A DNA stretch of 64,000 bases, taken from contig CACXMH010000012.1 of the NCBI GenBank assembly GCA_902768715.1, positions 1-64,000 on the forward strand, in the 5' to 3' direction. Position numbers and translations under genes: made by a program. Of the stretch, positions 1-64,000 are shown in pieces. Origin of the DNA: Fibrobacter succinogenes. GTDB lineage: Bacteria > Fibrobacterota > Fibrobacteria > Fibrobacterales > Fibrobacteraceae. The notes beneath the pieces are model-generated. The model had not been told where the DNA came from and did no database searches. It was given only the letters and a program-made list of their open reading frames with translations. Every line of letters begins with the position of its first letter. Positions within the stretch are counted from its first letter, which is position 1.

Positions 1-1
1 T

Positions 2-1577
2 ACCCTCCCCGAGGGTTTTGCCGATCCTACTGTCGGCTCAACCAAAGAATTTGACAGCTGGACGCTCGGCAAGCCCGGTGATGTCATTACCGTTTATTCC
101 GATATGCGCATAAACGCAGTCTGGAAACAAAAGACCGTTGACAACACTCCGAAAGTAAGCTTCACGGCGGGCGACGGCTCGGGCACAATGGCTGACGAAA
201 ACGTCTCCAAGCTCGGCGCACTCTACAAGTTCCCCGACAGCACCTTTACTCCGCCGACGGATAAGGCGTTCATCAAATGGTATGTTACCGATTCGCTCGG
301 AAACTATGTCGGAGAATACTATCCCGGCGACGTTGTTAAGGTCAACAAGGCGCTCTGCTGTGAGGCTCAGTACCACGACAGATTCTATGTTTATGTAGCC
401 GAGCATATCGGCGACGAAGAAAACGTCGATAAAAACCGTTCGCGCTATAAGGGAATGGTATCCGTAAACGGCAAGTTCACGCTTCCCGAGCTCTACTGGG
501 ATTACTACAACGGCAAGTACGCCGACAGCTGGACTCTCGGTAAGCCCGGCGAGACCGTAACAATTACGTCGGATATAATCTCCCGCTACGCTGACGGAAG
601 ATACCTCTATATCTATCCCGATTACAGAGATCCGGGCGAGTTTGTCGTCACCTATGACGCTAACGGAGGCTTCCTGGATTACAACGATCGGGCCACTTAT
701 ACCAGCCTGTTCGAAAAAGGCAGCAAATTCATATCCTACTACGCATACTATCCTGATGAGACATACAGATTCAGCGGATGGTACACCGCAAAAGAAGGCG
801 GCGAGCCTCTTTACAACACGGTATTGACAGATGACATGACTGTCTATGCTCACTGGGAAAAGACTCACGCTGTCACTCTGCACGCAAACGGCGGGTATTT
901 CGGCACAGCAGGCAATACGAAGCTTATCCGTTATTATTCGGATAATCAGGCCTTCTATGTTGATTATGAAGATAACCCTGAGAACGCTGATGAGACAGCG
1001 ATACTTATCGGCTGGGCAACAGATCCGGATGCCGAAACGCCTGATGTTATCCCGCAATACACTCCTATGGAGGGAATAATCGACGTATATGCCATCTGGC
1101 AGACATCCATAAAGATCACGCTGCACGCAAACGGCGGTTACTTCGAAGATACTTCATCTGATACGGTAACGTTCCGGGTAAAGAAAGGCACCACGCTGGG
1201 ATCCATTGCCGACTATTATACGGCAAAGAACAGTAACAGTTACAAGCGGGACGATGGCAAGCGTTCACGAAGCGCGACCGGTGCCGCTCTTGCAAACGAT
1301 ACCGTCTTTACATCAGATACAGATCTCTATGTTGTCTGGACGGATCTTGTGGATGTTACATACGACGCGAAGGATGGTTATATAAGCGGAGACGGCAGCC
1401 AGACTATAACAGTCAAAGTCGCTAAGAATGAGCCGTGGAATGTAAACAATTACTCTGCAGTAAGTAATGCTGAAGGCATAGGCTTCCTCGGCTGGAGTAT
1501 CACACCGGAGGGTGCGAACATCGTAGGAACCATCACACCGGGAGCAGCTACAACACTTTACGCTGCTTATGCAGCTG
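2..1577 (+). CDS. InlB/Flg_new-repeat surface protein, fragment (both ends missing)
   Basis: The frame is open from base 2, so the 5' end lies outside the window. The product has several Flg_new/InlB B-type repeats: blocks beginning YDANGG or LHANGG followed about 50 residues later by GW and closing with YAHWE, YAIWQ, YVVWT or LYAAYA. A second internal repeat carries SWTLGKPG twice (about bases 56-80 and 527-552). Such repeats are common in secreted or wall-associated proteins of Bacillota. After LYAAYA near base 1572 the frame reads antisense through the signal peptide of an opposing gene until a stop at 1669, so those last ~30 residues are probably not native. I read this as a foreign fragment joined to the contig rather than a Fibrobacter gene. 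The repeat call is firm; origin and function are inferred. Confidence 0.6.
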
Positions 1578-1681
1578 GTCTTCATAGCTTCAGAAGTTGC
1601 ATCGGCAGCAATGCAAGCTTCCTGTGCCTGGGCGATCACTGCGCCCAGCGCAACGGGAAGAATCAATAAGGATTTTTTCAT
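1578..1681 (-). CDS. N-terminal fragment of a secreted protein, cut at the suspected join
   Basis: Reading leftward from ATG at 1681, the product starts MKKSLLILPVALGAVIAQAQ, a textbook signal peptide with an AQA cleavage site, followed by EACIAADATSEAMKTS. An AGAGGA ribosome binding site lies about 8 bases upstream. Past about 1578 the frame only reads the complement of the InlB-repeat gene and its composition turns Cys-rich and implausible, so the gene is taken as truncated there. The mature protein cannot be identified. The signal peptide resembles that of the next small secreted gene. Confidence 0.55.
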
Positions 1682-1778
1682 AATGTGTCCTCTTTCTTTT
1701 GTTATTTCCGCAAAATATATGATTTTATGTCATTTTTGTTTAGTAAAATATCGTTTACCTGATATAAATAAAGACATA

Positions 1779-1803
1779 AAAAGCCCCTCCAAAGGGGCTT
1801 TTG
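1779..1803 (-). terminator. Rho-independent terminator
   Basis: AAGCCCCT-CCA-AGGGGCTT hairpin flanked by A and T runs. It lies just past the stop of the small secreted protein when read on the minus strand. The tract is nearly symmetric and could also work on plus-strand transcription. Confidence 0.75.
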
Positions 1804-1830
1804 CGCAATATCTCTATGCTAGGCAACGAG

Positions 1831-2176
1831 TTAGTTTTCGTTGTTGTGCATTTCCATCTGTTCGCGGTCCATCGTGTGCTGCAGGTATTCCTTGAAGTCA
1901 CGGTCGATGTTCACACCGTCGAAGTCGATGTCATCCCACGTATTCCACCTTGGACTTGGCTACCCAGCCCTGACCGCAGTTACCCTTGACCAGAACCTCG
2001 GTATCGCCGTCCTTGACGATGGTAAGTTCATCGTTAAAGCCCGCGGTGCAAACCACGGAGCCACCGCCCTTCTCTTTAGTCAGGTCAATATCGCCCAGCT
2101 TGGACTTGACTTTGTTGGGTGCTGCGAAAGCAGCGGCAACCATCAGAGAAAGAGCAACAAACAAAACCTTTTTCAT
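1831..2176 (-). CDS. Small secreted protein, apparently frameshifted
   Basis: ATG at 2176 opens a signal peptide (MKKVLFVALSLMVAAAFAAP) and a short mature domain with two Cys (VVCTAGF, KGNCGQGW). The uninterrupted frame stops at 1931. Skipping one base near 1939 continues into WDDIDFDGVNIDRDFKEYLQ and then about 14 more codons to a TAA at 1831, directly before a terminator. The acidic, amphipathic tail and the terminator position make the longer product (about 114 residues) the likely native one. The extra base may be a sequencing error or a recent mutation. Function is unknown; the protein is probably periplasmic or secreted. Confidence 0.65.
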
Positions 2177-2273
2177 GTTATTCCTCGAAACGGGATAAAA
2201 ATATTCGTTAATGCAATAGGAATATACCTTTTATTTTGGCAATTTGTGAGATATTCTTTTAAATTTTTACAAT

Positions 2274-3281
2274 ATGAAGCGTTTTTTTTGCATTTTATTG
2301 ATTTTTCTGGTGGTTTTGGCCGCTTTTGCCGGGATCCAAGGTAAAAAAAGACTGAACGCCGTCTCAAATAACTCCGAAACAGTACTCCTGGAAATCCCCA
2401 AGGGAAGTTCCGCGGCCAAGGTCGGCCAAATACTGGACGAAAAAGGCGTGTGGAAGGACGGACTGGCATTCAAGGTCCGGAACAAAATGGACAAGCCAAA
2501 CCTCAAGGCAGGCTGGTACGAGATTCCGCCCCGGCAGACTCTGGAACAGATTTTCGCCCTGCTTGCAAGCGGCAAGAACGCCGTACGCAAGGTGACCATT
2601 CCCGAAGGCCGGGCAAGCTGGGAAATTCCCGCCTACCTGAAAAAGGCGTTCCCCGACCTGAACGAGGACCGCTGGAACAAGTTGGTCCAGGACCCGAAGT
2701 TCGCCCAGTCCCTGGGCGTTGATGCAAACTCGCTGGAAGGCTATTTGCTGCCCGACACCTACCCCTTCGCCATCGATGCCGACGAAGAGACCATCATCAG
2801 GCAGATGGTGGCCGCGAACCTGAAGGTGCGGGACGAGATGAAAAACAAGCCAGGCTCCAAGTGGGCAACCCTCGGCAACTGGCACAAGGTGCTTACCCTT
2901 GCAAGCGTGGTGGAAGAAGAAACCGGCAAGCCCGACGAGCGGTTCTTGATTGCAGGCGTTTTCCACAACAGGCTTGAAATCGGCATGCCCCTAGGGGCAG
3001 ACCCCACGGTGCGGTTCATCTTCAGGAATCTGACCGGGCCCATCTACAAGAGCCAGCTCAACAGCGACAGTCCCTACAACACCCGCAAGTTCAAGGGCCT
3101 GATGCCAGGGCCTATTTCGAACCCAGGGCGCAAGGCCATAGAGGCGGCCCTATTCCCAGCCGACACCAAGGCCCTTTACTTTGTTGCAAAAGACGACGGT
3201 TCGGGCACTCACTTCTTTAGCAGCACGCTCAGCGACCACAACAAGTTCAAGGACGTAGCGGCGAAGAATAGAGGGGAGTGA
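2274..3281 (+). CDS. mltG: Endolytic transglycosylase MltG
   Basis: Membrane-anchored lytic transglycosylase that cuts nascent peptidoglycan strands in the periplasm and acts as a candidate terminator of glycan elongation. Residues 4-22 form the N-terminal membrane anchor. A LysM-like segment follows (about 35-105). The YceG core carries the family motifs EGYLLPDTYPF (about 155-165), SVVEEET with the presumed catalytic Glu at 214, GVFHNRLEIGMPLGADPTV, SPYNT and GLMPGPISNPG, and ends in the usual YFVA...G.H.F segment. At 335 residues it has normal length. Its neighbours are a convergent patatin gene and, upstream, an opposing secreted protein, so it is probably monocistronic. Confidence 0.95.
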   Translation: MKRFFCILLIFLVVLAAFAGIQGKKRLNAVSNNSETVLLEIPKGSSAAKVGQILDEKGVWKDGLAFKVRNKMDKPNLKAGWYEIPPRQTLEQIFALLASGKNAVRKVTIPEGRASWEIPAYLKKAFPDLNEDRWNKLVQDPKFAQSLGVDANSLEGYLLPDTYPFAIDADEETIIRQMVAANLKVRDEMKNKPGSKWATLGNWHKVLTLASVVEEETGKPDERFLIAGVFHNRLEIGMPLGADPTVRFIFRNLTGPIYKSQLNSDSPYNTRKFKGLMPGPISNPGRKAIEAALFPADTKALYFVAKDDGSGTHFFSSTLSDHNKFKDVAAKNRGE

Positions 3282-3486
3282 GGCAGTGAGGTGTGAGGTG
3301 TGAGGTATGAGGTATGAGGGTTATTGAAAAAGAATTCGTCATGTTCGCCCATTCGACAAGCTCAGGGCAGGCTCCGGCGAACATCCGCTTACTGCAACCC
3401 AGCGGATCCCCGACCAAGTCGGGGATGACATTCCTCAAAGCGAAGCGACCTCAAATCCCTAGCCCCTAGCTCCTAGATCCTAACCC
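3282..3486 (+). repeat. Composite intergenic repeat between convergent genes, copy 1
   Basis: Starts with a TGAGGTG/TGAGGTA 7-base reiteration, then AAAAAGAATTCGTCATGTTC, a CCGCTTACTGCAACC stretch, a REP-like palindrome ending GGGGATGAC, the string CCTCAAAGCGAAGCGACCTC, and a CCTAGCCCCTAGCTCCTAGA-type array. The same block order recurs at 30509-30742 and 43578-43780. No gene is seen here. Confidence 0.8.
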
Positions 3487-6057
3487 CTAAAAACTATAAT
3501 TCCCGACGCGAATAAAGAAGGTGTAGTCCATCACGTCACCCAGCTCGTCGAGAGTTTCGCGGTCCACCAGGCGGGACATTCCCGCAGATACCGAGATGGA
3601 CTTGTACGCAAAGCGTAGCGTCGGTTCCAGAATAAACTTGTCCGGCCCGAGGTGCGCCGTTGGATTTTCTTCGAAGTCCCGCACGTAGGCACCAAACACC
3701 CACATGCCGAAAATACCCTTATGAAGCCCGAGGTTTATACGGGCAAGTCCATAGTGGTGGCTCAGCAGTTCCGGATTGTACCATTCCCCAGTCCAGGGGG
3801 TGGCCGCAACACGCCTGCGGTAGAAATTGTCCAGCGGCAAGAGCCCCGTCGATTTGGGATAGACATAACCATGACCTTCGTCGTGATACATATCTACGCC
3901 ACCACCCAGGAAAAGTCCCAGCGTCAAGAAAGATACCGGTGAGCGACTGGCGTACATTTCCAGAGAAAGCTTGTGGTATATGGGAATCAGTTCCGCAATG
4001 TCAATCTTGTAACGCACGGACTGGAGTCCCCACCCCAAGAGCAAAGACTGTCCCCCATAAGAGAAGAACGGATCCGTGTCGCCGCCTTCGTAGCGGTACT
4101 GGAGGGCCGGCGAAACAGGCCAGGTTTTCAGTTTGTCCATCCGGTACACCTTGGCAAAGTCAACGGTCCGTTCGCCCAACAAGAATGCAAGCGAAGCCAC
4201 CTGATGGGCAGTCAAGTGATAATCCACCCACATATTGAAATCACTGCGTTTTTCGCCCCAGGGAGTTGAATAATACGCGTTGTCTTCCAAGTAAGATTCA
4301 AAAGGCTGCAGGGTCTGCCAGTCGTAACGTAGCCCCACCGACCAGTCCCTGTTCCACAGGCGGGAAATTTCCAGCTTGGGGCTTACACCGTATGACCTTG
4401 GGCCCACGAATCCCGAAACCCCGAGAGCGATATCCATCTGGTTCACGAAGGAGAGCGTCATATCGCCATAGGCGTGTGGCCCGATGGCGTTGGACCCGAA
4501 ACCGCCCACAGAAATATCTACCGTCGGGGCGACCTTTGCCCCCACCAGCACGTTCCCCGTCGGCAACATGTCAAAGGAAACGGAATCGTAGGCAGGCTCC
4601 TTGGAAATTTCTTTCAAGAAATTTTCGGGCGCCACCATGCCCGTGTCGCTTTCGTTCCAGTAAGAGGCTATAGTGGAATGGGTTTCTGCAGACAGGCTGT
4701 CAAAAGACGGTTTGAACTTGAACCATGGTGCAGCCACCTTCTTGAAAGTCAAATAATCCAGGGAATCGTTCCTGAAAGGCATCAGTTCCGTAGCGTGTCG
4801 TTCCAAGGCAGAGAACCCCGCCTGAATCCATGCCGTATAAGCAGAATCCGTAGCATAATGGGCACGGAGCACTACACCGGACTCCTGGTAAGACAAGTTC
4901 TGCAGGGGCTTTTCGAAAAGGATTCGCTGCCAGGGAGAATTCCAGGACGACACGGAAGCCTTCGCCACCCGAGGGATACCTACCGAGATAATGGGGACTT
5001 GCTCATAGACATCTTCAAAGGGCACGGCAAGGCCCGGACACAGTTCTCCGGAGTTGTAGTTTTCAATCAAGGGCAAACTCTTGAACACATACTCCGAAGT
5101 ATTCCATTGTTCGCCGTTACAGCCAAGCACCGTAAAGGGAATCACCGCCCCGCGAGGCACGCGGTTCATGGCTTCTTGAAAGCGGAGCTTTGCAAGGGCA
5201 TATCTGTGGGCGGAAGTATCCGGTTCAAAGGACTTGGGAATTTTCCGCAAGGTCATGGACGAATCCGGCTGCAACGCATAACGGTAGCGCAGGCTGGGCA
5301 CGCCGTCGGGAGAAATGGGCCACCTGGCCTGCTCCTGCTTTTTATTGTACAGGTCGTCGAACATATTGTGGCCCATGTAGCCCTGCAGGTACGGGTCCAG
5401 CAGCACTCGCTGGATATCGTCTAGCGTCATACCATGGGTCCAGAGGTAGCCCACAAAAGCGCCCCACGAAGTACCTACCACGGAATCAATGCGGACCTTG
5501 TAGGTTTCGATGGCATAAAGCACACCCAGGTGGAACCAAGGAGAACGCTCGCCGCCGCTGAGGTAGAGAACGGATTTCTTAGGACCTGAATTCGGATTTC
5601 GGATTTCGGATTTCGGAATGTCTGAATCGGAAGGAACGGTTTCGCCTGTCGTCAAATCTATGGTTTCGCATTTCCACGAGGTGTCGGGGGAAGCCTCCCC
5701 CTCGCTCCCGCCGCATGCCATCTCCGACTTTCTCTTGTCATCCTCGCGTAGGCGAGGATCCCCTATCAGTTCTCCCTTTTCTGCGGCGTCCGCTACCCCC
5801 TCTGCGGGGGACACCCCCACAACGCCCCCGCTGTCAGGACTAGAGGCTCGAGGAACGTCATCCTCGCGTAGGCGAGGATCCGCTTGAGGGGCTTGAGGTT
5901 CAGATGCAGGAGCCTGCGCCGTAGAATCCTGGGCAGCCGTCATCTGCGACAGCAGACTGTCGGCAGGTTCTGCAGGCAACAAGGAAAAAGCGACCAACAG
6001 GATGGCCGCTACCTTCGGCAAAAAGCGCCTAGGCAAACCTTGCGGGATTGGCCACAT
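3487..6057 (-). CDS. Patatin-like phospholipase with C-terminal outer-membrane beta-barrel
   Basis: Residues 1-33 are a signal sequence. Residues about 57-160 are a low-complexity linker derived from repeats, with DPRLREDD twice. The patatin fold begins near 162: the oxyanion-loop segment LSGGERSPW and the nucleophile elbow GTSWG with Ser197. I could not find the usual DG[GA] Asp partner, so catalysis is uncertain. From about residue 500 the sequence becomes alternating aromatic strands typical of a BamA-like surface-antigen barrel and ends in F, as outer-membrane proteins do. The family includes self-secreted patatins of the PlpD type. The start overlaps the PilT-like gene upstream by 29 bases, which suggests translational coupling and a shared operon. 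Confidence 0.8.
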   Translation of the reverse strand: MWPIPQGLPRRFLPKVAAILLVAFSLLPAEPADSLLSQMTAAQDSTAQAPASEPQAPQADPRLREDDVPRASSPDSGGVVGVSPAEGVADAAEKGELIGDPRLREDDKRKSEMACGGSEGEASPDTSWKCETIDLTTGETVPSDSDIPKSEIRNPNSGPKKSVLYLSGGERSPWFHLGVLYAIETYKVRIDSVVGTSWGAFVGYLWTHGMTLDDIQRVLLDPYLQGYMGHNMFDDLYNKKQEQARWPISPDGVPSLRYRYALQPDSSMTLRKIPKSFEPDTSAHRYALAKLRFQEAMNRVPRGAVIPFTVLGCNGEQWNTSEYVFKSLPLIENYNSGELCPGLAVPFEDVYEQVPIISVGIPRVAKASVSSWNSPWQRILFEKPLQNLSYQESGVVLRAHYATDSAYTAWIQAGFSALERHATELMPFRNDSLDYLTFKKVAAPWFKFKPSFDSLSAETHSTIASYWNESDTGMVAPENFLKEISKEPAYDSVSFDMLPTGNVLVGAKVAPTVDISVGGFGSNAIGPHAYGDMTLSFVNQMDIALGVSGFVGPRSYGVSPKLEISRLWNRDWSVGLRYDWQTLQPFESYLEDNAYYSTPWGEKRSDFNMWVDYHLTAHQVASLAFLLGERTVDFAKVYRMDKLKTWPVSPALQYRYEGGDTDPFFSYGGQSLLLGWGLQSVRYKIDIAELIPIYHKLSLEMYASRSPVSFLTLGLFLGGGVDMYHDEGHGYVYPKSTGLLPLDNFYRRRVAATPWTGEWYNPELLSHHYGLARINLGLHKGIFGMWVFGAYVRDFEENPTAHLGPDKFILEPTLRFAYKSISVSAGMSRLVDRETLDELGDVMDYTFFIRVGNYSF
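5583..5881. repeat. Repeat block inside the patatin linker
   Basis: Contains a run of GGATTTCGGATTTCGGA type (5590-5618) and two identical 25-base palindromic elements, GTCATCCTCGCG-TAG-GCGAGGATCC, at 5737-5761 and 5857-5881. GC-rich strings containing GGGGGACACCCCC lie between them. The same palindrome family occurs between genes elsewhere in the window. Here it is translated in frame as DPRLREDD. Confidence 0.85.
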
Positions 6058-7036
6058 ACTTAGCCGCTACCTCTTGAGCCACGTAGCCGGAGCGCACCAG
6101 TTCTGCAAGGCTATCGTCCATCAGCATCATGCCTTCGGAAGCCGAAGCCGCAATGACCGACGGCAGCTTGAAATGGTCTCCGGTGCGGACACACATGGCC
6201 ACGTTCTGAGAATTGAAAAGAACTTCCCAGGCGGCAACGGCACCGGAACCTTCGGCAGCCCCCGGAAGCAGGCGCTGCACCACCACCGCCTTCAGCGCAG
6301 AAGAAAGCATGGTCCGGACCAGAGCCTTGTCTTCGGGTTTGGCGGCCGCCACAAGGGCGTCCAGGGCACCTGCGGAATTGCCGGCAGTAACATTGCACAC
6401 CACCAGGGCACCTGCCTCGGCGGCCTGAAGCATAGGCAAAAGGAAACTGGGGTCAAAGTCACCCATCCACAGCAAATCTATCCCGCTGCGAATAGCCTGA
6501 TCCACCTTCTCGGCCACGCCACCGACAGAATCCTCCAAAATGAGGCTGCTGCCCTGCTTTACAGGAAGTTCCTGAGCCTTGTCCAAGAAGCAGGCCCTTA
6601 AAATCTTGGATTCGCAAAGGGCGCCCACATAAGCCGTGGCGCTGGTAGTCTTGCCGGAGCAAGCCGGCCCTGCAAAAAGCACCAGGCCGGAACTGAAGCC
6701 CAGCATATTCTCTACAGCAGGAGGAACTCCGAGGGCGTTAAATTCCGGGCACTCGTTCAAAAGCGGGCGGAACACGGCCCCGTTGCCGAGCGCCTCACGG
6801 AAATACCGTACGCGCCAGCGCATGCCCTGCCAGGGCCCGCCAATCATGGAGCCGGATTCCCCTTCCAGGGAGCCCAAGAATTCAGCCAAGGAACCAAAGG
6901 GAATAACCGGAGCGTCGGGAACGGCGCAAACCTGCCCCGCCAAGCGGATTGCGGGGGCAGCCCCTTCGGTTATAATCAGTTCGCTACTGCCGGTATTGAC
7001 GGCATATTCCAAAAGAGATTCAATTTCTGCAGCCAT
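6029..7036 (-). CDS. PilT-family ATPase, degenerate (second of a pair)
   Basis: A 335-residue protein with the layout of a twitching-motility retraction ATPase: an N-terminal PAS-like part, then a RecA-like domain. Walker A is intact (GPACSGKTT). The Walker B region reads GIDLLWMGDFDP where PilT has ILVGEMRD, so the catalytic Glu is replaced by Asp. The His box AAETGHLVFGTLHT is AAEAGALVVCNVTAGN with no His. Only 2 bases separate it from the upstream ATPase, and its 3' end overlaps the patatin start. It may be a weakly active or structural partner in a hetero-oligomer. No pilin genes are in the window. Family is sure; role is inferred. Confidence 0.8.
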   Translation of the reverse strand: MAAEIESLLEYAVNTGSSELIITEGAAPAIRLAGQVCAVPDAPVIPFGSLAEFLGSLEGESGSMIGGPWQGMRWRVRYFREALGNGAVFRPLLNECPEFNALGVPPAVENMLGFSSGLVLFAGPACSGKTTSATAYVGALCESKILRACFLDKAQELPVKQGSSLILEDSVGGVAEKVDQAIRSGIDLLWMGDFDPSFLLPMLQAAEAGALVVCNVTAGNSAGALDALVAAAKPEDKALVRTMLSSALKAVVVQRLLPGAAEGSGAVAAWEVLFNSQNVAMCVRTGDHFKLPSVIAASASEGMMLMDDSLAELVRSGYVAQEVAAKYVANPARFA

Positions 7037-7038
7037 CT

Positions 7039-8664
7039 TTATGCCTCCCCGCCTGCAGGATGATACGCCGCAAAGCGTCTAATGTCGTTTGCCCGTTTCC
7101 AGGCCTCTACACCGTCGATGTAACCCGCTTCCACGCATTTCTGCAGGGAATCGTCCAAAGTGATTCCCTGGTCCCGCTGGCTACTGATAGCGGCATTCAG
7201 CTGAGACAGGTCGCCCTTGCGGATCATGCCCGCAATAGTAGGCGTCACCCGCACGGCTTCGGCGGCAAGAACCAGGCCCTGGTTATCTACCACAGGAACC
7301 AAGTGCTGCACGATAACGCCCTTCAGCTGGTCTGCCAGGGAACCGGCCAAAGAAGACCGTCCGCTTTCGGGAACAGAAACCAGGAGTCTCGAAAGCAGGG
7401 CGTGGATGTTGTTCCCGCGGGTAACGGCAAACACCAGAGCGCCGGAATTGGCGGCCTGCAAAAGCAGGTTCAGTTCATCCACGTTTTCCAGATGGTCAAA
7501 GCAAATCACGTCGGCACCGTCACGCATAGCAAGGGCGATTCCGTCTAGCCCCGTACGGACATGGAGTCCCACCTCTTTCTGGACTAAAGCGCCACCACCG
7601 CCCTGCAAGATTCTTTCAATAGGCCGTTCGATGGTCTGGATGTAGCACGGACGGTTTGCGGCAATGGTTTCGGCGAAGGCGTTCACCGTAGTGGTGCGCC
7701 CGCTGGCCGAGGGCCCAGCTACCAGCACAAGGCCGCTGTTGAGTTCTGCAAACTGGGTGCAGAAAGGCGGAAGGTTCAGAGAATCCAGAGCCGCCGCCTC
7801 CGTAGGAATCACCCGGATAGACACGCTGGGAACGACCCCGTTCCAGGTTACGGAAATACGGGCACGACCCACACCGGCGAGGGCGATGGTCTTGCTGAAG
7901 TTCCTGCCGGCCACCACCTGGTAGCCGTCGGCAAAACCTTCGGAGGCTTCGGCCAAAAGTTCAGAGATGCGGGTCTTATCTACCACCTGTTCGGTGGCCG
8001 GGAACAGCGCACCGGACTGGCGCATAACCACCTGACGGTTGGAATAAAGGTAGATGTCCGTAGCGCCGTACTGACGGGCAAATGCAATCATCTTTTTCAA
8101 GGACATGATGGGGAGCAGAGTCTGGGGCGCTTCTACCGCCGTTCCCTCTCCAGAAGAAAGGGCGAACTGGCGGGGCAGTTCCTGCTCGCCTTCTTCGGCC
8201 GAATCTTCGCCTAGTTCCTCGGCAAGGGCGATGGTCGAGATACTTGTAGTTTCCAGACCGGAAACCTTTTCCACCACCATGTTGGACGAAGAGGATTCGC
8301 CGTAAATGTTGTTGCCCTCGATCTGCAGGGCAGGCTCATCATCTACAGGTTCAGCCACGGCGGGCTTCGCTTCTACAGGAGCGGGCTTGGGTGCCGGAGC
8401 TGCGGCTGGAGCTGGCTTCGGAGCAGGGGCAGCTGGTGCAGCCTGTGCAGGTTGGGTCGCAGCGTTAGCGGCTGCATGTTTCGCCTCAAGGTTCTGCACA
8501 AAGGCAAGGACCTTCGCGTACATGGCCTCCTGCAATATGCCAGCCTTTACCAGGACCTGGCCAATATCCATAGATTCCGTAATTTCGCCCCAATGGGCCT
8601 TGACCTGGTCCTCCGAAACCACCTTGTTGTGGACGAGGACCTGTGCCATATACTGATTTCTCAT
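7039..8664 (-). CDS. PilT/GspE-family ATPase with N-terminal MshEN-like domain, Walker A Lys replaced
   Basis: The start is placed at ATG 8664: it overlaps the permease stop as ATGA and has GGAGG about 10 bases upstream, whereas the frame's only earlier start is a TTG. Residues 1-65 resemble a GspE/MshE N-terminal domain. An Ala/Pro-rich linker (about 70-115, PAPKPAPAAAPAPKP) follows, then an acidic stretch and a PilT-like ATPase core. Walker A reads GPSASGRTTT, with Arg for the invariant Lys. Walker B is ADVICFDHLEN. The His box has lost its His (VFAVTRGNN). ATP hydrolysis is therefore doubtful. Paired with the next ATPase gene it suggests a regulatory/catalytic hetero-assembly. Confidence 0.8.
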   Translation of the reverse strand: MRNQYMAQVLVHNKVVSEDQVKAHWGEITESMDIGQVLVKAGILQEAMYAKVLAFVQNLEAKHAAANAATQPAQAAPAAPAPKPAPAAAPAPKPAPVEAKPAVAEPVDDEPALQIEGNNIYGESSSSNMVVEKVSGLETTSISTIALAEELGEDSAEEGEQELPRQFALSSGEGTAVEAPQTLLPIMSLKKMIAFARQYGATDIYLYSNRQVVMRQSGALFPATEQVVDKTRISELLAEASEGFADGYQVVAGRNFSKTIALAGVGRARISVTWNGVVPSVSIRVIPTEAAALDSLNLPPFCTQFAELNSGLVLVAGPSASGRTTTVNAFAETIAANRPCYIQTIERPIERILQGGGGALVQKEVGLHVRTGLDGIALAMRDGADVICFDHLENVDELNLLLQAANSGALVFAVTRGNNIHALLSRLLVSVPESGRSSLAGSLADQLKGVIVQHLVPVVDNQGLVLAAEAVRVTPTIAGMIRKGDLSQLNAAISSQRDQGITLDDSLQKCVEAGYIDGVEAWKRANDIRRFAAYHPAGGEA

Positions 8665-9464
8665 AGGAAATCCCTCCGGCTGAACCACCAACTAGCGATG
8701 GCTAAGAAAACACCAACATAACCGATTGCGTAAACCGTATTCCAGAAAAGATACATGTCCGGCAGGGCTAGCCCGTGAACCACGTAGCTGGTCACGTTGT
8801 AGCGGTACAGCCCAGGGAACACGGCGTGAATCACCATGGCCAGCTTTTCAAGCAAGGCTGCAGAAGAGTCACTCACCTCGCGCATTTTGTTCACAAAACG
8901 AACTTGCTCCAGAAGTTGGTCGCTCAGATGACCCGCAAAATAAACGCCCAATGTAAACAACGCACTCAAAGTGGTCGAAGAAAAGCTACTGAACAGAAGT
9001 GCCACCGCAATCACTACCGCCAGTTCCCAGAAAATCAGGTAAATTGCCGTCAGCAAGCTTACCGTAGGTTCTGAATTCGTGAGGAACAGAATGGAGTAGT
9101 AGATGCAGGTGAGCAGCGCCAAATGGACGGCCACCACCGCCAACAGTCCAAGGTACTTACCCACGATGAAGGTGGCACGACTGATGGGCTTGGACAACAG
9201 GGTGAGAACCGTCCGCCGCTGGATTTCCTTTTGCACCAGGCTGATGCCCACGAAAATGGAAATCAAAAGGCCCGAAAGACTCATCACCGACAGTGTGGTG
9301 GACTTGATGACGTATGCCCGATCGAATACGGACCATTCGCCCAGAACGATGCTGAACAGGGCAAGGCCAACGGCCAAAAGACCGATATTATAAAGAATCT
9401 TGTCACGGATAGATTCGCGGAAGGTATTGAGGGCAATAATACCGATATGCTTAAGCGTCTGCAC
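8661..9464 (-). CDS. ABC-2 type transporter permease
   Basis: Integral membrane protein of about 267 residues with six predicted helices, the first near residues 25-45 and the last near 240-260. It begins VQTLKHIGIIALNTFRESIRDKILY, the typical ABC-2/GldF-like opening. GTG at 9464 is preferred because GAGGAG lies 7 bases upstream; a TTG two codons earlier has no usable spacing. It overlaps the ATPase gene by 14 bases and the following PilT-like gene by 4 bases, so co-translation is likely. The substrate is unknown. Confidence 0.85.
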   Translation of the reverse strand: MQTLKHIGIIALNTFRESIRDKILYNIGLLAVGLALFSIVLGEWSVFDRAYVIKSTTLSVMSLSGLLISIFVGISLVQKEIQRRTVLTLLSKPISRATFIVGKYLGLLAVVAVHLALLTCIYYSILFLTNSEPTVSLLTAIYLIFWELAVVIAVALLFSSFSSTTLSALFTLGVYFAGHLSDQLLEQVRFVNKMREVSDSSAALLEKLAMVIHAVFPGLYRYNVTSYVVHGLALPDMYLFWNTVYAIGYVGVFLAIASWWFSRRDFL

Positions 9465-10362
9465 GGGCAATCTCCTCGGTCAAAACATCTTCAAGGCTGG
9501 GACGCTTATGTTCCATGCGTTCCACAGCAATACTGTTATCCAAGCAATAGCGGAGTAAGCGATCACGAGCGGCATCGTCGGCGCAGATGACCTCCTGGGG
9601 GTGCCCCGCCAAGGCGACACCTTCAGGCAGATCTTTGACGGCAATAACCTCCCGAGTCCGCACATGGTATTCGATACCACAGGAATCCGTAATTTCATCC
9701 ACGGTTCCTTCGCGAACGATACGACCGTCAACAATCATGGCCACCCGATGGCTGATGGATTCCACGTCACTCAGAAGGTGGCTGGAATAGAAGATGGTCA
9801 CACCGTCCCGGTTCAGTTCCAGAATGGCCTCCCGGACATCGCGACGGCCCATGGGATCCAGTCCGCTCATGGGTTCGTCCAGAATCAACAGCTTGGGCTT
9901 GCCGAGAATGGCCTGGGCAATTCCCACGCGCTGCATCATGCCCTTGGAGTACGAACGCAGACGGCGGTCAATCCAGTCCTTGTCGGCGTGGAGCAACTGC
10001 AGCGCCCAGGTAATGCGTTCGTTCAGAAGGCTCCCTTCTAACCCCACCAGCTTGCCGTAGAACTGGAGCAGTTCACGACCCGTAAGGTAGTCATAGAAAT
10101 AAGGTTGTTCCGGAGAGTATCCGATAAAACGGCGGCTCTTGACATCGCGGGGGCTGATGCCGTTTACCAGCACCTTGCCGGAATCGAAATTCAAAAGGCC
10201 GGTCAGCACCTTGATGGTGGTGGACTTGCCCGCCCCGTTGGGGCCGATAAAACCGTAAATCTGACCCGGTTCCACATGAAGGCTCACGTCCTTCAGCGCC
10301 AGTTTCGGTTTCATCAAGAAACCGCTCCTGTAGGTCTTGTGCAAATGCTCAATCTGAATCAT
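9451..10362 (-). CDS. ABC transporter ATP-binding protein (CcmA/GldA-like)
   Basis: A 303-residue nucleotide-binding protein with Walker A GPNGAGKST, a Q-loop region (YSPEQPYFYDYLTGREL), signature YSKGMMQRVGIAQAI, Walker B LLILDEPMSGLDP and H-loop YSSHLLSD. A C-terminal regulatory extension follows. It energises the ABC-2 permease encoded immediately downstream. In gliding bacteroidetes the similar GldA-GldF pair is tied to surface motility; that link is only suggestive here. Confidence 0.92.
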   Translation of the reverse strand: MIQIEHLHKTYRSGFLMKPKLALKDVSLHVEPGQIYGFIGPNGAGKSTTIKVLTGLLNFDSGKVLVNGISPRDVKSRRFIGYSPEQPYFYDYLTGRELLQFYGKLVGLEGSLLNERITWALQLLHADKDWIDRRLRSYSKGMMQRVGIAQAILGKPKLLILDEPMSGLDPMGRRDVREAILELNRDGVTIFYSSHLLSDVESISHRVAMIVDGRIVREGTVDEITDSCGIEYHVRTREVIAVKDLPEGVALAGHPQEVICADDAARDRLLRYCLDNSIAVERMEHKRPSLEDVLTEEIARADA

Positions 10363-10365
10363 AAA

Positions 10366-10638
10366 CTACTCTTGATCGTCTTTCTTTCCAAAAATCCGGC
10401 TTTCAGTTTCTTCTATTTCGCGACGGCGCTTGTCGGCGCGAATCTTCTTGTTCACGAAAAAATAGATGGTGGCGCCAACAAGGTACACCGCAAGGCCTGA
10501 ATAGAAGAAGGGGTTGATGGAGGTTCCTTCTAACCCCGGGAAAAGGTTCAACAAAACGCTATGGCCAAAAAGGCTCAAAATCACCAACACAAAGCCCAAG
10601 CCACGCAGGACATAAGTCAAAACTATCAATTTGTTCAT
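10366..10638 (-). CDS. Small two-helix membrane protein
   Basis: Start set at ATG 10638, with GAGGT 5 bases upstream; an earlier TTG in frame lacks support. The 90-residue product has two hydrophobic segments (residues about 6-30 and 42-62) and a strongly charged tail (KKIRADKRRREIEETE). It ends 3 bases before the ABC ATPase gene, so it is probably the first or second gene of that operon. Family not recognised; it could be an accessory subunit of the transporter. Confidence 0.65.
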   Translation of the reverse strand: MNKLIVLTYVLRGLGFVLVILSLFGHSVLLNLFPGLEGTSINPFFYSGLAVYLVGATIYFFVNKKIRADKRRREIEETESRIFGKKDDQE

Positions 10639-10730
10639 TGATACCTCAAAATGGTACTTTTCACCATTGAAAAATACACTTTTTGAAAGGGTTGTACGGA
10701 ACAAAGGGCTGAAATTCTGCGTTTTTCGGC

Positions 10731-11105
10731 TTAAAAGACCTCTTTTACGCGACTAATTTCTTTGCCGTTTAGGCATTCGCAGACAAACCTGTCGGCGCAG
10801 ACCACCTCGTAGTCGGACCCGCCGTTAAATACGTTAGCGTTGCCATACTCTTCGTGAAGTTTTTCCATACGGACACGGCATACGAACTTGCGGGACAGCT
10901 CGGCGCAGCAAGCGGCAATTTTATCGTCAGAAATTGACATTGCCATAGACTTGTCCTTGAGGGTTATCTGAACTTCGTTGGCATCCGCTGCCAAAAGCAG
11001 GAACACGATATCGTCTATGGCGTATTCCCGGCAATCCAAACCAGACAATACCGATTCGGCGTTATCGACCCAAAGCCGACCTGAAATACTATACTCGTGA
11101 TCCAT
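10731..11105 (-). CDS. Hypothetical cytosolic protein
   Basis: 124 residues, no signal or membrane segment, mixed alpha/beta composition, with six Cys scattered through it (for example AACCAEL, VCECLNG). It begins MDHEYSISGRLWV. It stands 92 bases upstream of the small membrane protein on the same strand and could lead the 3.5-11.1 kb minus-strand run. No family recognised. Confidence 0.55.
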   Translation of the reverse strand: MDHEYSISGRLWVDNAESVLSGLDCREYAIDDIVFLLLAADANEVQITLKDKSMAMSISDDKIAACCAELSRKFVCRVRMEKLHEEYGNANVFNGGSDYEVVCADRFVCECLNGKEISRVKEVF

Positions 11106-11132
11106 AGTGGAAATTTACTATTTTGTGGGTAA

Positions 11133-11240
11133 AGTAGATAGGTAATAGGTAGTAGATTTTAGGGCTGGTGGGATCAAGAAGTATTAAAAGCTTCTTGATA
11201 CAGGCAATCCTAAAACCTATAACCTAAAACCTAAGACCTA
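11133..11240. repeat. TAGG/CCTA inverted array with hairpin upstream of uvrB
   Basis: Left arm GTAGATAGGTAATAGGTAGT, right arm CCTAAAACCTATAACCTAAA, imperfectly complementary. Between them is a clean stem ATCAAGAAG / CTTCTTGAT (about 11172-11198). No T-run follows, so this is not an ordinary terminator. It forms the 5' leader of uvrB and leaves no visible Shine-Dalgarno sequence. Confidence 0.6.
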
Positions 11241-11244
11241 GCAA

Positions 11245-13503
11245 ATGGCCCGCGCACGTAAGACAATCACACCCGACCCGTATGCGAAACCGATAGCGAA
11301 ACCGCTACCGCCCGAGCAGAGTTTGCCGGGGAAATTGAAGCAGTTCCAGTCGCCCACTCGCGCGAACTTTGAACTCGTGAGCCCTTACGGGGCGGCGGGC
11401 GACCAGCCGAAGGCCATCGAAGAACTGACCGAAGGTTTCAAGCACGGGGAACAGTTCCAGACGCTGCTTGGCGTGACTGGTTCCGGCAAGACTTTCACGA
11501 TGGCAAACGTCATCAAGAACGTGGGCAAGCCGACGCTGATTTTGACCCACAACAAGACGCTGGCGGCGCAGCTCTACCAGGAATTCAAGGCGTTCTTCCC
11601 CCACAATGCGGTGGAATACTTCGTGAGCTATTACGACTATTTCCAGCCCGAAGCGTACATTCCGCACACGGACACCTTCATCGAGAAAGACGCAAGCATC
11701 AACGACGAAATCGACAAGCTCCGCCTGCGCGCGACCGCGAACTTGCTGACCCGCCGCGACGTGATTATTGTCGCCTCCGTGAGTTGCATCTACGGTTTGG
11801 GTAGCCCCAGCGAATATTTCGACTTGATGGTGCGCATCAAGAAAGGCGACGTTTACGACCGCGACAAGATTCTGCACGATTTGGTGCGCATTCAATACAC
11901 GAGAAACGACTTCAGCCTAGAACGCGGCAGTTTCCGCGTACACGGCGACGTGATTGAAATTCACCCAAGTTACGACGAAGAAGGCCTCCGCATCGAGCTT
12001 TTCGGCGATGAAGTGGACCGTCTCGTGCGATTCAACATGGTTACCGGCGAAGTGACGCAGGAAATGGACGAGATGACCATCGCTCCGGCGAAGCACTTCG
12101 TGACTAAAGAAGAAGGACGTGCGGGAATCTTGCAACGCATGCAGATGGAACTCACCGAGCGTCTTGCGGAACTGGACAAGGAAGGCAAGGTGCTGGAATC
12201 AGCCCGTCTTTCGAGCCGTACCCGCTACGACATGGAAATGATTCGCGAGACCGGCATGTGCAGCGGCATCGAGAACTACTCCCGCATCATCGAGAACCGC
12301 GCACCGGGTACACGCCCGTTCACGCTCATCGACTACTTCGGCGACGACTGGCTCTTGATGGTGGACGAATCCCACGTGAGCATTCCGCAGGTGGGCGGCA
12401 TGGCCGAAGGCGACAAATCCCGCAAGACAACGCTGGTGCAGTACGGGTTCCGCCTCCCCTGCGCCTTGGACAACCGCCCGATGAACTTCGCCGAATTCGA
12501 GTACATGTACCCGAAGCAGGTGCTTTTCGTGAGCGCAACTCCCGGCGATTACGAACTCACCAAGACGGGTGGCGTTGTCACCGAACAAATTAACAGACCC
12601 ACCGGACTTCTGGACCCGAAAATCGAGATGTTCCCCATCAAGGGCCAGATGGACGTGCTGCTGTACCGCATCGAGGAGGTCGTCAAGAACGGCGACCGCG
12701 TGCTGGTCACGACGCTCACCAAGAAGATGGCGCAGGACCTCACCGACTTCTTTGTGGAAGCGGGCATCCGCGCGCGTTACCTGCACAGCGACATCAAGAC
12801 GCTGGAGCGCCACGAACTCATCCGGGGCTTGCGCACCGGAGAATTTGATGTACTTGTGGGCATCAACCTGTTGCGCGAAGGCCTTGACCTGCCCGAAGTG
12901 AGCATGGTGGCCATACTCGATGCCGACAAGGAAGGCTTTTTGCGCAATTACCGCAGCCTCATCCAGACCATGGGCCGCGCAAGCCGTAACGTGAACGGCA
13001 CCGTATTGCTCTTCGCAGACAACATGACCGACAGCCTGGAGAAGGCCATCACCGAGACCGCCCGACGCAGAGCCGTGCAGGAAGAATTCAACAAGGAACA
13101 CGGCATTACGCCCAAATCTGTGACCCGCAAGCTGGAAGACGACCTGAGAATCGCGGATCCCCTTGGAATCGACGGTGACGATTCCGTCGATGAGGACGAG
13201 GAGATCCCCGCCTTGGTTCGGCTACGCTCACCACAGGTCGCGGGGATGACAAATGGGGAACCGGGCATCCGCCCGATGGAACCGCTGCAGCCCTCCAAGT
13301 TTAGACGAGAGAACGCTCGCAAGCGAGCTACAGGCGAGAGACGAGAGAAAGGCTCGAGGCACGATGTAAGAAAGGAGATCCCCGCCTCCGCGGGGATGAC
13401 AAGTTCGCTGGAAGACCTGGAGCGCCAGATGAAGGAAGCCGCCGCGCGCCTCGATTTCGAGGAAGCGGCGCGGCTGCGGGACATTATCCGGAATATGCGT
13501 TAG
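11245..13503 (+). CDS. uvrB: Excinuclease ABC subunit B
   Basis: DNA-damage-verifying helicase-like subunit of nucleotide excision repair. Conserved landmarks: [11 protein letters not shown] (from about residue 48), Walker A GVTGSGKT, the beta-hairpin [16 protein letters not shown], the helicase motif [27 protein letters not shown], and a C-terminal UVR motif ([23 protein letters not shown]). At 752 residues it is about 80 longer than usual, from a ~35-residue N-terminal extension and an in-frame repeat-derived insertion at about residues 653-718, between the helicase core and the UVR motif. The frame is intact throughout. UvrA and UvrC are not in the window. Confidence 0.97.
13202..13400. 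repeat. Repeat elements inserted in frame in uvrB
   Basis: Three elements: 13202-13250, a palindrome (GATCCCCGCC ... CGGGGATGAC) carrying the interior TTGGTTCGGCTACGCTCACC; 13310-13352, TTTAGACGAGAGAACGCTC plus GCTACAGGCGAGAGACGAG; and 13375-13400, a GAGATCCCCGCC/GCGGGGATGAC palindrome. Intergenic relatives of the first occur at 43676-43716 and of the second at 40674-40730. Confidence 0.85.
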
Positions 13504-13734
13504 GGACAGTGACCCCGTAAGGGGACGAGACCGGACAACGGACGGGCTCGGTGAGACGGGGCGGAACGCCACGGCGAGTATGGCCCGACCCGCCCTTCGT
13601 GATGAATTGCGCCAATCTTTGGGGCGGGGAACGCCCAAAAATGCCGTTTTCCTTGAAAATTTCGCTTTTTCGTTTGCTTTTTCGGCCATTTTTGTTTATT
13701 TTCAGAGTCAGAAACTTTTTATGAGGGAACAACT

Positions 13735-14757
13735 ATGAATTTTATGAAGAAACTTTTCCTGGGCTCTGTATTCGCCCTGGGTTCAATCGGCCTTACCGCT
13801 TGCGGTGACGACAGTTCCAGCGCCGGCGATGGAGACTCCTCCTCTTCTGCCGAAGAACTGGTCCTTTCTTCGGTCTCCGAGACTTCGCCCTTGGCGGACT
13901 TTTCCGAGGTCGAGGCAAAACGTACCGCTGACGGCAAGGGCGGTTGGGTTCTGAAGCTCACGGGAAATATCGCTACCGAAAGTGATGCCTTTGAAACCCC
14001 GGGCTACGACGGCGACCCGATAACATATATGGTTGATAGCCTTTCTTTCGATGTAGGCAGAAAGGAAGACGGTAAGGTAATCAGGGTCGGCAATCTTCCC
14101 GTTCCCGTCAGAAGCGACTTTAAATTTCCAAAGGAACAGTTCAATCCACTCTTTGCCATTGATGAAATACCTCTGAACCAGGACAGCATCGGCTGGGGAG
14201 ATTTTGTACTGTACATCACCGTCTATATGAGTGGCAGTACAGAGGAAAAGACATACGCTTTTACTGCCCGTCTAGAAGCTGAATTTGATTTGCCGAAGCC
14301 TGCCGAAGTTTCTTCTTCTTCTAGCGTCGCCGAAGTGTGTACGCAGGTGGACTCCGTCGCCGTGGAGTTCTCCAACGAGTATAACAAAATCACAGCCAAG
14401 CAGGCCATCAACTTTGCTACGGGCGCCGCGGAGAACCCCCATGTGACAATGAGTCTTGAAGGTGGTGTCGGTTATCTCGTGGCCGCAAGTGGCGTAACCT
14501 TCCAGCAAATAGACTCCTATGACAATAGCAGCGGAATGTGGGTTGCGCCGGCCTCACCCGCATGCCTCGAAAAATTCTCCTATTCTCCCAGGTTTGACGA
14601 AGAAGGCAATTCGGCAACTAAAGTCAACATGCAAGAAAGCACCCAGTGGTATATGGTCCTTACCGCTGACGGGAATTTCCCGATTCGACCCACAAGAGTG
14701 CAGGTTAATGGTTCCGAAGGTAATATATCTTTCATCTACTACAAGAAGACCAACTAG
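13735..14757 (+). CDS. Ser-rich lipoprotein, Fibrobacter type
   Basis: Signal peptide with lipobox LTAC (Cys at residue 23), followed by the acidic/Ser linker GDDSSSAGDGDSSSSAEE that is common in Fibrobacter surface lipoproteins. A second Ser-run (VSSSSSVAE, about residue 193) divides two domains of roughly 150 residues. A GAGGGAA ribosome binding site precedes the start. The 230-base spacer before it holds GC-rich palindromic DNA and no gene. A terminator follows. Function unknown; likely outer-membrane or periplasm facing. Confidence 0.8.
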   Translation: MNFMKKLFLGSVFALGSIGLTACGDDSSSAGDGDSSSSAEELVLSSVSETSPLADFSEVEAKRTADGKGGWVLKLTGNIATESDAFETPGYDGDPITYMVDSLSFDVGRKEDGKVIRVGNLPVPVRSDFKFPKEQFNPLFAIDEIPLNQDSIGWGDFVLYITVYMSGSTEEKTYAFTARLEAEFDLPKPAEVSSSSSVAEVCTQVDSVAVEFSNEYNKITAKQAINFATGAAENPHVTMSLEGGVGYLVAASGVTFQQIDSYDNSSGMWVAPASPACLEKFSYSPRFDEEGNSATKVNMQESTQWYMVLTADGNFPIRPTRVQVNGSEGNISFIYYKKTN

Positions 14758-14777
14758 CCTAATTCCTGCATGATATC

Positions 14778-14803
14778 GACCCCCGAAAGGGGGTCTTTTT
14801 TTT
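14778..14803 (+). terminator. Rho-independent terminator
   Basis: GACCCCC-GAAA-GGGGGTC stem with a tetraloop followed by eight T residues, 20 bases after the lipoprotein stop. Confidence 0.92.
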
Positions 14804-14938
14804 GCGTTGCGCTCGCATTTTACACTCTTCGAGTGTCTTTTGCTAGGCTCGGAAGTGGGCCTGTAAACAGTCCCGTTTCACTCGCCTTACGCAAAAATTT
14901 CTAAATTAACGCCCGTAAATTTAAACACGGAGTAAATC

Positions 14939-16573
14939 ATGCTCAAGAAGCTTTCCAATTTCCCCGGCATCAAGGGACCGGTCGTAACCATCGTGATGGA
15001 TGGTTTTGGTATCACCGATAAAGTCGAAGGCAACGCCATCAAGGCCGCCCGCACCCCAACCCTCGACAACCTCTTCAAGATGTACCCGAACGTGCTCCTG
15101 AAGGCTCACGGCCGCGCCGTGGGTATGCCGACCAACGAAGACATGGGTAACTCCGAAGTGGGCCACAACGCCATCGGTGCTGGCCAGGTCTATAACCAGG
15201 GTGCAGCCCTCGTGCAGGATTCCATCGTCTCCGGCGAAATCTTTGAACGTGACGCATGGAAGGAAATTGCCGGCAACGCCCGCGAAAAGAACACCGTCCT
15301 CCACTTCATCGGCCTCTTCAGCGACGGCAACGTCCACTCCAACATTTCTCACCTGAAGGCCATGGTTGCCCAGGCCAAGAAGGAAGGCCTCAAGAAGGTC
15401 CGCGTGCACATCTTGCTCGACGGTCGTGACGTGCCGGAAACTTCCGCACTCGATTACGTTGGCCCGTTCGAAAAGTTCCTCGACGAACTCCGCTCTCCGG
15501 AATTCGACGTTTGCATTGCTAGCGGCGGTGGCCGTATGCAGATCACCATGGACCGTTACAACGCCAACTGGAAGATGGTGGAGCTGGGCTGGAAGACCCA
15601 CGTACTCGGCGAAGGCCGCTACTTCGACAACGCTACGCAGGCTATCGAAACCCTCCGTGGCGAAACCAAGGCTATTGACCAGGACTTGCCCCCGTTCGTG
15701 ATTGCCAAGGATGGCCAGCCAGTCGGTACCATCAACGATGGCGACTCCGTGGTGTTCTTTAACTTCCGTGGCGACCGCGCCATCGAAATCACCCGCGCCT
15801 TCGAAGAAGAATCCTTCAGCGAATTTGACCGCAAGCGCTTCCCACACGTCTGCTACGCCGGCATGCTCCAGTACGACGGCGACCTCAAGCTCCCGAACCG
15901 CTTCCTCGTTCCGCCTCCGGCCATCAAGGAAACCAGCGGTGAATGGCTTGCCGAAACGGGCGTCAAGCAGTTCGCCTGTTCCGAAACGCAGAAGTACGGC
16001 CACGTGACCTACTTCTGGAATGGTAACCGTTCCAGCAAGTTCGACGGCGAAACCTACCTCGAAATCGAATCTGACGTTGTTCCGTTCGAACAGCGCCCGT
16101 GGATGAAGGCTGCCGAAATCACCGACGCCATGATCGAAGCTTTGAAGAGCGGCAAGTACCAGACGCTCCGCTGCAACTTCCCGAACGGCGACATGGTGGG
16201 CCACACCGGTTCTTTCCGCGCCGCTACGATGGCTATCGAAGCCGTGGATATCGGCCTTGCACGTCTGCTCCCGGTGATTGACGCCCTCGGCGGTGTTGCC
16301 ATCATCACGGCTGACCACGGTAACGCCGACGAAATGTACGAAATCGACAAGAAGACCGGCATGCCGAAGGTCAACAAGGACGGTACGTTCAAGGCCAAGA
16401 CGAGCCACACCTTGAACAAGGTTCCGTGCATCCTTTACGATAACGTAACGGGCGGCAAGCTTTCCCTCAAGGAAGGCGACTGGGGTCTGTCGAACATCGC
16501 TGCTACGACGGCCAACCTCCTCGGCCTCGAAAAGCACGAAGCTTGGGATGACAGTATGTTGATCATCAAGTAA
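14939..16573 (+). CDS. gpmI: 2,3-bisphosphoglycerate-independent phosphoglycerate mutase
   Basis: Interconverts 3- and 2-phosphoglycerate in glycolysis/gluconeogenesis using two metal ions. Alkaline-phosphatase-superfamily metal ligand VMDGFG (Asp21), the catalytic Ser in MGNSEVGH (Ser72), LLDGRDVPETSA, GGGRMQITMDRY, NFRGDRA and the late metal cluster ITADHGNADEM are all present. Length 544 is normal. GGAG stands 8 bases before ATG. Codon use is strongly biased (AAG, GGC, CTC), as in highly expressed genes. It is followed by a terminator shared with the convergent hydrolase gene. Confidence 0.97.
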   Translation: MLKKLSNFPGIKGPVVTIVMDGFGITDKVEGNAIKAARTPTLDNLFKMYPNVLLKAHGRAVGMPTNEDMGNSEVGHNAIGAGQVYNQGAALVQDSIVSGEIFERDAWKEIAGNAREKNTVLHFIGLFSDGNVHSNISHLKAMVAQAKKEGLKKVRVHILLDGRDVPETSALDYVGPFEKFLDELRSPEFDVCIASGGGRMQITMDRYNANWKMVELGWKTHVLGEGRYFDNATQAIETLRGETKAIDQDLPPFVIAKDGQPVGTINDGDSVVFFNFRGDRAIEITRAFEEESFSEFDRKRFPHVCYAGMLQYDGDLKLPNRFLVPPPAIKETSGEWLAETGVKQFACSETQKYGHVTYFWNGNRSSKFDGETYLEIESDVVPFEQRPWMKAAEITDAMIEALKSGKYQTLRCNFPNGDMVGHTGSFRAATMAIEAVDIGLARLLPVIDALGGVAIITADHGNADEMYEIDKKTGMPKVNKDGTFKAKTSHTLNKVPCILYDNVTGGKLSLKEGDWGLSNIAATTANLLGLEKHEAWDDSMLIIK

Positions 16574-16631
16574 GGATCCAGACCAGAACTGGATTGCCAC
16601 GCCACTTCGTGGCTCGCAATGACAATATGAC

Positions 16632-16661
16632 AAAAGGAACCCTTACGGGTTCCTTTTTTTT
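16632..16661 (+). terminator. Rho-independent terminator between convergent genes
   Basis: AAAAGGAACCC-TTAC-GGGTTCCTTTT stem followed by a T tract. The A-rich left flank lets it act for the minus-strand hydrolase as well. Just upstream (16575-16625) is a degenerate palindromic repeat ending GCAATGAC. Confidence 0.9.
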
Positions 16662-16675
16662 CGTTTAGAAAACGT

Positions 16676-19654
16676 TTACCGCAGGCGGCGCAGGCCCTTG
16701 GGCATGGGAACTTCGGTACCGTCTTCTTGCAACAGGTAGATGTTGTCCAGGCTGATGTAGCCCTTGCCGCTGTAGCGGGCTCGGAAAGCGAAATTCTTGA
16801 TTTGCTTGGGGTCCAGCTGCGGAATAGTCTTACCCCAGCCTTCCTGAGCCATGTTTTCCCAGATGAGGGTGTCACGGACCCAGGAGCCGCGGGTATTTTT
16901 CAGGCGGACCATGAACTCGTCGTAGTCCTTCACCTGTTCACTGGCGATTTGCACTTCGAAATAGCCGTCGGGATTGTTGTGGTTAGTGGCGTAGTCGAAC
17001 ACGATTCCTACTGAGTTTTTGACCTCGGGAGGAACCACGTAGTAAGCGCCAGCAAAGTTGGGCCAGCCTTGTGCAGGGGGCTGCTCAATCATGAAGTCGT
17101 GACGGATGAATCCGCCGTGAGGGGGCGCGCCGTTAAAGACCTTGGCCTCGATACTGGTAGCGTTATCGCCGTTGGCCACCGGGTACCAATCTACCGCATC
17201 CAGGCCGTTGTCGAAGTTCTGCATGACGCTGGTGGTGCGGTAAGCCCCGCGGGTGCGGAAGGGAATCTTGAATTCCGTAACCTTGCCGCCAAGGCCGGAT
17301 ATTTTCAGCGTGGCCATTGCCGGTCCGAGCTTTACATTGGCGGGCATGGGGACCTTTACATGGAAGCTTTCGATAGAGGCATTCCACAGACCATCATCGG
17401 GCTTGAACCATTCAACAACGCCCAATTCCGGAATTTCAAGCTTGCCCTCCGTCAGCTGGCCGTACTGCTGCACAGCGGTGGCGAACAGATCCAGGGTATC
17501 ACCTGCAAGCAGGACCTTCTTTTCGATGGAGGCGGCAATGACCTTGGGGGCTGCCGCAGAACTTTTCGTCGCCGCATCCAGACCAACCACCTTCGGGTTA
17601 ATCTGCACAACGGCAAGTCCAAAGGGCGGAACCGTAATATCCCTGGACTTGGACGGATTGATGCGGCGTCCGCTGGGGCCCATTTTCGGGTAAGGGTAGG
17701 CGCTTTGGTTCGTGCCGTTCCACTTGAACTGTTCTTCGCCGAATATTTCCACCTGTGTCCTGACCAAATCACCTTTGCCTACAGTCGGCGTCACATTGGC
17801 AGAACTGTCTGCTTTTTGCGGGGCAGAACTGTCCGCGACCTGTGCGACGCTCGCCCGATCAATCTGTACCAGCTGCGTCACGTCGGAGAGGTTCACCAGC
17901 ATCACACGGGCAGAATCCCCCTTGCCGATGGCGTAAGCCACCACATCGGGGCTGTTGCTCTCTACCGGCAACACCGCGAACCCGCTTTCCAAAAAGTCCA
18001 TGAAGGTCATGTAAACGCCATAGTATTCCGCCGTAGGTTCCAGGGATTTCCAGTGGTTCCAGGAACCTTCCTTGAGGAGCGCCGACATGCTGATGGTTCC
18101 CCAGGTGTCGTCGGGTCCCTTGAACAGGTTGCCGAAAGCGTCCCAGGGGAGCACCTGCAGGCGATTACCGAACCGCACCGCATGCTGTGCAAAAATCATG
18201 GCCACCGCAGAAGCCTGGGGGTAATCCATAAGCAGGCTAAAGCCCTGCACGCAGGTGCTGAACTCCGAGAGGAACACTCGGCGTTCCCCTTCCAGGTGGC
18301 GTTTCATCCAGGAGTCCAGCGTGTCCATATTGGGGCCAACGTCCAGCATGGACTTGAGCATGTCGGCGGGCTTCGGGTCGTTGGGTGTCCAGTAGGGGTA
18401 GTTGTGCAGGTCCACCACATCCAGGTAGCGCTTGCCGTCTTTCTTTTCGGCCTCCCCCACAATCCGCAGGAACTCTTCCATCCAATACTTGCCATCCAGA
18501 AGGCCCGCGCCCTTCTGCTGCATCTTGTGGGTGCTGAACAGCGGGCCGTGCAAGAGGATGCTGGAATCCACCGCCTTCATGGCGCGGGCGTATTCCAGAT
18601 AGCGGGCCGCGTACTGCCTTGCCGAAATAGGGCCTGACTCCTCCCATTCGCCATCCAGTTCGTTGCCGATTTGCCACTGCTTGATGTTGTAGCCCTTCAC
18701 CTTGTTGGCGTAACGCACCCAGGCGGCGGCCTCCTTGGAGGATCCCGTACCCGCGTTCACGCAGATGACAGGTCTTGCGTTAGGAAGCGTCTTGATGTAC
18801 TTCATGAATTCTTCAAAGTCCCACTTGATGTCGGTCCAGTCCGTACGGGCGATGTCGCCGTTCCTGGTGGACATGGCGTAGAACTTGTAGTTGTTGCCGC
18901 CAAGCAAATCCGTCGCTCCGCTGTAGAGTTTCATCTCGCAAATCTGCACGCCCTTTGACGGCAAATCCGTAGTCTTGAAACGGACAGCCACATAGCGGGT
19001 ATTGATTTGCTTGAACTTGTATTTTGTGGTGGCGGAATTCACCCGCACCGTGGCTTCTACCTTCAGCTTGTTTTCGAGAGCCTGATGTACGCCGGGATAT
19101 TCTGCATAATCCTCCGTCCAGTAGGCCAGTTCAAAAGCCTTAGGGCGGAGACTCCCCCAGTCGATCTGAATGGAATCCAGGTTCACCTTTTCAGGGAATT
19201 CCACCACAATCCAGGGCGGGTCCACCGGGTCCAAAATTTCGCCCCACCACATGGTCTCCATCTTGCCATCGGCCAGGTGGCTCCGGCGGACAAAGCCGTA
19301 GTTGTCCTTGGTAGTGCCGCGATAAACGGTCTCGCCCAAGAAGCCCCGGGCCCACTTGGTCTCGTCGGGAGTCCAGAGCCCCGTCTCGTCGTACTTGCCG
19401 ATGCCGTTCCAGTGGTAATCATTAGAAAGGCTCCCGTTGGGGAAGCGGAACAGGGTGTAGCCGCCATCGACGAAAGCGGGGGTCATATCATAGAAGCGGC
19501 TAGGCGGGTTCCAAATCGCCAGATCGGCGGACATCATGTTGTCCTTGTTGATGACAACGCCGGGGTGCAGGTCATCGACTTTGACAACATTCTGGGCGGC
19601 AAAGGCAGAAATGGCAGAAAGTGCCACAATAGCAGGAACGGCAAATTTATTCAT
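16676..19654 (-). CDS. Secreted clan GH-A-like glycoside hydrolase with discoidin-type insertion and C-terminal carbohydrate-binding-like domain
   Basis: Start at ATG 19654, with AAGAGG 6 bases upstream and a signal peptide MNKFAVPAIVALSAISAFAA; the open frame continues further upstream without a credible start. After LFRFPNGSLSNDYHW (about residue 65) comes an F5/8-type-C-like stretch (about 125-235, IVVEFPEKVNLDSIQIDWG ... RYVAVRF). A TIM-barrel-like part follows, with WQIGNELDGEW (candidate acid/base Glu near 331) and VFLSEFST (candidate nucleophile Glu near 464). Residues about 820-985 look like a CBM11/CIA30-type beta-sandwich (NFDNGLD ... YISLDNIYLL). The tail is basic (PKGLRRLR). It resembles GH44/GH39/GH51 enzymes; the exact family and substrate are not resolved. 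A plant cell-wall polysaccharide is the likely target. Confidence 0.75.
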   Translation of the reverse strand: MNKFAVPAIVALSAISAFAAQNVVKVDDLHPGVVINKDNMMSADLAIWNPPSRFYDMTPAFVDGGYTLFRFPNGSLSNDYHWNGIGKYDETGLWTPDETKWARGFLGETVYRGTTKDNYGFVRRSHLADGKMETMWWGEILDPVDPPWIVVEFPEKVNLDSIQIDWGSLRPKAFELAYWTEDYAEYPGVHQALENKLKVEATVRVNSATTKYKFKQINTRYVAVRFKTTDLPSKGVQICEMKLYSGATDLLGGNNYKFYAMSTRNGDIARTDWTDIKWDFEEFMKYIKTLPNARPVICVNAGTGSSKEAAAWVRYANKVKGYNIKQWQIGNELDGEWEESGPISARQYAARYLEYARAMKAVDSSILLHGPLFSTHKMQQKGAGLLDGKYWMEEFLRIVGEAEKKDGKRYLDVVDLHNYPYWTPNDPKPADMLKSMLDVGPNMDTLDSWMKRHLEGERRVFLSEFSTCVQGFSLLMDYPQASAVAMIFAQHAVRFGNRLQVLPWDAFGNLFKGPDDTWGTISMSALLKEGSWNHWKSLEPTAEYYGVYMTFMDFLESGFAVLPVESNSPDVVAYAIGKGDSARVMLVNLSDVTQLVQIDRASVAQVADSSAPQKADSSANVTPTVGKGDLVRTQVEIFGEEQFKWNGTNQSAYPYPKMGPSGRRINPSKSRDITVPPFGLAVVQINPKVVGLDAATKSSAAAPKVIAASIEKKVLLAGDTLDLFATAVQQYGQLTEGKLEIPELGVVEWFKPDDGLWNASIESFHVKVPMPANVKLGPAMATLKISGLGGKVTEFKIPFRTRGAYRTTSVMQNFDNGLDAVDWYPVANGDNATSIEAKVFNGAPPHGGFIRHDFMIEQPPAQGWPNFAGAYYVVPPEVKNSVGIVFDYATNHNNPDGYFEVQIASEQVKDYDEFMVRLKNTRGSWVRDTLIWENMAQEGWGKTIPQLDPKQIKNFAFRARYSGKGYISLDNIYLLQEDGTEVPMPKGLRRLR

Positions 19655-19675
19655 AAGAACCTCTTGATACAATAT

Positions 19676-19710
19676 ACAACAAAAAGGAAATGCCCGCACT
19701 AGGCGGGCAT
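19676..19710 (-). terminator. Terminator for argD
   Basis: On the minus strand ATGCCCGC-CTAGT-GCGGGCAT is followed by TTCCTTTTTG, about 50 bases past the argD stop. A REP-like palindrome (GATCCCGGA ... TCCGGGATGAC, 19727-19753) lies between. Confidence 0.65.
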
Positions 19711-19761
19711 GGCAATCGTCAAAAAAGGTGATCCCGGAACAGGTCCGGGATGACATTCGGG

Positions 19762-20967
19762 TTACTTTGCAGCAGCGGCAGCAAACGCCTTGCCGAGCTT
19801 TTCGAGGGCCTCGTCGCATTCGGCGGCGCTCACGTTCAGCGGGGGGAGCATACGCAGCACATTGCCCTTAGCAGAAAGCACCATGAGCTTTTCAGCGCGA
19901 GCAGCGGAGATGATGTTGCCAACCGGCATCGATTCGTCGAGAGCCACACCGAGAATCAGGCCTTCACCGCGGATTTCCTTGGCGAAGCTGTACTTTTCGG
20001 TAAGAGCCTTGAGGCCAGCCTTAATCTGAGCGGAACGTTCAGCCACATTCTTCAGCAGGCCCGGAATCTGCTTCACGACAGCGAGACCTGCAGCGCATGC
20101 AATCGGGTTACCGCCAAATGTGGTGCCGTGGTCGCCGGCCTTGAGCTGGTCGGCAATGTGCTGACGCAGAAGCACAGCGCCCAGCGGGAGACCGCCACCG
20201 ATTCCCTTGGCCAAAGAAACCAGGTCCGGATTCAGGCCGTACTTTTCGAAACCGAGGAAGGTTCCCAAACGGCCCACGCCAGCCTGCACCTCATCAACGA
20301 TGACGAGGCAGCCGAATTCCTTCTGCAGGCTGTTGATGGTTGCAACCATTTCAGCGGAAAGCGTCATCACGCCACCTTCGGCAGCGAGACTTTCCAGCAT
20401 GATAGCGCAAGTGTCCTTGTTGACTTCGGCCTTCAATGCAGCGCAGTCGTTCCATGTGACATGCACGAAGTCGCCCGGCATAGAGCCGAAGCCTTCGCGA
20501 ATAGCCGGCTGACCCGTTGCAGACAGGGCAGCATAGGTACGGCCGTGGAAACTGTTCACGAAGGTGATAATCTTCTGCCGGTTCTTTTCACCCTTCCGGT
20601 CGAAGTACTTACGTGCGAACTTGATACAGCCTTCGTTGGCTTCGGTACCAGAGTTGCAGAAGAAGGCCTTGTCGAACTTGGTGATTTCAAGGAGGGCCTT
20701 GCCCAGTTCGATCTGCGGGTAGTTCGGGTAAAGGTTGCTGATGTGGTTGAAGTGGTTCATCTGTTCCACCACCGCATCCTTGATAGCCTGGTTCTGGTGG
20801 CCAAGCGCATTCACGGCGATACCAGCCACGAAGTCCAGGTACTTATTGCCCTGGTCGTCGTAGAGGTAAGAGCCTTCGCCCTTCACGAAGTTGATGTCTG
20901 CCTTGCCGTAGAGCGGCGCGATAATTTGTTTGTCCTGTTCTAGCAGGTTAGCGCAAGATTGTGCCAT
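19762..20967 (-). CDS. argD: Acetylornithine aminotransferase
   Basis: PLP-dependent class III aminotransferase of arginine synthesis that converts N-acetylglutamate semialdehyde to N-acetylornithine. Motifs: FCNSGTEANE, SFHGRTYAALS, VDEVQAGVGR and the PLP-binding Lys254 in SLAKGIGGG, then HGTTFGGNP. Length 401 is normal. Its ATG lies 20 bases inside the end of argB, so the two are translationally coupled. Related ornithine or GABA aminotransferases share this fold; the argB partner decides the call. Confidence 0.95.
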   Translation of the reverse strand: MAQSCANLLEQDKQIIAPLYGKADINFVKGEGSYLYDDQGNKYLDFVAGIAVNALGHQNQAIKDAVVEQMNHFNHISNLYPNYPQIELGKALLEITKFDKAFFCNSGTEANEGCIKFARKYFDRKGEKNRQKIITFVNSFHGRTYAALSATGQPAIREGFGSMPGDFVHVTWNDCAALKAEVNKDTCAIMLESLAAEGGVMTLSAEMVATINSLQKEFGCLVIVDEVQAGVGRLGTFLGFEKYGLNPDLVSLAKGIGGGLPLGAVLLRQHIADQLKAGDHGTTFGGNPIACAAGLAVVKQIPGLLKNVAERSAQIKAGLKALTEKYSFAKEIRGEGLILGVALDESMPVGNIISAARAEKLMVLSAKGNVLRMLPPLNVSAAECDEALEKLGKAFAAAAAK

Positions 20968-21724
20968 AGTTTAAATCTCCATTAATTTGTTTACCAAAGT
21001 GTTCCGCATCTTTCCATCCAACAATATGGATGCTCTTGAGTCCTCGTCGGATTGACTTGAAACTCTCGCGGACTTTGGGAATCATACCGCCGGAGATGAC
21101 GCCAGCTTCGATCAGCTTTTCGGCGTCCGCCTCGCTCAGTTCGGGAATCACGTTCTTGTTTTCGTCCATCACGCCCGGCACGTCGCTCACCAGCACAAAC
21201 TGGTCGGCTTCAAGAGCCACAGCCAGTTCGCTTGCGGCCGTGTCGGCGTTCACGTTCCAGCTCATGCCGTCACCGATGGAAATCGGGCTTACCACCGGAG
21301 TCCATCCGGCGGCCCACAGGTCGGCCACAATCTTCGGGTTCACCTGCTTGATTTCGCCCACCAGGCCAAGATCCACCTTGCCCTGTTTCTTGACGACCTG
21401 GAACAGGTTGCCGTCCACGCCGGAAATACCGATGGCGTTGCAGTTGTTATTCAGCAACATGCGCACCAGCTTCTTGTTCACGTGGCCCGAAAGGGTCATC
21501 TCCACCATCTTCATGATGCCAGGGGTCGTGACTCGGAGGCCGTCGATAAATGTAGGTTGTTCCTTGAGCAAGGCGATATTCTCGTTAATGTCCTTGCCAC
21601 CGCCGTGAACCACGGCCACCTGACAGCCACTACCGGGGAGTGTAGAGACTGCCGACACAAAATCAGCCAGTTTGACTTCGTCGATTGCCAGGCTGCCACC
21701 AATTTTCACAACCACTTTTTTCAT
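20948..21724 (-). CDS. argB: Acetylglutamate kinase
   Basis: Second step of arginine synthesis: phosphorylates N-acetylglutamate. Amino-acid-kinase fold with KIGGS at residues 7-11, VHGGGKDIN (about 39-47), GDGMSWNVNADTAASELA and a C-terminal YGTIL ending typical of the family. At 258 residues it is the short, E. coli-like form without the N-terminal helix of arginine-inhibited kinases, so strong arginine feedback is less likely (inference). First gene of an argB-argD pair; the other arginine genes are elsewhere. Confidence 0.95.
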   Translation of the reverse strand: MKKVVVKIGGSLAIDEVKLADFVSAVSTLPGSGCQVAVVHGGGKDINENIALLKEQPTFIDGLRVTTPGIMKMVEMTLSGHVNKKLVRMLLNNNCNAIGISGVDGNLFQVVKKQGKVDLGLVGEIKQVNPKIVADLWAAGWTPVVSPISIGDGMSWNVNADTAASELAVALEADQFVLVSDVPGVMDENKNVIPELSEADAEKLIEAGVISGGMIPKVRESFKSIRRGLKSIHIVGWKDAEHFGKQINGDLNYGTILR

Positions 21725-21838
21725 TTTTTGCGAGGTCCTCTCGTTTTATTTTTACGGAGACAAATTTAGAAAAAGTAGTCAGTGGGAAATGACTCAATAC
21801 ACAAAAGGGGGAAGAATCCCCCTGATTGCAGCCTCAGC

Positions 21839-21916
21839 GGTGTCATCCTGAGCGAAGTCGAAGGATCTAGCCGAGGCTTCCATCACCCCTTCGCCTAGGG
21901 GCTCCGCCCCTAAAAC
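21839..21916. repeat. Intergenic palindromic repeats
   Basis: GTCATCCTGAGCGAAGTCGA plus AGGATC (21841-21867), then TAGGGGC-TCC-GCCCCTA (21896-21912) followed by AAAACC. The second type recurs after the ferredoxin gene and upstream of sprA. The space between argB and the next gene (21725-21929) holds no visible gene. Confidence 0.65.
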
Positions 21917-21929
21917 CCCGATTTAGGAA

Positions 21930-22511
21930 TTAACGACTGAAGTAAGAATCAAAACATGCTTTTGACGTATTTCGGCGATGCTTTTCATCAAAAACACAAT
22001 CTGTTTTCACTTCTGAATCTTTAACATACTTCGTTTTCATCACCAATTTGTCTCCATCAAAAAAATTGAATTGTCCATGTTTCATCAGTTTTCTTCCTAG
22101 CAAGCCGCTCTTACATATTCCCGATACGGAAATATTATGTCCCTTAAATACATTCTCACCATAGTTGATAGTAAAAATCTTCTCACTAAGAGCTTCTGGC
22201 TTAGAACAGATAGATACCATCATTGTATCAAGTACATGATAAACTAAAGCCTTGGAATCTTTAGTCTCAGAAACCAAGACAAATCTATCGGTATTTCCGT
22301 TTGAATAGGTTATACTTTCAACATCGCTCTTCTTGATTGTATATACAGGACCTTCTAGATTATCCAAACGTTTATATTGAATTTGAGATTCCCCTATTTC
22401 AGTCACCTTCACGGTGAGCGAATCTCCCTTATGTAAACGAACCACATCCTGACCAAAAGCCAGTGAAATTAACGGCAGTAAAACCATAACCGCCAAAATT
22501 CGACAATTCAT
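21930..22511 (-). CDS. Secreted hypothetical protein
   Basis: 193 residues with a signal peptide ending SLAFG-Q. A small beta-rich segment follows (RLHKGDSLTVKVTEIGESQIQYKR ... GPVYTIKKSDVESITYSNG), which resembles the short sheet found in many Bacteroidota/Fibrobacter periplasmic proteins that sense or bind surface components. The C-terminal half has five Cys. The gene is clearly richer in A+T than its neighbours, which hints at a recent arrival or low expression. No specific family recognised. Confidence 0.65.
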   Translation of the reverse strand: MNCRILAVMVLLPLISLAFGQDVVRLHKGDSLTVKVTEIGESQIQYKRLDNLEGPVYTIKKSDVESITYSNGNTDRFVLVSETKDSKALVYHVLDTMMVSICSKPEALSEKIFTINYGENVFKGHNISVSGICKSGLLGRKLMKHGQFNFFDGDKLVMKTKYVKDSEVKTDCVFDEKHRRNTSKACFDSYFSR

Positions 22512-22695
22512 AGTTTATCCTCTCTTTTGAAGAATCAACTACCCGAACCCATTCTGGGCAGCCCTCCGGAATGTAAAAAAAAAACAACATTTGTCAATTG
22601 GGCAATTTTTCTCAATTTCACAACATAATTTCCACGTTTTCGCCTATTTTTTTATATCTTTAGGTCAGACACAAACCATACACAAGAGGTAAATT

Positions 22696-22893
22696 ATGGC
22701 TATTTCTAAAGTTTGGCTGGACGAATCCAGCGACGAATGCGTATCTTGCGGCGCCTGCGAAGCTACTTGCGACGCAGTGTTCAGCGTTCCCGAAAAGATG
22801 CAGGTGAAGGAAGGCGTTGACTATTCCGCTTACGAAAGCGAAATCAAGGACGCTGCCGACTCCTGCCCCGCCGGCGTCATCAAGTACGAGTAA
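22696..22893 (+). CDS. [4Fe-4S] ferredoxin
   Basis: A 65-residue electron carrier. Cluster ligands are the CxxCxxC set at Cys15, Cys18 and Cys21 and the distal Cys57 followed by Pro (SCPAG). Cys25 is additional. Only one cluster motif is present, as in Thermotoga-type monocluster ferredoxins, and the middle is acidic. AGAGG lies 7 bases before ATG and a strong terminator follows, so it is a single-gene transcript. Partners could include pyruvate:ferredoxin oxidoreductase or hydrogenase (inference). Confidence 0.92.
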   Translation: MAISKVWLDESSDECVSCGACEATCDAVFSVPEKMQVKEGVDYSAYESEIKDAADSCPAGVIKYE

Positions 22894-22944
22894 GGCGATT
22901 AGGGAAGGCTTCCGCCCTCCCTAAAACCTACCTTACACAAATTT

Positions 22945-22972
22945 AAAGGACCTCCCCTACGGGAGGTCTTTT
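22945..22972 (+). terminator. Rho-independent terminator
   Basis: AAAGGACCTCCC-CTAC-GGGAGGTCTTTT, 50 bases after the ferredoxin stop. An AGGGAGG-type palindrome with CCTAAAACCTACC lies between (about 22903-22935). Confidence 0.88.
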
Positions 22973-23010
22973 CTGTTGCACCCTGGGCATCTAGTGCAGT
23001 TGGTTTCATT

Positions 23011-23847
23011 CTACTGCAGCCGGTTCCACTTCTTCATTTCCTTGTCCAGGAAGGTATCCACGAATTTCGCATAAATTAACGTGGTATCCAGGTTTCTGTG
23101 GCCAAGCAGCTTGCTTGTGGCCGGCAGGGGAATGCCCAGGGTAATGCAGGTGGTAGCGAAGGTATGCCTTGCCAGGTGGCAGTGGATATGCTTGTAGTAG
23201 CCTAACTTCTTGGCGGCACTACGCAAGGTTCGGTTGAAATGGGAATTTTCCACCACCCGGAACACCGGGCCGTCAGGCATCTTTTCGGGCAACAACAATC
23301 TCGCCTGCAACGGGATGGGCACATAGACCGGGTCGCCGGTCTTGTGCATCTGCTTGCGGATTTTCCAGTCAAAAATTTCGTTTGCGTTCAGCGACAGCAA
23401 ATCGCTATAGCGCAGCCCCGTAAAACAGCTGAACAGGAACACCCGCATCACGTCCTGTTCCGTTTCGGTCAAGAACCGCCTGCGGTCCATGAAGTTCAGG
23501 TACAGGCTCTTCAGCTCCCTCACCGTCAAGAAACCGCGACGGGTATAAACACGGCCAACTTTCACTTTTTCGAAAGGATTCCCGCTTACAAGCCCGTCGG
23601 CAATCATCTTGTTGGTAAAGATTCGAAGCACTGAAAGAGCCTTGTTTACCGTAGAGGGCTTGTCGCCCCGCTCTTGCAAGTGGTTGCGGAATTCCCGAAT
23701 CACGGATTCATCGATTCCGTCACATTCCAAATCCGGGCGGAAATACTGGATTTTTTTCAGGTTCCAATAGTAGGTCCGCACAGAAAGAGGCGCAAGATTT
23801 TCCTTTTCCTTCGCCAAGTATTCCTGAGCCACATCGTAAAAAAGCAT
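23011..23847 (-). CDS. Tyrosine recombinase / integrase
   Basis: Site-specific recombinase of 278 residues. N-terminal SAM-like DNA-binding part (about 1-95), then a catalytic domain with the full set: Arg146 (TGLRYSDL), a probable Lys169 in the beta-hairpin (HKTGD), His224/Arg227 (HLARH), His250 (GHRNLDTT) and Tyr259 (IYAKF). It appears active. No phage or conjugation genes are nearby and no att duplication is evident, so it is either a solitary invertase-like recombinase or an element remnant. Its neighbours are a ferredoxin gene and a surface-protein gene; control of surface variation is possible but unproven. Confidence 0.9.
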   Translation of the reverse strand: MLFYDVAQEYLAKEKENLAPLSVRTYYWNLKKIQYFRPDLECDGIDESVIREFRNHLQERGDKPSTVNKALSVLRIFTNKMIADGLVSGNPFEKVKVGRVYTRRGFLTVRELKSLYLNFMDRRRFLTETEQDVMRVFLFSCFTGLRYSDLLSLNANEIFDWKIRKQMHKTGDPVYVPIPLQARLLLPEKMPDGPVFRVVENSHFNRTLRSAAKKLGYYKHIHCHLARHTFATTCITLGIPLPATSKLLGHRNLDTTLIYAKFVDTFLDKEMKKWNRLQ

Positions 23848-23954
23848 ATAGCCTCCTTGCCAGCCATCGCCAGCAAAAATCCCCGGACACCCGGGGGCAG
23901 AGGCAATTTATCATAACTCAGGAAAAAACTTTTTTTACCCGGCTTACAATCAGG

Positions 23955-26918
23955 TTATTTTACCGAGAACAGTTCCGAACGGTGTATCCCTTGAGCGCGG
24001 GCGCGAACAACATATAAACCGGAGCCAGGAACATCCATTGAAAGGTTCGCCGTACCGCCATGAACAAGGACAGACCTTGTGGCAAGAACCCGACCCTTCA
24101 AGTCCAAAATATCCACGCAGGCCATTTTTCCTTCCAAATTGCCGGAGGCGTTGAATGACACCTGCAATCGGTTTCCAGACCTTACCGTGTGCAAAACACC
24201 TAACGAAGCCTTCGCATAGGCCTTCGCTTCGTCCGTAACCCGGACAGTAGCGTTCTTTGCCGACTTTCCAAGAGACACCTGCAAAGAATCGCCCGCTTTC
24301 AGTTCCGTAGTTGCACCATCCACAGTCACATACACGTGTTTTCCCAAAGCGGATAGTTTTTCTGCACCGTTGACGGAAATGTATCCCGCACGTTCATCAC
24401 TAGCGTCAAGACGAAGTGTCCATTCTTGAGCATTTCCAGCAGAGCGGACCGACTTGGCCAGCAGGCGACCGTCTTCTACGATAGACAGGTTTACCCGTTC
24501 GCCCATGCTAGCAGGCGGCTCATCAACCACAAAAGGATGACTGGCAACGCCTAGCGTATTTCCGGCATCGCGACGGCCATTTCGATCCGAAAGAACTAGC
24601 TGCAAGCACCAACCATTGCGGGACTCCGCTTTCGCCAGAGATTTTTCATTTTCGACAAAGCTCTGATTTTCGTCATCTTCTTGAGCTTCCAAAAATACGG
24701 GAGTCGTCGAAGCTTTCCAGGTCATCATCTTCGAAACCTTGACCCAAGCCGCCTCGTAGGGCTCCAAATAGCGGGTTTCCTCGTAATCGTATGTTTTCGG
24801 ATTATAGCGCCAGAAAACCGTTTCCGAGCCGAAATCGCCTTCAACCATCCCTGGATTTTCCGAGAATAGGTCTATGCGCCAACCATAGGGATTGGAAATC
24901 ATGTTCCACCCGGTATAGGAACTGTCCAGAAGCCACTCAACGGCTTTCTTTTCGTCATTTCCTGCTTTAAGAACCAGCGGCTCACCCTTTAGGGAGCTGT
25001 ACCAAAAGCCGCGATTACCGACAAGGCTATCGCCCTTTTCAAGCTTTTTGTAGCGCCAGAAATCTCCCGTATCGCCATCATCCCACCAATACAAGTGCTG
25101 GTCATCGTTCCAATGGAAGGAGGACTTATCGACAGATGCCAGCGAGACCATGTACCACGTATTGGGTTCACCACCTAGCGTTTTTTCAACCGTCAAAGTG
25201 TCGCTGTAAACGGCATCTTCTTTTGAGTCCTTTAGCGAAACATTTACGGAAAACTCGCCCATTTCCTTCATACGGAAAACAAGAGTTTTTTCGATTGCGG
25301 AGGCTACGGAATCTCCCAGCAGAGAATCCACCACCGGCTTCCCTGAACGAAGATTCTTGATTTCTATACGGGCAGTTACCTTACGCCTTGCATCAAAATC
25401 CGAACCCTTGAAGGCAACTTGCAGCGCGCGGCCTGTTTGCTCCATCTCGGCACGGACAATCTCTAACGGAATGGTGTAATCAGGTTGCTGTTCCGTCGAA
25501 TCACCTTCGTGGTGGTCAGCACCGCCGGCGCTGCTTTCAACAGGCAAGTCTCCACTGCCAGAGCTGTCTTTTGATTCAGATCCCGAACTTTCTACCGGTT
25601 TGTCGGAATTCGAACTCTCAGTCGGCGCAGTGGATCCAGAACTTCCTTCAGGATTTTCGGAATTCGAGCTCCCGGCAGGCGCAGTAGATCCGGAACTTTC
25701 CACCGGTTTGTCTGAATTCGAGCTCCCAGTCGGCGAAGTAGATCCAGAGCTTTCCACCGGTTTGTCTGAATTCGAGCTTCCGGAATTTGAAGAAGTCGGA
25801 GCGAAACCTTCGAAATAAGGGAGACCATCGTTTACATTGTCCGTCCGATTCCATACCCCACTTCCGTCATTGAACGCCTGGGCAAGGGCTCCCGATTTCA
25901 TATCTTCGGAATCGGCAACGCCATTGGCCAACTGTCCGCCAGCATTGGTGGAGATTATCTTATTGTCGGAATCGGTTATCAGCGTTCCATCGACATCAAG
26001 ACCTCTCACTCCGTTTCTCACATTCTTGTAAACATTGGCAGAGGCAGGATTTTGCCAATCGGAAAGAGTGTAGGAACCGATCCCCAAAGAAGTTGATGCA
26101 TCCTGTGTTCCGTAATGGTAATTGTTTTTTATGGATGTTAAATTGTTGTCCCCCAGGTTTTCATCCAGCTTCCCCACCAGGTAACCCACGTTACCCGTAC
26201 CGGAAATATCTCCGATGGAATAGGTGTTCTCGATGGAAAGCGCCGAATTTTCGGGAGCTCGGCCGTCAATGACTCTGAAATTGCCGACGAGTCCGCCGAC
26301 CTGTGTCGTGTCAACCACACCGTCACTGCACCCCGCAGAAATATCGCCAACGACAGACGAATGGATGATGGTAACATTATCCGTAGCCGAAGATCCTTCC
26401 TGCATTTCACCGACAATTCCGCCGGCCTTCGACCCGCAATTTCCGGTAATCAAACCCTGGAACAGGGCGTCTTCTATAGTCAGAGACGTAGCCCCATTCC
26501 CGCTGTATATGGAAACACCCCACAAACCACCCATGTAATCGCCACCGGACAAAGTTGCATTGACAACCGTATCACCCACATAGGGGCTGCTCCCATTATC
26601 ATGGGTAAAATAGCCGGCAATACCGCCGATATAAGAAACTCCTGTAGAAGCCTCGCAATGCGCATTCACGCCGTCCACTTTCACATTGGATATTCCGCTT
26701 TCCCAAGCCATTTGCAATCGGCCAGAAACACCGCCCAAAAAGCAGTCCAGCCAGTCATTTTCATCTATCCCACTAACCGTAACCGAGTTCACCTTGATAT
26801 TTTCAAGACCCTTGATATTCATGGCATAACCAAAGGCGCCTCCTGCACTCCGAATTTTCCACTTCAAAAGCCACCGTGGCCGTGGGGCAGGACTGCAGTT
26901 CCGGAATAATTCCCACAT
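23955..26918 (-). CDS. GLUG-repeat surface protein, C-terminal part (frameshifted gene)
   Basis: Large body of a secreted adhesin-like protein whose N-terminus is the adjoining frame at 26803-27438. True sequence starts around SAGGAFGYAMNIKGL; the first ~25 residues of this frame are out-of-frame noise. It holds GLUG-type repeats (GGIAGYFT, GGLWGVS, GGIVGEMQ, GGLVGNFR), then four ~18-residue repeats of SSNSDKPVESSGST type (about residues 375-450), a large beta-rich region with Trp-rich segments, and a C-terminal domain of about 80 residues (VDILDLKGRVLATRSVLVHG ... GLYVVRARAQG ... FSVK). The last resembles a type IX sorting domain, fitting the sprA gene nearby. Likely an exported, surface-attached protein. 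Confidence 0.75.
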   Translation of the reverse strand: MWELFRNCSPAPRPRWLLKWKIRSAGGAFGYAMNIKGLENIKVNSVTVSGIDENDWLDCFLGGVSGRLQMAWESGISNVKVDGVNAHCEASTGVSYIGGIAGYFTHDNGSSPYVGDTVVNATLSGGDYMGGLWGVSIYSGNGATSLTIEDALFQGLITGNCGSKAGGIVGEMQEGSSATDNVTIIHSSVVGDISAGCSDGVVDTTQVGGLVGNFRVIDGRAPENSALSIENTYSIGDISGTGNVGYLVGKLDENLGDNNLTSIKNNYHYGTQDASTSLGIGSYTLSDWQNPASANVYKNVRNGVRGLDVDGTLITDSDNKIISTNAGGQLANGVADSEDMKSGALAQAFNDGSGVWNRTDNVNDGLPYFEGFAPTSSNSGSSNSDKPVESSGSTSPTGSSNSDKPVESSGSTAPAGSSNSENPEGSSGSTAPTESSNSDKPVESSGSESKDSSGSGDLPVESSAGGADHHEGDSTEQQPDYTIPLEIVRAEMEQTGRALQVAFKGSDFDARRKVTARIEIKNLRSGKPVVDSLLGDSVASAIEKTLVFRMKEMGEFSVNVSLKDSKEDAVYSDTLTVEKTLGGEPNTWYMVSLASVDKSSFHWNDDQHLYWWDDGDTGDFWRYKKLEKGDSLVGNRGFWYSSLKGEPLVLKAGNDEKKAVEWLLDSSYTGWNMISNPYGWRIDLFSENPGMVEGDFGSETVFWRYNPKTYDYEETRYLEPYEAAWVKVSKMMTWKASTTPVFLEAQEDDENQSFVENEKSLAKAESRNGWCLQLVLSDRNGRRDAGNTLGVASHPFVVDEPPASMGERVNLSIVEDGRLLAKSVRSAGNAQEWTLRLDASDERAGYISVNGAEKLSALGKHVYVTVDGATTELKAGDSLQVSLGKSAKNATVRVTDEAKAYAKASLGVLHTVRSGNRLQVSFNASGNLEGKMACVDILDLKGRVLATRSVLVHGGTANLSMDVPGSGLYVVRARAQGIHRSELFSVK
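25600..25800. repeat. ~54-bp tandem repeat in the GLUG-protein gene
   Basis: About four copies of a unit starting GAATTCGA(A/G)CT and containing GTAGATCC and CCACCGGTTTGTC. It encodes the Ser-rich linker and varies slightly among copies. Its length keeps the reading frame. Confidence 0.8.
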
Positions 26919-27438
26919 AGGCGCTGGAAGCGGACGTCTTGAAATAGGCCTCGCTAAATTTCAAATTGCGGATACCGCCCGAAGATCCCCCCGCAAATGT
27001 TGCAAAGCCTATAATTCGGTCCACATCAGATACACCCACGTAGCAGGCACCCGATATGGTATAGGGGCCACCCGTGCCAGATTGCAAAACCTGGCTTCCG
27101 CTCATGTCGATGGTTTTTCCCTTGAACGCCGTTGCCCCGTCATTGCAAGCATCCCCGATGCGGCCAGCAAACTCGATATTTGACGTTACAGAGACAATGC
27201 CGTTGGAATTGCTGGCAAGCCATGCGTTCAAGTAGGTGACGGCATCGCCAACGCCGTCACTATACCACGAGTCAAAACAGGACTCACCGGATTCGGCAGC
27301 CCCCGTCTTCTGGAAAAACTCCAAAACCGGAGTTCCCCCCGTAATTTCCTTAAAACAAAATTTTTTTGATTCGGCGGCAAAAGTCGTCAAAAAAACCGTC
27401 AAACAAAGCAAGACACAAAATTTCAACCTAATTTTCAT
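26803..27438 (-). CDS. GLUG-repeat surface protein, N-terminal part (frameshifted gene)
   Basis: Begins with a signal peptide (MKIRLKFCVLLCLTVFLTTFAAES) and a ~190-residue exported beta-helix-like region (YLNAWLASNSNGIVSVTSNIEFAG ... KGKTIDMSG) typical of these surface proteins. Meaningful sequence runs to FEVENS, base ~26851. One extra base near 26850 then changes frame: skipping it gives VENS-SAGGAFGYAMN without a break, joining the 23955-26918 frame. The two pieces are therefore one gene of about 1,150 codons, 23955-27438, interrupted by a sequencing error or real mutation. The last ~15 residues (ECRRRLWLCHEYQGS) are out of frame. Confidence 0.75.
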   Translation of the reverse strand: MKIRLKFCVLLCLTVFLTTFAAESKKFCFKEITGGTPVLEFFQKTGAAESGESCFDSWYSDGVGDAVTYLNAWLASNSNGIVSVTSNIEFAGRIGDACNDGATAFKGKTIDMSGSQVLQSGTGGPYTISGACYVGVSDVDRIIGFATFAGGSSGGIRNLKFSEAYFKTSASSAYVGIIPELQSCPTATVAFEVENSECRRRLWLCHEYQGS

Positions 27439-27538
27439 GAAAAAACCTGACTTTTCGACAAAAAAAATTAAATTCTTTTGCGGAAACAGGATATTATTTT
27501 TTCGTTAATTAGACTGGCTGTGCCCCTTATCACATAGA

Positions 27539-27601
27539 CTAGGCACGCTTGGAGCGTTTTCTGAAGCTCTTGACCAACAGGGCGGCGAGGATGCAGTACA
27601 T
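27539..27601 (-). CDS. Possible 20-residue hydrophobic/basic micropeptide
   Basis: ATG at 27601 to TAG at 27539 encodes MYCILAALLVKSFRKRSKRA. A hydrophobic half is followed by a strongly basic tail, like small membrane-active peptides. The upstream stretch is A/G-rich but lacks a clear GGAGG. The codons used (CTC, GCC, AAG, CGC) resemble those of real genes here, whereas the surrounding DNA is AT-rich. It could instead be the remnant end of a larger gene. Low confidence. Confidence 0.25.
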   Translation of the reverse strand: MYCILAALLVKSFRKRSKRA

Positions 27602-27740
27602 TTTTTTCTCTTTTTTGCGTTTTTGGTGTATTTTTGCCGTTTTCTCAACAGCGCGGGCCAATGATAACAAATTTTTACCTTACTTGCAAGGCGTTTGTTA
27701 AGGAATTTTTACTTTATTTTTCTTACATGAATCCTCGAAA

Positions 27741-27866
27741 CCGCTAGCCCTAACACCTTAAGCGGATCCTTGCCTCCGCGAGGATGACACCTCTTGAGAC
27801 CGTCTGTCCTAACCCCTAGATCCTAGCCCCTAAATCCTACCCCCTACTACCTAACACCTACACCCC
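27741..27866. repeat. REP-like palindrome plus CCTA-type array before batD
   Basis: CTAGCCCTAACACCTTAAGC, a GGATCC ... CCGCGAGGATGAC palindrome, then reiterated CCTAACCC, CCTAGATC, CCTAAATC, CCTACC and CCTAACAC units. It matches the right-hand parts of the composite repeats at 3282, 30509 and 43578. Confidence 0.75.
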
Positions 27867-27889
27867 TCAATTTTTGTAAATTTGGGGCC

Positions 27890-29701
27890 ATGAAAAGATT
27901 GTTGTTGATTCTTCTCTGTCTGGCGGCGGTCGCAACGGCCCGCCCATCCCTGCAGTTGGACAGGGATCGAGTGGAATCGGGCAAGACCTTCGGACTGCAG
28001 CTCGTTTACCCCCTGGCAGAACTTCCTGAAAACCGCAGCGATTTGCAGATGGAACCCGCAAACGGTTTCACACTCGTCGGAATCGATAGTACCGACAAGG
28101 TAATCCGCCCCAGCATGGAAGACATGTTCAACTCCTTTTTTGGAGGCGGAAGCCGTGGCGGATACAAGGCCCGAATCTATACGTTCAAGTTGAAAGCTCC
28201 CAAAAAGACCGGACGAATCAGCGCCGGACAAATTTTCATGACCCTCGAAGGGCAAAAACGCAACCTTACAGGCGACATCCCTATCGATGTACAGCGGGCC
28301 TATAGCGACGAAGCCGTATCCGTAAGCCTCACACCCAGCAAAAAATCCATCTACGAAGGGGAACAGTTCTACGTCACTCTCGGGTTCCACACCTACGAGC
28401 ATTTCGAAGGAGGCCTGCAGGCCACCGACATGAGCACCGGCAACGACTTTATCGTCCACCGCGGCGACCTTTCCACCATGGAATTCAAGCCCGTCGAAGG
28501 CGCCCGCCGCGAAATGCAGGCCAGCGCCAAGTTCGCCTGGCTTTCTCCCACCAAAAACGGTACACTGCAAATTCCGCCCTTCAAGTTCAAATACACCAAG
28601 CGTGGCGAACCGAAAATCGTAGAAGAAAAAAAACAGATGGGCGGTATGTCTTTCCACAGCCAGTCTATCAAGCAGGAATCTATCGAAGCCGAAACCCAGA
28701 CCCCGACTGTAAACATCACGGTAAAGCCTTTACCCGCCCAGGGCAAGCCTGCAGACTTTAGCGGCATGGTTGGCGACTACAAGTTCAGCGCCGATTTCGA
28801 CCGCACAAACCTCAAGGTAGGCGAAGCCCTGACGCTATCCATAAACATCAAGGGCGACGGAACGCCAGGCACCATCACGGACCCGAAACTTCCCGATTTC
28901 AGCGAGTTCCGCTCCGTACCCCCCGAGAACAACATCTCCAAAAAGGTTACGGGGAACAAGGTCGTCACCACCAAGGACATCAAGGTTTTCCTCTACCCCA
29001 AAAAGAAGGGGACCTTTGAAATTCCGGCCATAAACTATTCCTGGTTCAACCCCGCCAAGAAAAAATATGAAACGGCTACCGCAGGCCCCTGGACCATCGA
29101 GGTGGAAAAAGGGGACGCAGGTGCCGAAGCCATTTTCCAGGGTCCCGTAGCAGGGTCCGCAGGCCCAAGCGCCGTGCAAAAACAGGAAATCGAATCCCTC
29201 GGGTCCGACATCCGGTTTATCCACACCAGCGCCCCAAAGTCGGACACTGTCGCTCCCTACAAGAGCGTGTTGTTCTGGATTCTCTTTACCGCAGCCATTC
29301 CTTTCTACATCATCGCCACCCTTCTTGTCAAGATCCGGCGCAAGCGTAACAGCAATGCGGCTCTGGTCCGCAAGGGGCATGCCAACAAACAGCTCAAGGA
29401 AAAGTTCGCCCAGGCCCGCAAGGCTCTCGAAGCAAGCGACGGCAAGGGATTCTTCGCCGCACTCGAAAACGGGCTCTTGAACTACCTGAGCGACACCACC
29501 AACCTGGAATTCAAGGGCATGACTCGCCCCCAGATGAAAGAGGAACTGGCAAGGCTCAGCGTGAAAGAAGAAACCATTGCCGCCATCGACAGCTGGCTCG
29601 AAAAATGCGCCTTCGTGCGCTACGCTCCCGTGACGGCCACGCCCGAAGAGCAAAAGCAGATGCTTGCCGATGTGGAAAAGCTATGCGAGAAAGTTAGATA
29701 G
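27890..29701 (+). CDS. batD: BatD-family protein
   Basis: 603 residues: signal peptide (1-18), a large periplasmic region of tandem beta-sandwich BatD domains (opening RPSLQLDRDRVESGKTFGLQLVY; a second SLTPSKKSIYEGEQFYVTLGF; a third DFDRTNLKVGEALTLSINIKGDG), one membrane helix near residues 462-482 (WILFTAAIPFYIIATLL) and a cytosolic helical tail. BatD belongs to the Bat (aerotolerance) set, which usually accompanies a MoxR ATPase and VWA proteins BatA/BatB. Here only batE follows, 42 bases downstream, across a short TTCGGAATTCGGA-type repeat (29702-29733). Function in envelope stress is inferred from the family. Confidence 0.85.
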   Translation: MKRLLLILLCLAAVATARPSLQLDRDRVESGKTFGLQLVYPLAELPENRSDLQMEPANGFTLVGIDSTDKVIRPSMEDMFNSFFGGGSRGGYKARIYTFKLKAPKKTGRISAGQIFMTLEGQKRNLTGDIPIDVQRAYSDEAVSVSLTPSKKSIYEGEQFYVTLGFHTYEHFEGGLQATDMSTGNDFIVHRGDLSTMEFKPVEGARREMQASAKFAWLSPTKNGTLQIPPFKFKYTKRGEPKIVEEKKQMGGMSFHSQSIKQESIEAETQTPTVNITVKPLPAQGKPADFSGMVGDYKFSADFDRTNLKVGEALTLSINIKGDGTPGTITDPKLPDFSEFRSVPPENNISKKVTGNKVVTTKDIKVFLYPKKKGTFEIPAINYSWFNPAKKKYETATAGPWTIEVEKGDAGAEAIFQGPVAGSAGPSAVQKQEIESLGSDIRFIHTSAPKSDTVAPYKSVLFWILFTAAIPFYIIATLLVKIRRKRNSNAALVRKGHANKQLKEKFAQARKALEASDGKGFFAALENGLLNYLSDTTNLEFKGMTRPQMKEELARLSVKEETIAAIDSWLEKCAFVRYAPVTATPEEQKQMLADVEKLCEKVR

Positions 29702-29743
29702 TTCGAAATTCGGAATTCGGAGTTCGGAATTGAGAAGGTTTAT

Positions 29744-30508
29744 ATGAAAAGTTTTGTATTTATTCTGATTACTATTCTAACGGCATTCGCCACCTCTAAT
29801 GCTGCGGAAACCTGTGCCGGTATCGAAGCAGGCACCAAGGCCTATAACGAAGGCGATTTCGAGCGAGCCGTTGACGAATGGCGAAGCTGTGCCGACAGCG
29901 GCATTAACGATGCTGACCTTTTCTACAATCTTGGGAACGCCTATTTCAGGAGCGGAAAGCTGGGATTCTCCATTTTCTACTACAAAAAAGCCCTCCGCCT
30001 TAGGGCCAACGACAGCGATATCCAGCATAACCTGAAATACGCCCAGGCCATGACCCGGGACAAGGTGGAAGAAGATTCCGAAGAAAACCCCATTCTGAAC
30101 GCCCTTTTCCAGGCGCATCACGCCATTTCTCTAAAGACGCAGCTCTGGATTATGCTCGGCATTTTCTGGGCCATAGCCATTGCCGCCGTGCTGACCAGAA
30201 TCAGCCTGCGTGAAAAGGCCCGGAACATTTTCACCGGAATCATTTTTGCGCTTACCATCGTCTTAGGAGTATTTGGCGCCAGTGCCGGCTACAAGATTTT
30301 TGTCCTGGAAACAGACATTACCGGAGTTGTCACCGCAAAGGACGCCGACGTGACCAGCGCTCCAAGCGACAAGTCCCAGACCCTGAACACCCTTTCCGAA
30401 GGAACTTCTTTCCAGGTGCTTTCTACCCAAGGAAATTTCGCCGAAATCCAGCTGGGCGAAAAAATCAAGGGGTTCGTCAAGCTCTCCGACGTAGGGATTG
30501 TGGAGTAG
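29744..30508 (+). CDS. batE: BatE-like TPR protein with C-terminal SH3-like domain
   Basis: 254 residues with a signal peptide (to about 20), tetratricopeptide helices (GTKAYNEGDFERAVDEWRSC ... LFYNLGNAYFRSGKLGFSIFYYKKALRL), two membrane helices (about 130-150 and 165-185) and a C-terminal bacterial SH3-like segment (VTSAPSDKSQTLNTLSEGTSFQVLSTQGNFAEIQL). This order is diagnostic for BatE-type proteins encoded after batD. It likely sits in the inner membrane with its TPR part facing the periplasm as a scaffold. Last gene of the pair; a composite repeat follows. Confidence 0.85.
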   Translation: MKSFVFILITILTAFATSNAAETCAGIEAGTKAYNEGDFERAVDEWRSCADSGINDADLFYNLGNAYFRSGKLGFSIFYYKKALRLRANDSDIQHNLKYAQAMTRDKVEEDSEENPILNALFQAHHAISLKTQLWIMLGIFWAIAIAAVLTRISLREKARNIFTGIIFALTIVLGVFGASAGYKIFVLETDITGVVTAKDADVTSAPSDKSQTLNTLSEGTSFQVLSTQGNFAEIQLGEKIKGFVKLSDVGIVE

Positions 30509-30742
30509 TTATGAGTTGTGAGTTGTGTGTTGTGAGGTATGGAAAAAGAATTCGTCATGTTCGCGCAGGCGAACATCCGCTTACTGCAATCTAGCGGATC
30601 CTCACTTTCGTGAGGATGACGAGAAAAGCCCGCGAGGGTGACAAATCTTGAAATCCGCAATCCCGAACCTCGAGCCTCATGCCTCAAAGCGAAGCGACCT
30701 CAAACCCCTAACCCCTAGATCCTAAATCCTATCCCCTAGATC
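30509..30742 (+). repeat. Composite intergenic repeat between convergent genes, copy 2
   Basis: Same order as copy 1: TGAGTTG/TGAGGTATG array, AAAAAGAATTCGTCATGTTC, GCGAACATCCGCTTACTGCA, a GGATCCTCACTTTCG/GTGAGGATGAC palindrome, CCTCAAAGCGAAGCGACCTC and a CCTAACCCCTAGATCCTAA array running to the sprA stop. Confidence 0.85.
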
Positions 30743-33700
30743 CTAATCAAACCGTAACATCAGCGCGATTTCGAACTGCAATATCTGCCGCAGGTGTGGC
30801 GTCTCGTCGTCCAGCTTTTCGTGAATCTGACGGTACTCGATGTAGCTGCTCATAGAAGCGATGCGGTTGAACTGGTAACCTGCGCTAGGCCGCACGAACC
30901 ATTCGTGTGTGCGCGAGGGTACCGTACGGTCTGTCTTGTGGAGTTCCGGCTTATAGACCGTGTAATCGTATCCGTCGATACTCCACTGCCTGAACACTCC
31001 ATCTGTGACGCTAGACTTGTTCCACATGTCGTATCCCGGGTCAGGGTCGTACTCTTTGCGGATGGTCTTGTTGTAGTCGTAGCCGGCGGTAAACTTCAGG
31101 TCGATATCGTTTTCCAGCTTGAAATACCATTTCCATAGCTGGAACCCGCGCTTGGTCTTCAGCGGGTATGAAATGGTCAGGTCATTTCCGATATTGATGG
31201 CAAAGTCGTTGTACAGGGAGGTATGAATCCAGGGGGTATCCCAGAAATAGTCCGTTGTATCCTTGGTATTGCCGTCAGTATTGGGCCAATAAGGGCTATC
31301 GAGAACCTCCTCTTTCGGACGTCTATCCGTCGATTCAATCTTTAGACGAACAGCGTTGTCAATCCTCATGTTGCTCTGGGTCAAGAAAGACAGGCGGACC
31401 AGCGGATTAAAGTTCCATAGGTGGGCCCAAGAATCTTCGGCACTCTGGAAAGGCCGTACCACGGTAGTCCTGGTATAATCAAACCGATGGGCCGCACTGA
31501 CGCTCTTGAAACCGTTCAGGAACGACACACGCTGGGAGAAATTAGGCACGTTCACGCCAATGCCTATCTTCGGCCACACCGTAGTGGTATCCAGGTAAAG
31601 GGGATATTCTCGTGACTGGTTGAATTCTTCACGCCACATCAGGTCTCCTGTAACGCTAATATCCCAGATAGGCAACACAATGCCCGTCCCTATCTGGAAC
31701 TGGCGAGACACAGAATGTCTGAAATTACCCTGATAAACAAGGGTATCTACATGATGGTTGCGATATTGGGCAAACCGTGTAAAATCATCACGATGGTCAA
31801 GCCCCATATCTCCGGTAACAATATTCCAGAAGCCCCTATTGCGGTATCCATTGCCCAGGCCTAGGCCATACAGGTAATACTCCATCGGTGTCACGCCCTG
31901 TTCCTCGTACAGTTGAGAAAGCGTAAAGTTTTCACCCACGGTGTTCGTCGTGGTCTGCCAACTCATGCGTATTTCATTCCACTTGATTTTGTCGAGGGAA
32001 GTAACCACCACATTCTCCCTGCCGAAATTCTGGAAGAAATCGATAATGCGGAACGTTGGGCTGAACTCAAACCGGTTCGTCTGGGAAATGGTCCAGTAGT
32101 TCTTCTCGATATCGTTGGCATCCAAGAAATCGTACTCGTCGGGAATGGTCTTTTGCTGATTAAAGTCCGAAGAAAAGGATGTATTGAACGGAATGAACGG
32201 AATAAGCCTCGGGTTGAAACCTATCTTGAACTGCTGGGTACGAGCCCGTTCATTGCGCAAAATTCCATAGGACCGTCCGTACTCACGCGTTCCAACACTG
32301 TCCACGCGGTAGAACGCAGAAGTATCGTAGCGGATTTCGTAGGTTTCCGGATTCTGCATGTCGATTGCCCACTCTCTGCCATCTTCCATAGTCCTGGCAA
32401 TCGTATCCCGAGGCACAATCACCACGCTGTCCTTGGAAACATAGACCTTGCGGTCCGTATGGTCATAGTCGAATACGTAATCGCTGGCAAAAAGACCGCC
32501 TTCTTTTGTGGTAAAGAAATTCTCCTTCACAAAACCTTCCCGGTCGCCACCCCCCTGCATGTCACGGGAGATGTTCAGGGAGTAGGACGTGTTCAACCAA
32601 GAAAGGATATTCCATCGCATGTTCAGTTTGTGGTTCAAGTCGGCCGTGTAAGTCACCACCTTGGCCACCTGGGGTTCCACGAAGTCAGGGTCTCTATCCT
32701 GATCCACATAACGCACATAATTGAAATCAAACAATGTCACATCAAAAGTTTGGGGCCAGGGCTCAAACTCCGTTGCCGCCATGGTCTTGCTGAAAGCATT
32801 GTCAAACTTGGAAAGTCCTTCAAACGGCTTTTTTCGGAACAGGGTAAACGTTCCCAACTTGTACTCCAAAATAGTCCTGTAGGAGTATGTGGAGTCAGCG
32901 CTGGTAGTAGCCCGACCTTCGGATTCCGCATACGAATAGCTTGCCGCCGGCCTTTCCAGGAAAATTTGGGATAGAGCCTCCCCTATCTTCGAATCCGAAG
33001 CCTTGTAATCCTTGCTATAGCTTACGCTAAAACTCTTTTCACGCACATAGGATTCATAGCCCTTGGATTCGGTTTCATCCCGTAGTTCCTGTTCCTTCTT
33101 GTTGGAGGTTACCGACAGGTCGTTCTGGAACATATCCTTGGTCAAATTCGAGAAACTGCTCTTCTTTAAAAGAAGGTCATCCGTAGGCTTCATGTAGGGG
33201 CGCTTGGTAGTACTGCTGTAGCCGAAGTTCATGGGAATATGGAATCCGAGACTATCGGCCAGGAACTTATTCAAGCTGAGGTTCAAATCTCCAGCCACAT
33301 CTAACTGGGACGCTGCATCCGAAAGTTTTGGTTTCGGAGAGCCTCCTGTAGTTGAAAGGGTTGCAAAATCACCATCCTGATAGCGTATTGCTCCGGACAA
33401 CGAAATAAAGTCCGCAAACTCCACCTGACCAGAAGTTCGTGCAGCATAGCCCCACTCCGTATCCATGCTGGAAAGCCGCAAATCATCAATCCAGAATGTA
33501 CCCTTCAAGTCTGCAGGGGACGCGTCGGCGTCGGCAATGACAACAAAGCGAATCCAGTCAATATGCGTCACAGAGGGGTTACCCACCAACTTGATTTGTT
33601 CATCACGGGAACTTCCCTCCACCTTACGGATCGTAGGCTCCAAGAAGGGCGGTTTGCGTCCCCGTTTCATATTGGAAAAATCGGACAAATCCATAGCAAA

Positions 33701-36700
33701 GGCGTTGTCCAGCCAGTTCTGTTCGTGACAGTCACTTGCACGGTCGCCCGAATTGCAGTTGTACCGGACCGGACGGAAACTCCACTCGTAATAATCGCTG
33801 GAACCGTCCAGAGAGCCTTCACCGAACTGGATGGCAAACCGCACCGGGACTTTCGCCGCCTCTGTCGTGTAATGAATTTCCATCTTGATGGACTTATAAC
33901 TGGACAAATCCTTCACATCGTTTTCAAAGACGCGGGTTACCCCTACCTCTTGACCAGGATTCAAATTCTGATAATCCAGAACCAAGGCGGTTTCCTTCAG
34001 AGGGGCGTTGGTTTCGGAATCACGTTCCGTCTTGGTGTTGGGGGACTTGGTATAGATATTGGAATCTTCGCGGTTGTTGATGGTGGTGACCTTGATGCGG
34101 CTAGTGTCACGGGTGTCCATAGATTCCTGTACCTGGGTGGGTACGCCGTTCACTTCCACCACCTGGGAATTTTCCGTAGAGCTGGTCTTGTAGAGGTCGG
34201 CCACCGTGGTTTCCTCCCAGGAATTTCCCACCACAGCCAAACTTACAATCTGTACCTTGGATTCAGCCACACCCGGATTCAAGCCACCAATCCAAAGTCT
34301 TGAATAGAGGGCTTCGGCTAGAATGGTCTTGTAGTCGCTTCCTGCGGGGGAAACAATGGTATCGTACTGGTTCAAGGGAATACGCCACTTGCGCCAGCCG
34401 TTTTTCAGGTCTTCGTAATCCATGTGGTCTGTCTTGGACAAATCGATGCGGTAGCGCACAAAGCTAATGTCCGTGTCCAGAGACCCGTTCTTGTTGATGT
34501 CTTCGGTATCGTACAAGCGTTCGCCAGAATTGTTTTCGGTACCGTTTATATGAACCGACGGATCGCTTTCGTTTTCCAGGTCTTCGTCGTAATTATCACG
34601 GGCGATATCCTTTTCAGAAGCATCCGAATTTGCAGCCGTAATCTCCGTAGAAATGCATCCCGAAATACGGCAGTCCCAAACCAGGCGTTTTTCGTCAGAA
34701 CCAGAAACCTTATCTAGGCCATTGTCGGTGCGGGCGACGGTTGTACCCAAATCGTTTTCGCCGTCATATTCCTCATTAGGTTCATAGCCATTGATGGAAA
34801 TGTCTTCGCTCATGAGCCCCAAGTCCAAGTAGATAGAGCCTACGTTTCCTCGAGCCACCACTTCCAAGTACTTCATTTCGCTCAGGTCCTGGTAGTAGGA
34901 ACTGTTAGGACGCATGATACCACCCCAAGAGTTGCCCACCAAGTTGTCGTTGGCACGAAGGGTCATCTTCAGCACTGTCAGGTGTTGATTATCTACATCG
35001 GAATTACCAACGCTAGGATAAATGTACTTGTACAGTTCCGTCGTATTGCTATGCCAAACGAATTCACCCTTGTGGCGATAGTCCTGGTTCTCGATATAGG
35101 TCGAAGGTTGGCGGGCGACACCTCCCGGAGGCGACGCCGGGTACCACGAAAGTCTGGTAAGGGGATAAGTAAGGCCAGAAACCGTAGATTCAAAATCTTC
35201 GACAAGGGCTTCATTGTCCCCGCTGGTGTTTGCGTTATGGCGGCTGGCCGCAAATTCCGCCTCAAAGCGCCAGCTGGATTTTGCCTCCGTCTCAATTCCA
35301 GGAATCAAGTTCACGAAGTCCGTCAGAGCCTGCACCGTGTCCTGCAGACGCAGGTTCATGCCCCACAGCACACTGGAGAAAGGCTCGTTCCCGAGGGTCG
35401 GGGTCTTGGCAGTGGTACTCTGGCTCTTATACAGTGCAGTGACACCGAACAGAGATCCCGTGCCAAAACCGTAGCGATCCAGCGGGAGTTCCGCTCGCGC
35501 GCCCAACAGCAACTTGTTGTCTATCTCGAACAAGGGCTCACATTCGAAGGTAACCTTGATTTCCTTGTTGGGGTCCAGGGCGCGCTCACTCAAAAGCTCA
35601 ATCTGGCCAAGCTCGTAGTTCACCTCGTAGTCCGTTCCCCGGATAAGGGTAGTAGAACCTGCAGTCAGCTTTTCTGTGCCCGGAGAAATATCCATGCAAG
35701 AACCCGCACTCACCGAGTAGCTAGAATTCGGATCCCGGACGCTAATAATGGAGTTACGGCGTTTACCCACGGATTCAAAGTAGAACCTGCTAGTAAAGCG
35801 GTTGAGCTTGTAAACAGGCAATGTATAAAGTTGGGCCATGGCTCCAGTGGAATCCAGCAGGCGAAGAGGTTCCAAGCAGTTTTCTCGAGCACGCTCCGTA
35901 GCACCCGCTCCTGAATACTGGGAGAGGGGCTTACAGGGGAGCCACATTTCGCCGGTGTAGTTTCCGGAGGCGTCCTTTTTGAAGATGGTAGCGTCGTTCA
36001 CCAGCGGGCTTCCGGTGGAGGTGTCCGCCACCCCAAGTGTCTTGAGGTAAGTGCCCGTCATGCCGGACTTGTTTTTGAGACGCAACACAAAACTGCTGGA
36101 ACTTGCATCAGAAATTCCCACGGAATAAACGTTGCGGAGCATCAGCTTGTCGATGTCCGTCAGTTCTGAAAGGGTGGCGTCCCACTGGACAAGCACCATC
36201 CTGGAACCATGCCTGATGGTAGTTCCCGTGCGTCCGCTACCGTCGTTACTCCAGCTGGCGGCCACCAGGGTATTGCGGTTCACCCCGTTGATTTTCAAAA
36301 TACCCGTCTTGGGATCATAAGTGTAATCGCTGGACGGAATTTCCTCCATACGCTCCACCAATTTCGTGATGGTTTTGCCACCAGGCGTCTTATACACTAC
36401 AGTGATGTTGTCCACCACGTCCTTGGCGTTGTTCAGGTTGCTGCGCTTAAAGAGTTTCAGGTTCGTGGCCGGGTAGTTCGAGGTGGTGCGTCCGGTAATG
36501 GCCGCACTGATGTAGTTGTCCCTGGCCTCGTGGTTCAAGAAGTAGTAGCGGTAGGCCACGAACTGCTTGTCCAGGATCTGGAATTCCGTAGTAGATTCGT
36601 TGGCGTTGATGGTGTATTCCTCCTGGGAACCGCCATCTTGGGATGCAATAGTGGTAAGCCTCCAGTCCCCCAGTTTCCAGTCTGCCTTGATACCGAATAG

Positions 36701-37579
36701 CCCCTGGTGGTTCTCGGAGTATCCCGTCAGTTCCGTACCCGAAAGGGTCAGGGAGGTAGTACCCGCTTCCACCCTCTGGAGGATGTAGTCTTCGAACTCG
36801 TCCTTATAGGATTCTTCATAGACCACCCTCACCTGATTCTGGATACCGAGTCCTGTCTCCACGTTGTTGATCTCTACCGTGATGTAAGGGCCAATCTTTC
36901 CCTTCACCATAAAGCTCGGGTCGTACTGCAAAGAAAGGGAGGGCACCAGGCTCGTGTTGGTGCTGCCCTGGGCGTCGTCCTTTTCTGCGTAACCCTTGAG
37001 GCGTATGTCCATGGTTCCTTGGAGCATCAGCTTGGGCTTGTCCAGGCCAAAATCCTTCATCCAGGCGGGCATGGTCACCGGCACCGTAATGTCGAATACA
37101 GAACCTGTTTCCGGCGTTTCATAGCCGCCGTCCTTCTGGCCTACCAGGCCATTCAGCCACAAGCTTTTACGGCCCACGTCGTACATGTCTGCCACATAGT
37201 CCGTCAGTTCCGGATAGTGAGCGGTCCAGAGTGTCGTGGTGTCACGGGAAATGCTGTTCACCCGCTTTTCGCTCACGTCCATTTCGCGGGTGGCGATGTC
37301 GATGTCATGGCTATAGACCTGGCCCCTGTTGTTCTTCATGAGCCTGGGAGACGCCCCGACGCCGCCGAAAGGGAGTATCCCGTCCAAGGGGGTGGCCGAA
37401 GGGGGCAATTCCATGTATTGATAGGTAGGTTGCCACTCCGTCTCTGCCGGGTCCGGTTCTGCCTCTGTTGGCGCATAGCCGCTGGAGTCCGCTTGAGCCC
37501 ACAGGGAAACACTTGCCCACAGGATGGACAAGCCAAAGGCGAACAACCCCAAAGGGGTTCTATGCAAGAACCTTTTCAA
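30743..37579 (-). CDS. sprA: SprA-type outer-membrane translocon of the type IX secretion system
   Basis: 2,278 residues, among the largest bacterial beta-barrels. SprA/Sov forms the outer-membrane channel through which type IX cargo leaves the cell. There is a signal peptide (MKRFLHRTPLGLFAFGLSILWASVSLWAQ) from a TTG start; no ATG lies nearby. The remainder has repeated alternating strands with family-like segments: PVTMPAWMKDFGLDKPKLMLQGTMDIRLKGYAEK, YDPSFMVKGKIGPYITVEI, DWRLTTIASQDGGSQEEY and DFVNLIPGIETEAKSSWRFEAEFA. The C-terminus ends in aromatic and charged strand residues (ALMLRFD). It is encoded alone, not with porU/porV/gld genes, as is common for sprA. Its presence fits the C-terminal sorting-like domain on the nearby GLUG protein. 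Confidence 0.88.
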   Translation of the reverse strand: MKRFLHRTPLGLFAFGLSILWASVSLWAQADSSGYAPTEAEPDPAETEWQPTYQYMELPPSATPLDGILPFGGVGASPRLMKNNRGQVYSHDIDIATREMDVSEKRVNSISRDTTTLWTAHYPELTDYVADMYDVGRKSLWLNGLVGQKDGGYETPETGSVFDITVPVTMPAWMKDFGLDKPKLMLQGTMDIRLKGYAEKDDAQGSTNTSLVPSLSLQYDPSFMVKGKIGPYITVEINNVETGLGIQNQVRVVYEESYKDEFEDYILQRVEAGTTSLTLSGTELTGYSENHQGLFGIKADWKLGDWRLTTIASQDGGSQEEYTINANESTTEFQILDKQFVAYRYYFLNHEARDNYISAAITGRTTSNYPATNLKLFKRSNLNNAKDVVDNITVVYKTPGGKTITKLVERMEEIPSSDYTYDPKTGILKINGVNRNTLVAASWSNDGSGRTGTTIRHGSRMVLVQWDATLSELTDIDKLMLRNVYSVGISDASSSSFVLRLKNKSGMTGTYLKTLGVADTSTGSPLVNDATIFKKDASGNYTGEMWLPCKPLSQYSGAGATERARENCLEPLRLLDSTGAMAQLYTLPVYKLNRFTSRFYFESVGKRRNSIISVRDPNSSYSVSAGSCMDISPGTEKLTAGSTTLIRGTDYEVNYELGQIELLSERALDPNKEIKVTFECEPLFEIDNKLLLGARAELPLDRYGFGTGSLFGVTALYKSQSTTAKTPTLGNEPFSSVLWGMNLRLQDTVQALTDFVNLIPGIETEAKSSWRFEAEFAASRHNANTSGDNEALVEDFESTVSGLTYPLTRLSWYPASPPGGVARQPSTYIENQDYRHKGEFVWHSNTTELYKYIYPSVGNSDVDNQHLTVLKMTLRANDNLVGNSWGGIMRPNSSYYQDLSEMKYLEVVARGNVGSIYLDLGLMSEDISINGYEPNEEYDGENDLGTTVARTDNGLDKVSGSDEKRLVWDCRISGCISTEITAANSDASEKDIARDNYDEDLENESDPSVHINGTENNSGERLYDTEDINKNGSLDTDISFVRYRIDLSKTDHMDYEDLKNGWRKWRIPLNQYDTIVSPAGSDYKTILAEALYSRLWIGGLNPGVAESKVQIVSLAVVGNSWEETTVADLYKTSSTENSQVVEVNGVPTQVQESMDTRDTSRIKVTTINNREDSNIYTKSPNTKTERDSETNAPLKETALVLDYQNLNPGQEVGVTRVFENDVKDLSSYKSIKMEIHYTTEAAKVPVRFAIQFGEGSLDGSSDYYEWSFRPVRYNCNSGDRASDCHEQNWLDNAFAMDLSDFSNMKRGRKPPFLEPTIRKVEGSSRDEQIKLVGNPSVTHIDWIRFVVIADADASPADLKGTFWIDDLRLSSMDTEWGYAARTSGQVEFADFISLSGAIRYQDGDFATLSTTGGSPKPKLSDAASQLDVAGDLNLSLNKFLADSLGFHIPMNFGYSSTTKRPYMKPTDDLLLKKSSFSNLTKDMFQNDLSVTSNKKEQELRDETESKGYESYVREKSFSVSYSKDYKASDSKIGEALSQIFLERPAASYSYAESEGRATTSADSTYSYRTILEYKLGTFTLFRKKPFEGLSKFDNAFSKTMAATEFEPWPQTFDVTLFDFNYVRYVDQDRDPDFVEPQVAKVVTYTADLNHKLNMRWNILSWLNTSYSLNISRDMQGGGDREGFVKENFFTTKEGGLFASDYVFDYDHTDRKVYVSKDSVVIVPRDTIARTMEDGREWAIDMQNPETYEIRYDTSAFYRVDSVGTREYGRSYGILRNERARTQQFKIGFNPRLIPFIPFNTSFSSDFNQQKTIPDEYDFLDANDIEKNYWTISQTNRFEFSPTFRIIDFFQNFGRENVVVTSLDKIKWNEIRMSWQTTTNTVGENFTLSQLYEEQGVTPMEYYLYGLGLGNGYRNRGFWNIVTGDMGLDHRDDFTRFAQYRNHHVDTLVYQGNFRHSVSRQFQIGTGIVLPIWDISVTGDLMWREEFNQSREYPLYLDTTTVWPKIGIGVNVPNFSQRVSFLNGFKSVSAAHRFDYTRTTVVRPFQSAEDSWAHLWNFNPLVRLSFLTQSNMRIDNAVRLKIESTDRRPKEEVLDSPYWPNTDGNTKDTTDYFWDTPWIHTSLYNDFAINIGNDLTISYPLKTKRGFQLWKWYFKLENDIDLKFTAGYDYNKTIRKEYDPDPGYDMWNKSSVTDGVFRQWSIDGYDYTVYKPELHKTDRTVPSRTHEWFVRPSAGYQFNRIASMSSYIEYRQIHEKLDDETPHLRQILQFEIALMLRFD

Positions 37580-37799
37580 AATATTCCGTCACAAAATACT
37601 GAATTTAGGGGTCCTAAATCCACTATTTTTTCAAGATTTTCGGGGAAATTAGAAAAATATGAATAGGGAGGGGCGAACGCCCCTCCCTAAAACCCTCCCC
37701 TACACGCTCATAATTACCATTCCTCAGGAACTGTTCGTTGGGAGGTAATTATTAGCGTGGGCGCAAACTGCGTTTGCGCATTATTACAGGATTACAGGA
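37580..37799. repeat. Structured intergenic region upstream of sprA
   Basis: From left: AGGGAGGGGC-GAAC-GCCCCTCCCT palindrome (about 37666-37689); a 16-base stem CACGCTCATAATTACC / GGTAATTATTAGCGTG with one mismatch and a ~25-base loop (37703-37759); GCGCAAAC-TGC-GTTTGCGC (37761-37779); and a GATTACAG tandem (37783-37806) that overlaps the stop codon of the AIPR gene. None is followed by a T-run in either direction. The DNA could be terminator-like, repeat-derived or part of the sprA leader. Confidence 0.65.
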
Positions 37800-39692
37800 T
37801 TACAGGAACAGCTCGATTCCTCCGCGAACCTTTTCCCATGACTTGTTCTTCTTGCACAGGAAATCCATCATCTTTTCGTAGGTGGCGGTGTTGGCGAAGC
37901 CCTTCCAGAGCCTGCGTTCCACAGATTCGCCGCTGTCCTTGTCGATGGTGGTAATGGTGTCGTAGTAGGCCGGATTGTCCTTGAATTCGGTAATCAGGAT
38001 TCCCTTCAGGTCTTCCGTGTAGATACGGGAAGCATACTTGAGGATAGAATCGTTGAAGTTCAGTTCGTTTTCCACCAGCCATTCGAAATCCTGGATAGGA
38101 TCGCCATAGACAAGCCAGTGCTTGAGGGCGAGAGCCACCACCAGGTCCTTCACGGCGCTGCGGAAGATAAACTTGTCTTCGAGACGGCCATTGAAGGTAA
38201 TCTTGGTCAGCGGGTTATCGTCGTTGGCCTCGATAGAGACGCCCTTGCCCGGGGTCACGCGGCGGATCTTGATGGGGAGTCGGCTAAGGAGCTGCCATGC
38301 CTTGGTGAAGGCGATGGTCTTCCTGACAAAGTCCTTCTCCTTTTCGGGAGCCACACGCACGAAGGCGCCAAAGCAACGCTGGTACAGGGTTTCCTTGTCG
38401 AAGATGCAGTCGCTACTGCGGCATTCGCTGAGCTTGCCGTCCATCATAAAGAGGGTCTTGGCCAGTTCGGGGCGCATGCGGACTTCGAGCTTACGGGTAC
38501 GGGCCTTGAGGCGCACGCCGTCCTTATAAACATAGGTAAAGCCTTCTTCCTGGTAACGCTGCCAAATGAAGAACTGCAGGTCGTCGGCGGCACGCAGGTG
38601 GTAGCTGAACACCGGGTTCTGGCGGTTGTTGGCCATGGTCACCTGGTTCAAGAAGTTGTCAGCACCAGGATACGGCACCACCACCTTCACCAGCACCTTG
38701 GGGTTCACCGGCTTCTTGCTCTTCTTGGCATAGTGTTCGTAGGTAAACAGGGACTGGGCGCCGTTAATAATCTTCGGGCGTTCAATGTAGAGCACCTTCT
38801 TGCCATCCCGTTCCTTAAGGCGCAGGTCATCACCCGTAAGGGTCATACCGTTGTGCAAGAAGGGGAAATCGTCCACGTTCACGTTCTGGTCGTCGTTACG
38901 TTCCATAGTCTGGAAGGCATCGATCAGGGCCGCGTTGGTGTGGGTCAGGTTGCCCAGGTAAGTACGGATGTTGGAACTCACGATAGCCATGTTGTGCTTG
39001 GTCTTGAGACGCTTACCCAAGTTCACATGGTAGTCATAAATAGTGCGGATGGGGCAGAAACCGAGGAAAAGTTCGCCGTGATCGCTTGTGAGGTGCAAGG
39101 GATCGGAATCCATGACAATTTCCAGCTTGTCGTCGGCGCTGCGGAAATCGCGAGTCAGGTCGTCGTGTTCGGCGATAATGTCCAGCTTGGCCTTCACCTC
39201 GTTTTTCCAGATGGTGAGCTTGCGGCGCATGTCCTTGAGGGTGCGTTCCAGTTCAGAGTCGGTAATGTCGCGGGTAGCGCGGGTGCGGAGCACCGTAATC
39301 TCCAGAGTCTCCATGTAGGGGCGGCTTGCCGGAGTATCGTCGTCCTCTTCCTCGTCGTCATCGCTAATCTTATTGACAGCCCAGGGGTCAGCCTCTTCGC
39401 GGAGAGACATGAAGAAGGGGTTGGTGGGGTCGCTGGTGCGGAAAACGGCAATCTGGAGCTGTTTCAGGTCGGCATTCAGGTGAGAAACCACCTTCTCGAG
39501 GGGGGTATCCTCGTCCAGGAATATGAAGAATTCCATGAAACCCTGGGAGTACTGGAAGCCATGAAAGCATCCGTCCTCGTCCAGATTCAAGTGCCGAAGG
39601 GCCTTGATACGGTCATTAGGGTCATTGGGGTTCAAACTCAAGAGGCTAGCCACGAATGCTAGGCGTCGTTCCTGGGATTTTGTCAGTTCCAT
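37800..39692 (-). CDS. AIPR-family protein (candidate abortive-infection phage-resistance factor)
   Basis: 630 residues, cytosolic. The central region matches the AIPR pattern: SSNIRTYLGNL (about 240), then DDFPFLHNGMTLTGDDLRL, then IERPKIINGAQSLFTYEHY, then VVVPYPGADNFLNQVTMANNRQNPV. An acidic insert (SDDDEEEDDDTP) lies near residue 110. GAGGA precedes the ATG. AIPR proteins are linked to abortive infection, alone or beside restriction-modification genes; here no methylase or nuclease gene is adjacent. It is divergent from an LRR gene. Family assignment is by motif recall; the biological role is inferred. Confidence 0.72.
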   Translation of the reverse strand: MELTKSQERRLAFVASLLSLNPNDPNDRIKALRHLNLDEDGCFHGFQYSQGFMEFFIFLDEDTPLEKVVSHLNADLKQLQIAVFRTSDPTNPFFMSLREEADPWAVNKISDDDEEEDDDTPASRPYMETLEITVLRTRATRDITDSELERTLKDMRRKLTIWKNEVKAKLDIIAEHDDLTRDFRSADDKLEIVMDSDPLHLTSDHGELFLGFCPIRTIYDYHVNLGKRLKTKHNMAIVSSNIRTYLGNLTHTNAALIDAFQTMERNDDQNVNVDDFPFLHNGMTLTGDDLRLKERDGKKVLYIERPKIINGAQSLFTYEHYAKKSKKPVNPKVLVKVVVPYPGADNFLNQVTMANNRQNPVFSYHLRAADDLQFFIWQRYQEEGFTYVYKDGVRLKARTRKLEVRMRPELAKTLFMMDGKLSECRSSDCIFDKETLYQRCFGAFVRVAPEKEKDFVRKTIAFTKAWQLLSRLPIKIRRVTPGKGVSIEANDDNPLTKITFNGRLEDKFIFRSAVKDLVVALALKHWLVYGDPIQDFEWLVENELNFNDSILKYASRIYTEDLKGILITEFKDNPAYYDTITTIDKDSGESVERRLWKGFANTATYEKMMDFLCKKNKSWEKVRGGIELFL

Positions 39693-39801
39693 TTTTTCCT
39701 CAATTTTAGGCTTCTGCCATATTTTGCCATTAAAAATAGTTTCAAAAGCCTTACTTTGGGCATAAAAAATAGTAAATCTTAAAAAAAATTTCCACTTTGA
39801 C

Positions 39802-39845
39802 CACTATTTAGTGAACAAATGTGTAGTTTTTTGCTATTTTTAGCA
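39802..39845. promoter_or_regulatory. Two small inverted repeats between the AIPR and LRR genes
   Basis: CACTA-TT-TAGTG (39802-39813) and TGCTA-TTTT-TAGCA (39832-39845), 19 bases apart, in the 227-base AT-rich divergent spacer. They could be operator half-sites or short hairpins. No regulator gene is adjacent. Confidence 0.3.
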
Positions 39846-39919
39846 CATTTTAGGCGGCCAAGCCCTTTTCTTTCTCAAAAATGCTATGATTTATAAAGTG
39901 AGTATTATAGGAGAGTCTT

Positions 39920-40672
39920 ATGAACCTGCTCGATATTATTAATAAAGCCAAGGCCGAAAAGGCCAAAACCCTGGACCTATCCCAGCAGGGACTTCGCCTG
40001 TTACCCCCCGAACTTTTCGAAATCCAGTCCCTGGAAGAACTGAACCTGGACCGGAACAAGCTGGTGGAGCTCCCCGACGACATCGGGCTCCTGAAAAACC
40101 TGAAAAGCCTTTCCGTCAGCGAAAACGACCTGATGGAGCTTCCTGACACCATCGGGAACCTTACCGCCCTGGAACACCTTTACCTGGGCTACAACAGCCT
40201 GTCGGAGCTCCCCGCCACCGTCGGAAAGCTCACAAACCTCCATACGGTGAATATCGCAAAGAACCAGCTCCTGGAACTTCCCGACGAAATCGGCAACTGG
40301 ACCAAGGTGGTGAAACTCTCCCTCCACGACAACATGCTCACCACCATCCCCGATTCCGTCGGCAAGCTGAAGAGCCTGGTGAAGCTGTACCTGGACAACA
40401 ACGACCTGACCGAGGTCCCCGCCACCCTCGGGAACCTCGCAAGCCTCGAAATCCTGATGATTTCCGGCAACCAGCTGAGCGTGATTCCGCAGGAATTCGG
40501 CAAGCTTTCCAAGCTCCGGGAACTGGTGCTGGACGCAAACCAGCTGGAGACACTGCCCGAGGCCCTCGCCGACTGCAAGAGCCTCGAGACCATCTCCATT
40601 AACGAGAACCCCATGGAAGACGGCCTGCCTCGGGCTATCCTCGACAAGAAGGGGTTGAAGATAGACCAGTAG
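39920..40672 (+). CDS. Leucine-rich-repeat protein
   Basis: 250 residues, made almost wholly of about nine LRR units of 23 residues with the pattern LxxLxxLxLxxNxLxxLPxxIGxL (for example LEELNLDRNKLVELPDDIG and LEHLYLGYNSLSELPATVG). No signal peptide or membrane segment, so it should be cytosolic, unlike secreted LRR effectors. The regular LP-x-x-[IV]-G units resemble plant/PIRL-type LRRs and suggest a protein-binding solenoid. A good AGGAGA site lies before the ATG. The binding partner is unknown. Confidence 0.88.
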   Translation: MNLLDIINKAKAEKAKTLDLSQQGLRLLPPELFEIQSLEELNLDRNKLVELPDDIGLLKNLKSLSVSENDLMELPDTIGNLTALEHLYLGYNSLSELPATVGKLTNLHTVNIAKNQLLELPDEIGNWTKVVKLSLHDNMLTTIPDSVGKLKSLVKLYLDNNDLTEVPATLGNLASLEILMISGNQLSVIPQEFGKLSKLRELVLDANQLETLPEALADCKSLETISINENPMEDGLPRAILDKKGLKIDQ

Positions 40673-40673
40673 C

Positions 40674-40823
40674 TTTTTAGACGAGAGAACGCTCCACCTA
40701 CGGCGTCGCTACAGACGAAAGACGAAAGATATCTGGATAGAACCGCACGGATCTGTGATGAAAACCGAAAAAACAACCCCCGTCTTTCGTCTATCGTCTT
40801 TCGTCTATCGTCTATCGTCTTTC
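40674..40823. repeat. TTTAGACGAGAGAACGCTC-type element and CGTCTTTCGTCTATC array
   Basis: TTTTAGACGAGAGAACGCTC followed by GCTACAGACGAAAGACGAAA (to about 40730), then within the next gene a CGTCTTTCGTCTATCGTCTT array (40781-40823) complementary to the GACGAAAGACGAAAG part. The left piece is a close relative of the one inside uvrB (13310-13352). Confidence 0.8.
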
Positions 40824-42149
40824 GCCATTCTCTCCCTCTTCTTGCTTGCAGCCTGTGGGGACTTTATGGAGCCGGTGGAAAGCACTCCGGAGCCCACCGC
40901 CTACGAGTTCAACTACTGGCTTTTGAACCACACCTATCTGTACGAAGCGGAACTGAAAAATTTACCCGCGGTCGGGGACAGCATTCCCCTTTTATACTCC
41001 GCACTGGAAGACCGCTACACCCGATACTACCCTCCCTCCAAGAGCGATGCCGCCGAAACCCACATGAACACCTCTATCGTGGAAGGGGAATTGGGCATGG
41101 AGTACATGATTGTCATTGAAGAAGGACAAATCAGCAATTACCCCATCATCATTTCTAGAGTTTATGCAGACAGCCCCGCAGGTAGGGCCAATGTCCCCCG
41201 ATTTGGCAGGATTCTTGAAGCCAACGGCATTTCACTTGCCGGTCCAGAATCAAAATTCATTTACGATTCCATCGTGGATTATTCCGCTGAAATTTTCCTT
41301 AAGGTTTTTTTCAGCGACAGTATATACCATTTTGACTTGATTAAGGAAGACGTCTATACACCGACAGTGTTCCTGGACACCATTTCATCTGTCACTTTTA
41401 TAACCATCACCGAATTCAAGTCCTCTACTTCTGACAGGGAAAACGGGACATTTGGAGAACTCAAGGCATACATCGACTCCACATCCAACGTATCTGCTCC
41501 ACGTGTCCTGGATTTACGGAATAATCCCGGCGGGTTAATCTCCCAGTGCCTATCCGCTGCCGACCTTTTTGTCAAAGAGGGCGTTCTGTCCAGTCGAAAA
41601 TTTGTAACATTTGCACCAGATGGGAAAAGAGACATAAGAACCTCGACCAACATGGCAAAATCCGGTGACCCTGGTGAAAACGGGAAATTCATAATGCTTG
41701 CCAACAGAGCTTCCGCATCCTGTTCCGAAATTTTTATTGCAGCCCTCAAAGAACAAGGAAACATTCCTCTTGCGGGAGAAACCACTTTCGGAAAGGGAAT
41801 TGGCCAGAGTCAATGGAAAACCATAGAGGGAGGCTTCGCCGTTATTACCAACCTGGAATTTTTCACACCCAAGGGTAACTCTTACCATAAAAAAGGAATC
41901 AATCCCGACCACCCCTGTTCGGGAAGTCCTACACGAAATTGCGCTCTGGAGGTTATCGACCAACTGTTCGGAAGTGAAAATCCTGCCAAGGCTAACAAGG
42001 GTTTCCAGAAACTTTCAACAGAGCGACAAGCCGTACAGAACATTCTTCTGACATCAAAAGATGCAAGTCCAGTAACTAAATCGAACCTTATGACAGGTGG
42101 AGCCCTGGACACCTTGATAAACCACGTCAATTACCCCTACACCCCATAG
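40755..42149 (+). CDS. S41-family peptidase lipoprotein (first of a pair)
   Basis: Start is GTG 40755 or the adjacent ATG 40758. The signal peptide reads PVFRLSSFVYRLSSFAILSLFLLAAC, with lipobox LAAC; its n/h region is encoded by the CGTCTTTCGTCTATC repeat. A helical N-terminal part and a degenerate PDZ-like segment (ISNYPIIISRVYADSPAGRANVP) follow. The S41 core has LRNNPGG, the nucleophile Ser in ASASCSEI and the general-base Lys in TTFGKGIGQ, the Ser/Lys dyad of tail-specific proteases. 464 residues. Probably an envelope protease anchored by lipid. Only six bases separate it from a paralogue. Confidence 0.88.
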   Translation: MMKTEKTTPVFRLSSFVYRLSSFAILSLFLLAACGDFMEPVESTPEPTAYEFNYWLLNHTYLYEAELKNLPAVGDSIPLLYSALEDRYTRYYPPSKSDAAETHMNTSIVEGELGMEYMIVIEEGQISNYPIIISRVYADSPAGRANVPRFGRILEANGISLAGPESKFIYDSIVDYSAEIFLKVFFSDSIYHFDLIKEDVYTPTVFLDTISSVTFITITEFKSSTSDRENGTFGELKAYIDSTSNVSAPRVLDLRNNPGGLISQCLSAADLFVKEGVLSSRKFVTFAPDGKRDIRTSTNMAKSGDPGENGKFIMLANRASASCSEIFIAALKEQGNIPLAGETTFGKGIGQSQWKTIEGGFAVITNLEFFTPKGNSYHKKGINPDHPCSGSPTRNCALEVIDQLFGSENPAKANKGFQKLSTERQAVQNILLTSKDASPVTKSNLMTGGALDTLINHVNYPYTP

Positions 42150-42155
42150 GCCATC

Positions 42156-43577
42156 ATGAATCAGAAAAACATTCTTTTCTATGCCCTATCGGCAGCAACA
42201 CTCCTTTTTTGGTCGGCCTGTACAGTCAAACACGCCGACGACGAAATCGCCATGCCCTGCTTCGGCGACCACTGCGAAAATCAAATAAATGACGATGACA
42301 GGGTTCTTTCCGTCGCCGAGCAGGAAATGCTGGAGAACTATTACATCCTCTCCGTCTATTTCATCGATTCCAAAAAAAAGCTCGATGACATTAACCTGTA
42401 TATAGGCCAAGGTGAAAAAGCAGGTTTTTCTCCCGAGTATTACGAATATCCCGACATCTACTATATGTATAGCATGATGGGAGACGATTATACCCTGTAC
42501 TTTGGTCCCTACTATGCCAGCAAATACGATTTTAGTTCTTCCACAGACCCCATATATAATTTGGGAGTCAGTCGAGAATCTATCGATTCAAAAGTATTCA
42601 TTACCCAGGTTTTCCAGGACGGTCCTGGCGACAAGGCGGGTCTCAAGGCGGGCGACACCATCCTATCCGTCGGGACTACCGAGCCTGGCGACGTCGGAGC
42701 ATTCGATAGACTTACTTCTGGGAAAGACGGCGACGAAATAAAGCTTCGCGTTTTGAGAGGGACGGATACACTGGACATTTCCGCACAACTGTTCTGCTAC
42801 CTGGAGCCTACCGTATTTGCCAGTTTCAAAGATTCCATTCCCGTTATCAAGATTACAAGCTTTGAAACCAACAGCGCCACCAATTGTGCCGATGCAAATG
42901 ACCAAAACTCCGCCAAGGGTACAAAATACGAGGTCCAGTCGATACTCAGCAAGACCAGTGGCCCTACAATTATCGACCTTAGGGGAAATCCGGGCGGTTC
43001 CATTCCAGAGTGCATTGGAGCCGCCGAACAATTCCTTTCCAAAGGGGACTCCATCGTCATTCTGGAGTCCACGACCGTAGCCCCCGACTCTGTCAGCCAG
43101 ATGATTATCACAGAACGGATCGTCGCTACCGAAGACGGCGTTGGAAAGGGGCGTTATGTCGTATTCTTGGCAGATTCTGCAACCGCAAGTTGTTCAGAAA
43201 TTTTATTGGCCGGCGTCACCCGGAATCTGAAATCCCCTATTGTCGGTCAACAAACCTACGGAAAGGGAATCGGCCAGTATTACATACCCACATACGCCGG
43301 AGGCTACAGCATTGTCACGTCCTTAAGAATAAGCGACAAGGACTTCGTAACCTATCACGACAAGGGTTTCTTGCCCGATTACGACATTTCCGACTCCTTG
43401 AAAGCCCTGGAAAAAGCTGTAGAAATAGCCAAGCTAGGAAAAGAAAAGAGAACCAAGGGTTATGGTACAAAGGACCAGGGACATTTCAAAAACGCCCTTG
43501 CCAAAAAAGCAGGATCCAAAAACGCCTTGCCTAGAGGCGGAGCGTACAAGATTATAAAGAATCCGCTGATGAAGTAG
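42156..43577 (+). CDS. S41-family peptidase lipoprotein (second of a pair)
   Basis: 473 residues, lipobox WSAC after a hydrophobic signal (ILFYALSAATLLFWSAC). It has a clear PDZ domain (YNLGVSRESIDSKVFITQVFQDGPGDKAGLKAGDTILSVG, about residues 127-170) and an S41 catalytic part with LRGNPGG, Ser in ATASCSEI and Lys in QTYGKGIGQYY. It is co-transcribed with the preceding paralogue and organised alike, so they arose by duplication. The C-terminal ~50 residues are basic. The substrate is unknown; it may process surface or secreted proteins. Confidence 0.9.
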   Translation: MNQKNILFYALSAATLLFWSACTVKHADDEIAMPCFGDHCENQINDDDRVLSVAEQEMLENYYILSVYFIDSKKKLDDINLYIGQGEKAGFSPEYYEYPDIYYMYSMMGDDYTLYFGPYYASKYDFSSSTDPIYNLGVSRESIDSKVFITQVFQDGPGDKAGLKAGDTILSVGTTEPGDVGAFDRLTSGKDGDEIKLRVLRGTDTLDISAQLFCYLEPTVFASFKDSIPVIKITSFETNSATNCADANDQNSAKGTKYEVQSILSKTSGPTIIDLRGNPGGSIPECIGAAEQFLSKGDSIVILESTTVAPDSVSQMIITERIVATEDGVGKGRYVVFLADSATASCSEILLAGVTRNLKSPIVGQQTYGKGIGQYYIPTYAGGYSIVTSLRISDKDFVTYHDKGFLPDYDISDSLKALEKAVEIAKLGKEKRTKGYGTKDQGHFKNALAKKAGSKNALPRGGAYKIIKNPLMK

Positions 43578-43780
43578 TGAGTTATGAGTTATGAGTTGTG
43601 AGGTGTGAGGTGTGAGGTGCGAGTCGTCATCCTCACACAGGTGAGGATCCGCTTACTGCAATCTAGCAGATCCTCGCCTTGGTTCGACTTCGCTCACCAC
43701 AGGTCGCGAGGATGACATCCCTCAAAGCGAAGCGACCTCAAGCCACTAGCCCCTAGATTCTAAGCCCTAAGCCCTAGCCC
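43578..43780 (+). repeat. Composite intergenic repeat between convergent genes, copy 3
   Basis: TGAGTTATGAGTTGTGAGGT array, a GTCATCCTCACACAG/GTGAGGATCC palindrome, CCGCTTACTGCAATCTAGCA, a GATCCTCGCC ... GCGAGGATGAC palindrome with the interior TTGGTTCGACTTCGCTCACC, CCTCAAAGCGAAGCGACCTC, and CCTAGCCCCTAATCC-type units. The second palindrome with its interior also occurs inside uvrB at 13202-13250. Confidence 0.85.
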
Positions 43781-45106
43781 CTAATCCACCACCCGCATGT
43801 GGACCATCACGTCGGTGGTGTCGTTTGCCTTTACAGCAGGTGCAGCCTGAGTTAGCTCGATTTCCTTGCGAATTTCTGACACCTGTTTCTTGAGCCGAGC
43901 AAGGCGGGCTCCTTCTAGCTTGGGCGTTGCAATCATGGTCTTGGAAAGCGGGTTTATCCAGGCACCGTTGGCGTCCTTGAATCCAAAATGCAAGTGGGGT
44001 CCGGTGCTACGGCCCGTAGAGCCAACCCGCCCGATGGCCTGGCCCGGGGAGACTTTTGCGCCTACAGCCACACCCCTAGACTGCAGGTGCATGTACCAGC
44101 TTACGGAATTATCCCTGTGCTTGATGGCAATCTTGTTACCGCTATATTCATCGTAGCCCGATACGGTCACGTTCCCCTCAGCGACAGCATGAACCACAGT
44201 GCCTGCAGGAGCGCCATAGTCCACACCATAATGAACCTTGCGCTGACCAGTAATGGGGTGAATTCTGGAACCAAAGGAACTGGTAATACGAAGGTGTTCC
44301 AGCGGGTAGCGAAGCCCGTCAAAAACCAAAGCGTCGCCCGCTTCGGTATAGTGGGCATTGTAGGAACTATTGGGGTCTTCATCCTCATAGCGGAAAGCTT
44401 CATGGTGGCCCACAATCCTCCCGTCAAATTCGGCGTAAATGACCTTACCGCCCACCCAGATGGAATCCTGATAGTAGGAATCTTCCAGAAGCACACGGAA
44501 CCGGTCTCCGGCGCGGGCCAGCGGGAACGCCACCTTGCACTGAAGCACTCCGCTCACAATACCCACCATACGGCCAGGGATTCCCACCTTGAAAAGGATT
44601 CCGTTCAGCGTGCTGCCTTCTTCCAAGGCGCCCTCGTAAACGGACTGTTTCTTGACCACGGGCTTTTCGATAAGCTGGTAAGTGAATCCAGTATCCGTCT
44701 TGCTCACCAGATGAACCGTTATGGGGTTCGGCGCATAACGAAACCGCTGTACCCTGCCTGTCGAATCCACGGAGACATAAAAAATTTCACCTACACGGAG
44801 TTTGAATTCTACGCTATCCTGCATGGCGGTATAAACCTTGCCAAGATCCTCCTCCCCATGACTTACCTGGGCCTTGAGCCTTGTAAACAAGTGAAAGGGG
44901 CCCTCCCCCGCACGAACGGTATCCCGAATGACCCGGACATTGTGGACCAGGGCTTCTGCCGATGCAATTTCGGCATTCAGGGAATCCACGCGCGCCTGCA
45001 AGCCCGCACGTTCCGTTTTTAGACTCTGGATAATTTCTTCTTCGTTACAGGCGATAAACGGTAACGACAAAAACAAGGAAAGAAAAGCACGCAAGAAGAA
45101 TCTCAT
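43781..45106 (-). CDS. M23-family (LytM) metallopeptidase lipoprotein
   Basis: Start moved to ATG 45106, which gives MRFFLRAFLSLFLSLPFIAC with a lipobox ending at Cys20; the open frame begins earlier but is not a signal. A coiled coil (about 25-55, LKTERAGLQARVDSLNAEIASAEALV) and a beta-rich region follow. The M23 domain has HYGVDYGAPAGT, WYMHL and GPHLHFGF; the Zn ligands are His and Asp of HYGVD and the second His of HLHF. The catalytic set appears complete, so a peptidoglycan DD- or DL-endopeptidase is expected. It may act in the outer envelope near the S41 pair it faces. Confidence 0.92.
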   Translation of the reverse strand: MRFFLRAFLSLFLSLPFIACNEEEIIQSLKTERAGLQARVDSLNAEIASAEALVHNVRVIRDTVRAGEGPFHLFTRLKAQVSHGEEDLGKVYTAMQDSVEFKLRVGEIFYVSVDSTGRVQRFRYAPNPITVHLVSKTDTGFTYQLIEKPVVKKQSVYEGALEEGSTLNGILFKVGIPGRMVGIVSGVLQCKVAFPLARAGDRFRVLLEDSYYQDSIWVGGKVIYAEFDGRIVGHHEAFRYEDEDPNSSYNAHYTEAGDALVFDGLRYPLEHLRITSSFGSRIHPITGQRKVHYGVDYGAPAGTVVHAVAEGNVTVSGYDEYSGNKIAIKHRDNSVSWYMHLQSRGVAVGAKVSPGQAIGRVGSTGRSTGPHLHFGFKDANGAWINPLSKTMIATPKLEGARLARLKKQVSEIRKEIELTQAAPAVKANDTTDVMVHMRVVD

Positions 45107-45186
45107 AAGGCAAATATACATAATATAAAGCGACGCGTAACCGACAAGTCGGAGCATTCGACGGCATCAAATTCTAAATTAAGGCC

Positions 45187-45777
45187 ATGCGGACTTGGCC
45201 AACTATTCAATCATTCCTGCTATGTAGTGCAGCAATCTTCATAAGTGCCTGCTCCGTAAATCTTGTACAAGGAGACGGAAACAACGAACCTCTAACCGTA
45301 CCAGTAAATGCTACGGCGAATTCAGCTCCGCTTTTCAGTAAAATACCCCTGATTCTCGGGAACGATACCCTGTGGCTTTCGGAAAGCCTGAGGAAAGAAT
45401 ACGACCGCGCCGCCAACCAGGATATTTACCCCCGTGACAAATGCAACGGTTCAGCAAGCATCCTGGCACAAGTGGCACAGAACACCGAAGCCACCCCCTG
45501 GAGTATTCCTTTATTCGCAATCCCTTTCTGGCCTATAATGCCCGTGGACGAAACCTGGACCTACACACTGAAAACGCAAATCTATTGCGACGGCGTGCTA
45601 GTCAAGCAGGCCGAATACAAGGAAGAAGAAACTGTCAAGGCCTATCTTTACGGCAAATTGCGCAGTGACCTTCTGAACAACGCCTCCAAGGATATGCACC
45701 GCAAGCTAGTCCAGAGGCTAGCCTTTGAACTGAACTACCCCTACAACGCCGACATGGGCGTGCGTAGCGATTACTAA
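45187..45777 (+). CDS. Lipoprotein of unknown function
   Basis: 196 residues with signal and lipobox ISAC (residue 22), then SVNLVQG. The mature part contains two Cys (DKCNGS, IYCDGV) that could form a disulfide, and a hydrophobic stretch (WSIPLFAIPFWPIMPVDE) around residues 110-125. It ends nine bases before rsmI on the same strand, so the two may be co-transcribed. Family not recognised. Confidence 0.75.
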   Translation: MRTWPTIQSFLLCSAAIFISACSVNLVQGDGNNEPLTVPVNATANSAPLFSKIPLILGNDTLWLSESLRKEYDRAANQDIYPRDKCNGSASILAQVAQNTEATPWSIPLFAIPFWPIMPVDETWTYTLKTQIYCDGVLVKQAEYKEEETVKAYLYGKLRSDLLNNASKDMHRKLVQRLAFELNYPYNADMGVRSDY

Positions 45778-45786
45778 ATTTGGGTT

Positions 45787-46473
45787 ATGGCTCATACCCT
45801 GTACATTGTAGCGACCCCTATCGGGAACATGGAGGACATCACCTACCGTGCGGTCCGAACCCTGAAAGAAGTACCCCTGGTACTTGCCGAAGATACGCGC
45901 CACACGCGAATCCTCTTCGACCATTTCGGGATTTCCACCCCCATGGAAGCCTACCACGACTTCAACAAGGAAGCCGTTACTCCAAAATACGTGAGCTACC
46001 TGAAAGACCAGGGAGACATCGCCCTGGTCAGCGACGCGGGCACTCCGGGCATCGCCGACCCTGCCTTCAACCTGGTCCGGGAATGCGTTCGCGAAGGTAT
46101 TGACGTGCGGGCGGTCCCCGGTCCCTGCGCCATGGTGACGGCACTGGTCAGTAGCGGTATGCCCACGGACCACTTTGCCTTCCAGTACTTTTCGCCCAAG
46201 AAGAGCGCCCAGCGCCTGCACCTTCTGGAAAAACTGAAAGACGAAGAAGCCACCCAGATTTTTTACGCCAGCCCCCATAACGTGGACAAGTTCGTTGCCG
46301 AAATCCAGACGGTCTTCGGGGACATCAAGATTGCCCTGATGCGGGAGCTGACCAAAAAGTTCGAGGAACACCTGATTGGCACTCCCGCAGAAATCCTCGC
46401 CCATTTCAAGAGCCATCCGCCCAAAGGTGAGTTCGTGCTGATTTTCAACCCGAAGGACAAAAGCGGGCTGTGA
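45787..46473 (+). CDS. rsmI: 16S rRNA (cytidine-1402-2'-O)-methyltransferase
   Basis: Tetrapyrrole-methylase fold of 228 residues; with RsmH it makes m4Cm1402 in the ribosomal P site. Diagnostic sequences: LYIVATPIGNMEDITYRAVRTL, VLAEDTRHTRILFDHFGI, ALVSDAGTPGIADPAFNLV, VPGPCAMVTALVSSGMPTDHFAFQYF, then LMRELTKKFEEHLIG. It is slightly shorter than E. coli RsmI (~286) because the C-terminal HTH-like region is absent. The following lnt gene is separated by a TAGGTTTTAGGGGCTAGGAT-type array. Confidence 0.95.
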   Translation: MAHTLYIVATPIGNMEDITYRAVRTLKEVPLVLAEDTRHTRILFDHFGISTPMEAYHDFNKEAVTPKYVSYLKDQGDIALVSDAGTPGIADPAFNLVRECVREGIDVRAVPGPCAMVTALVSSGMPTDHFAFQYFSPKKSAQRLHLLEKLKDEEATQIFYASPHNVDKFVAEIQTVFGDIKIALMRELTKKFEEHLIGTPAEILAHFKSHPPKGEFVLIFNPKDKSGL

Positions 46474-46514
46474 GATTAGGTTTTAGGGGCTAGGATCTAG
46501 GGGCTAGATAACTA

Positions 46515-48452
46515 ATGGCTGATTTTTTGAACAGACTGAAATCGTGGATTGGGGCATTACCTGGAATGTACCGGATTTTTCTCGGCATTCTGTTCGTGGC
46601 CGAATTAGGCCTCTATCTGGTCACTCCCGACGAGCCTGGGCTTTACTCCTGGAAACCCCAGTTTATCCCTTTCATTGTCGCCCTCCCGTTTCTCTTTGTC
46701 AAGAGCGTGCGTAAGCCGTTCAACCGTTTTGTCTATAGTTACGCCCTCATCTCTTTTGCCTTTCTCGCCCTAGACTACCTGGCAGGCGGTCATGCGGGAC
46801 TCATCCAGATTTCTGTGCTGTTCATCCCCTTCGGACTTTACCTGCTGTTCCGTTTTGGCGTGTGGAATTTCAAGAGGCTTCGCGAAAAGGATTCCCGGAC
46901 AGCGCTGTTGCTTTCTACCATTGCCTGGGGCGCCATGGCCCTGGCGTTTCCGCCGCTCCCCCTGGGGCCTGCCGCCCTGCTGTTGCTTGTGCCCTGGTTC
47001 ATCGCCATGAACCGCTACAGCCGTAGTTCAGCCATTTTTGCCACCTTCTGGTCGGGCATGGTCTATAACGGCATCAACTACTACTGGATTTTCAACGTCA
47101 TGAACGTGGAGACGGCTCCATCGGCCATTATCTTCTTGGGCGTGGTGCTGTTGGTGGCCTTCTTCAGTTTCTACAGCGTGGTAGCGGCTTTCGTCTATAC
47201 CCTCGTCAAGGATATCCGCATCAAGGGGTGTCCGATTTTCTGGGGACTCTACCCCGTGTTTTATGCCGGGCTTGAAATGACCCGCACCCGCGGGGACTTC
47301 GCCTTCCCCTGGAGCCACCTGGGCTACGTGTTCGGCAACTACCTGGAACTTTTACAGGCCCTTTCTATCATCGGAATCTTCGGCTACACCACCCTAATTG
47401 TGGCAAGCAACATGCTGGTTGCAAATGCTTTGGGCAAGCCTGGTCTAAAAGCCAAGTGGCCTTTTGCGTTACCCGTCCTGATTTTTGCGATTCTCCTTAT
47501 TCATGGAAAAATCACCTTGTCCGCTCCCGAAGCGGCACCCTTCTACGGAAGCGATGGGGAGCACACGCCCCAAATTGCCATGGTGCAGCCCTGCATTCAG
47601 CAGGGTGAAAAATGGAGCAAGGAGCGATACGACCGAATTATCGACAAGACCCTCGACATGGTCCGGGACAGTGTCAAAGACGGAACTGACCTGATCATTT
47701 TGGCAGAAACAGCTATACCGGACCACATCCGTAGGCAGCCCGCTACGATTGTCAGGCTGCACAATGTCGCAAGCAGCATGAACGCTAGCATTCTGGTTGG
47801 CGCACTTGATTTCAAACGCATCAAGGAACCTGGCGCCGTGCGTCGATACGAGGTGTACAACGCCTCGTTCCTGTTCAGCCCCAACGACGGACGTTTTCCT
47901 CAACGCTATATCAAAAAGCATCTGGTTCCTTTCAGCGAAAGGATTCCTTTCGACGACATCTTCCCTATTTTGAACTACGTGGACCTGGGCGAAGGGGACT
48001 TTGTTCCCGGAAAGGAAACTCCTGTTTATGGTCCTTTCTTGTGGACACCTTTTATCTGCTACGACGCCATCTTTGGAGACCTGGTGCGGGAAGCCATCCG
48101 TGCAGGTTCTAGGTTCATGGTGAACATCACCAACGACGGATGGTTCGGCAGGAGTACCGCCCCCTACCAGCACTTGAACCTGGTGCGTTACCGCACCATC
48201 GAAAACGGCATGCCGGCGGCAAGGCTTGCCAACAGCGGAGTGTCCGTATTTATAGATCAGTATGGTCACATGGACCTGAACACGCCTATTTTTGAAGACG
48301 CCGTCATCCAGCGCAAGATGCAGTTGAAAACCAGGGACACCCTGTACCAGCATATCGGCGATTATCTTGAAACCGCTCTGCTCTGGTTCTTTGCAATTTA
48401 CTTGCTAGCGGCAATCGGATGCCGATTGAGATTCTCGCCTACGCGAGAATAA
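46515..48452 (+). CDS. lnt: Apolipoprotein N-acyltransferase with N-terminal membrane extension
   Basis: Inner-membrane enzyme that N-acylates lipoproteins, the last step of their maturation. 645 residues against a usual ~510. The surplus is an N-terminal block of ~130 residues with four extra membrane helices before the normal start (LLLSTIAWGAMALAFPPLPLG). The nitrilase-fold domain has Glu in LAETAIP, Lys in KKHLVPFSERIPF and Cys in FICYDAIFGD. GDFAFPWSHLGY and NDGWFGRSTAPYQHL are standard. The last residues (SPTRE) and the stop are supplied by a GATTCTCGCC/GCGAGAAT palindrome. The many lipoproteins in this window are its expected substrates. Confidence 0.93.
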   Translation: MADFLNRLKSWIGALPGMYRIFLGILFVAELGLYLVTPDEPGLYSWKPQFIPFIVALPFLFVKSVRKPFNRFVYSYALISFAFLALDYLAGGHAGLIQISVLFIPFGLYLLFRFGVWNFKRLREKDSRTALLLSTIAWGAMALAFPPLPLGPAALLLLVPWFIAMNRYSRSSAIFATFWSGMVYNGINYYWIFNVMNVETAPSAIIFLGVVLLVAFFSFYSVVAAFVYTLVKDIRIKGCPIFWGLYPVFYAGLEMTRTRGDFAFPWSHLGYVFGNYLELLQALSIIGIFGYTTLIVASNMLVANALGKPGLKAKWPFALPVLIFAILLIHGKITLSAPEAAPFYGSDGEHTPQIAMVQPCIQQGEKWSKERYDRIIDKTLDMVRDSVKDGTDLIILAETAIPDHIRRQPATIVRLHNVASSMNASILVGALDFKRIKEPGAVRRYEVYNASFLFSPNDGRFPQRYIKKHLVPFSERIPFDDIFPILNYVDLGEGDFVPGKETPVYGPFLWTPFICYDAIFGDLVREAIRAGSRFMVNITNDGWFGRSTAPYQHLNLVRYRTIENGMPAARLANSGVSVFIDQYGHMDLNTPIFEDAVIQRKMQLKTRDTLYQHIGDYLETALLWFFAIYLLAAIGCRLRFSPTRE

Positions 48453-48480
48453 CGAATATCGTTTTGCAAAACAACACAGA

Positions 48481-49128
48481 CTACAGCAAAAGCTGCGGCG
48501 GCCAGTGGCCCGCCTTGGGGCGTTCCTTGAATGTTACCCCGGGCATAAGATCCTTGAGTTTCAACGTCTGGGCAGGCGGAACGGCCCTGTCCATACGGCC
48601 GTAAACCACTTCAATTCCACTGCAATCCTCTAGAGGCGTCGAAATCTTGTTGCCCGCCAGATAAGTAATGCCCTTGGCCAGTTTCTCGGCGTTCATCTTC
48701 TTGGCGCAGTTCATCCAGTCGTCTTGCCACTCGCCGAATTCGTCTTCGAACTGTTCCGCAAAAGAATTCAGGCCCGGTTCCGTAGTCGTCTGCATCTGCC
48801 TTGCCATAAAGTGCAGGTTCGTTTCGGTCCAGTCGCTGTCTTCGTCACAGAAGTCCGCATAAGGCGAAAGCAAAATCCATCGCTGTGCCGACGGTTTTTT
48901 CTTGTAGTGCATGAGCAAGAGAAACGCACCCATACCGGAGCCTACCACCACATCGGCCTTGGAAAGTCCAGGAATCTTGTAAGGGTCATCCAGGTTGTCC
49001 GCCATAGTCTCGTAGGGCACAAAGGTATGGTCGGCAGAAGACTCCACTTCTGTCAAGTCGTCTTGCCATAACGACAAGTCCGACGCCCAGTCAGGCAACC
49101 AAACCCACTTTTCACTCGACTTCGCCAT
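48481..49128 (-). CDS. Alpha/beta-hydrolase-like protein
   Basis: 215 residues, cytosolic. It opens with WVWLPDWASDLSLWQDDL, the typical first strand of a BioH-like hydrolase. The nucleophile elbow reads GSGMG (about residues 63-67), a candidate acid lies in VVYGRMDRAVPPAQT, and a His in KAGHWPPQ ends the triad. The elbow is preceded by VVV, as in active members. An esterase such as a pimeloyl-ACP esterase is possible, but the next biotin gene (birA) is 10 kb away and no other biotin synthesis gene is present. Convergent with lnt. Confidence 0.6.
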   Translation of the reverse strand: MAKSSEKWVWLPDWASDLSLWQDDLTEVESSADHTFVPYETMADNLDDPYKIPGLSKADVVVGSGMGAFLLLMHYKKKPSAQRWILLSPYADFCDEDSDWTETNLHFMARQMQTTTEPGLNSFAEQFEDEFGEWQDDWMNCAKKMNAEKLAKGITYLAGNKISTPLEDCSGIEVVYGRMDRAVPPAQTLKLKDLMPGVTFKERPKAGHWPPQLLL

Positions 49129-49249
49129 AACCCAGATTAATCACCCTTTACTAAGACACTCCTAAAACGGATTTCTCTATAGAAAGATATATAGTGAAAT
49201 CAAGAAAAGAACATTTTTTTTGATTTTTTTTACTTTATGAGATAGATAT

Positions 49250-49864
49250 ATGCTTTTTGGCCGAAATTTCAGCATTTTTTTGATATTTATCACACTTTGC
49301 GCTTGGGGCGTATCCACAGCCGCCCCACTGAGACTTCATGACGAGAATAGAGTCCTAAGTGCAACCCAAACCCATTATTTTGAAAAACTGTCCAAAGAAC
49401 TAGAACAAAAAGCCGGATTCCGCCTGTCTGTAGTTCTGCTGGAAGACAGCCGGAACAAGCGAGATTTTTCGCCTGACAGTAACGAGATTCTTCTTTATAC
49501 GGCTTTCGTGCAACATTTGCATCATGTCCAACTCGGGAAAAATCTGGAGTCTTTCCTTCCGAAAAGCACCATCGAAAAGCTCCAACAGGAATACCTTTTC
49601 CCGGAATACAAGTCCGCCAGATATGACAAGGGCACATTACTGCTTGCCTACCACCTGTCAAACGAACTTGCAAAAGCAAAGGGCAAGACATTGGCTACAG
49701 AGCCTCCGGAATTTGAAAGCGCCGGCAGCCTCAATGCGGCAGGCTGGGTGTTTGTCGCATTCATCTTTTCGCTGGTGTTTTACGCCCTGTACAAAAGGGG
49801 ACGCCGCACCAGCGCCGTTTCCACCAGCAGGCGATTCCATTACGGACGGTTCGGCTGGAGGTAG
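49250..49864 (+). CDS. TPM-domain-like membrane protein
   Basis: 204 residues: a signal peptide or N-terminal helix (to about 27), then a periplasmic alpha/beta region (LHDENRVLSATQTHYFEKLSKELEQKAGFRLSVVLLED ... LGKNLESFLPKSTIEKLQQEYLFPEYKSARYDKGTLLLAYHL). This has the order of the TPM (YgcG) domain but is divergent and lacks most of its acidic metal residues. A membrane helix near 168-188 and a short basic tail follow. It starts a small plus-strand group with the two following genes. Role unknown. Confidence 0.6.
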   Translation: MLFGRNFSIFLIFITLCAWGVSTAAPLRLHDENRVLSATQTHYFEKLSKELEQKAGFRLSVVLLEDSRNKRDFSPDSNEILLYTAFVQHLHHVQLGKNLESFLPKSTIEKLQQEYLFPEYKSARYDKGTLLLAYHLSNELAKAKGKTLATEPPEFESAGSLNAAGWVFVAFIFSLVFYALYKRGRRTSAVSTSRRFHYGRFGWR

Positions 49865-49869
49865 TTTTT

Positions 49870-50496
49870 ATGAAAAGAATATTGAGTGTTCAGGAATTAA
49901 AGCAGTCTCCCTGGCCCGGCAGATTTACGGAAACTTTCGGAGCAAACCTAGTTTCCGCATTCCTTTACGGGGACTGTCTGGAAGAAGGATTTAGCGCCCT
50001 GGAAAGGCCCTGGACCGTGGCCTTCATATTGAAAGATGCTTCTGCTACGGAGGTCGACAAGCTCAAATCCTGGAGCAAGAAGGCCTTGCGCGAAGGGGTA
50101 GAATTCTCCTATGTTTTTTCCAGTGCCGAGACCCTCTCGAACCTGGAAACTTTCCCGCTGGAATTCCTGGAAATGTCCTGCCGGAACCAGGTCCTGTGCG
50201 GTATCACTCCTCTAGAAGGGTTCAGCCCCAACCGGGAAGCCCTTGCGACGCAGTGCCTGCGGGAATGGAATGCATTCCTGTTCCACAGGCGTCTTGACAC
50301 CAAGCCCAATGCTGCCGACTACATGCAGGAACTCTCGTCTCTGCTAAGCGGCATCTACTACCTGAAAAACGGGAACTATCCTGAAAAATGGCAGCAGGTT
50401 CTCGACACTTTCCCGGAACTCAAGTCGTCGGGAAACCTGCTGGACGCCTTGCAGAACACCATAACAAAAATATGCACTTGCCACCATCATCCCTAA
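49870..50496 (+). CDS. Nucleotidyltransferase-fold-like protein, probably inactive
   Basis: 208 residues, five bases after the TPM-like gene. FGANLVSAFLYGDCLEEGFSALERPWTVAFIL has the shape of a minimal nucleotidyltransferase (hydrophobic strand, LYG[SD], then a D-x-D strand), but the catalytic GS and the Asp pair are missing. The C-terminal half (from about 115) is helical, with LREWNAFLFHRRLDTKP and YMQELSSLLSGIYYLK, as in HEPN-like or kanamycin-type partners. It ends CTCHHHP. Function not assigned. Confidence 0.5.
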   Translation: MKRILSVQELKQSPWPGRFTETFGANLVSAFLYGDCLEEGFSALERPWTVAFILKDASATEVDKLKSWSKKALREGVEFSYVFSSAETLSNLETFPLEFLEMSCRNQVLCGITPLEGFSPNREALATQCLREWNAFLFHRRLDTKPNAADYMQELSSLLSGIYYLKNGNYPEKWQQVLDTFPELKSSGNLLDALQNTITKICTCHHHP

Positions 50497-50526
50497 TACC
50501 TACCACCTATAACCTACAACCTGTTA

Positions 50527-51798
50527 ATGAAACAACTCGTCAAAAAGACCGAACTTGAAAACGGCATCACCATTCTCACCGACTACATGCCCCACGCCTA
50601 TTCCGTGGCCGTGGGCGCCTGGATTCCGCGAGGATCACGACACGAAGCCCCCGATGAATACGGTCTGAGCCACTTTTACGAGCACCTGGTATTCAAGGGT
50701 ACAAAGAACCGCAGCGCCCTTCAAATCGCCCAGGCCATCGAAGACAAGGGAGGGAACCTAGAAGCCTATACCACTAGGCAAGAGACCGGCTTTTATGCAC
50801 AGATCGAGCGGAGCCATTTGGCGCTTGCCGTCGATGTTATCGCCGACATGCTCATGAACCCCCGCATGGACAAAAGCGAGATGGAAAAGGAACGCCGGGT
50901 GATTATCGAAGAAATTCACAGTTACGACGACATTCCCGAGGAAATCGTAGGCGACATTTTCAACGCCATCCATTTCAGGGGTTCAGGAATCGCCCATTCC
51001 ATCACGGGAACCATCAAGCAGGTGAACGCTCTCACCCACAAACAGATGCTTAGGTACAAAAAGCAAGTGATTGACGAAATTCCCTTGTTGGTGTGCGCTT
51101 CGGGCAAGGTGGACCACGAAGAACTCGTAAGGCTTTGTGCAGAAAAATTCGCCTGTAAAAAAACATGCAGGCCGTTGCCAGCAGACACATACAAGGCCCA
51201 CAACAGCGTGAAAGTTGTACAAAAACAGGATATCGCCCAATCCAACTTGTTTTGGGGCTTGAGCTTTGACCGCAACCTGATGGACGAGCGGGGGCGTTGC
51301 GCCCTCTCCCTGTTCAATGTGGCCATGGGTGCAGGCATGGCCAGCCGTCTGTTCCAGAAAATTCGCGAGGACAAAGGACTGGCCTACTCTGTCTATTCTA
51401 CCGCCGACATCTATCGGGACTGCACCGACTGGGGAGTTTCTCTGGCGACGGAACCGCAACAGCTCCGGACCGCGCTGGACCTGAGCCTCGCCGAGACCCG
51501 CAACTTCTTGAAGCTCGGATTCAAGAAGGGAGAATTCGAGCGGACCAAGACGAACATTTTGGGCGGAATGTATCTAGGCGCCGACAGCCCTGAAAAACGT
51601 GTGGTCCGAACAGCAGAACAAATCCTGCATCTGGGAGAATTTCACTCCATGGAGGAAAGCGAGCGGATCATCAAGAATATGCCAGAAGACGAAGTCGTCG
51701 AGACGGTAAATAGTCTCTTCGACGCAGCGAAATTTTCTGCTGCCGTGATAGAGCCCAAGAGCAAAAAGAAAACTGTTCTTGACACGAATTTCTTTTAA
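50527..51798 (+). CDS. M16-family zinc metallopeptidase
   Basis: 423 residues of the pitrilysin/processing-peptidase family. The inverted zinc motif HFYEH is at residues 49-53, and a downstream EEIHSYDD supplies the third ligand Glu. The second, non-catalytic half includes LFNVAMGAGMASRLFQKIREDKGLAYSVYS, the conserved substrate-binding loop. No signal peptide, so it is cytosolic, resembling the YmxG/PqqL-type bacterial peptidases. It is preceded by a CCTAATACCTACCACCTATA repeat and followed by a terminator. Confidence 0.93.
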   Translation: MKQLVKKTELENGITILTDYMPHAYSVAVGAWIPRGSRHEAPDEYGLSHFYEHLVFKGTKNRSALQIAQAIEDKGGNLEAYTTRQETGFYAQIERSHLALAVDVIADMLMNPRMDKSEMEKERRVIIEEIHSYDDIPEEIVGDIFNAIHFRGSGIAHSITGTIKQVNALTHKQMLRYKKQVIDEIPLLVCASGKVDHEELVRLCAEKFACKKTCRPLPADTYKAHNSVKVVQKQDIAQSNLFWGLSFDRNLMDERGRCALSLFNVAMGAGMASRLFQKIREDKGLAYSVYSTADIYRDCTDWGVSLATEPQQLRTALDLSLAETRNFLKLGFKKGEFERTKTNILGGMYLGADSPEKRVVRTAEQILHLGEFHSMEESERIIKNMPEDEVVETVNSLFDAAKFSAAVIEPKSKKKTVLDTNFF

Positions 51799-51813
51799 AG
51801 GGAATTCAAGTGC

Positions 51814-51848
51814 AAAAAAAAGAACCAACAACGTTGGTTCCTTTTTTA
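51814..51848. terminator. Bidirectional terminator
   Basis: AAAAAAAGAACCAAC-AAC-GTTGGTTCCTTTTTT: a nine-base stem flanked by A and T runs, between the M16 gene (plus) and tRNA-Glu (minus). It suits both. Confidence 0.9.
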
Positions 51849-51921
51849 TACCCCCAAGCGGTTTCGAACCGCTGTTGCGGGAATGAAAATCCCGAGTCCT
51901 GGGCCACTAGACGATAGGGGC
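51849..51921 (-). tRNA. tRNA-Glu (anticodon UUC)
   Basis: 73 bases with 5' GCCCCTATCGTCTAGTGG. The acceptor GCCCCUA pairs with UGGGGGU (two wobble pairs). The anticodon stem CGGGA/UCCCG has loop UUUUCAU giving anticodon UUC, and the T-arm AGCGG-UUCGAAA-CCGCU is perfect. CCA is not encoded. A shared terminator follows at once. Confidence 0.95.
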
Positions 51922-51999
51922 ATTAAGTAAGGCCAAATATAGGAAACTTTATTTCTTTGTAAAGGGTGGGGGACTAATTTTTTTACATTTTCGACGAAG

Positions 52000-53568
52000 A
52001 TGTTGAAAAAGTGGCTCAAAAAATCCCTTTTGAAAGGCATTTTGCGGTTTATGCCGCTGGCCATTGCCTCTAGTGCCGCCGATGGCGCCCTGCTGTGGGG
52101 AATCCGCTCCTTCATGGATTTACTCTCCCAGGAATCCTCCTTTACCCTGGCGGAATGGGTGATTTTGATGGTCCTATTGACGGCACTCCGCCTTGTTTTT
52201 CTCTTCGCCAAGGTCCGGCAAAACGAGACCTGGATATTCTCCATCAGTTCCACCTTGCGGAGCTGGTTTATCCGAAAACTCCGAAACCTGTCCCCCCGAT
52301 TTTTCCACAATCAAAACAGCAACACCCAGACAGAAATGGCCTTTGACGCTATCCATACCATCCAAAGTAACGGAAACGTCTTTTTCCAGGCGACCCAGGC
52401 CATTTTGCAGCTTCTCGTTTTTATTCCTGTACTGCTCTATATCTCCTGGCCCCTGACCCTGTTCCTTTTCTTGATTATCGTGCCTCTGGTAGCACTTCTC
52501 CAGCGAAAAATCCACCGCATGGGCCCCGAAGAAGAATCCCTGCTGTTTGAAAAGTCCAAATTCCGGAACAACTTCGACATAACCCGGCGACTGTTCCGCT
52601 CCTGGAGCGCACCTCAAGAAAGGGCTACCCTTTCGGCTACACTCCAGGGCGACTCCCGAAACCTCAGCGAGCACACAAGGCGCTTTTCTATACGCAAGAA
52701 CGGCCTTTCCCTGGTAATGGAATCCGTTTCGGTGCTGTCCATGGTGTTCGTCCTCGCTTTCTGCGCCATCCTTATCGCACAGGGCTGGATGGACAGCAAG
52801 GGGCTCATCCTGTTCTGTTCCGCCGTACTCCTGAGCTATAAGCCCGTCAAGGAATGTTCCCGTGCCCTGCCGGAATTCCGCGCTCTGGCTAGCGCCTGCG
52901 CCTACCTTTTCAAGTTCGAGACTATCCCCGAAAAAACACCCGCACCGTCTGCCAGCGGAGACAATCTTACCGTTTGTCAGGGAGATTTTTCGTACAAAGG
53001 TCTTGACGGCGAAAGTTCCGAAACCCAGGTCTATCGAAACCTCAATCTCAGTTGGAACGCAAAAAAACCTGTGCTCCTGAAAGGGCAAAACGGTTCCGGC
53101 AAGACTACGCTGCTACGGCTCATCGCCCATCTGGAAGAATGGAGTCAAGGCGAAACGAGCCTCCCCGAAAGCGCAAGTCCCGACGGAATTTTCCTCATGT
53201 CCCAGGATTTGGAGCTCCCGCCAAAAAACATCCTGAAAAAGAGGCTGGAACGAGACCCTTCTCCCCTTTTGCGCGACTTCATAGAGGCCTCCCGAATCCA
53301 GAAGTTGCTTTCCAAGGAGTCCCTCTCCGGAGGAGAGCGGGCCAAGGTGGCCCTGCTGTGGGCGTTGGCCTCCCCTTCCAAGATTTTACTGCTGGACGAA
53401 CCTCTGGCAGGCATCGCCCTGAACGACCGTGCACCCATCCTGGGAAGGCTCCTGGAGGCCTGCGAAAAGCTGGGCAAGTGGCTCCTGATTTCTAGCCACG
53501 ACCGCCTTCCCGAAACCCTAGAAAACAAGTTCCTGCTGGTGGACCTGGACCATGAAAAGTCTCTATAG
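52000..53568 (+). CDS. ABC exporter-type half transporter (fused membrane and ATPase domains)
   Basis: 522 residues. The N-terminal membrane domain (about 1-290) has hydrophobic segments near 18-36, 53-70, 133-168 and 238-270. The ATPase domain has Walker A GQNGSGKTT, signature LSGGERAKVALLWAL, Walker B ILLLDEPLAG and H-loop SSHDR. The membrane part is not recognisable as MsbA or a lipid-A flippase and the Q-loop is weak. Its stop overlaps the next gene by 17 bases, starting a plus-strand operon that continues to waaA and ispH, so an envelope-lipid role is likely but unproven. Confidence 0.85.
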   Translation: MLKKWLKKSLLKGILRFMPLAIASSAADGALLWGIRSFMDLLSQESSFTLAEWVILMVLLTALRLVFLFAKVRQNETWIFSISSTLRSWFIRKLRNLSPRFFHNQNSNTQTEMAFDAIHTIQSNGNVFFQATQAILQLLVFIPVLLYISWPLTLFLFLIIVPLVALLQRKIHRMGPEEESLLFEKSKFRNNFDITRRLFRSWSAPQERATLSATLQGDSRNLSEHTRRFSIRKNGLSLVMESVSVLSMVFVLAFCAILIAQGWMDSKGLILFCSAVLLSYKPVKECSRALPEFRALASACAYLFKFETIPEKTPAPSASGDNLTVCQGDFSYKGLDGESSETQVYRNLNLSWNAKKPVLLKGQNGSGKTTLLRLIAHLEEWSQGETSLPESASPDGIFLMSQDLELPPKNILKKRLERDPSPLLRDFIEASRIQKLLSKESLSGGERAKVALLWALASPSKILLLDEPLAGIALNDRAPILGRLLEACEKLGKWLLISSHDRLPETLENKFLLVDLDHEKSL

Positions 53569-54118
53569 GTGGAGAGGTCTTATTCTGGGCGTGCTCGGTC
53601 TAGGACTCATCGTTACGCCCCCATCCCCGTTAAAATATGGGCCCACTATAGTAGCGGCAATCCTCCTTGCCGTAGGCATCCTGCTCCGGATTTTTGCAAG
53701 GCGCACCATCGGTGAACACACCCGCGGAAACACCCACGCCGCTCCCACCCTAGTCACCACCGGAGCCTACTCCCTGATGCGGCACCCGCTCTACATTTCC
53801 AACAGTTTCATCGCCAGCGCAGCCATCATTTTTCACCTTGGTTTTGACCTTTGGACCATTCCTTTTTTTGCCGCCCTTTTCGCCCTGGAATTCGCCCTAT
53901 CGAGGGCAGAAGACCAGTTCCTGAAAAACACCTTTCAAGAGAAATGGATAGAATGGAGTGCAAAAACCTGGGCGTTTTTTCCAAATCCACGAAATTTTGT
54001 GGCAACCGTGCAACCTAGAACTTTTTTCCAAACCCTACGGGCGGATTTTTCTACCTGGCTATGGGTCATTTTGTTAATTTTCCTGTTGTACAGTAGAAAA
54101 GTTTTCTTTGGAGCGTAG
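53552..54118 (+). CDS. ICMT/PEMT-like membrane methyltransferase
   Basis: 188 residues with four or five membrane helices. The motif block GAYSLMRHPLYISNSFIASA (about residues 69-88) and a later ALSRAEDQFLKNTFQEKW are hallmarks of the isoprenylcysteine-methyltransferase/phospholipid-methyltransferase superfamily, with the SAM-binding RHPLY and the EE/ED pair. It overlaps the ABC gene upstream and abuts waaA. Its substrate could be a lipid or isoprenoid; it cannot be read from the sequence. Confidence 0.8.
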   Translation: MKSLYRWRGLILGVLGLGLIVTPPSPLKYGPTIVAAILLAVGILLRIFARRTIGEHTRGNTHAAPTLVTTGAYSLMRHPLYISNSFIASAAIIFHLGFDLWTIPFFAALFALEFALSRAEDQFLKNTFQEKWIEWSAKTWAFFPNPRNFVATVQPRTFFQTLRADFSTWLWVILLIFLLYSRKVFFGA

Positions 54119-55306
54119 ATGTTCAACGCATTCAGCATAGTCCGCGAAGTGGCAGGAATTGTGGCTGGCGCCACCGCAAAGGTCCCTGCCATCGAAAACC
54201 GGTTCCATATTTCAGAAAGGCTGGACGGCGACTGGCCCGAAGGCCCGTTCCTCTGGCTGCATGGGGCAAGCCTCGGCGAATGCCGGATGCTCCTCTCCCT
54301 CGCCGGATTCCTGCAGCAGGACCTGCCCGACTGCCCGAAAATTCTCATCACGACGCAGAAGCCGGAAGTTGTCCAATTTCTGAAGAACTCGGGCAAGGAT
54401 ATCGAAGCCGCCCTGGCTCCCGCAGACACACCCACCTCCCTGGCGAAGTTCATCTCCAAGGTAAAGCCCATCGGTCTTGTCCTGGGAGAAAACGAACTCT
54501 GGCCGGGCTACCTATCCGCCATGGGTCGGCTTTCACTGAAGCCTTCCGTAGCCATCGTTTCCGGCAGGTTCCACAGGGCACTGCCCTTCCTGGATTACAG
54601 TTCCGTAGGGTTTGCCGCCATGCAGACCGGCGCCGATTCAAACCGAATCCAGTCGGCCTTCGACGGAACCTGTTCTGCAAAAGCCTTTATCGGTGGCGAC
54701 TGGAAACTGCTCTCCTGGGCCAAGTCCGGCAAAGAAGTCACCGCCCCCGAGAACCCCACCGTAGATACGGCATTCCTGTCCTTGCACTTTGCCGAATGGG
54801 CAAGCCTCAGCCGCATGATTCTTTCTTCCATCAAGCACCAGGAATCCGTAGTGCTTGTTCCCCGCAGGCTCGAAGAGGTGGAAACCTTCCGCAAGGCCCT
54901 GCTGGAACAGGAACTGATTGTAACGGAGTGGCCTCTGGTTCAGAAGGGCGCCGTCGCCCTGGTCACCAAATTCGGACTTGTCCCGGAAATCTTGAAGATG
55001 TCAAAGTCTGCCGTAGTGGGAGGCTCCTTCAGCCTGACCCTCGGAGTCCACGACTTCTGGGAACCTCTCCAGAACGGCGTAGCCACCTGCGTCGGTCCCT
55101 ACTCCAGAGGACAGAGGGAAACCGTCTGCACCCTAGTCCGCGAAGGTGTGTTGACACAGCTCCAGACCACCGCAGGCTTTGCCGACCGGAACAAGGCCGA
55201 CATCCGGATGGTCAAGTCCTTCCTGGAACGGGAACGGCTGAAAATTACGGAATCATACCAGCAACTTGTAGAATTTTTGAAAGACCTGCTTAAAGCACAA
55301 GGCTAA
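54119..55306 (+). CDS. waaA: 3-deoxy-D-manno-octulosonic acid (Kdo) transferase
   Basis: GT-B glycosyltransferase that adds Kdo to the lipid A precursor. 395 residues; it begins one base after the previous stop. Family landmarks: WLHGASLGECRML (about residue 41), ILITTQKPE, PIGLVLGENELWPGYL (the E-x-ELWP block), AIVSGRFH, and VVGGSFSLTLGVHDFWEPLQNG. It supports a lipopolysaccharide-bearing outer membrane. It lacks a typical N-terminal membrane anchor, so peripheral attachment is expected. Confidence 0.92.
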   Translation: MFNAFSIVREVAGIVAGATAKVPAIENRFHISERLDGDWPEGPFLWLHGASLGECRMLLSLAGFLQQDLPDCPKILITTQKPEVVQFLKNSGKDIEAALAPADTPTSLAKFISKVKPIGLVLGENELWPGYLSAMGRLSLKPSVAIVSGRFHRALPFLDYSSVGFAAMQTGADSNRIQSAFDGTCSAKAFIGGDWKLLSWAKSGKEVTAPENPTVDTAFLSLHFAEWASLSRMILSSIKHQESVVLVPRRLEEVETFRKALLEQELIVTEWPLVQKGAVALVTKFGLVPEILKMSKSAVVGGSFSLTLGVHDFWEPLQNGVATCVGPYSRGQRETVCTLVREGVLTQLQTTAGFADRNKADIRMVKSFLERERLKITESYQQLVEFLKDLLKAQG

Positions 55307-55310
55307 AAAC

Positions 55311-56255
55311 ATGAAGAAACTGATTCTTGCCACCCCTCGCGGATTCTGCGCCGGTGTTGACCGGGCCATCCACGTGGTAGAAAAGGCCCTGAAAAAATTC
55401 GGCTCCCCTATTTACGTGCGCCACGAGATAGTCCACAACCGCTACGTGGTAGAAACCCTGAAATCCAAAGGCGTCATCTTCGTTGATGAAGTGGACGAGG
55501 TTCCCGAAGGTTCCGTGGCCATCTTTTCGGCCCACGGAGTGGCGGACCACATCTACCAGGACGCCGAAGCAAAGCATCTGCAAGTAGTGGATGCCACCTG
55601 CCCCCTAGTCCGCAAGGTCCATTTCAGCGCCAAGCGCCATTTTAACGCCGGGCGCCACATTATCCTGATCGGGCATGCCGGACACGCCGAGGTGGAAGGC
55701 ACCCTGGGGCAGCTCCCTGAAGGAGCCATCACCCTCATCCGAAACGAAGAAGACATCGAAAAACTCTCTTTCCAGGACGGCAAGGAAATCGCCTACATCA
55801 CCCAGACCACCCTCTCCGTAGCCGAGACCCGCAAGATTATCGCCAAGCTGAAGGAAAAATTCCCGAACATCATCGGGCCTGAAGCCGGAGACCTTTGCTA
55901 CGCCACCGGAAACCGTCAGGCCGCCGTTTTGGACCTGTGCTCCCAGGTGGATCTGCTCCTGGTGGTAGGGGCAAAGAATTCCTCCAATTCTTCCCGCCTT
56001 ATGGAACTGGGGCTGGAACAGGGCATCAAGAGCCACCTGATCGAGTCCGTCCACGACCTGGATCCGGAATGGTTCCAGGGGGTGGAGACCGTGGGGCTTT
56101 CCAGCGGTGCCAGTGCTCCCGAAATCCTGGTCCAGGAGGTTGTGGACTGGATAAAGGCGAAATATACCCCCGTAGAGGTGGAAAATTTCGTCAAATTGGT
56201 GGAATCTACCAAATTTAACCTACCAAAGGAACTTCAAGACACTCCCCAGTCTTGA
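55311..56255 (+). CDS. ispH: 4-hydroxy-3-methylbut-2-enyl diphosphate reductase
   Basis: Iron-sulfur enzyme for the last step of the MEP isoprenoid pathway, giving IPP and DMAPP. 314 residues with the three cluster Cys at 13 (PRGFCAGVDRAI), 97 (VDATCPLV) and 196 (GDLCYATGNRQ). AHGV, THxH-type GHAGHAEVEG, TQTTLS and SSNSSRL are conserved. Four bases after waaA, so in the same operon; it feeds undecaprenyl carriers and the quinone side chain. Confidence 0.97.
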   Translation: MKKLILATPRGFCAGVDRAIHVVEKALKKFGSPIYVRHEIVHNRYVVETLKSKGVIFVDEVDEVPEGSVAIFSAHGVADHIYQDAEAKHLQVVDATCPLVRKVHFSAKRHFNAGRHIILIGHAGHAEVEGTLGQLPEGAITLIRNEEDIEKLSFQDGKEIAYITQTTLSVAETRKIIAKLKEKFPNIIGPEAGDLCYATGNRQAAVLDLCSQVDLLLVVGAKNSSNSSRLMELGLEQGIKSHLIESVHDLDPEWFQGVETVGLSSGASAPEILVQEVVDWIKAKYTPVEVENFVKLVESTKFNLPKELQDTPQS

Positions 56256-56311
56256 CAATTCACCCACATTTAACTAAAATTGGTGTCCGTAAAAAACAAC
56301 GGAGTTTTATT

Positions 56312-56533
56312 ATGAGCCGTATTTGTGAAGTCACCGGAAAAGCCGGCCTCGTGGGCAACATGGTTTCCCACTCCAACCGTAAGAAGTTGATGAAGCAGCT
56401 TCCCAACCTCCAGAAGAAGCGCTTCTATATCCCCGAAGAAGATCGTTGGGTTACCCTCCGCGTGAGCGCTGCCGGTCTCCGCACTATCAGCAAGTGCGGT
56501 ATCCAGGCTGTCGCCCAGGAACTCGGCATCTAA
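56312..56533 (+). CDS. rpmB: 50S ribosomal protein L28
   Basis: The start is the internal ATG 56312, preceded by GGAG and giving MSRICEVTGKAGLVGNMVSHS, the standard opening. The open frame extends 20 codons upstream without sense. 73 residues, with RFYIPEEDRWVTLRVSAAGLRTI. Basic N-terminal half. The single Cys5 lacks the other Cys of Zn-binding L28 forms. A terminator follows. Confidence 0.97.
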   Translation: MSRICEVTGKAGLVGNMVSHSNRKKLMKQLPNLQKKRFYIPEEDRWVTLRVSAAGLRTISKCGIQAVAQELGI

Positions 56534-56552
56534 TTCTCGCCAAACAAAACTG

Positions 56553-56586
56553 AAAAGCCGCCAAAGTCCTCTTTGGCGGTGTTTTG
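56553..56586 (+). terminator. Terminator after rpmB
   Basis: AAAAGCCGCCAAAG-TCCT-CTTTGGCGGTGTTTT: a nine- to ten-base stem followed by a short T-rich stretch. Confidence 0.85.
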
Positions 56587-56596
56587 TGTATCTATC

Positions 56597-56697
56597 TAGG
56601 TTTTAGGTTTTAGGTTGTAGGTAGTAGGTATTAGGGCAGAATTGGCAAGACAGATTCTTCGCCCCTAAAACCTAAGACCTAACACCTACAACCTATT
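56597..56697. repeat. TAGGTTTT/CCTAAAACC inverted array
   Basis: Left arm TAGGTTTTAGGTTTTAGGTT plus GTAGGTAGTAGGTATTAGGG; right arm CCCCTAAAACCTAAGACCTA plus ACACCTACAACCTA. The arms are imperfectly complementary over about 35 bases, with a ~30-base unique centre. The right arm ends at the stop of the DnaQ-like gene. Confidence 0.75.
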
Positions 56698-57340
56698 TAT
56701 TGATAAACTGCGGAGTGCCCTTGTACTTGGCCATATTGGCCATGATGTTCCCCAGCTCCCAGTCCTTTTCCTTGAACCGGCGGCGGAGGATGGCCACAAA
56801 AACTTCCATGAGCATCTCGCAGTCATAGACGGCGCGGTGCATCTTTTCGGAATCGATACTCATGGCTATCTCGTTACGGCGCTTGAACAGGTTCGCCATG
56901 TAACCCAGCTTGTGGTTTTCCAGTTCAGGCAGAATTGTCCTTGAAACAACAAGACTGTCAATCACCGGATTCCCCGGCACCAACTGGGGATTCTTGGCGT
57001 ATGCCACCCGCAAAAAACTGGCATCGAAGTTTGCGTTGTGGGCAATCAATATAGAACCCTGACCACAGAAAGCCGTAAAACCCTTGAGGCACTCGCCTAC
57101 AGGAGGCGCGTTCTCCACATCCTTGTCGTAGATGTGGTTCACGTTGGAAGCCTCGGCGGGAATCAGCATATTGGGCTTTACGAAGGTTTCAAACTCGGAA
57201 AGCAGTTTGGGCACAACCTTGCCGTTCTTGGTTTCCACCGTAAATTTCACGGCACCGATTTCAATGATTTCGTCTTTTTTATTGTCAAGGCCAGTCGTTT
57301 CCAGGTCAAAGGCCACGAATTTTGGAGCTAAAGCAATCAC
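56693..57340 (-). CDS. DnaQ-like 3'-5' exonuclease (Pol III epsilon family)
   Basis: DEDDh exonuclease of about 215 residues: Exo I VAFDLETTGLD, Exo II LIAHNANFDASFLRVAY, Exo III HRAVYDCEMLMEVF. Proofreading or small-RNA/DNA trimming is its general role. GTG at 57340 is chosen as start because GGAAG lies 9 bases upstream and it overlaps the previous stop as GTGA; a TTG nine codons earlier is the alternative. The protein lacks the C-terminal polymerase-binding tail of true E. coli epsilon, so it may be a stand-alone nuclease. Confidence 0.88.
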   Translation of the reverse strand: MIALAPKFVAFDLETTGLDNKKDEIIEIGAVKFTVETKNGKVVPKLLSEFETFVKPNMLIPAEASNVNHIYDKDVENAPPVGECLKGFTAFCGQGSILIAHNANFDASFLRVAYAKNPQLVPGNPVIDSLVVSRTILPELENHKLGYMANLFKRRNEIAMSIDSEKMHRAVYDCEMLMEVFVAILRRRFKEKDWELGNIMANMAKYKGTPQFINK

Positions 57341-57870
57341 GATACATCTTCCTTTTGTTTTTGACAAAAATACTTAATTCTCACGACAATTGTTGACATA
57401 GGAAAGGGAATTATAAACCGGTCCCAAGTATGCAAGGTGAAATGTCTGCCGTACTGCACCTGGATTTCCCAAAGCGGGCGTCCCGATTTCCTTGACAGCC
57501 AAAGGGATCCAGGTTTCACAATCCCTGCAGGGCCATGCGGGCCGTCCAGGGCCATGCCTGCAAACTGTCCCGACTTTAAAGATTCCAGCAGATGCCGCAC
57601 GTTGAGGGCCCCGTGGCTGTCGGACCCCCTTGTGACAATATACCCTAGTCGTTTGGCGGTAGCACTAAAAAAATCCCCATCCTTGGACTGGGAAACAAAG
57701 GCGTGGACTCCCATGTCCTTGAAGGTAGCGCAGCTGGCAAGCAAATCCCTGTGCCAAGTTCCAAGAATACCCGGACCAAACTCCTCGGGGGTCTCCAGGC
57801 GAACCCTGAGGCTCCTTAGCCAAAGGCTCACCAGAAAAGAGGCCATTTTCGCCCTGAAACCGTCAAACAT
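57337..57870 (-). CDS. DUF374-type lysophospholipid acyltransferase-like protein
   Basis: 177 residues. GTWHRDLLASC gives the H-x-x-D-like site of the family, followed by FVSQSKDGDFFSATAKRLGYIVTRGSDSHGALNVRHLLESL and MALDGPHGPAGIVKPGSLWLSRKSG. This matches the DUF374/LPLAT group that acylates lipid-A-type or phospholipid precursors. One membrane segment near the N-terminus. With waaA and lnt in the same region it is likely part of envelope lipid assembly. It overlaps the exonuclease gene by four bases. Confidence 0.85.
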   Translation of the reverse strand: MFDGFRAKMASFLVSLWLRSLRVRLETPEEFGPGILGTWHRDLLASCATFKDMGVHAFVSQSKDGDFFSATAKRLGYIVTRGSDSHGALNVRHLLESLKSGQFAGMALDGPHGPAGIVKPGSLWLSRKSGRPLWEIQVQYGRHFTLHTWDRFIIPFPMSTIVVRIKYFCQKQKEDVS

Positions 57871-57903
57871 GGCCTAAAAATTAGTTTTTTTAGCCTTTTG
57901 CCC

Positions 57904-57932
57904 TTGGAAAACGGGTTTTCATTACCTATATT
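57904..57932 (+). promoter_or_regulatory. Promoter of tRNA-Cys
   Basis: TTGGAA (-35) and TATATT (-10) separated by 17 bases, ending 12 bases before the tRNA. Good match to the housekeeping consensus. Confidence 0.6.
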
Positions 57933-57944
57933 AAGCCTCACATT

Positions 57945-58017
57945 GGCGACGTACCCAAGTTGGTAAGGGGCGGCTCTGCAAAAGCCTTATTCATCAGTTC
58001 GAGTCTGATCGTTGCCT
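57945..58017 (+). tRNA. tRNA-Cys (anticodon GCA)
   Basis: 73 bases beginning GGCGACGTACCCAAGTTGG. The acceptor GGCGACG pairs with CGUUGCC (one wobble). The anticodon loop CUGCAAA gives GCA. The T-arm AUCAG-UUCGAGU-CUGAU is perfect. The discriminator is U73, the known Cys identity base. CCA is not encoded. Confidence 0.95.
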
Positions 58018-58021
58018 CTCG

Positions 58022-58049
58022 AGACCTCCGCAAGGGGGTCTTTTTTTTG
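58022..58049 (+). terminator. Terminator after tRNA-Cys
   Basis: GAGACCTCC-GCAA-GGGGGTC stem followed by eight T. Confidence 0.9.
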
Positions 58050-58199
58050 TGGTCTCGTCAAAATCATTTCTTTTTTACGTTGTCAAGGGTGTTTTTTGTC
58101 TTTTTTTCGCAAAATTTTTCAAAATTCCAAAAAAAAGTTGAAAAAAATGCTTGTCAAGACCTAGAAAAAAAATTTTTTTAGGACTATTTTTGAGTTCAA

Positions 58200-58862
58200 A
58201 TGTTACGATTCACTCAAGATATCCTTCTGGCACTGCGTTCCATCGCCAACGAAGAAGAATCTCACGAAATGTCCAAAAAGGCCCGTGAGCAATTCGACTT
58301 CCTCGGAGTGAAACTGGTTCCCCGTCGGGAAGTGACATACCCCATATTCGACAAGAACCCTCCCAAGAACGATGCGGAGCTGGTGAGCCGGATTGAGGAC
58401 ATGTGGGCTCAGCCCTATCGGGAAATTCAGTACGCCGCCTGCGACTACCTGTTCAGGCACAAGGGCATGCTGGGAGGACAGCACCTCAACTTTTTAAAGA
58501 AACTGATTAAGACCCGTGCCTGGAAAGACACGGTGGACACTATCGCCGCCTGCATCCTGGGGGACCTGGCCCTGCGCTTGCCTGCGCTCCATGCCAAGAT
58601 AGCCTCCTGGATTCGGGACCCGAACATCTGGGTTCGCCGTAGCGCCATCATCTTCCAGATCCAGTACAAGGACCGCACCGACTGGCCACTGCTCCGACAG
58701 TTCTGCCTTACCTGCGCCAAGGATGACGAATACTACATCCGTAACGGCATCGGCAAGGCGTTGTCCGAATACGCCAGGATAAACCCCACCGAAGTGCGCC
58801 GCTTTGTACAAGACAACAGTTTCGCCGAACAGACCACCCAAGAAATCTTGCGGATGATTTAA
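58200..58862 (+). CDS. AlkD-like DNA alkylation repair protein
   Basis: 220 residues of HEAT-like alpha-helical repeats. Family signs in order: MSKKAREQFDFLGVKLVPRR (like the AlkD substrate-channel opening), WAQPYREIQYAACDYL, LIKTRAWKDTVDTIAACILG, WIRDPNIWVRRSAIIFQIQYKDRTDW and YYIRNGIGKALSEYARINPTEVRRFV. AlkD removes bulky or cationic alkyl-purines without base flipping, using Trp and Asp residues. The Trp/Asp pair (WKDTVD) is present. The 182 bases upstream are AT-rich, with T-runs, and hold only the tRNA terminator. Confidence 0.85.
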   Translation: MLRFTQDILLALRSIANEEESHEMSKKAREQFDFLGVKLVPRREVTYPIFDKNPPKNDAELVSRIEDMWAQPYREIQYAACDYLFRHKGMLGGQHLNFLKKLIKTRAWKDTVDTIAACILGDLALRLPALHAKIASWIRDPNIWVRRSAIIFQIQYKDRTDWPLLRQFCLTCAKDDEYYIRNGIGKALSEYARINPTEVRRFVQDNSFAEQTTQEILRMI

Positions 58863-58964
58863 AAATTGCCAAAAAAGCGTTGACGGGAAGCACAAGTTTC
58901 CGTCAAACGCCTTTTTTCGCCAAATCCGGTTCTTTTTTCGGAGAATTCATTTTATATTGTAGGT

Positions 58965-59387
58965 ATGGAATTCAAGATTCCACACATTTTTGCCGTTTTA
59001 TTTGTGGCATCGGCTCTCTGGGCTCAGGACTTGTCCAAGCCCGTAAGCGACGTGCAGATTTTCCGCCCCGAGAAGCGGGAATCCAACATCCAGCTGGTGG
59101 ATTCCAGCAAGGCCAACACGGTACTTCTCAACGTGGACATCTTCGGTAGCCTGGATGTAGGGTCTTACTATATCTTGTGGGACATGGTGGACCTTTCCGA
59201 AGACATCAAGAAGATGATGACCACCAGGGATTTCGCACGTGACGAATTCTTTATGCAGAACATCGACCGTGAGCAGTTCGAACAGGAACGCATATTGCAG
59301 TTGTTCGAAGACCGCAAGCGGGAGTTCTTCGCCATCTTCCCCGAAGAAGCCCTGAAGGAATTGCAAGAGCAGCAAAATGAGGAGTGA
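58965..59387 (+). CDS. Secreted or periplasmic hypothetical protein
   Basis: 140 residues with a signal peptide (FAVLFVASALWAQ). The mature part is acidic, with a predicted beta-strand (NTVLLNVDIFGSLDVGSYYILW) and a long charged helix at the C-terminus (DREQFEQERILQLFEDRKREFFAIFPEEALKELQEQQNEE). No family recognised. The start of the next gene lies a few tens of bases past its end, in a TTCGGAATTCGGA-type repeat. Confidence 0.65.
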   Translation: MEFKIPHIFAVLFVASALWAQDLSKPVSDVQIFRPEKRESNIQLVDSSKANTVLLNVDIFGSLDVGSYYILWDMVDLSEDIKKMMTTRDFARDEFFMQNIDREQFEQERILQLFEDRKREFFAIFPEEALKELQEQQNEE

Positions 59388-59427
59388 TTCGGAATTCGGA
59401 TTTCAGAATTCGGAATTAGCGCCTAAC

Positions 59428-60300
59428 ATGTATATACCTGAATGCAAATTCACAGCCTGGAAAGTCTCCGGTTTCGGCAGCGCTCCCGCCCTGCTTTTTG
59501 AAACCCTTGAAAGCACCCATTCCCTAATGAAGGTAAAAGCCGCTGCGGGAGAAATTGCCACCGGCACACTGATTGTAGCCGACACACAGACCGCAGGTCG
59601 AGGCAGGCACGAGCGCACTTGGGACTCCCCCGCCGGCAAGAACCTCTATTTCAACATTCTGATACCGTTAGAAGGGATTTCTCTTTCTACTGCTCCGCAA
59701 ATCACGCAAGTGGCCGCTCTCACTTTTGCCGAAGTTTTCAAAGGCTTGCAAGACGATTCCAACAGCCTTGGCCTCGGTAACAAGACAATCGGAAAGGTAA
59801 CCGTCAAGTGGCCAAACGACATTCTCTGCGGTAAGCACAAGTTCTGCGGAATTCTGGCAGAAGTAGTTTACGCAAAATGTGCCGATGGAACGCCAAGACC
59901 CACCGTCAGCATGGGAGTCGGCATCAACGTGAACAGCGATCCCGCTGATTACGCCCATCTGGGTCGAGCCGTTACGACCCTCAAGGATATATGCGGGCAG
60001 TCCATCAACCGCGAAAAACTCTTACAAATGCTCATGGCAAATCTGGAGCGGGCCATTGGACAGTTCAAGGCATTCGGTATCCGCCCCTGGGTCGCCGCCT
60101 GGCGCAAGATTGACCAGTTCATTGGAACTCAAGGCACTATCGTCGTAAATAACCGCTGCACCGACCAGAATCGTGAAAACGGCGCGGGTGCGCAAAGAAA
60201 AAAAGGCCGCATCATCGACATGAACGATGACGGCAGCCTGCTATTCAAGTGCGACGACGGAACCATCGAAACAGTGTACAGTGCAGATCTGGAAATATAA
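59428..60300 (+). CDS. birA: Biotin-protein ligase (catalytic domain only)
   Basis: Attaches biotin to carboxylase carrier proteins. ATG 59428 is preferred; an earlier in-frame ATG at 59377 overlaps the previous gene, but its extra residues come from a TTCGGATTTCAGAATTC repeat. ESTHSLM, TQTAGRGRHERTWDSPAGKNLYFNI (biotinyl-AMP loop) and VKWPNDILCGKHKFCGILAE are diagnostic. There is no N-terminal winged helix, so it cannot repress like E. coli BirA (group I ligase). A basic insert (TDQNRENGAGAQRKK) breaks the C-terminal SH3-like domain. Confidence 0.92.
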   Translation: MYIPECKFTAWKVSGFGSAPALLFETLESTHSLMKVKAAAGEIATGTLIVADTQTAGRGRHERTWDSPAGKNLYFNILIPLEGISLSTAPQITQVAALTFAEVFKGLQDDSNSLGLGNKTIGKVTVKWPNDILCGKHKFCGILAEVVYAKCADGTPRPTVSMGVGINVNSDPADYAHLGRAVTTLKDICGQSINREKLLQMLMANLERAIGQFKAFGIRPWVAAWRKIDQFIGTQGTIVVNNRCTDQNRENGAGAQRKKGRIIDMNDDGSLLFKCDDGTIETVYSADLEI

Positions 60301-60528
60301 CTACAGTTTCCGCTTAAAATATAGGCTTCCGCCAAGGGAAACGGCCAGCACCACAATCATGGCGGTAAGACCCATTTCGGCCAAGGGCTTCTGTTCGCCG
60401 GCAACACCCGTTTCAATCAGGACTATCAATACCAAGGCAATAACGGCACTTACAGAACCCATCTGTTGAAACATTCTGATTTTGTCTTCGACACTAAACT
60501 TTCCGTCGGGACGTTTAATAAAGGGCAT
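60301..60528 (-). CDS. Small two-helix membrane protein
   Basis: 75 residues from ATG 60528 (GAGGT 7 bases upstream; an earlier TTG has no site). It begins MPFIKRPDGKFSVEDKIRMFQQMG, then two hydrophobic helices (about 25-45 and 52-70) and a basic end (YFKRKL). It overlaps the prenyltransferase stop by 14 bases, so it is co-translated as the last gene of the quinone cluster. Family not recognised. Confidence 0.65.
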   Translation of the reverse strand: MPFIKRPDGKFSVEDKIRMFQQMGSVSAVIALVLIVLIETGVAGEQKPLAEMGLTAMIVVLAVSLGGSLYFKRKL

Positions 60529-61408
60529 CGACGTTACCTCCCATACAAATCCACACAATAAGCCCAACCATTACCAACACGCTGATGGCCACGTTGGCCA
60601 AAAAGAAATCTCTGTTCATGGCATCCAGGTCATCGGACTTTCGGAACAAATGGATATAGAGGATTGCCGCGGTCATTAGGCCTGTCACCACCCACCAAGG
60701 GACTCCCATGCTCCAAAACACGCCAAAGAAAACGCATAAGGCAAGCATGGCCACATGACTCCAGAAGGCAATCTGCAGGGCACGCTTGCGGCCGAATCGG
60801 GCCGGGACCGAATGGAGGCCCATCTCTCGGTCAATTTCTTCGTCCTGGGTAGCGTAGATAATGTCAAAACCGCCCATCCAGAGCATTAGAATCACCAGAA
60901 GAAAAATCGGGAATACAGCAAACTCGCCCCGAATGGCAATCCAAGCGCCAAGCGGACTCATACCGATAGCAAAACCCAGAAACCAATGGCAAAGCCAGCT
61001 AAAACGCTTCCAGTAAGAGTACGAAAGTAAAAGCAACCACACGGGCAAGGCAAGCAACCCGGCGAGGGGTTGCAATAGCGCCGCAAACAGCACAAATAGC
61101 ACGCCGTTTATGGCCAGAAAGGCAATGACCGACGCCTTGCTCAGGCGTCCGGCTGGCAGGTGGCGCCCTGCGGTACGCGGGTTCTTGGCATCGATATCGG
61201 CGTCGGCTATGCGGTTAAAGCTCATGGCGCTGTTGCGGGCGGTCACCATACAGCCCACAATCAACGCTACAATCTTGACCGCCTCTGCGGCATCCATGCC
61301 GCGGAAACCCCGAGCCGCCACCCACATGGAACCTATGGCAAAGGGCATCGCAAAAAGCGAATGACTGAAACGCACCAGGTGACCGAACTCTAATACTTTC
61401 TTTAACAT
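60515..61408 (-). CDS. ubiA: UbiA-family prenyltransferase
   Basis: 297 residues, seven to nine membrane helices. The first Asp-rich motif is NRIADADIDAKNPRTAGR and the second is YATQDEEIDREMGLHSVP; both bind Mg-prenyl diphosphate. It transfers a polyprenyl chain to an aromatic acid. With ubiX and a menG/ubiE-like gene next to it and no ubiquinone biosynthesis genes visible, menaquinone formation through a futalosine-type route (MqnP-like) is the most plausible setting, as inference. Confidence 0.9.
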   Translation of the reverse strand: MLKKVLEFGHLVRFSHSLFAMPFAIGSMWVAARGFRGMDAAEAVKIVALIVGCMVTARNSAMSFNRIADADIDAKNPRTAGRHLPAGRLSKASVIAFLAINGVLFVLFAALLQPLAGLLALPVWLLLLSYSYWKRFSWLCHWFLGFAIGMSPLGAWIAIRGEFAVFPIFLLVILMLWMGGFDIIYATQDEEIDREMGLHSVPARFGRKRALQIAFWSHVAMLALCVFFGVFWSMGVPWWVVTGLMTAAILYIHLFRKSDDLDAMNRDFFLANVAISVLVMVGLIVWICMGGNVDALY

Positions 61409-61482
61409 AAATCATTCATCACTTATTCAAGACTTGGGACTGGATCCTTCGCCCCTGCGGGGCTCAGGATGACGAAAGAGGA
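61409..61482. repeat. REP-like palindrome between ubiX and ubiA
   Basis: GGATCCTTCGCCCC-TGCG-GGGCTCAGGATGAC (61443-61475), the same family as the other GGATGAC palindromes. It separates ubiX from ubiA by 74 bases. Confidence 0.7.
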
Positions 61483-62067
61483 TCAAGATGACAAGTGGGT
61501 GTACAGAGATTTCCATGGTTTGACAATGTTCGCACAGTCCGCAGCCGAACCCGCACCCAAGTGCTTCAGGACTTTTGCCACCACAGTATCCACAAGTTCC
61601 TCGATAGAGGTCGGCCTGCTGTAAAACTGCGGCGAGGCCGGAATTACAACCGCTCCTGCACGGGTCACTCGTTCCATATTCTCTAGGTGAATCAAGTTAT
61701 AAGGCATTTCCCGAGGAACAATCACCAGCGCTCTGCGTTCCTTGAGGCAAACGTCTGCAGAACGCACTAGCAGATTATCCGAAGTTCCTGCCGCAATACG
61801 GCCCAAAGTTCCCATAGAACAGGGCACTACCGCCATGCCGGCGTAATCGGCAGAACCGCTGGCACATTCCGCAAAAAAATCATCTACATTGAACACCCGG
61901 TCGGCATAGTCAAAAAGGGCGACCTGTCCTTCGTATTCCGCCACATCGCGTCCAGGTTTTGTAACAATAAGTGATACTTCGTGACCCAACTTTTTCAAAT
62001 ACATGGCCGTGCGGGTCGCATAAATTGCCCCACTGGCCCCAGTTACCCCAAGGATATATCTAGCCAC
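61483..62067 (-). CDS. ubiX: UbiX-family flavin prenyltransferase
   Basis: 194 residues; makes prenylated FMN for UbiD-type decarboxylases. Rossmann-like opening YILGVTGASGAIYATRTAMYLKKLG, then PCSMGTLGRIAAGTSDNLLVRSADVCLKERRALVIVPREMPYN and ENMERVTRAGAVVIPASPQFYSRP are signature. The start is GTG 62067 with GGAGG six bases upstream, overlapping the methyltransferase stop by eight bases. Its UbiD partner is not in the window. Confidence 0.95.
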   Translation of the reverse strand: MARYILGVTGASGAIYATRTAMYLKKLGHEVSLIVTKPGRDVAEYEGQVALFDYADRVFNVDDFFAECASGSADYAGMAVVPCSMGTLGRIAAGTSDNLLVRSADVCLKERRALVIVPREMPYNLIHLENMERVTRAGAVVIPASPQFYSRPTSIEELVDTVVAKVLKHLGAGSAADCANIVKPWKSLYTHLSS

Positions 62068-62758
62068 GGGACGCCTCCAAGGGTTTCCTCAGGAACACCC
62101 CGTAAGAAATGCCACCGTTGAAGCTTTTCACCTTCTCCACCCGGAATCCGCATTCTGCCGCCATACGGCAAAAGTCCTTTACGGGCAAGAAACGTTTGAT
62201 AGAATTTACCAGGTACTCATAGGCCTCTTTCTTGCCGCTAAAGAAGGCTCCAAACAGCGGGATAAAAATCGGAGCAAGGATTCCGTAAAAGAACCGATTG
62301 AACGGATTTCTAGGGGCAAAAAATTCCAGCACGCAGAGGTAGCCCCCAGACGCAAGTACGCGGAAACTCTCTTGCAAAGCACCCTTAGCATCGGGCACAT
62401 TTCGCATCCCAAAGCCATTCAAAACAACATCGAAAGAGGCGTCTGCAAACGGGATCCGCATAGCATCCAGCTGAATGGGAATCGCCACTGTCTTTTTTTC
62501 CGACACTTCTTTCAACATGCCAAAGGAAAAATCTCCAAGTACGGCCATGTCGGGCATTATGCACTGCTTTTCGTATGTTACCGCAAAATCCCCCGTGCCT
62601 CCGCAAAGGTCCAGTAACCGACGACCAGCTCCGTATTTTTTCAACTGACGGCAGCAATAGCGGCGCCACAAGATATCCTGACCACAACTCAGAAAGTGGT
62701 TCAGAAAATCGTAACGGCTTGCGATGCCGTCAAACATTTTGCGGACGGGACTAATCAC
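62060..62758 (-). CDS. ubiE: Demethylmenaquinone/ubiquinone methyltransferase
   Basis: SAM-dependent C-methyltransferase of 232 residues. FDGIASRYDFLNHFLSCGQDILWRR opens the family, LLDLCGGTGDFAV is the SAM motif I, and VLNGFGMRNVPDAKGALQESFRVLASGGYLCVLEF and GGISYGVF end it. The GTG start fits the family alignment (VRKMFDGIA); an ATG seven codons later is the alternative. First gene of ubiE-ubiX-ubiA. It probably methylates demethylmenaquinone, since this lineage is anaerobic (inference). Confidence 0.92.
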   Translation of the reverse strand: MISPVRKMFDGIASRYDFLNHFLSCGQDILWRRYCCRQLKKYGAGRRLLDLCGGTGDFAVTYEKQCIMPDMAVLGDFSFGMLKEVSEKKTVAIPIQLDAMRIPFADASFDVVLNGFGMRNVPDAKGALQESFRVLASGGYLCVLEFFAPRNPFNRFFYGILAPIFIPLFGAFFSGKKEAYEYLVNSIKRFLPVKDFCRMAAECGFRVEKVKSFNGGISYGVFLRKPLEASRG

Positions 62759-62788
62759 ACGGCAAATGTAGAAAAAGAAAGCCGGATA

Positions 62789-64000
62789 CTACTTGAACGT
62801 GGCAGTATAGGTTGCTTTATCCGAAGGAGTAACAATACGAGGATTGGACTTGTCCCCATCGATCCAGCCAGTAAACACCGCAGAACCGTTCGGCACTGCC
62901 GTCAACTCCATCTTATTGCCAGAGAAGAACGATCCTGTGTAAGAAGTGCTGGGGAGCTTGCCGCCTTCCAAAAGAACGGTTCCGCTTCCAGAGGCGTTGA
63001 TTTTCACGGTTATCATGTTTCCAAGACCGAATTTCTTCTGATAATCACTTATCACCGTGCCATCTCGCTTTTCCGCCCAGCTTTTCATGCAGGATCCAGA
63101 AATGCTAAAAGGTTTTTCGCATACATTGTAATAACCTCTATCAGTCTGGTCAAACTTTTTCATATCCCTTTCCGTCTCCGACTCATCCAAGGTGGCTGCC
63201 ATGGATTCCAGAATGGATTTAACACGAGAGGAATTGGCAAAATCATTGAACATGACTGCCGAGCGGTTGATAAACAGACGCTTGAAGTTGGCATTCTTGA
63301 TTAGATGGTTGAAAATACTGGCAAAAGCGCGTTTATCCGTATACGCTTTACACCCACCACTTGCAATCCAGTCGAACATGTTGGTTCCTTCCGCATTGGC
63401 ATCATTCTTAAAAGATCCACACGCAACCCAGCTCCAGTCCAGGCCATGGTCCATATCATAAGCCATAAATTTATATGGCTGATCGGGGCTACGCCAGGCA
63501 CGCACATTGTTACCTGGCCAGTCCCCATTGTGCATATAAATTTCGAAGGACATATAATCTGCAAAGTTAGCCATGTCCATCATAGTTTTCAACGTAGCGT
63601 AATCGGCATCCGAAACAGCGTCATTCTTGTTCACCAGGTCCAACAAATCCGTCCAATTCTTCGTGGAATTTGTATTGCTGGTAATATCGTGCCCTAAATG
63701 TTTGATAACCTCCACCGAATTGGCGTCTATCCCATAATTCGTTTCCACATAATGCTTGTTGAAACGTTCCCGCATGTCATGGATTCCATAGTAGTTGCCG
63801 TTATAGAAAACCACCACCTGGCGGCTACGCTGGTAATCCACACCCGAGCCCTCCAGCAAAGCTCCCGCCATGGCATCCTCCAGATAATCGCTCACATAGC
63901 GGTTCCCGTTATTGCGTAAATTAAAGCTCCTGAATGTGTTTGCCGTCTCTTTGCGGGTCTCGAACAAGGGATAGTGAATTTTTCCGTCCTGATAATCCTC
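62789..64000 (-). CDS. CotH-family protein, partial
   Basis: Open to the right edge; the protein begins outside the window. It carries CotH-type sequence: the YNGNYYGIHDMRERFNKHYVE block (about 63760-63830) and FMAYDMDHGLDWSW near 63430-63470. This is the region of the metal-binding Asp residues of CotH kinases, which phosphorylate secreted or spore proteins. C-terminally there is a ~70-residue InlB/BACON-like beta-segment (VKINASGSGTVLLEGGKLPSTSYTGSFFSGNKMELTAVPNGSAVFTGW), which suggests a secreted, surface-bound form. Cys residues are several, fitting an extracytoplasmic site. Terminator not evident. Confidence 0.85.
   Translation of the reverse strand, partial: EDYQDGKIHYPLFETRKETANTFRSFNLRNNGNRYVSDYLEDAMAGALLEGSGVDYQRSRQVVVFYNGNYYGIHDMRERFNKHYVETNYGIDANSVEVIKHLGHDITSNTNSTKNWTDLLDLVNKNDAVSDADYATLKTMMDMANFADYMSFEIYMHNGDWPGNNVRAWRSPDQPYKFMAYDMDHGLDWSWVACGSFKNDANAEGTNMFDWIASGGCKAYTDKRAFASIFNHLIKNANFKRLFINRSAVMFNDFANSSRVKSILESMAATLDESETERDMKKFDQTDRGYYNVCEKPFSISGSCMKSWAEKRDGTVISDYQKKFGLGNMITVKINASGSGTVLLEGGKLPSTSYTGSFFSGNKMELTAVPNGSAVFTGWIDGDKSNPRIVTPSDKATYTATFK

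Follow-up and report, generated by a model that had tools for sequence, protein, structure and literature searches.

Outward-reading heptanucleotide arrays and REP-like hairpins between the genes of Fibrobacter succinogenes

Three gene junctions within a 64,000-nt stretch of Fibrobacter succinogenes DNA (the window, as we call the whole stretch analysed) carry the same composite repeat, which raises the question of what this composite is and whether it belongs to genes that face each other. A sequence-only reading had described the three copies as lying between facing genes and had proposed a mobile or recombining unit or a selected 3'-end structure for paired transcripts. All three copies (3282-3486, 30509-30742 and 43578-43780) are present in the sequence at the positions given by that reading, and the flanking genes do face each other, with plus-strand ORFs ending at 3281, 30508 and 43577 and minus-strand ORFs at 3487, 30743 and 43781. 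The proposed order of parts also holds, with two additions: a further REP-like hairpin between the TGAG array and the core, and extra heptads in copy 2. Followed inward from the plus-strand gene, each composite consists of TGAG heptads, a REP-like hairpin with a GTCAT head, the core ATCCGCTTACTGCAA, a second hairpin pointing the other way, then the box CCTCAAAGCGAAGCGACCTC and finally CCTARNY heptads, which extend into the minus-strand gene's stop codon. The outer arrays are tandem repeats of period 7, and the stop codon lies inside or touches the first unit. The parts are as follows.

3279-3326, plus strand: copy 1, array of TGAGGTG/TGAGGTA heptads, the first of which overlaps the TGA stop of the plus-strand gene 2274-3281
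3338-3384, plus strand: copy 1, REP-like hairpin with long loop, GTCAT-GTTCGC...GCGAAC-ATC
3383-3397, plus strand: copy 1, core ATCCGCTTACTGCAA
3402-3429, minus strand: copy 1, second REP-like hairpin in opposite orientation, CCCCGAC...GTCGGGG
3433-3452, plus strand: copy 1, box CCTCAAAGCGAAGCGACCTC
3454-3489, minus strand: copy 1, CCTARNY array (TAGGRNY-type on the minus strand); contains the TAG stop of the minus-strand gene 3487-6057
30504-30543, plus strand: copy 2, TGAGTTG-type array at the stop of the plus-strand gene 29744-30508
30552-30576, plus strand: copy 2, REP-like hairpin, GTTCGC...GCGAAC
30575-30589, plus strand: copy 2, core
30594-30620, minus strand: copy 2, second REP-like hairpin, CCTCAC...GTGAGG
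30650-30687, minus strand: copy 2, extra heptads of GAGGYTC type
30682-30701, plus strand: copy 2, box
30703-30745, minus strand: copy 2, CCTARNY array; includes the TAG stop of the minus-strand gene 30743-37579
43572-43630, plus strand: copy 3, TGAGTTA to TGAGGTG array at the TAG stop of the plus-strand gene 42156-43577
43626-43650, plus strand: copy 3, REP-like hairpin, CCTCAC...GTGAGG
43647-43661, plus strand: copy 3, core
43669-43716, minus strand: copy 3, second REP-like hairpin with long loop
43720-43739, plus strand: copy 3, box
43745-43783, minus strand: copy 3, CCTARNY array; includes the TAG stop of the minus-strand gene 43781-45157

The core occurs three times in the window against 0.08 expected occurrences, and a 15-base part of the box three times exactly and once with two mismatches against 0.17 expected. 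An Rfam scan of the window returned two tRNAs and nothing else. The composites are pairs of REP-like hairpins flanked by degenerate 7-bp arrays.

The genome that carries the window comprises 2,838,150 bases in 114 contigs and is 95% complete. Searching all of it with the core, as the sequence-only reading had suggested, brought up further copies, ten places altogether (nine exact, one with one mismatch) compared with one for the control. Three of these places are convergent (all in the window), three co-directional, three divergent and one lies at a contig end. The box was found at twelve places, four of them convergent, three co-directional, one at a contig end and four overlain by a called ORF. 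Among gaps of at least 25 bp, arrays occur in 19 of the 102 between convergent genes, in 75 of the 432 between co-directional ones and in 18 of the 146 between divergent ones. The core is thus spread about equally over the orientations and the arrays are not enriched at convergent pairs, so that the proposed link to convergent genes and paired 3' ends was not borne out; a placement unrelated to gene orientation is the very outcome that the earlier reading had named as speaking against it. The common element is the arrays, not the core, and they lie at 5' as well as at 3' gene edges.

The hairpins are a repeat class of their own. The pattern CAT, 6-bp stem, loop, stem, AT gave 135 matches in 118,786 bases of gaps against a mean of 2.3 in 20 shuffles; pairing is demanded by the pattern, so the finding is the diversity of the stems and not their pairing. 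Stems are CCTCGC (36), CCCCGC (24), GTTCGC (13), CCTCAC (11), GCCCGC (9) and others, loops are GAAG, GCAG, GAAA or longer inserts, and GT precedes 117 of the 135 matches to give the GTCAT head. The hairpins are thus short imperfect palindromes of high copy number, intergenic and with a conserved head, as REP/BIME elements are. Only 40 of the 135 are found at junctions with arrays. REP-like hairpins and degenerate 7-bp arrays are two intergenic repeat classes, independent of each other, and the composites are one way in which they are arranged. Within the same stems, loops are either 4-5 nt or 28-29 nt long (CCATTCGACAAGCTCAGGGCAGGCTCCG or GACCTGTGGTGAGCGAAGTCGAACCAAG; window 3338-3384 and 43669-43716 are examples), and the longer ones look, from their sequence, as if an insert had entered the loop. 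Relative to the nearest gene, the REP head (GTCATCC or GTCATGTTCG) stands 107 times in the away sense and 38 times in the toward sense in the gaps of this genome.

The arrays were surveyed by a motif-blind scan of 1,247,962 bases in 22 contigs with 1063 genes, which were called by a simple in-house hexamer scorer and not by a standard program. This 44% sample consists of contigs 1-11, 13-17 in part and five hit-bearing contigs (22, 26, 31, 37, 39), a choice by which array densities may be slightly high and polarity should stay unaffected. The scan found 159 stretches of period 7 as compared with 2, 4, 7 and 4 at lags 8, 10, 11 and 13 in these 1.248 Mb; multiples of 7 were also raised. Three successive CCTARNY units matched 106 + 70 times in the genome (reversed pattern 1 + 0) and three TGAGNTR units 24 + 11 times (reversed pattern 0). 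The families include TAGGTNN, TAGGRNY, TGAGNTR, TGTGNAR, TTCGGAA, GACGAGA and GAGGYTC, among others, and are often mixed within one gap. Like known intergenic heptamers they are tandem, of 7-bp period, strongly over-represented and intergenic. Several unrelated families adjoin stop or start codons, and the ATG is often abutted. Similarity at lag 7 directly 3' of the stop codon was detected in 39 of 1048 genes (0-1 at lags 8, 10 and 11), and 26 of 1050 genes repeat the stop codon at +7 and +14 (0-1 at lags 5, 6, 8, 9 and 10). A Shine-Dalgarno-like word within 20 nt of the start was present at only 262 of 1043 starts. In the assembly of one named relative (L147, about 7568-7672) a run of N interrupts a TAGG array; long arrays may break assemblies in this way and be under-counted. 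The window holds further arrays of the same system.

56591-56698, strand not assigned: TAGGTNN array (56591-56640) opposing a CCTANNA array (56659-56698) between convergent genes
11203-11249, minus strand: TAGGTNN array at the stop of a minus-strand gene
27803-27861, minus strand: TAGGTNN and TAGGRNY heptads upstream of a plus-strand gene
29697-29738, plus strand: TTCGGAA array that occupies the whole 42-bp gap between two plus-strand genes
46472-46508, plus strand: TAGGRNY array 3' of a plus-strand gene
50487-50526, minus strand: CCTANNA array that occupies the 30-bp gap up to the next ATG

TTCGGAA and TCTCGTC-type arrays also stand within called ORFs of the window (5582-5625 and 40774-40834). 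Of 203 arrays in all, 11 lie inside called genes, six of the 11 being TTCGGA; they may represent mis-called gene ends or arrays that are read as protein.

Defining an array as three or more units and an edge array as one at most 40 bp from a gene edge, we counted 203 arrays, 143 of them at edges and 60 more than 40 bp off. As many as 134 of the edge arrays read away from the nearest gene and only nine toward it, at 5' and 3' edges alike; as with known heptamers, the repeat thus lies on the non-coding strand upstream and on the coding strand downstream of ORFs. Both orientations are present in 42 of 114 array junctions, and all 42 run in the order '>..<'; the other 72 have a single orientation. 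When arrays were split by gap half rather than by nearest edge, 165 fitted and 22 did not. A second detector gave 127 away and eight toward with 41 of 41 mixed junctions in the window's genome, and 74 away and nine toward with 16 of 16 in 1.31 Mb of relatives, which have some junctions in common with the window's genome, so that the counts are not all independent. A motif-blind version of the polarity, based on G versus C, agrees; there six of six arrays have the expected sense in a species free of CCTARNY (G064), while in G024 one of three does. When the rule was relaxed to two units, the window's genome and the relatives yielded one C-first pair each within 200 bp, both of the TAGG family. 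Families with little G/C bias follow the rule as well, TAGTYA with nine away and two toward and TTCGGA with 17 away and three toward (own genome and relatives, all distances). GC skew is +0.401 (3') and +0.344 (5') at array edges versus -0.049 (3') and -0.038 (5') at non-array edges; because the latter show no skew, the polarity belongs to the arrays and not to gene edges in general. The two ends of one gap often carry different families. One cyanobacterial plasmid (350/366 kb) has eight arrays, five away and three toward, too few for a general statement.

An opposed order of this kind could yield paired arms. In the window's genome, however, complementarity is lower between the two arms of a junction than between arms taken from different junctions. 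At equal length, duplex energies of TAGG arms are -23.4 within and -27.0 between junctions (n=10; 0.9996 of permutations at least as stable), those of TGTG arms -17.8 and -20.5 (n=9; 0.998). Shared exact 11-mers under the two-unit rule are found in two of 16 cases for TAGG (6.2 expected, P 0.0075) and in two of 16 for TGTG (6.8 expected, P 0.0014); the window's genome and most relatives appear to be metagenome assemblies, by which 11-mers should be unaffected. Numbers for relatives are small (TGTG n=8, P 0.40; TGAG n=8, P 0.47), and one row, TGAG with shared 9-mers, points the opposite way (two shared versus 0.9 expected). Perfect hairpin arms were rejected, since both duplex energy and shared 11-mers are worse within than between junctions. 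The unit order differs between families: identical adjacent units are depleted in TAGG arrays (21 versus 32.1 in shuffles, P 0.0015), TAGGRNY arrays alternate almost strictly between GG and AT, and TGAG and TTCGGA arrays contain an excess of identical neighbours.

Comparison with relatives agrees with the earlier suggestion of a recombining unit, and a changing one: at the same junction the arrays vary in copy number, in presence and even in family, and the empty sites that the sequence-only reading had proposed to look for do occur. The 856-aa protein beside copy 1 has relatives at ten loci in named Fibrobacter assemblies, and nine of the ten keep the gene pair (L144 has another neighbour). 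Genes are back to back (TAGCTA) in L145 and L148 and separated by a few to about 20 bases in L149, L151 and L152, and L143, L146, L147 and L150 carry inserts of varying make-up that start at the stop codons. The relative G073 (94.1% identity over aligned DNA) offers 106 orthologous junctions, of which 87 lack arrays, 11 have them in both genomes and four and four in one only; the array flag in this comparison is loose and a few rows are borderline. The family differs at the same edge in several of these junctions, for example at C4 88268 (TAGG versus TGAG) and at C37 6361 (TAGG versus TTACTAG). In the junctions compared with relatives the ends are variable arrays, which often are not inverted copies of each other. 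The first 20 nt 3' of the stop are conserved at 62 of 82 non-array ends versus five of 16 array ends; for the 20 nt directly 5' of the ATG the figures are 51 of 55 versus three of seven. Array turnover is thus very fast at about 94% DNA identity, the same edge often having another family or none. In the G073 counterpart of gene C4 68695-70390 both the gap and the final codons are taken over by a TAGG array; arrays can therefore intrude into coding ends.

CCTARNY arrays are present in 47 of 111 genomes of the family. Of the 80 genomes of the genus, 53 contain TGTGNAR and 49 TAGTYAN, and 58 have at least ten matches to one of the three motifs. The counts of the three are uncorrelated across the 80 genomes (Spearman 0.09-0.10), and species therefore have different motif repertoires. 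In two genomes of another genus of the family (G013, G004) the reversed CCTARNY control itself gave 52 and seven matches, which suggests another heptad repertoire there. As for candidate machinery, a reverse transcriptase (RVT_1) scored above cut-off in 17 of the 80 genus genomes and a Y1 (RAYT-type) transposase matched in 27; neither matched in the window's genome (95% complete), the reverse transcriptase did not match in G023, G024, G032, G065, G066 or G073 either, and Ku was absent from all 80. Among the nine genomes with at least 100 array matches, two have the reverse transcriptase and two the transposase. The search of the 80 genus genomes thus lends no support to any of the three as the machinery.

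What, then, sets the polarity? Replication-fork direction cannot, since the polarity is reversed between the two arms of a single gap. Its source must be something centred on the gap, either an inverted-end element or synthesis that proceeds from both gene-side ends, or else selection at each edge. Ordinary microsatellite slippage with no added rule is improbable: tandem units of variable copy number and the excess of identical neighbours in TGAG and TTCGGA arrays would fit, yet it cannot yield opposite polarity on the two sides of one gap or the replacement of a family at a fixed edge. The same low standing applies to a selected bidirectional 3'-end structure, a terminator or stabiliser for facing genes as first proposed, since convergent pairs are not enriched, arms pair worse within than between junctions (TAGG 0.9996, TGTG 0.998) and the TGAG and CCTA arrays of the composites are not complementary, even though the '>..<' order gives inverted arms where one family occupies both ends and REP-like stems exist in many compensated versions. 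A mobile element (a MITE or REP/BIME unit) with heptad-array ends, inserted at gene edges, is unlikely. Orthologous sites are both filled and empty, core, box and hairpins recur, and the REP heads also point away from genes (107 versus 38). Against it, pure arrays are gained and lost where there is no core (C4 81272), content is wholly different between close relatives at several junctions, no target duplication was seen in the junctions compared by eye, and the Y1 transposase is absent from the window's genome and present in only two of the nine richest genomes. Repeats added from an RNA template by a telomerase-like reverse transcriptase similar to DRT10 would have the polarity of telomeres, and there is a precedent, for DRT10 makes tandem-repeat DNA from a noncoding RNA (PMC12632851). 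This route is highly improbable and already largely refuted, given that RVT_1 is lacking in the window's genome and six relatives and that only two of the nine richest genomes have a reverse transcriptase.

Selection on mRNA edges deserves more weight and is possible, if rather doubtful. Slippage would make arrays at random and selection would keep one orientation, favouring at 3' ends G/U-rich sequence that, 7 not being divisible by 3, has stop codons in every frame, and at 5' ends unstructured leaders, poor in G and rich in C and A; Shine-Dalgarno sequences are few in this genome. Stops repeated at +7 and +14 in 26 of 1050 genes, the low share of Shine-Dalgarno-like starts (262 of 1043) and the arrays that abut ATG codons are in agreement with this. 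However, the stop-free families TTCGGAA and GACGAGA mostly obey the same rule, array-free edges have no skew, and two separate reasons are needed for one rule. A three-frame stop array as the main cause was rejected: the stop is in register with the first unit, yet 5' edges and stop-free families obey the polarity. An element with inverted ends is disfavoured because families differ at the ends, arms pair poorly and arrays occur without cores, and edge selection because the rule is indifferent to stop or start edge and non-array edges are free of skew. With both disfavoured, we tentatively prefer end-directed repair synthesis with 7-nt slippage as the source of the arrays, a reading that is plausible but short of probable. 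Where intergenic DNA is broken or gapped, DNA synthesis would start from the 3' end on the gene side, run into the break or gap and stutter in 7-nt steps, and both sides of the gap would so receive outward-reading arrays, often of different families. REP-like hairpins in mid-gap may be a break-prone spot, selection would only spare codons, so that stop or start codons set the limit of the arrays, and transcripts would be affected, if at all, only secondarily. Several results do not sit well with end-directed synthesis: the reverse transcriptase and Y1 transposase are absent from the window's genome and Ku from all 80 genus genomes, nine of 143 edge arrays break the rule, 72 of 114 junctions have one orientation only, and the depletion of identical adjacent units in TAGG is not predicted by plain slippage, whereas TGAG and TTCGGA show the expected excess. 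That a general, motif-independent bacterial process of this kind, end-directed repair synthesis with slippage, writes 7-nt repeats from gene edges outward into intergenic DNA, with species-specific motif repertoires, is a wider and fairly unlikely proposition; if true, it would account both for the first rank of heptamers among the intergenic tandem repeats of prokaryotes and for the outward polarity common to Fibrobacter, Xanthomonas and Nostoc.

Heptanucleotide intergenic arrays are familiar from cyanobacteria as STRR (short tandemly repeated repetitive) heptads, which the Fibrobacter arrays resemble in unit length and intergenic position. The hairpins are like REP/BIME elements in being many short GTCAT-stem-loop-stem-ATC structures, sometimes in head-to-head pairs, and unlike them in that the window's genome has no Y1 (RAYT-type) transposase; heptad arrays are not known to be part of REPs. 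A search of open-licence papers returned no description of heptad arrays in Fibrobacter. In a survey of 7006 prokaryote genomes heptamers are the most abundant intergenic tandem repeats, and the survey saw 'no clear clue' to their function (PMC6344855). Closest are the G-rich heptamers of Xanthomonas and Nostoc, which are intergenic, lie beside ORFs, upstream on the non-coding and downstream on the coding strand, and vary in length and sequence among close relatives (Rehm et al. 2015, PMC4692102). The Fibrobacter arrays share with them the period of 7, the intergenic position, the outward polarity and the variability. Whereas that source describes one G4-forming motif per lineage (GGGAATC or GGGGAYT), discusses it in terms of quadruplexes and reports under-representation between divergent genes, Fibrobacter has many families that are mixed in one gap and quickly replaced, some of them without GG (TGAGTTA, TGTGTAA, TAGTTAC); TGAGTTA, TGTGTAA, TAGTTAC and TTCRGAA units have no run of three G and, by sequence, would not be expected to qualify as G-quadruplex motifs. 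The TAACTGA direct repeats of Beggiatoaceae, Cyanobacteria and Bacteroidetes often end directly before the start codon, as Fibrobacter heptads often do, and are sometimes split by related heptads (MacGregor 2015, PMC4679880). They are described as one motif, mostly upstream of starts in the main genome, and read as possible binding sites for translation control, in contrast to the many families at both gene edges in Fibrobacter. TAACTGA-type units do occur in the relative G073, in the right half of a gap (counterpart of C7 54325 in the window's genome). Already known are heptamers in Xanthomonas and Nostoc, with outward polarity of the G-rich motifs, and TAACTGA repeats close to starts in Beggiatoaceae; new are the many motif families under one polarity rule, that is, its independence of the motif, the turnover and the species-specific repertoires. 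With many families in one genome, one rule and this turnover, Fibrobacter separates the rule from a single motif or a G-quadruplex and makes an origin by synthesis versus selection by RNA directly testable.

What the first reader, a model, noticed from the sequence alone, without database searches (positions are those of the whole stretch)
40716..40830. Lipoprotein signal peptide encoded by a short repeat
The n/h region FRLSSFVYRLSSFA of the first S41 lipoprotein is a CGTCTTTCGTCTATC array. The complementary GACGAAAGACGAAAG lies about 50 bases upstream, so the mRNA leader could form a hairpin across the start codon. A repeat may have created or rebuilt the export signal and at the same time gated translation.
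Basis: partly seen in the sequence, partly recalled or inferred. Interest (0 to 1): 0.7.

Follow-up and report, generated by a model that had tools for sequence, protein, structure and literature searches.

The report
Heptamer repeat element inside signal peptide
In this Fibrobacter-like bacterium, one arm of a common intergenic inverted repeat built from 7-base units has run into the start of a lipoprotein gene and now encodes part of its export signal, and related species have refilled the same spot with different repeats, so the export signal is repeatedly rewritten by 'spacer' DNA.

Summary
A 6.3-copy CGTCTWT array (40781-40824) encodes residues 9-22 of the S41 lipoprotein, and its complement AGACGAAAGACGAAAGA (40713-40729) lies 51 bases upstream. 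It is not a one-off. The genome carries about one period-7 array per 6 kb (134 in 861 kb; 0-4 for control lags), nearly all intergenic, in at least eight unit families, usually as inverted pairs with fixed polarity (G-rich arm first, 26:1). Here the 5' arm also holds a dispersed module, GACGARAGAACG-hairpin-CTACAGACGARAG, found in 35 of 41 congeneric genomes, whose hairpin covaries strongly. A sister species (93-97% identical across most of the window) has an unrelated heptamer family in exactly the block 40674-40823. Other orthologues carry further families or none. A second exported-protein locus repeats the pattern. In the sample, all five N-terminal arrays without an alternative start belong to exported proteins. 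So a repeat rebuilt the front of the signal peptide; the hydrophobic core and lipobox are shared with orthologues. Translation gating is not supported: the start codon lies in the loop, the fold is weak here (z -1.5), and inverted arms are general to these elements. Nearest precedent: Xanthomonas/Nostoc intergenic heptamer pairs. No RAYT-type transposase was found in this genome.

The parts
39920..40672 (+). Upstream leucine-rich-repeat protein gene; the swapped block begins right after its stop codon
40674..40823 (+). Block with no detected homology to sister species G016, although the flanks are 97% (37806-40673) and 93% (40824-50522) identical: the whole intergenic cassette plus the coding array
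40679..40728 (+). Dispersed 5' module: AGACGAGAGAACG, short internal hairpin region (ACGC...GCGT), CTACAGACGAAAGACGAAAG. Reverse strand reads GTAG before the hairpin. Best paralogue in the genome is C9:13104-13163 (92% identical)
40713..40729 (+). 5' (G-rich) heptamer arm, AGACGAA x2.4, complementary to the coding array
40755..40760 (+). Start codons GTG (40755) and ATG (40758), in the loop between the two arms; no clear Shine-Dalgarno sequence
40781..40824 (+). 3' (C-rich) heptamer arm, CGTCTWT x6.3, encoding residues 9-22 of the signal peptide (n-region and start of h-region)
40824..40856 (+). Hydrophobic core and lipobox AILSLFLLAAC (Cys codon 40854-40856), shared with orthologues and not repeat-encoded
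40758..42149 (+). S41-family peptidase lipoprotein gene

Best explanation
The two complementary tracts are the arms of one member of a dispersed, rapidly turned-over family of intergenic inverted repeats built from 7-base units (shown). The element occupies the gap between the LRR gene and the S41 gene, and its 3' C-rich arm overlaps the first codons of the S41 gene (shown). Because 7 is 1 mod 3, a CGTCTTT array reads as the same stop-free heptapeptide cycle RLSSFVF in all three frames, with periodic Arg and hydrophobic residues. Such an arm can therefore be read into a signal peptide without destroying it, since the n-region only needs positive charge and the h-region only needs hydrophobicity (inferred from signal-peptide biology). 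The start codon lies inside the element and the lipobox-proximal core outside it. The RNA hairpin is a by-product of the element's inverted architecture, not a dedicated translational switch (inferred). How these elements spread and swap families is unknown; slippage plus recombination or mobilisation acting on single-stranded hairpins is the working guess.
For: Genome-wide: 134 period-7 arrays in 861 kb (114 intergenic, 13 inside genes, 7 straddling) against 0-4 for lags 5, 8, 10, 11, 13, 16 and 17. Adjacent pairs are G-rich then C-rich 26 times and the reverse once. Arms match their own partner better than others' (p 1.5e-4), and position follows polarity (odds ratio 23, p 3e-13). Turnover: array-free intergenic gaps are 94% identical between G000 and G016, gaps with arrays in both about 52%, with other heptamer families at several orthologous sites. 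The breakpoints here are the upstream stop codon and the last array base. Orthologous signal peptides: CACATTC units in G016; CTAGTAA/CTTAGAA/CTCAGAA in G022 and G002; CGTCTTT/CGTCTCT in G018, G008 and G013; none in G004, G001, G019 and G014. Own-species complementarity across the start exceeds cross-species (8.3 vs 6.3, 0 of 5000 permutations). Paralogue at C9:13104-13200 with the same 5' module and a CTCTCGT arm encoding SLVSRLSSLV of another signal peptide; its orthologues replace that part with other repeats or nothing. Module hairpin covariation: 98.3% of cells paired (68.6% shuffled), score 0.648 vs 0.116.
Against: The mobilising or diversifying agent is not identified. The window's own internal hairpin is a weak version (4 bp). 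Most genomes, including this one, are drafts; an assembly error at a repeat cannot be fully excluded, but independent assemblies show the same kind of structure. Export by this peptide was not tested, and no signal-peptide predictor was available. The gene caller was home-made. The analysis was exploratory, with many tests run and no correction applied.
Confidence: 0.8

Rival explanations
1. One reading: the inverted arms form an mRNA hairpin selected to gate translation of the lipoprotein.
For: The arms can pair: 14.6 of 17 bases of the 5' arm are predicted paired with the coding array. One orthologous leader is very stable (z -7.15). Own-species arms match better than cross-species.
Against: The start codon is in the loop, and removing the pairing in silico does not open it. 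z is only -1.53 here. Array-bearing gaps are as frequent between convergent genes as elsewhere (p 0.69). Several orthologues have neither arm nor array.
Confidence: 0.1
2. Phase-variable contingency locus: loss or gain of one 7-base unit shifts the frame and turns the lipoprotein on or off.
For: The unit is 7 bases (1 mod 3) and lies between the start codon and the lipobox.
Against: Units alternate TTT/TAT, which should limit slippage. G018 and G008 have the same start-to-Cys length (33 aa) with only substitutions. Most arrays are intergenic, where copy number cannot shift a frame. No population data.
Confidence: 0.05
3. Local slippage in a hydrophobic coding stretch, with a chance complement upstream.
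For: Tandem arrays can arise by slippage.
Against: The upstream arm is part of a dispersed module with a 92% identical paralogue elsewhere and copies in 35 of 41 genomes. The inverted pairing and polarity are genome-wide.
Confidence: 0.03

Closest known systems
Intergenic G-rich heptameric repeats of Xanthomonas (GGGAATC) and Nostoc (GGGGA(T/C)T) (PMC4692102)
   Same: Hundreds of heterogeneous heptamer arrays, about 90% intergenic, often as close pairs in convergent orientation (G-rich arm first), varying between related species at the same genes.
   Different: Here there are at least eight unrelated unit families, families are exchanged at one site between sister species, many units cannot form G-quadruplexes, one family carries a covarying internal hairpin, there is no depletion between divergent genes, and arms encode signal peptides.
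REP/BIME palindromes tagged GTAG or CGTC (PMC3733652)
   Same: Dispersed intergenic palindromes, dimers of inverted copies, occasional intragenic copies. The reverse strand of the module reads GTAG directly before a hairpin.
   Different: Stem sequence varies freely, flanks are heptamer arrays, and copy number does not track a Y1 transposase. No RAYT found.
Beggiatoaceae/cyanobacterial TAACTGA heptamer repeats (PMC4679880)
   Same: Short intergenic heptamer direct repeats, many near start codons.
   Different: Single unit, direct orientation, usually just upstream of the start codon; only one inverted case reported in the genome studied.
Rickettsia palindromic elements (RPE)
   Same: Palindromic repeats that enter coding sequence in frame (PMC3733652 notes RPE-1 at protein N-termini expressed in vivo).
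   Different: RPEs are not heptamer-based (own knowledge); here coding use centres on signal peptides.

Membership tests
Intergenic heptameric inverted-pair repeats (Xanthomonas/Nostoc type) | Period exactly 7 with heterogeneous units | tested here: met
Intergenic heptameric inverted-pair repeats (Xanthomonas/Nostoc type) | Mostly intergenic, in convergent (G-rich arm first) pairs | tested here: met
Intergenic heptameric inverted-pair repeats (Xanthomonas/Nostoc type) | Runs of G able to form quadruplexes | tested here: not met
   GACGARA, TGTGNNN and TTCGGAW units lack runs of three G; only some units (TAGGGGY) have them
REP elements with RAYT | GTAG-type tetranucleotide directly 5' of a hairpin | tested here: met
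   Reverse strand of the GACGA module reads GTAG then the stem
REP elements with RAYT | Cognate REP-associated tyrosine transposase in the genome | tested here: not met
   No Y1_Tnp (PF01797) in G000; 12 of 41 genomes have one; the five read (two of them partial) look like IS200-type TnpA by eye; no correlation with module copy number, rho 0.15, p 0.36
MITE | Terminal inverted repeats | tested here: met
   Inverted heptamer arms
MITE | Target-site duplication and a parent transposon | not tested
   Breakpoints against G016 are swaps, not clean insertions; no parent element sought beyond Y1_Tnp
Phase-variable contingency locus | Length variation of the array within a population | not testable with these tools
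   One genome per species held
Lipoprotein signal peptide (SPII) | Positive n-region, h-region, lipobox with invariant Cys | tested here: met
   MKTEKTTPVFRLSSFVYRLSSFAILSLFLLAAC by inspection; Cys aligned in 23 of the 24 loci examined (the 24th was missed by the script but reads LFGCSDF by eye); no SP predictor run

The most novel reading that the evidence does not exclude
Fibrobacter has an unrecognised activity that inserts, extends and exchanges heptamer-based inverted repeats at gene boundaries, with structure kept while sequence changes (covarying hairpins, whole-family swaps between species about 95% identical in coding sequence). Because it acts at gene starts, it continually rewrites the N-termini of exported proteins.
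Probability: 0.3. Interest if true: 0.75.

Novelty: new variant of a known kind. Interest (0 to 1): 0.55.

Why it matters
It gives a concrete natural case of non-coding repeat DNA being read into a functional protein part, replicated across orthologues and at a second gene. It shows signal peptides as a soft landing zone for repeats that cross a start codon. The sister-species swaps make an open question testable: what creates and exchanges 7-base intergenic repeats, already seen in xanthomonads, cyanobacteria and Beggiatoaceae. It also warns annotators that signal peptides and start sites in this genus can be repeat-derived and unalignable.

Tried and rejected
RAYT-driven REP mobilisation: suggested by GTAG before the hairpin, but no Y1_Tnp in G000 or in the most module-rich genomes, those found look like IS200 TnpA, and there is no copy-number correlation. 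Four of 18 Y1 matches (one in each of four genomes) do have a module in the fetched flank, a weak lead. Rfam: no match up to E 1 in 40000-44000. Terminator-only or promoter-only role: rejected, because array presence does not differ between convergent, divergent and codirectional gaps. Dedicated translational hairpin: not supported. First arm-complementarity permutation did not normalise for length and was not conclusive; redone. Literature: the searches combining Fibrobacter with heptanucleotide, short tandem repeats or REP terms returned nothing relevant by title and abstract, and none of the four papers searched in full names Fibrobacter; the library holds open-licence papers only.

Full report
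What was claimed and what is there. Both are present. The array spans 40781-40824 (period 7, 6.3 copies) and the complement 40713-40729. Chance does not explain it: 9 matches to the two-unit pattern against 0.25 expected. The ORF is an S41 peptidase and the array lies between its only usable starts (40755/40758) and the lipobox Cys (codon 40854-40856), so it is coding.

It is one of many. Lag 7 is the outstanding short repeat period in this window. In 861 kb of this genome there are 134 period-7 arrays, 114 of them intergenic although non-coding DNA is only 18.5% of the sample; control lags that are not multiples of three give 0-4. The units fall into at least eight families by eye (TAGGTNN, TAGGATC/TAGGGGY, GACGARA, TGTGNNN, TTCGGAW, TGAGKTN, TAGTNAC, CGAGGYT). 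Neighbouring arrays form inverted pairs with a fixed polarity: G-rich arm, then C-rich arm, 26 times against once the other way. The arms match their own partner (p 1.5e-4). Presence does not differ between convergent (11/53), divergent (22/81) and codirectional (48/188) gaps (p 0.69), which argues against a purely terminator or promoter role.

The element here. The 5' arm belongs to a longer dispersed module, GACGARAGAACG-hairpin-CTACAGACGARAG. It occurs in 35 of 41 congeneric genomes, up to 47 copies each, with no reversed-pattern control hits. In 46 distinct copies with an 11-base interior, the five-pair stem is formed in 98.3% of cells, with 57 double changes (17 expected by shuffling) and a covariation score of 0.648 against 0.116. 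The pattern fixes only the outermost pair, so the inner pairs are free evidence, although the length choice favours hairpins of that size; over 96 distinct interiors of all lengths, 73 have a stem of at least 4 bp against about 8% of shuffles. The window copy has a weaker internal stem. Its best paralogue in the genome (C9:13104-13163, 92%) also precedes an exported-protein gene whose signal peptide begins SLVSRLSSLV, encoded by a CTCTCGT arm.

Turnover. G016 is a close relative: 93-97% identical across most of the window, and the same contig as MAG CAMKMX010000014.1, uncultured Fibrobacter. Alignment breaks at 40673 and resumes at 40824, that is, from the LRR stop codon to the last array base. 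In G016 that block holds CCACATT units. At other sites the families also differ, for example TAGGTTT versus TAGGGGC/TAGGATT at 56.6 kb and ATTCGGA versus GTGTAAG-type at 59.4 kb. Gaps without arrays are 94% identical (n 23); gaps with arrays in both genomes have a median of 52% (n 7). The numbers are small, but the contrast is visible in the sequences.

Orthologues. Across 24 loci: CGTCTYT arrays in the signal peptide with GACGARAG upstream in G000, G018, G008 and G013, and a short trace in G005. CTAGTAA-type units occur in G022 and G002, CACATT-type in G016, G017 and G003. Several species have a plain 16-18 residue signal with no array. Thus the n-region is replaceable while the core and lipobox persist. 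At the second locus (mature start AEDYF), five of the orthologues read, including this genome's own copy, carry CTCTCGT-type arrays; the others carry other repeats, unrelated sequence or almost nothing. In the 861 kb sample, all five N-terminal arrays with no alternative downstream start belong to exported proteins (judged by eye; small number).

Gating. The arms can pair, but the start lies in the loop. Disrupting the 5' arm in silico lowers, not raises, accessibility, and the leader is only 1.5 sd more stable than dinucleotide shuffles, against 7.2 sd in one orthologue. Because pairing arms are general to these elements, wherever they sit, the simplest reading is that the hairpin comes with the element. 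An incidental effect on expression remains possible.

Known kinds. The nearest precedent is the Xanthomonas GGGAATC repeats, also heptameric, intergenic and often in convergent pairs (PMC4692102). REP elements share the GTAG-hairpin signature on the reverse strand, but no RAYT was found: Y1_Tnp is absent from G000, the five members read from elsewhere look IS200-like, and there is no correlation with copy number. I therefore do not file it as a REP.

Limits. Home-made gene calls, partial genome sample, draft genomes, no signal-peptide predictor, no population data. Many comparisons were made after seeing the data; the p-values are descriptive.

Noticed in passing
window 3286-3319, 5591-5617, 11209-11240, 30507-30534, 43578-43623, 56597-56635 with 56664-56695, 59387-59417: Other period-7 arrays of different units; 56597/56664 is a clean inverted pair (TAGGTTT / CCTAAAA) replaced by another family in G016.
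   Followed up: partly
L065:13561-13591, L067:12626-12657, L077:5639-5675, L078:15590-15628: TTAGACGAGAGACGAGAG arrays well inside called genes, adding LDERRETRDER-like stretches in frame; possible in-frame insertions to check against orthologues.
   Followed up: no
L204:2571, L208:2044, L211:3016, L216:672: A GACGA module lies in the fetched flank of four of 18 Y1_Tnp matches (IS200-like by eye), more than copy number would suggest; partly expected because both favour intergenic-rich DNA.
   Followed up: partly
L179, L193, L195 (upstream of the AEDYF protein): Signal-peptide regions that appear to be made from GTCATTGCGAG/GTCATCC-type palindromes rather than heptamers.
   Followed up: no
module interiors: Stem loops are mostly TNC on the listed strand, i.e. 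GNA triloops closed by C-G on the other strand, a form known from general knowledge to be very stable in single-stranded DNA.
   Followed up: partly
L102:2497-4068: Lipoprotein whose signal peptide MSIISRVISGWWLVVGVFLAAC is encoded by AGTGGTT-type units in the G-rich orientation.
   Followed up: no
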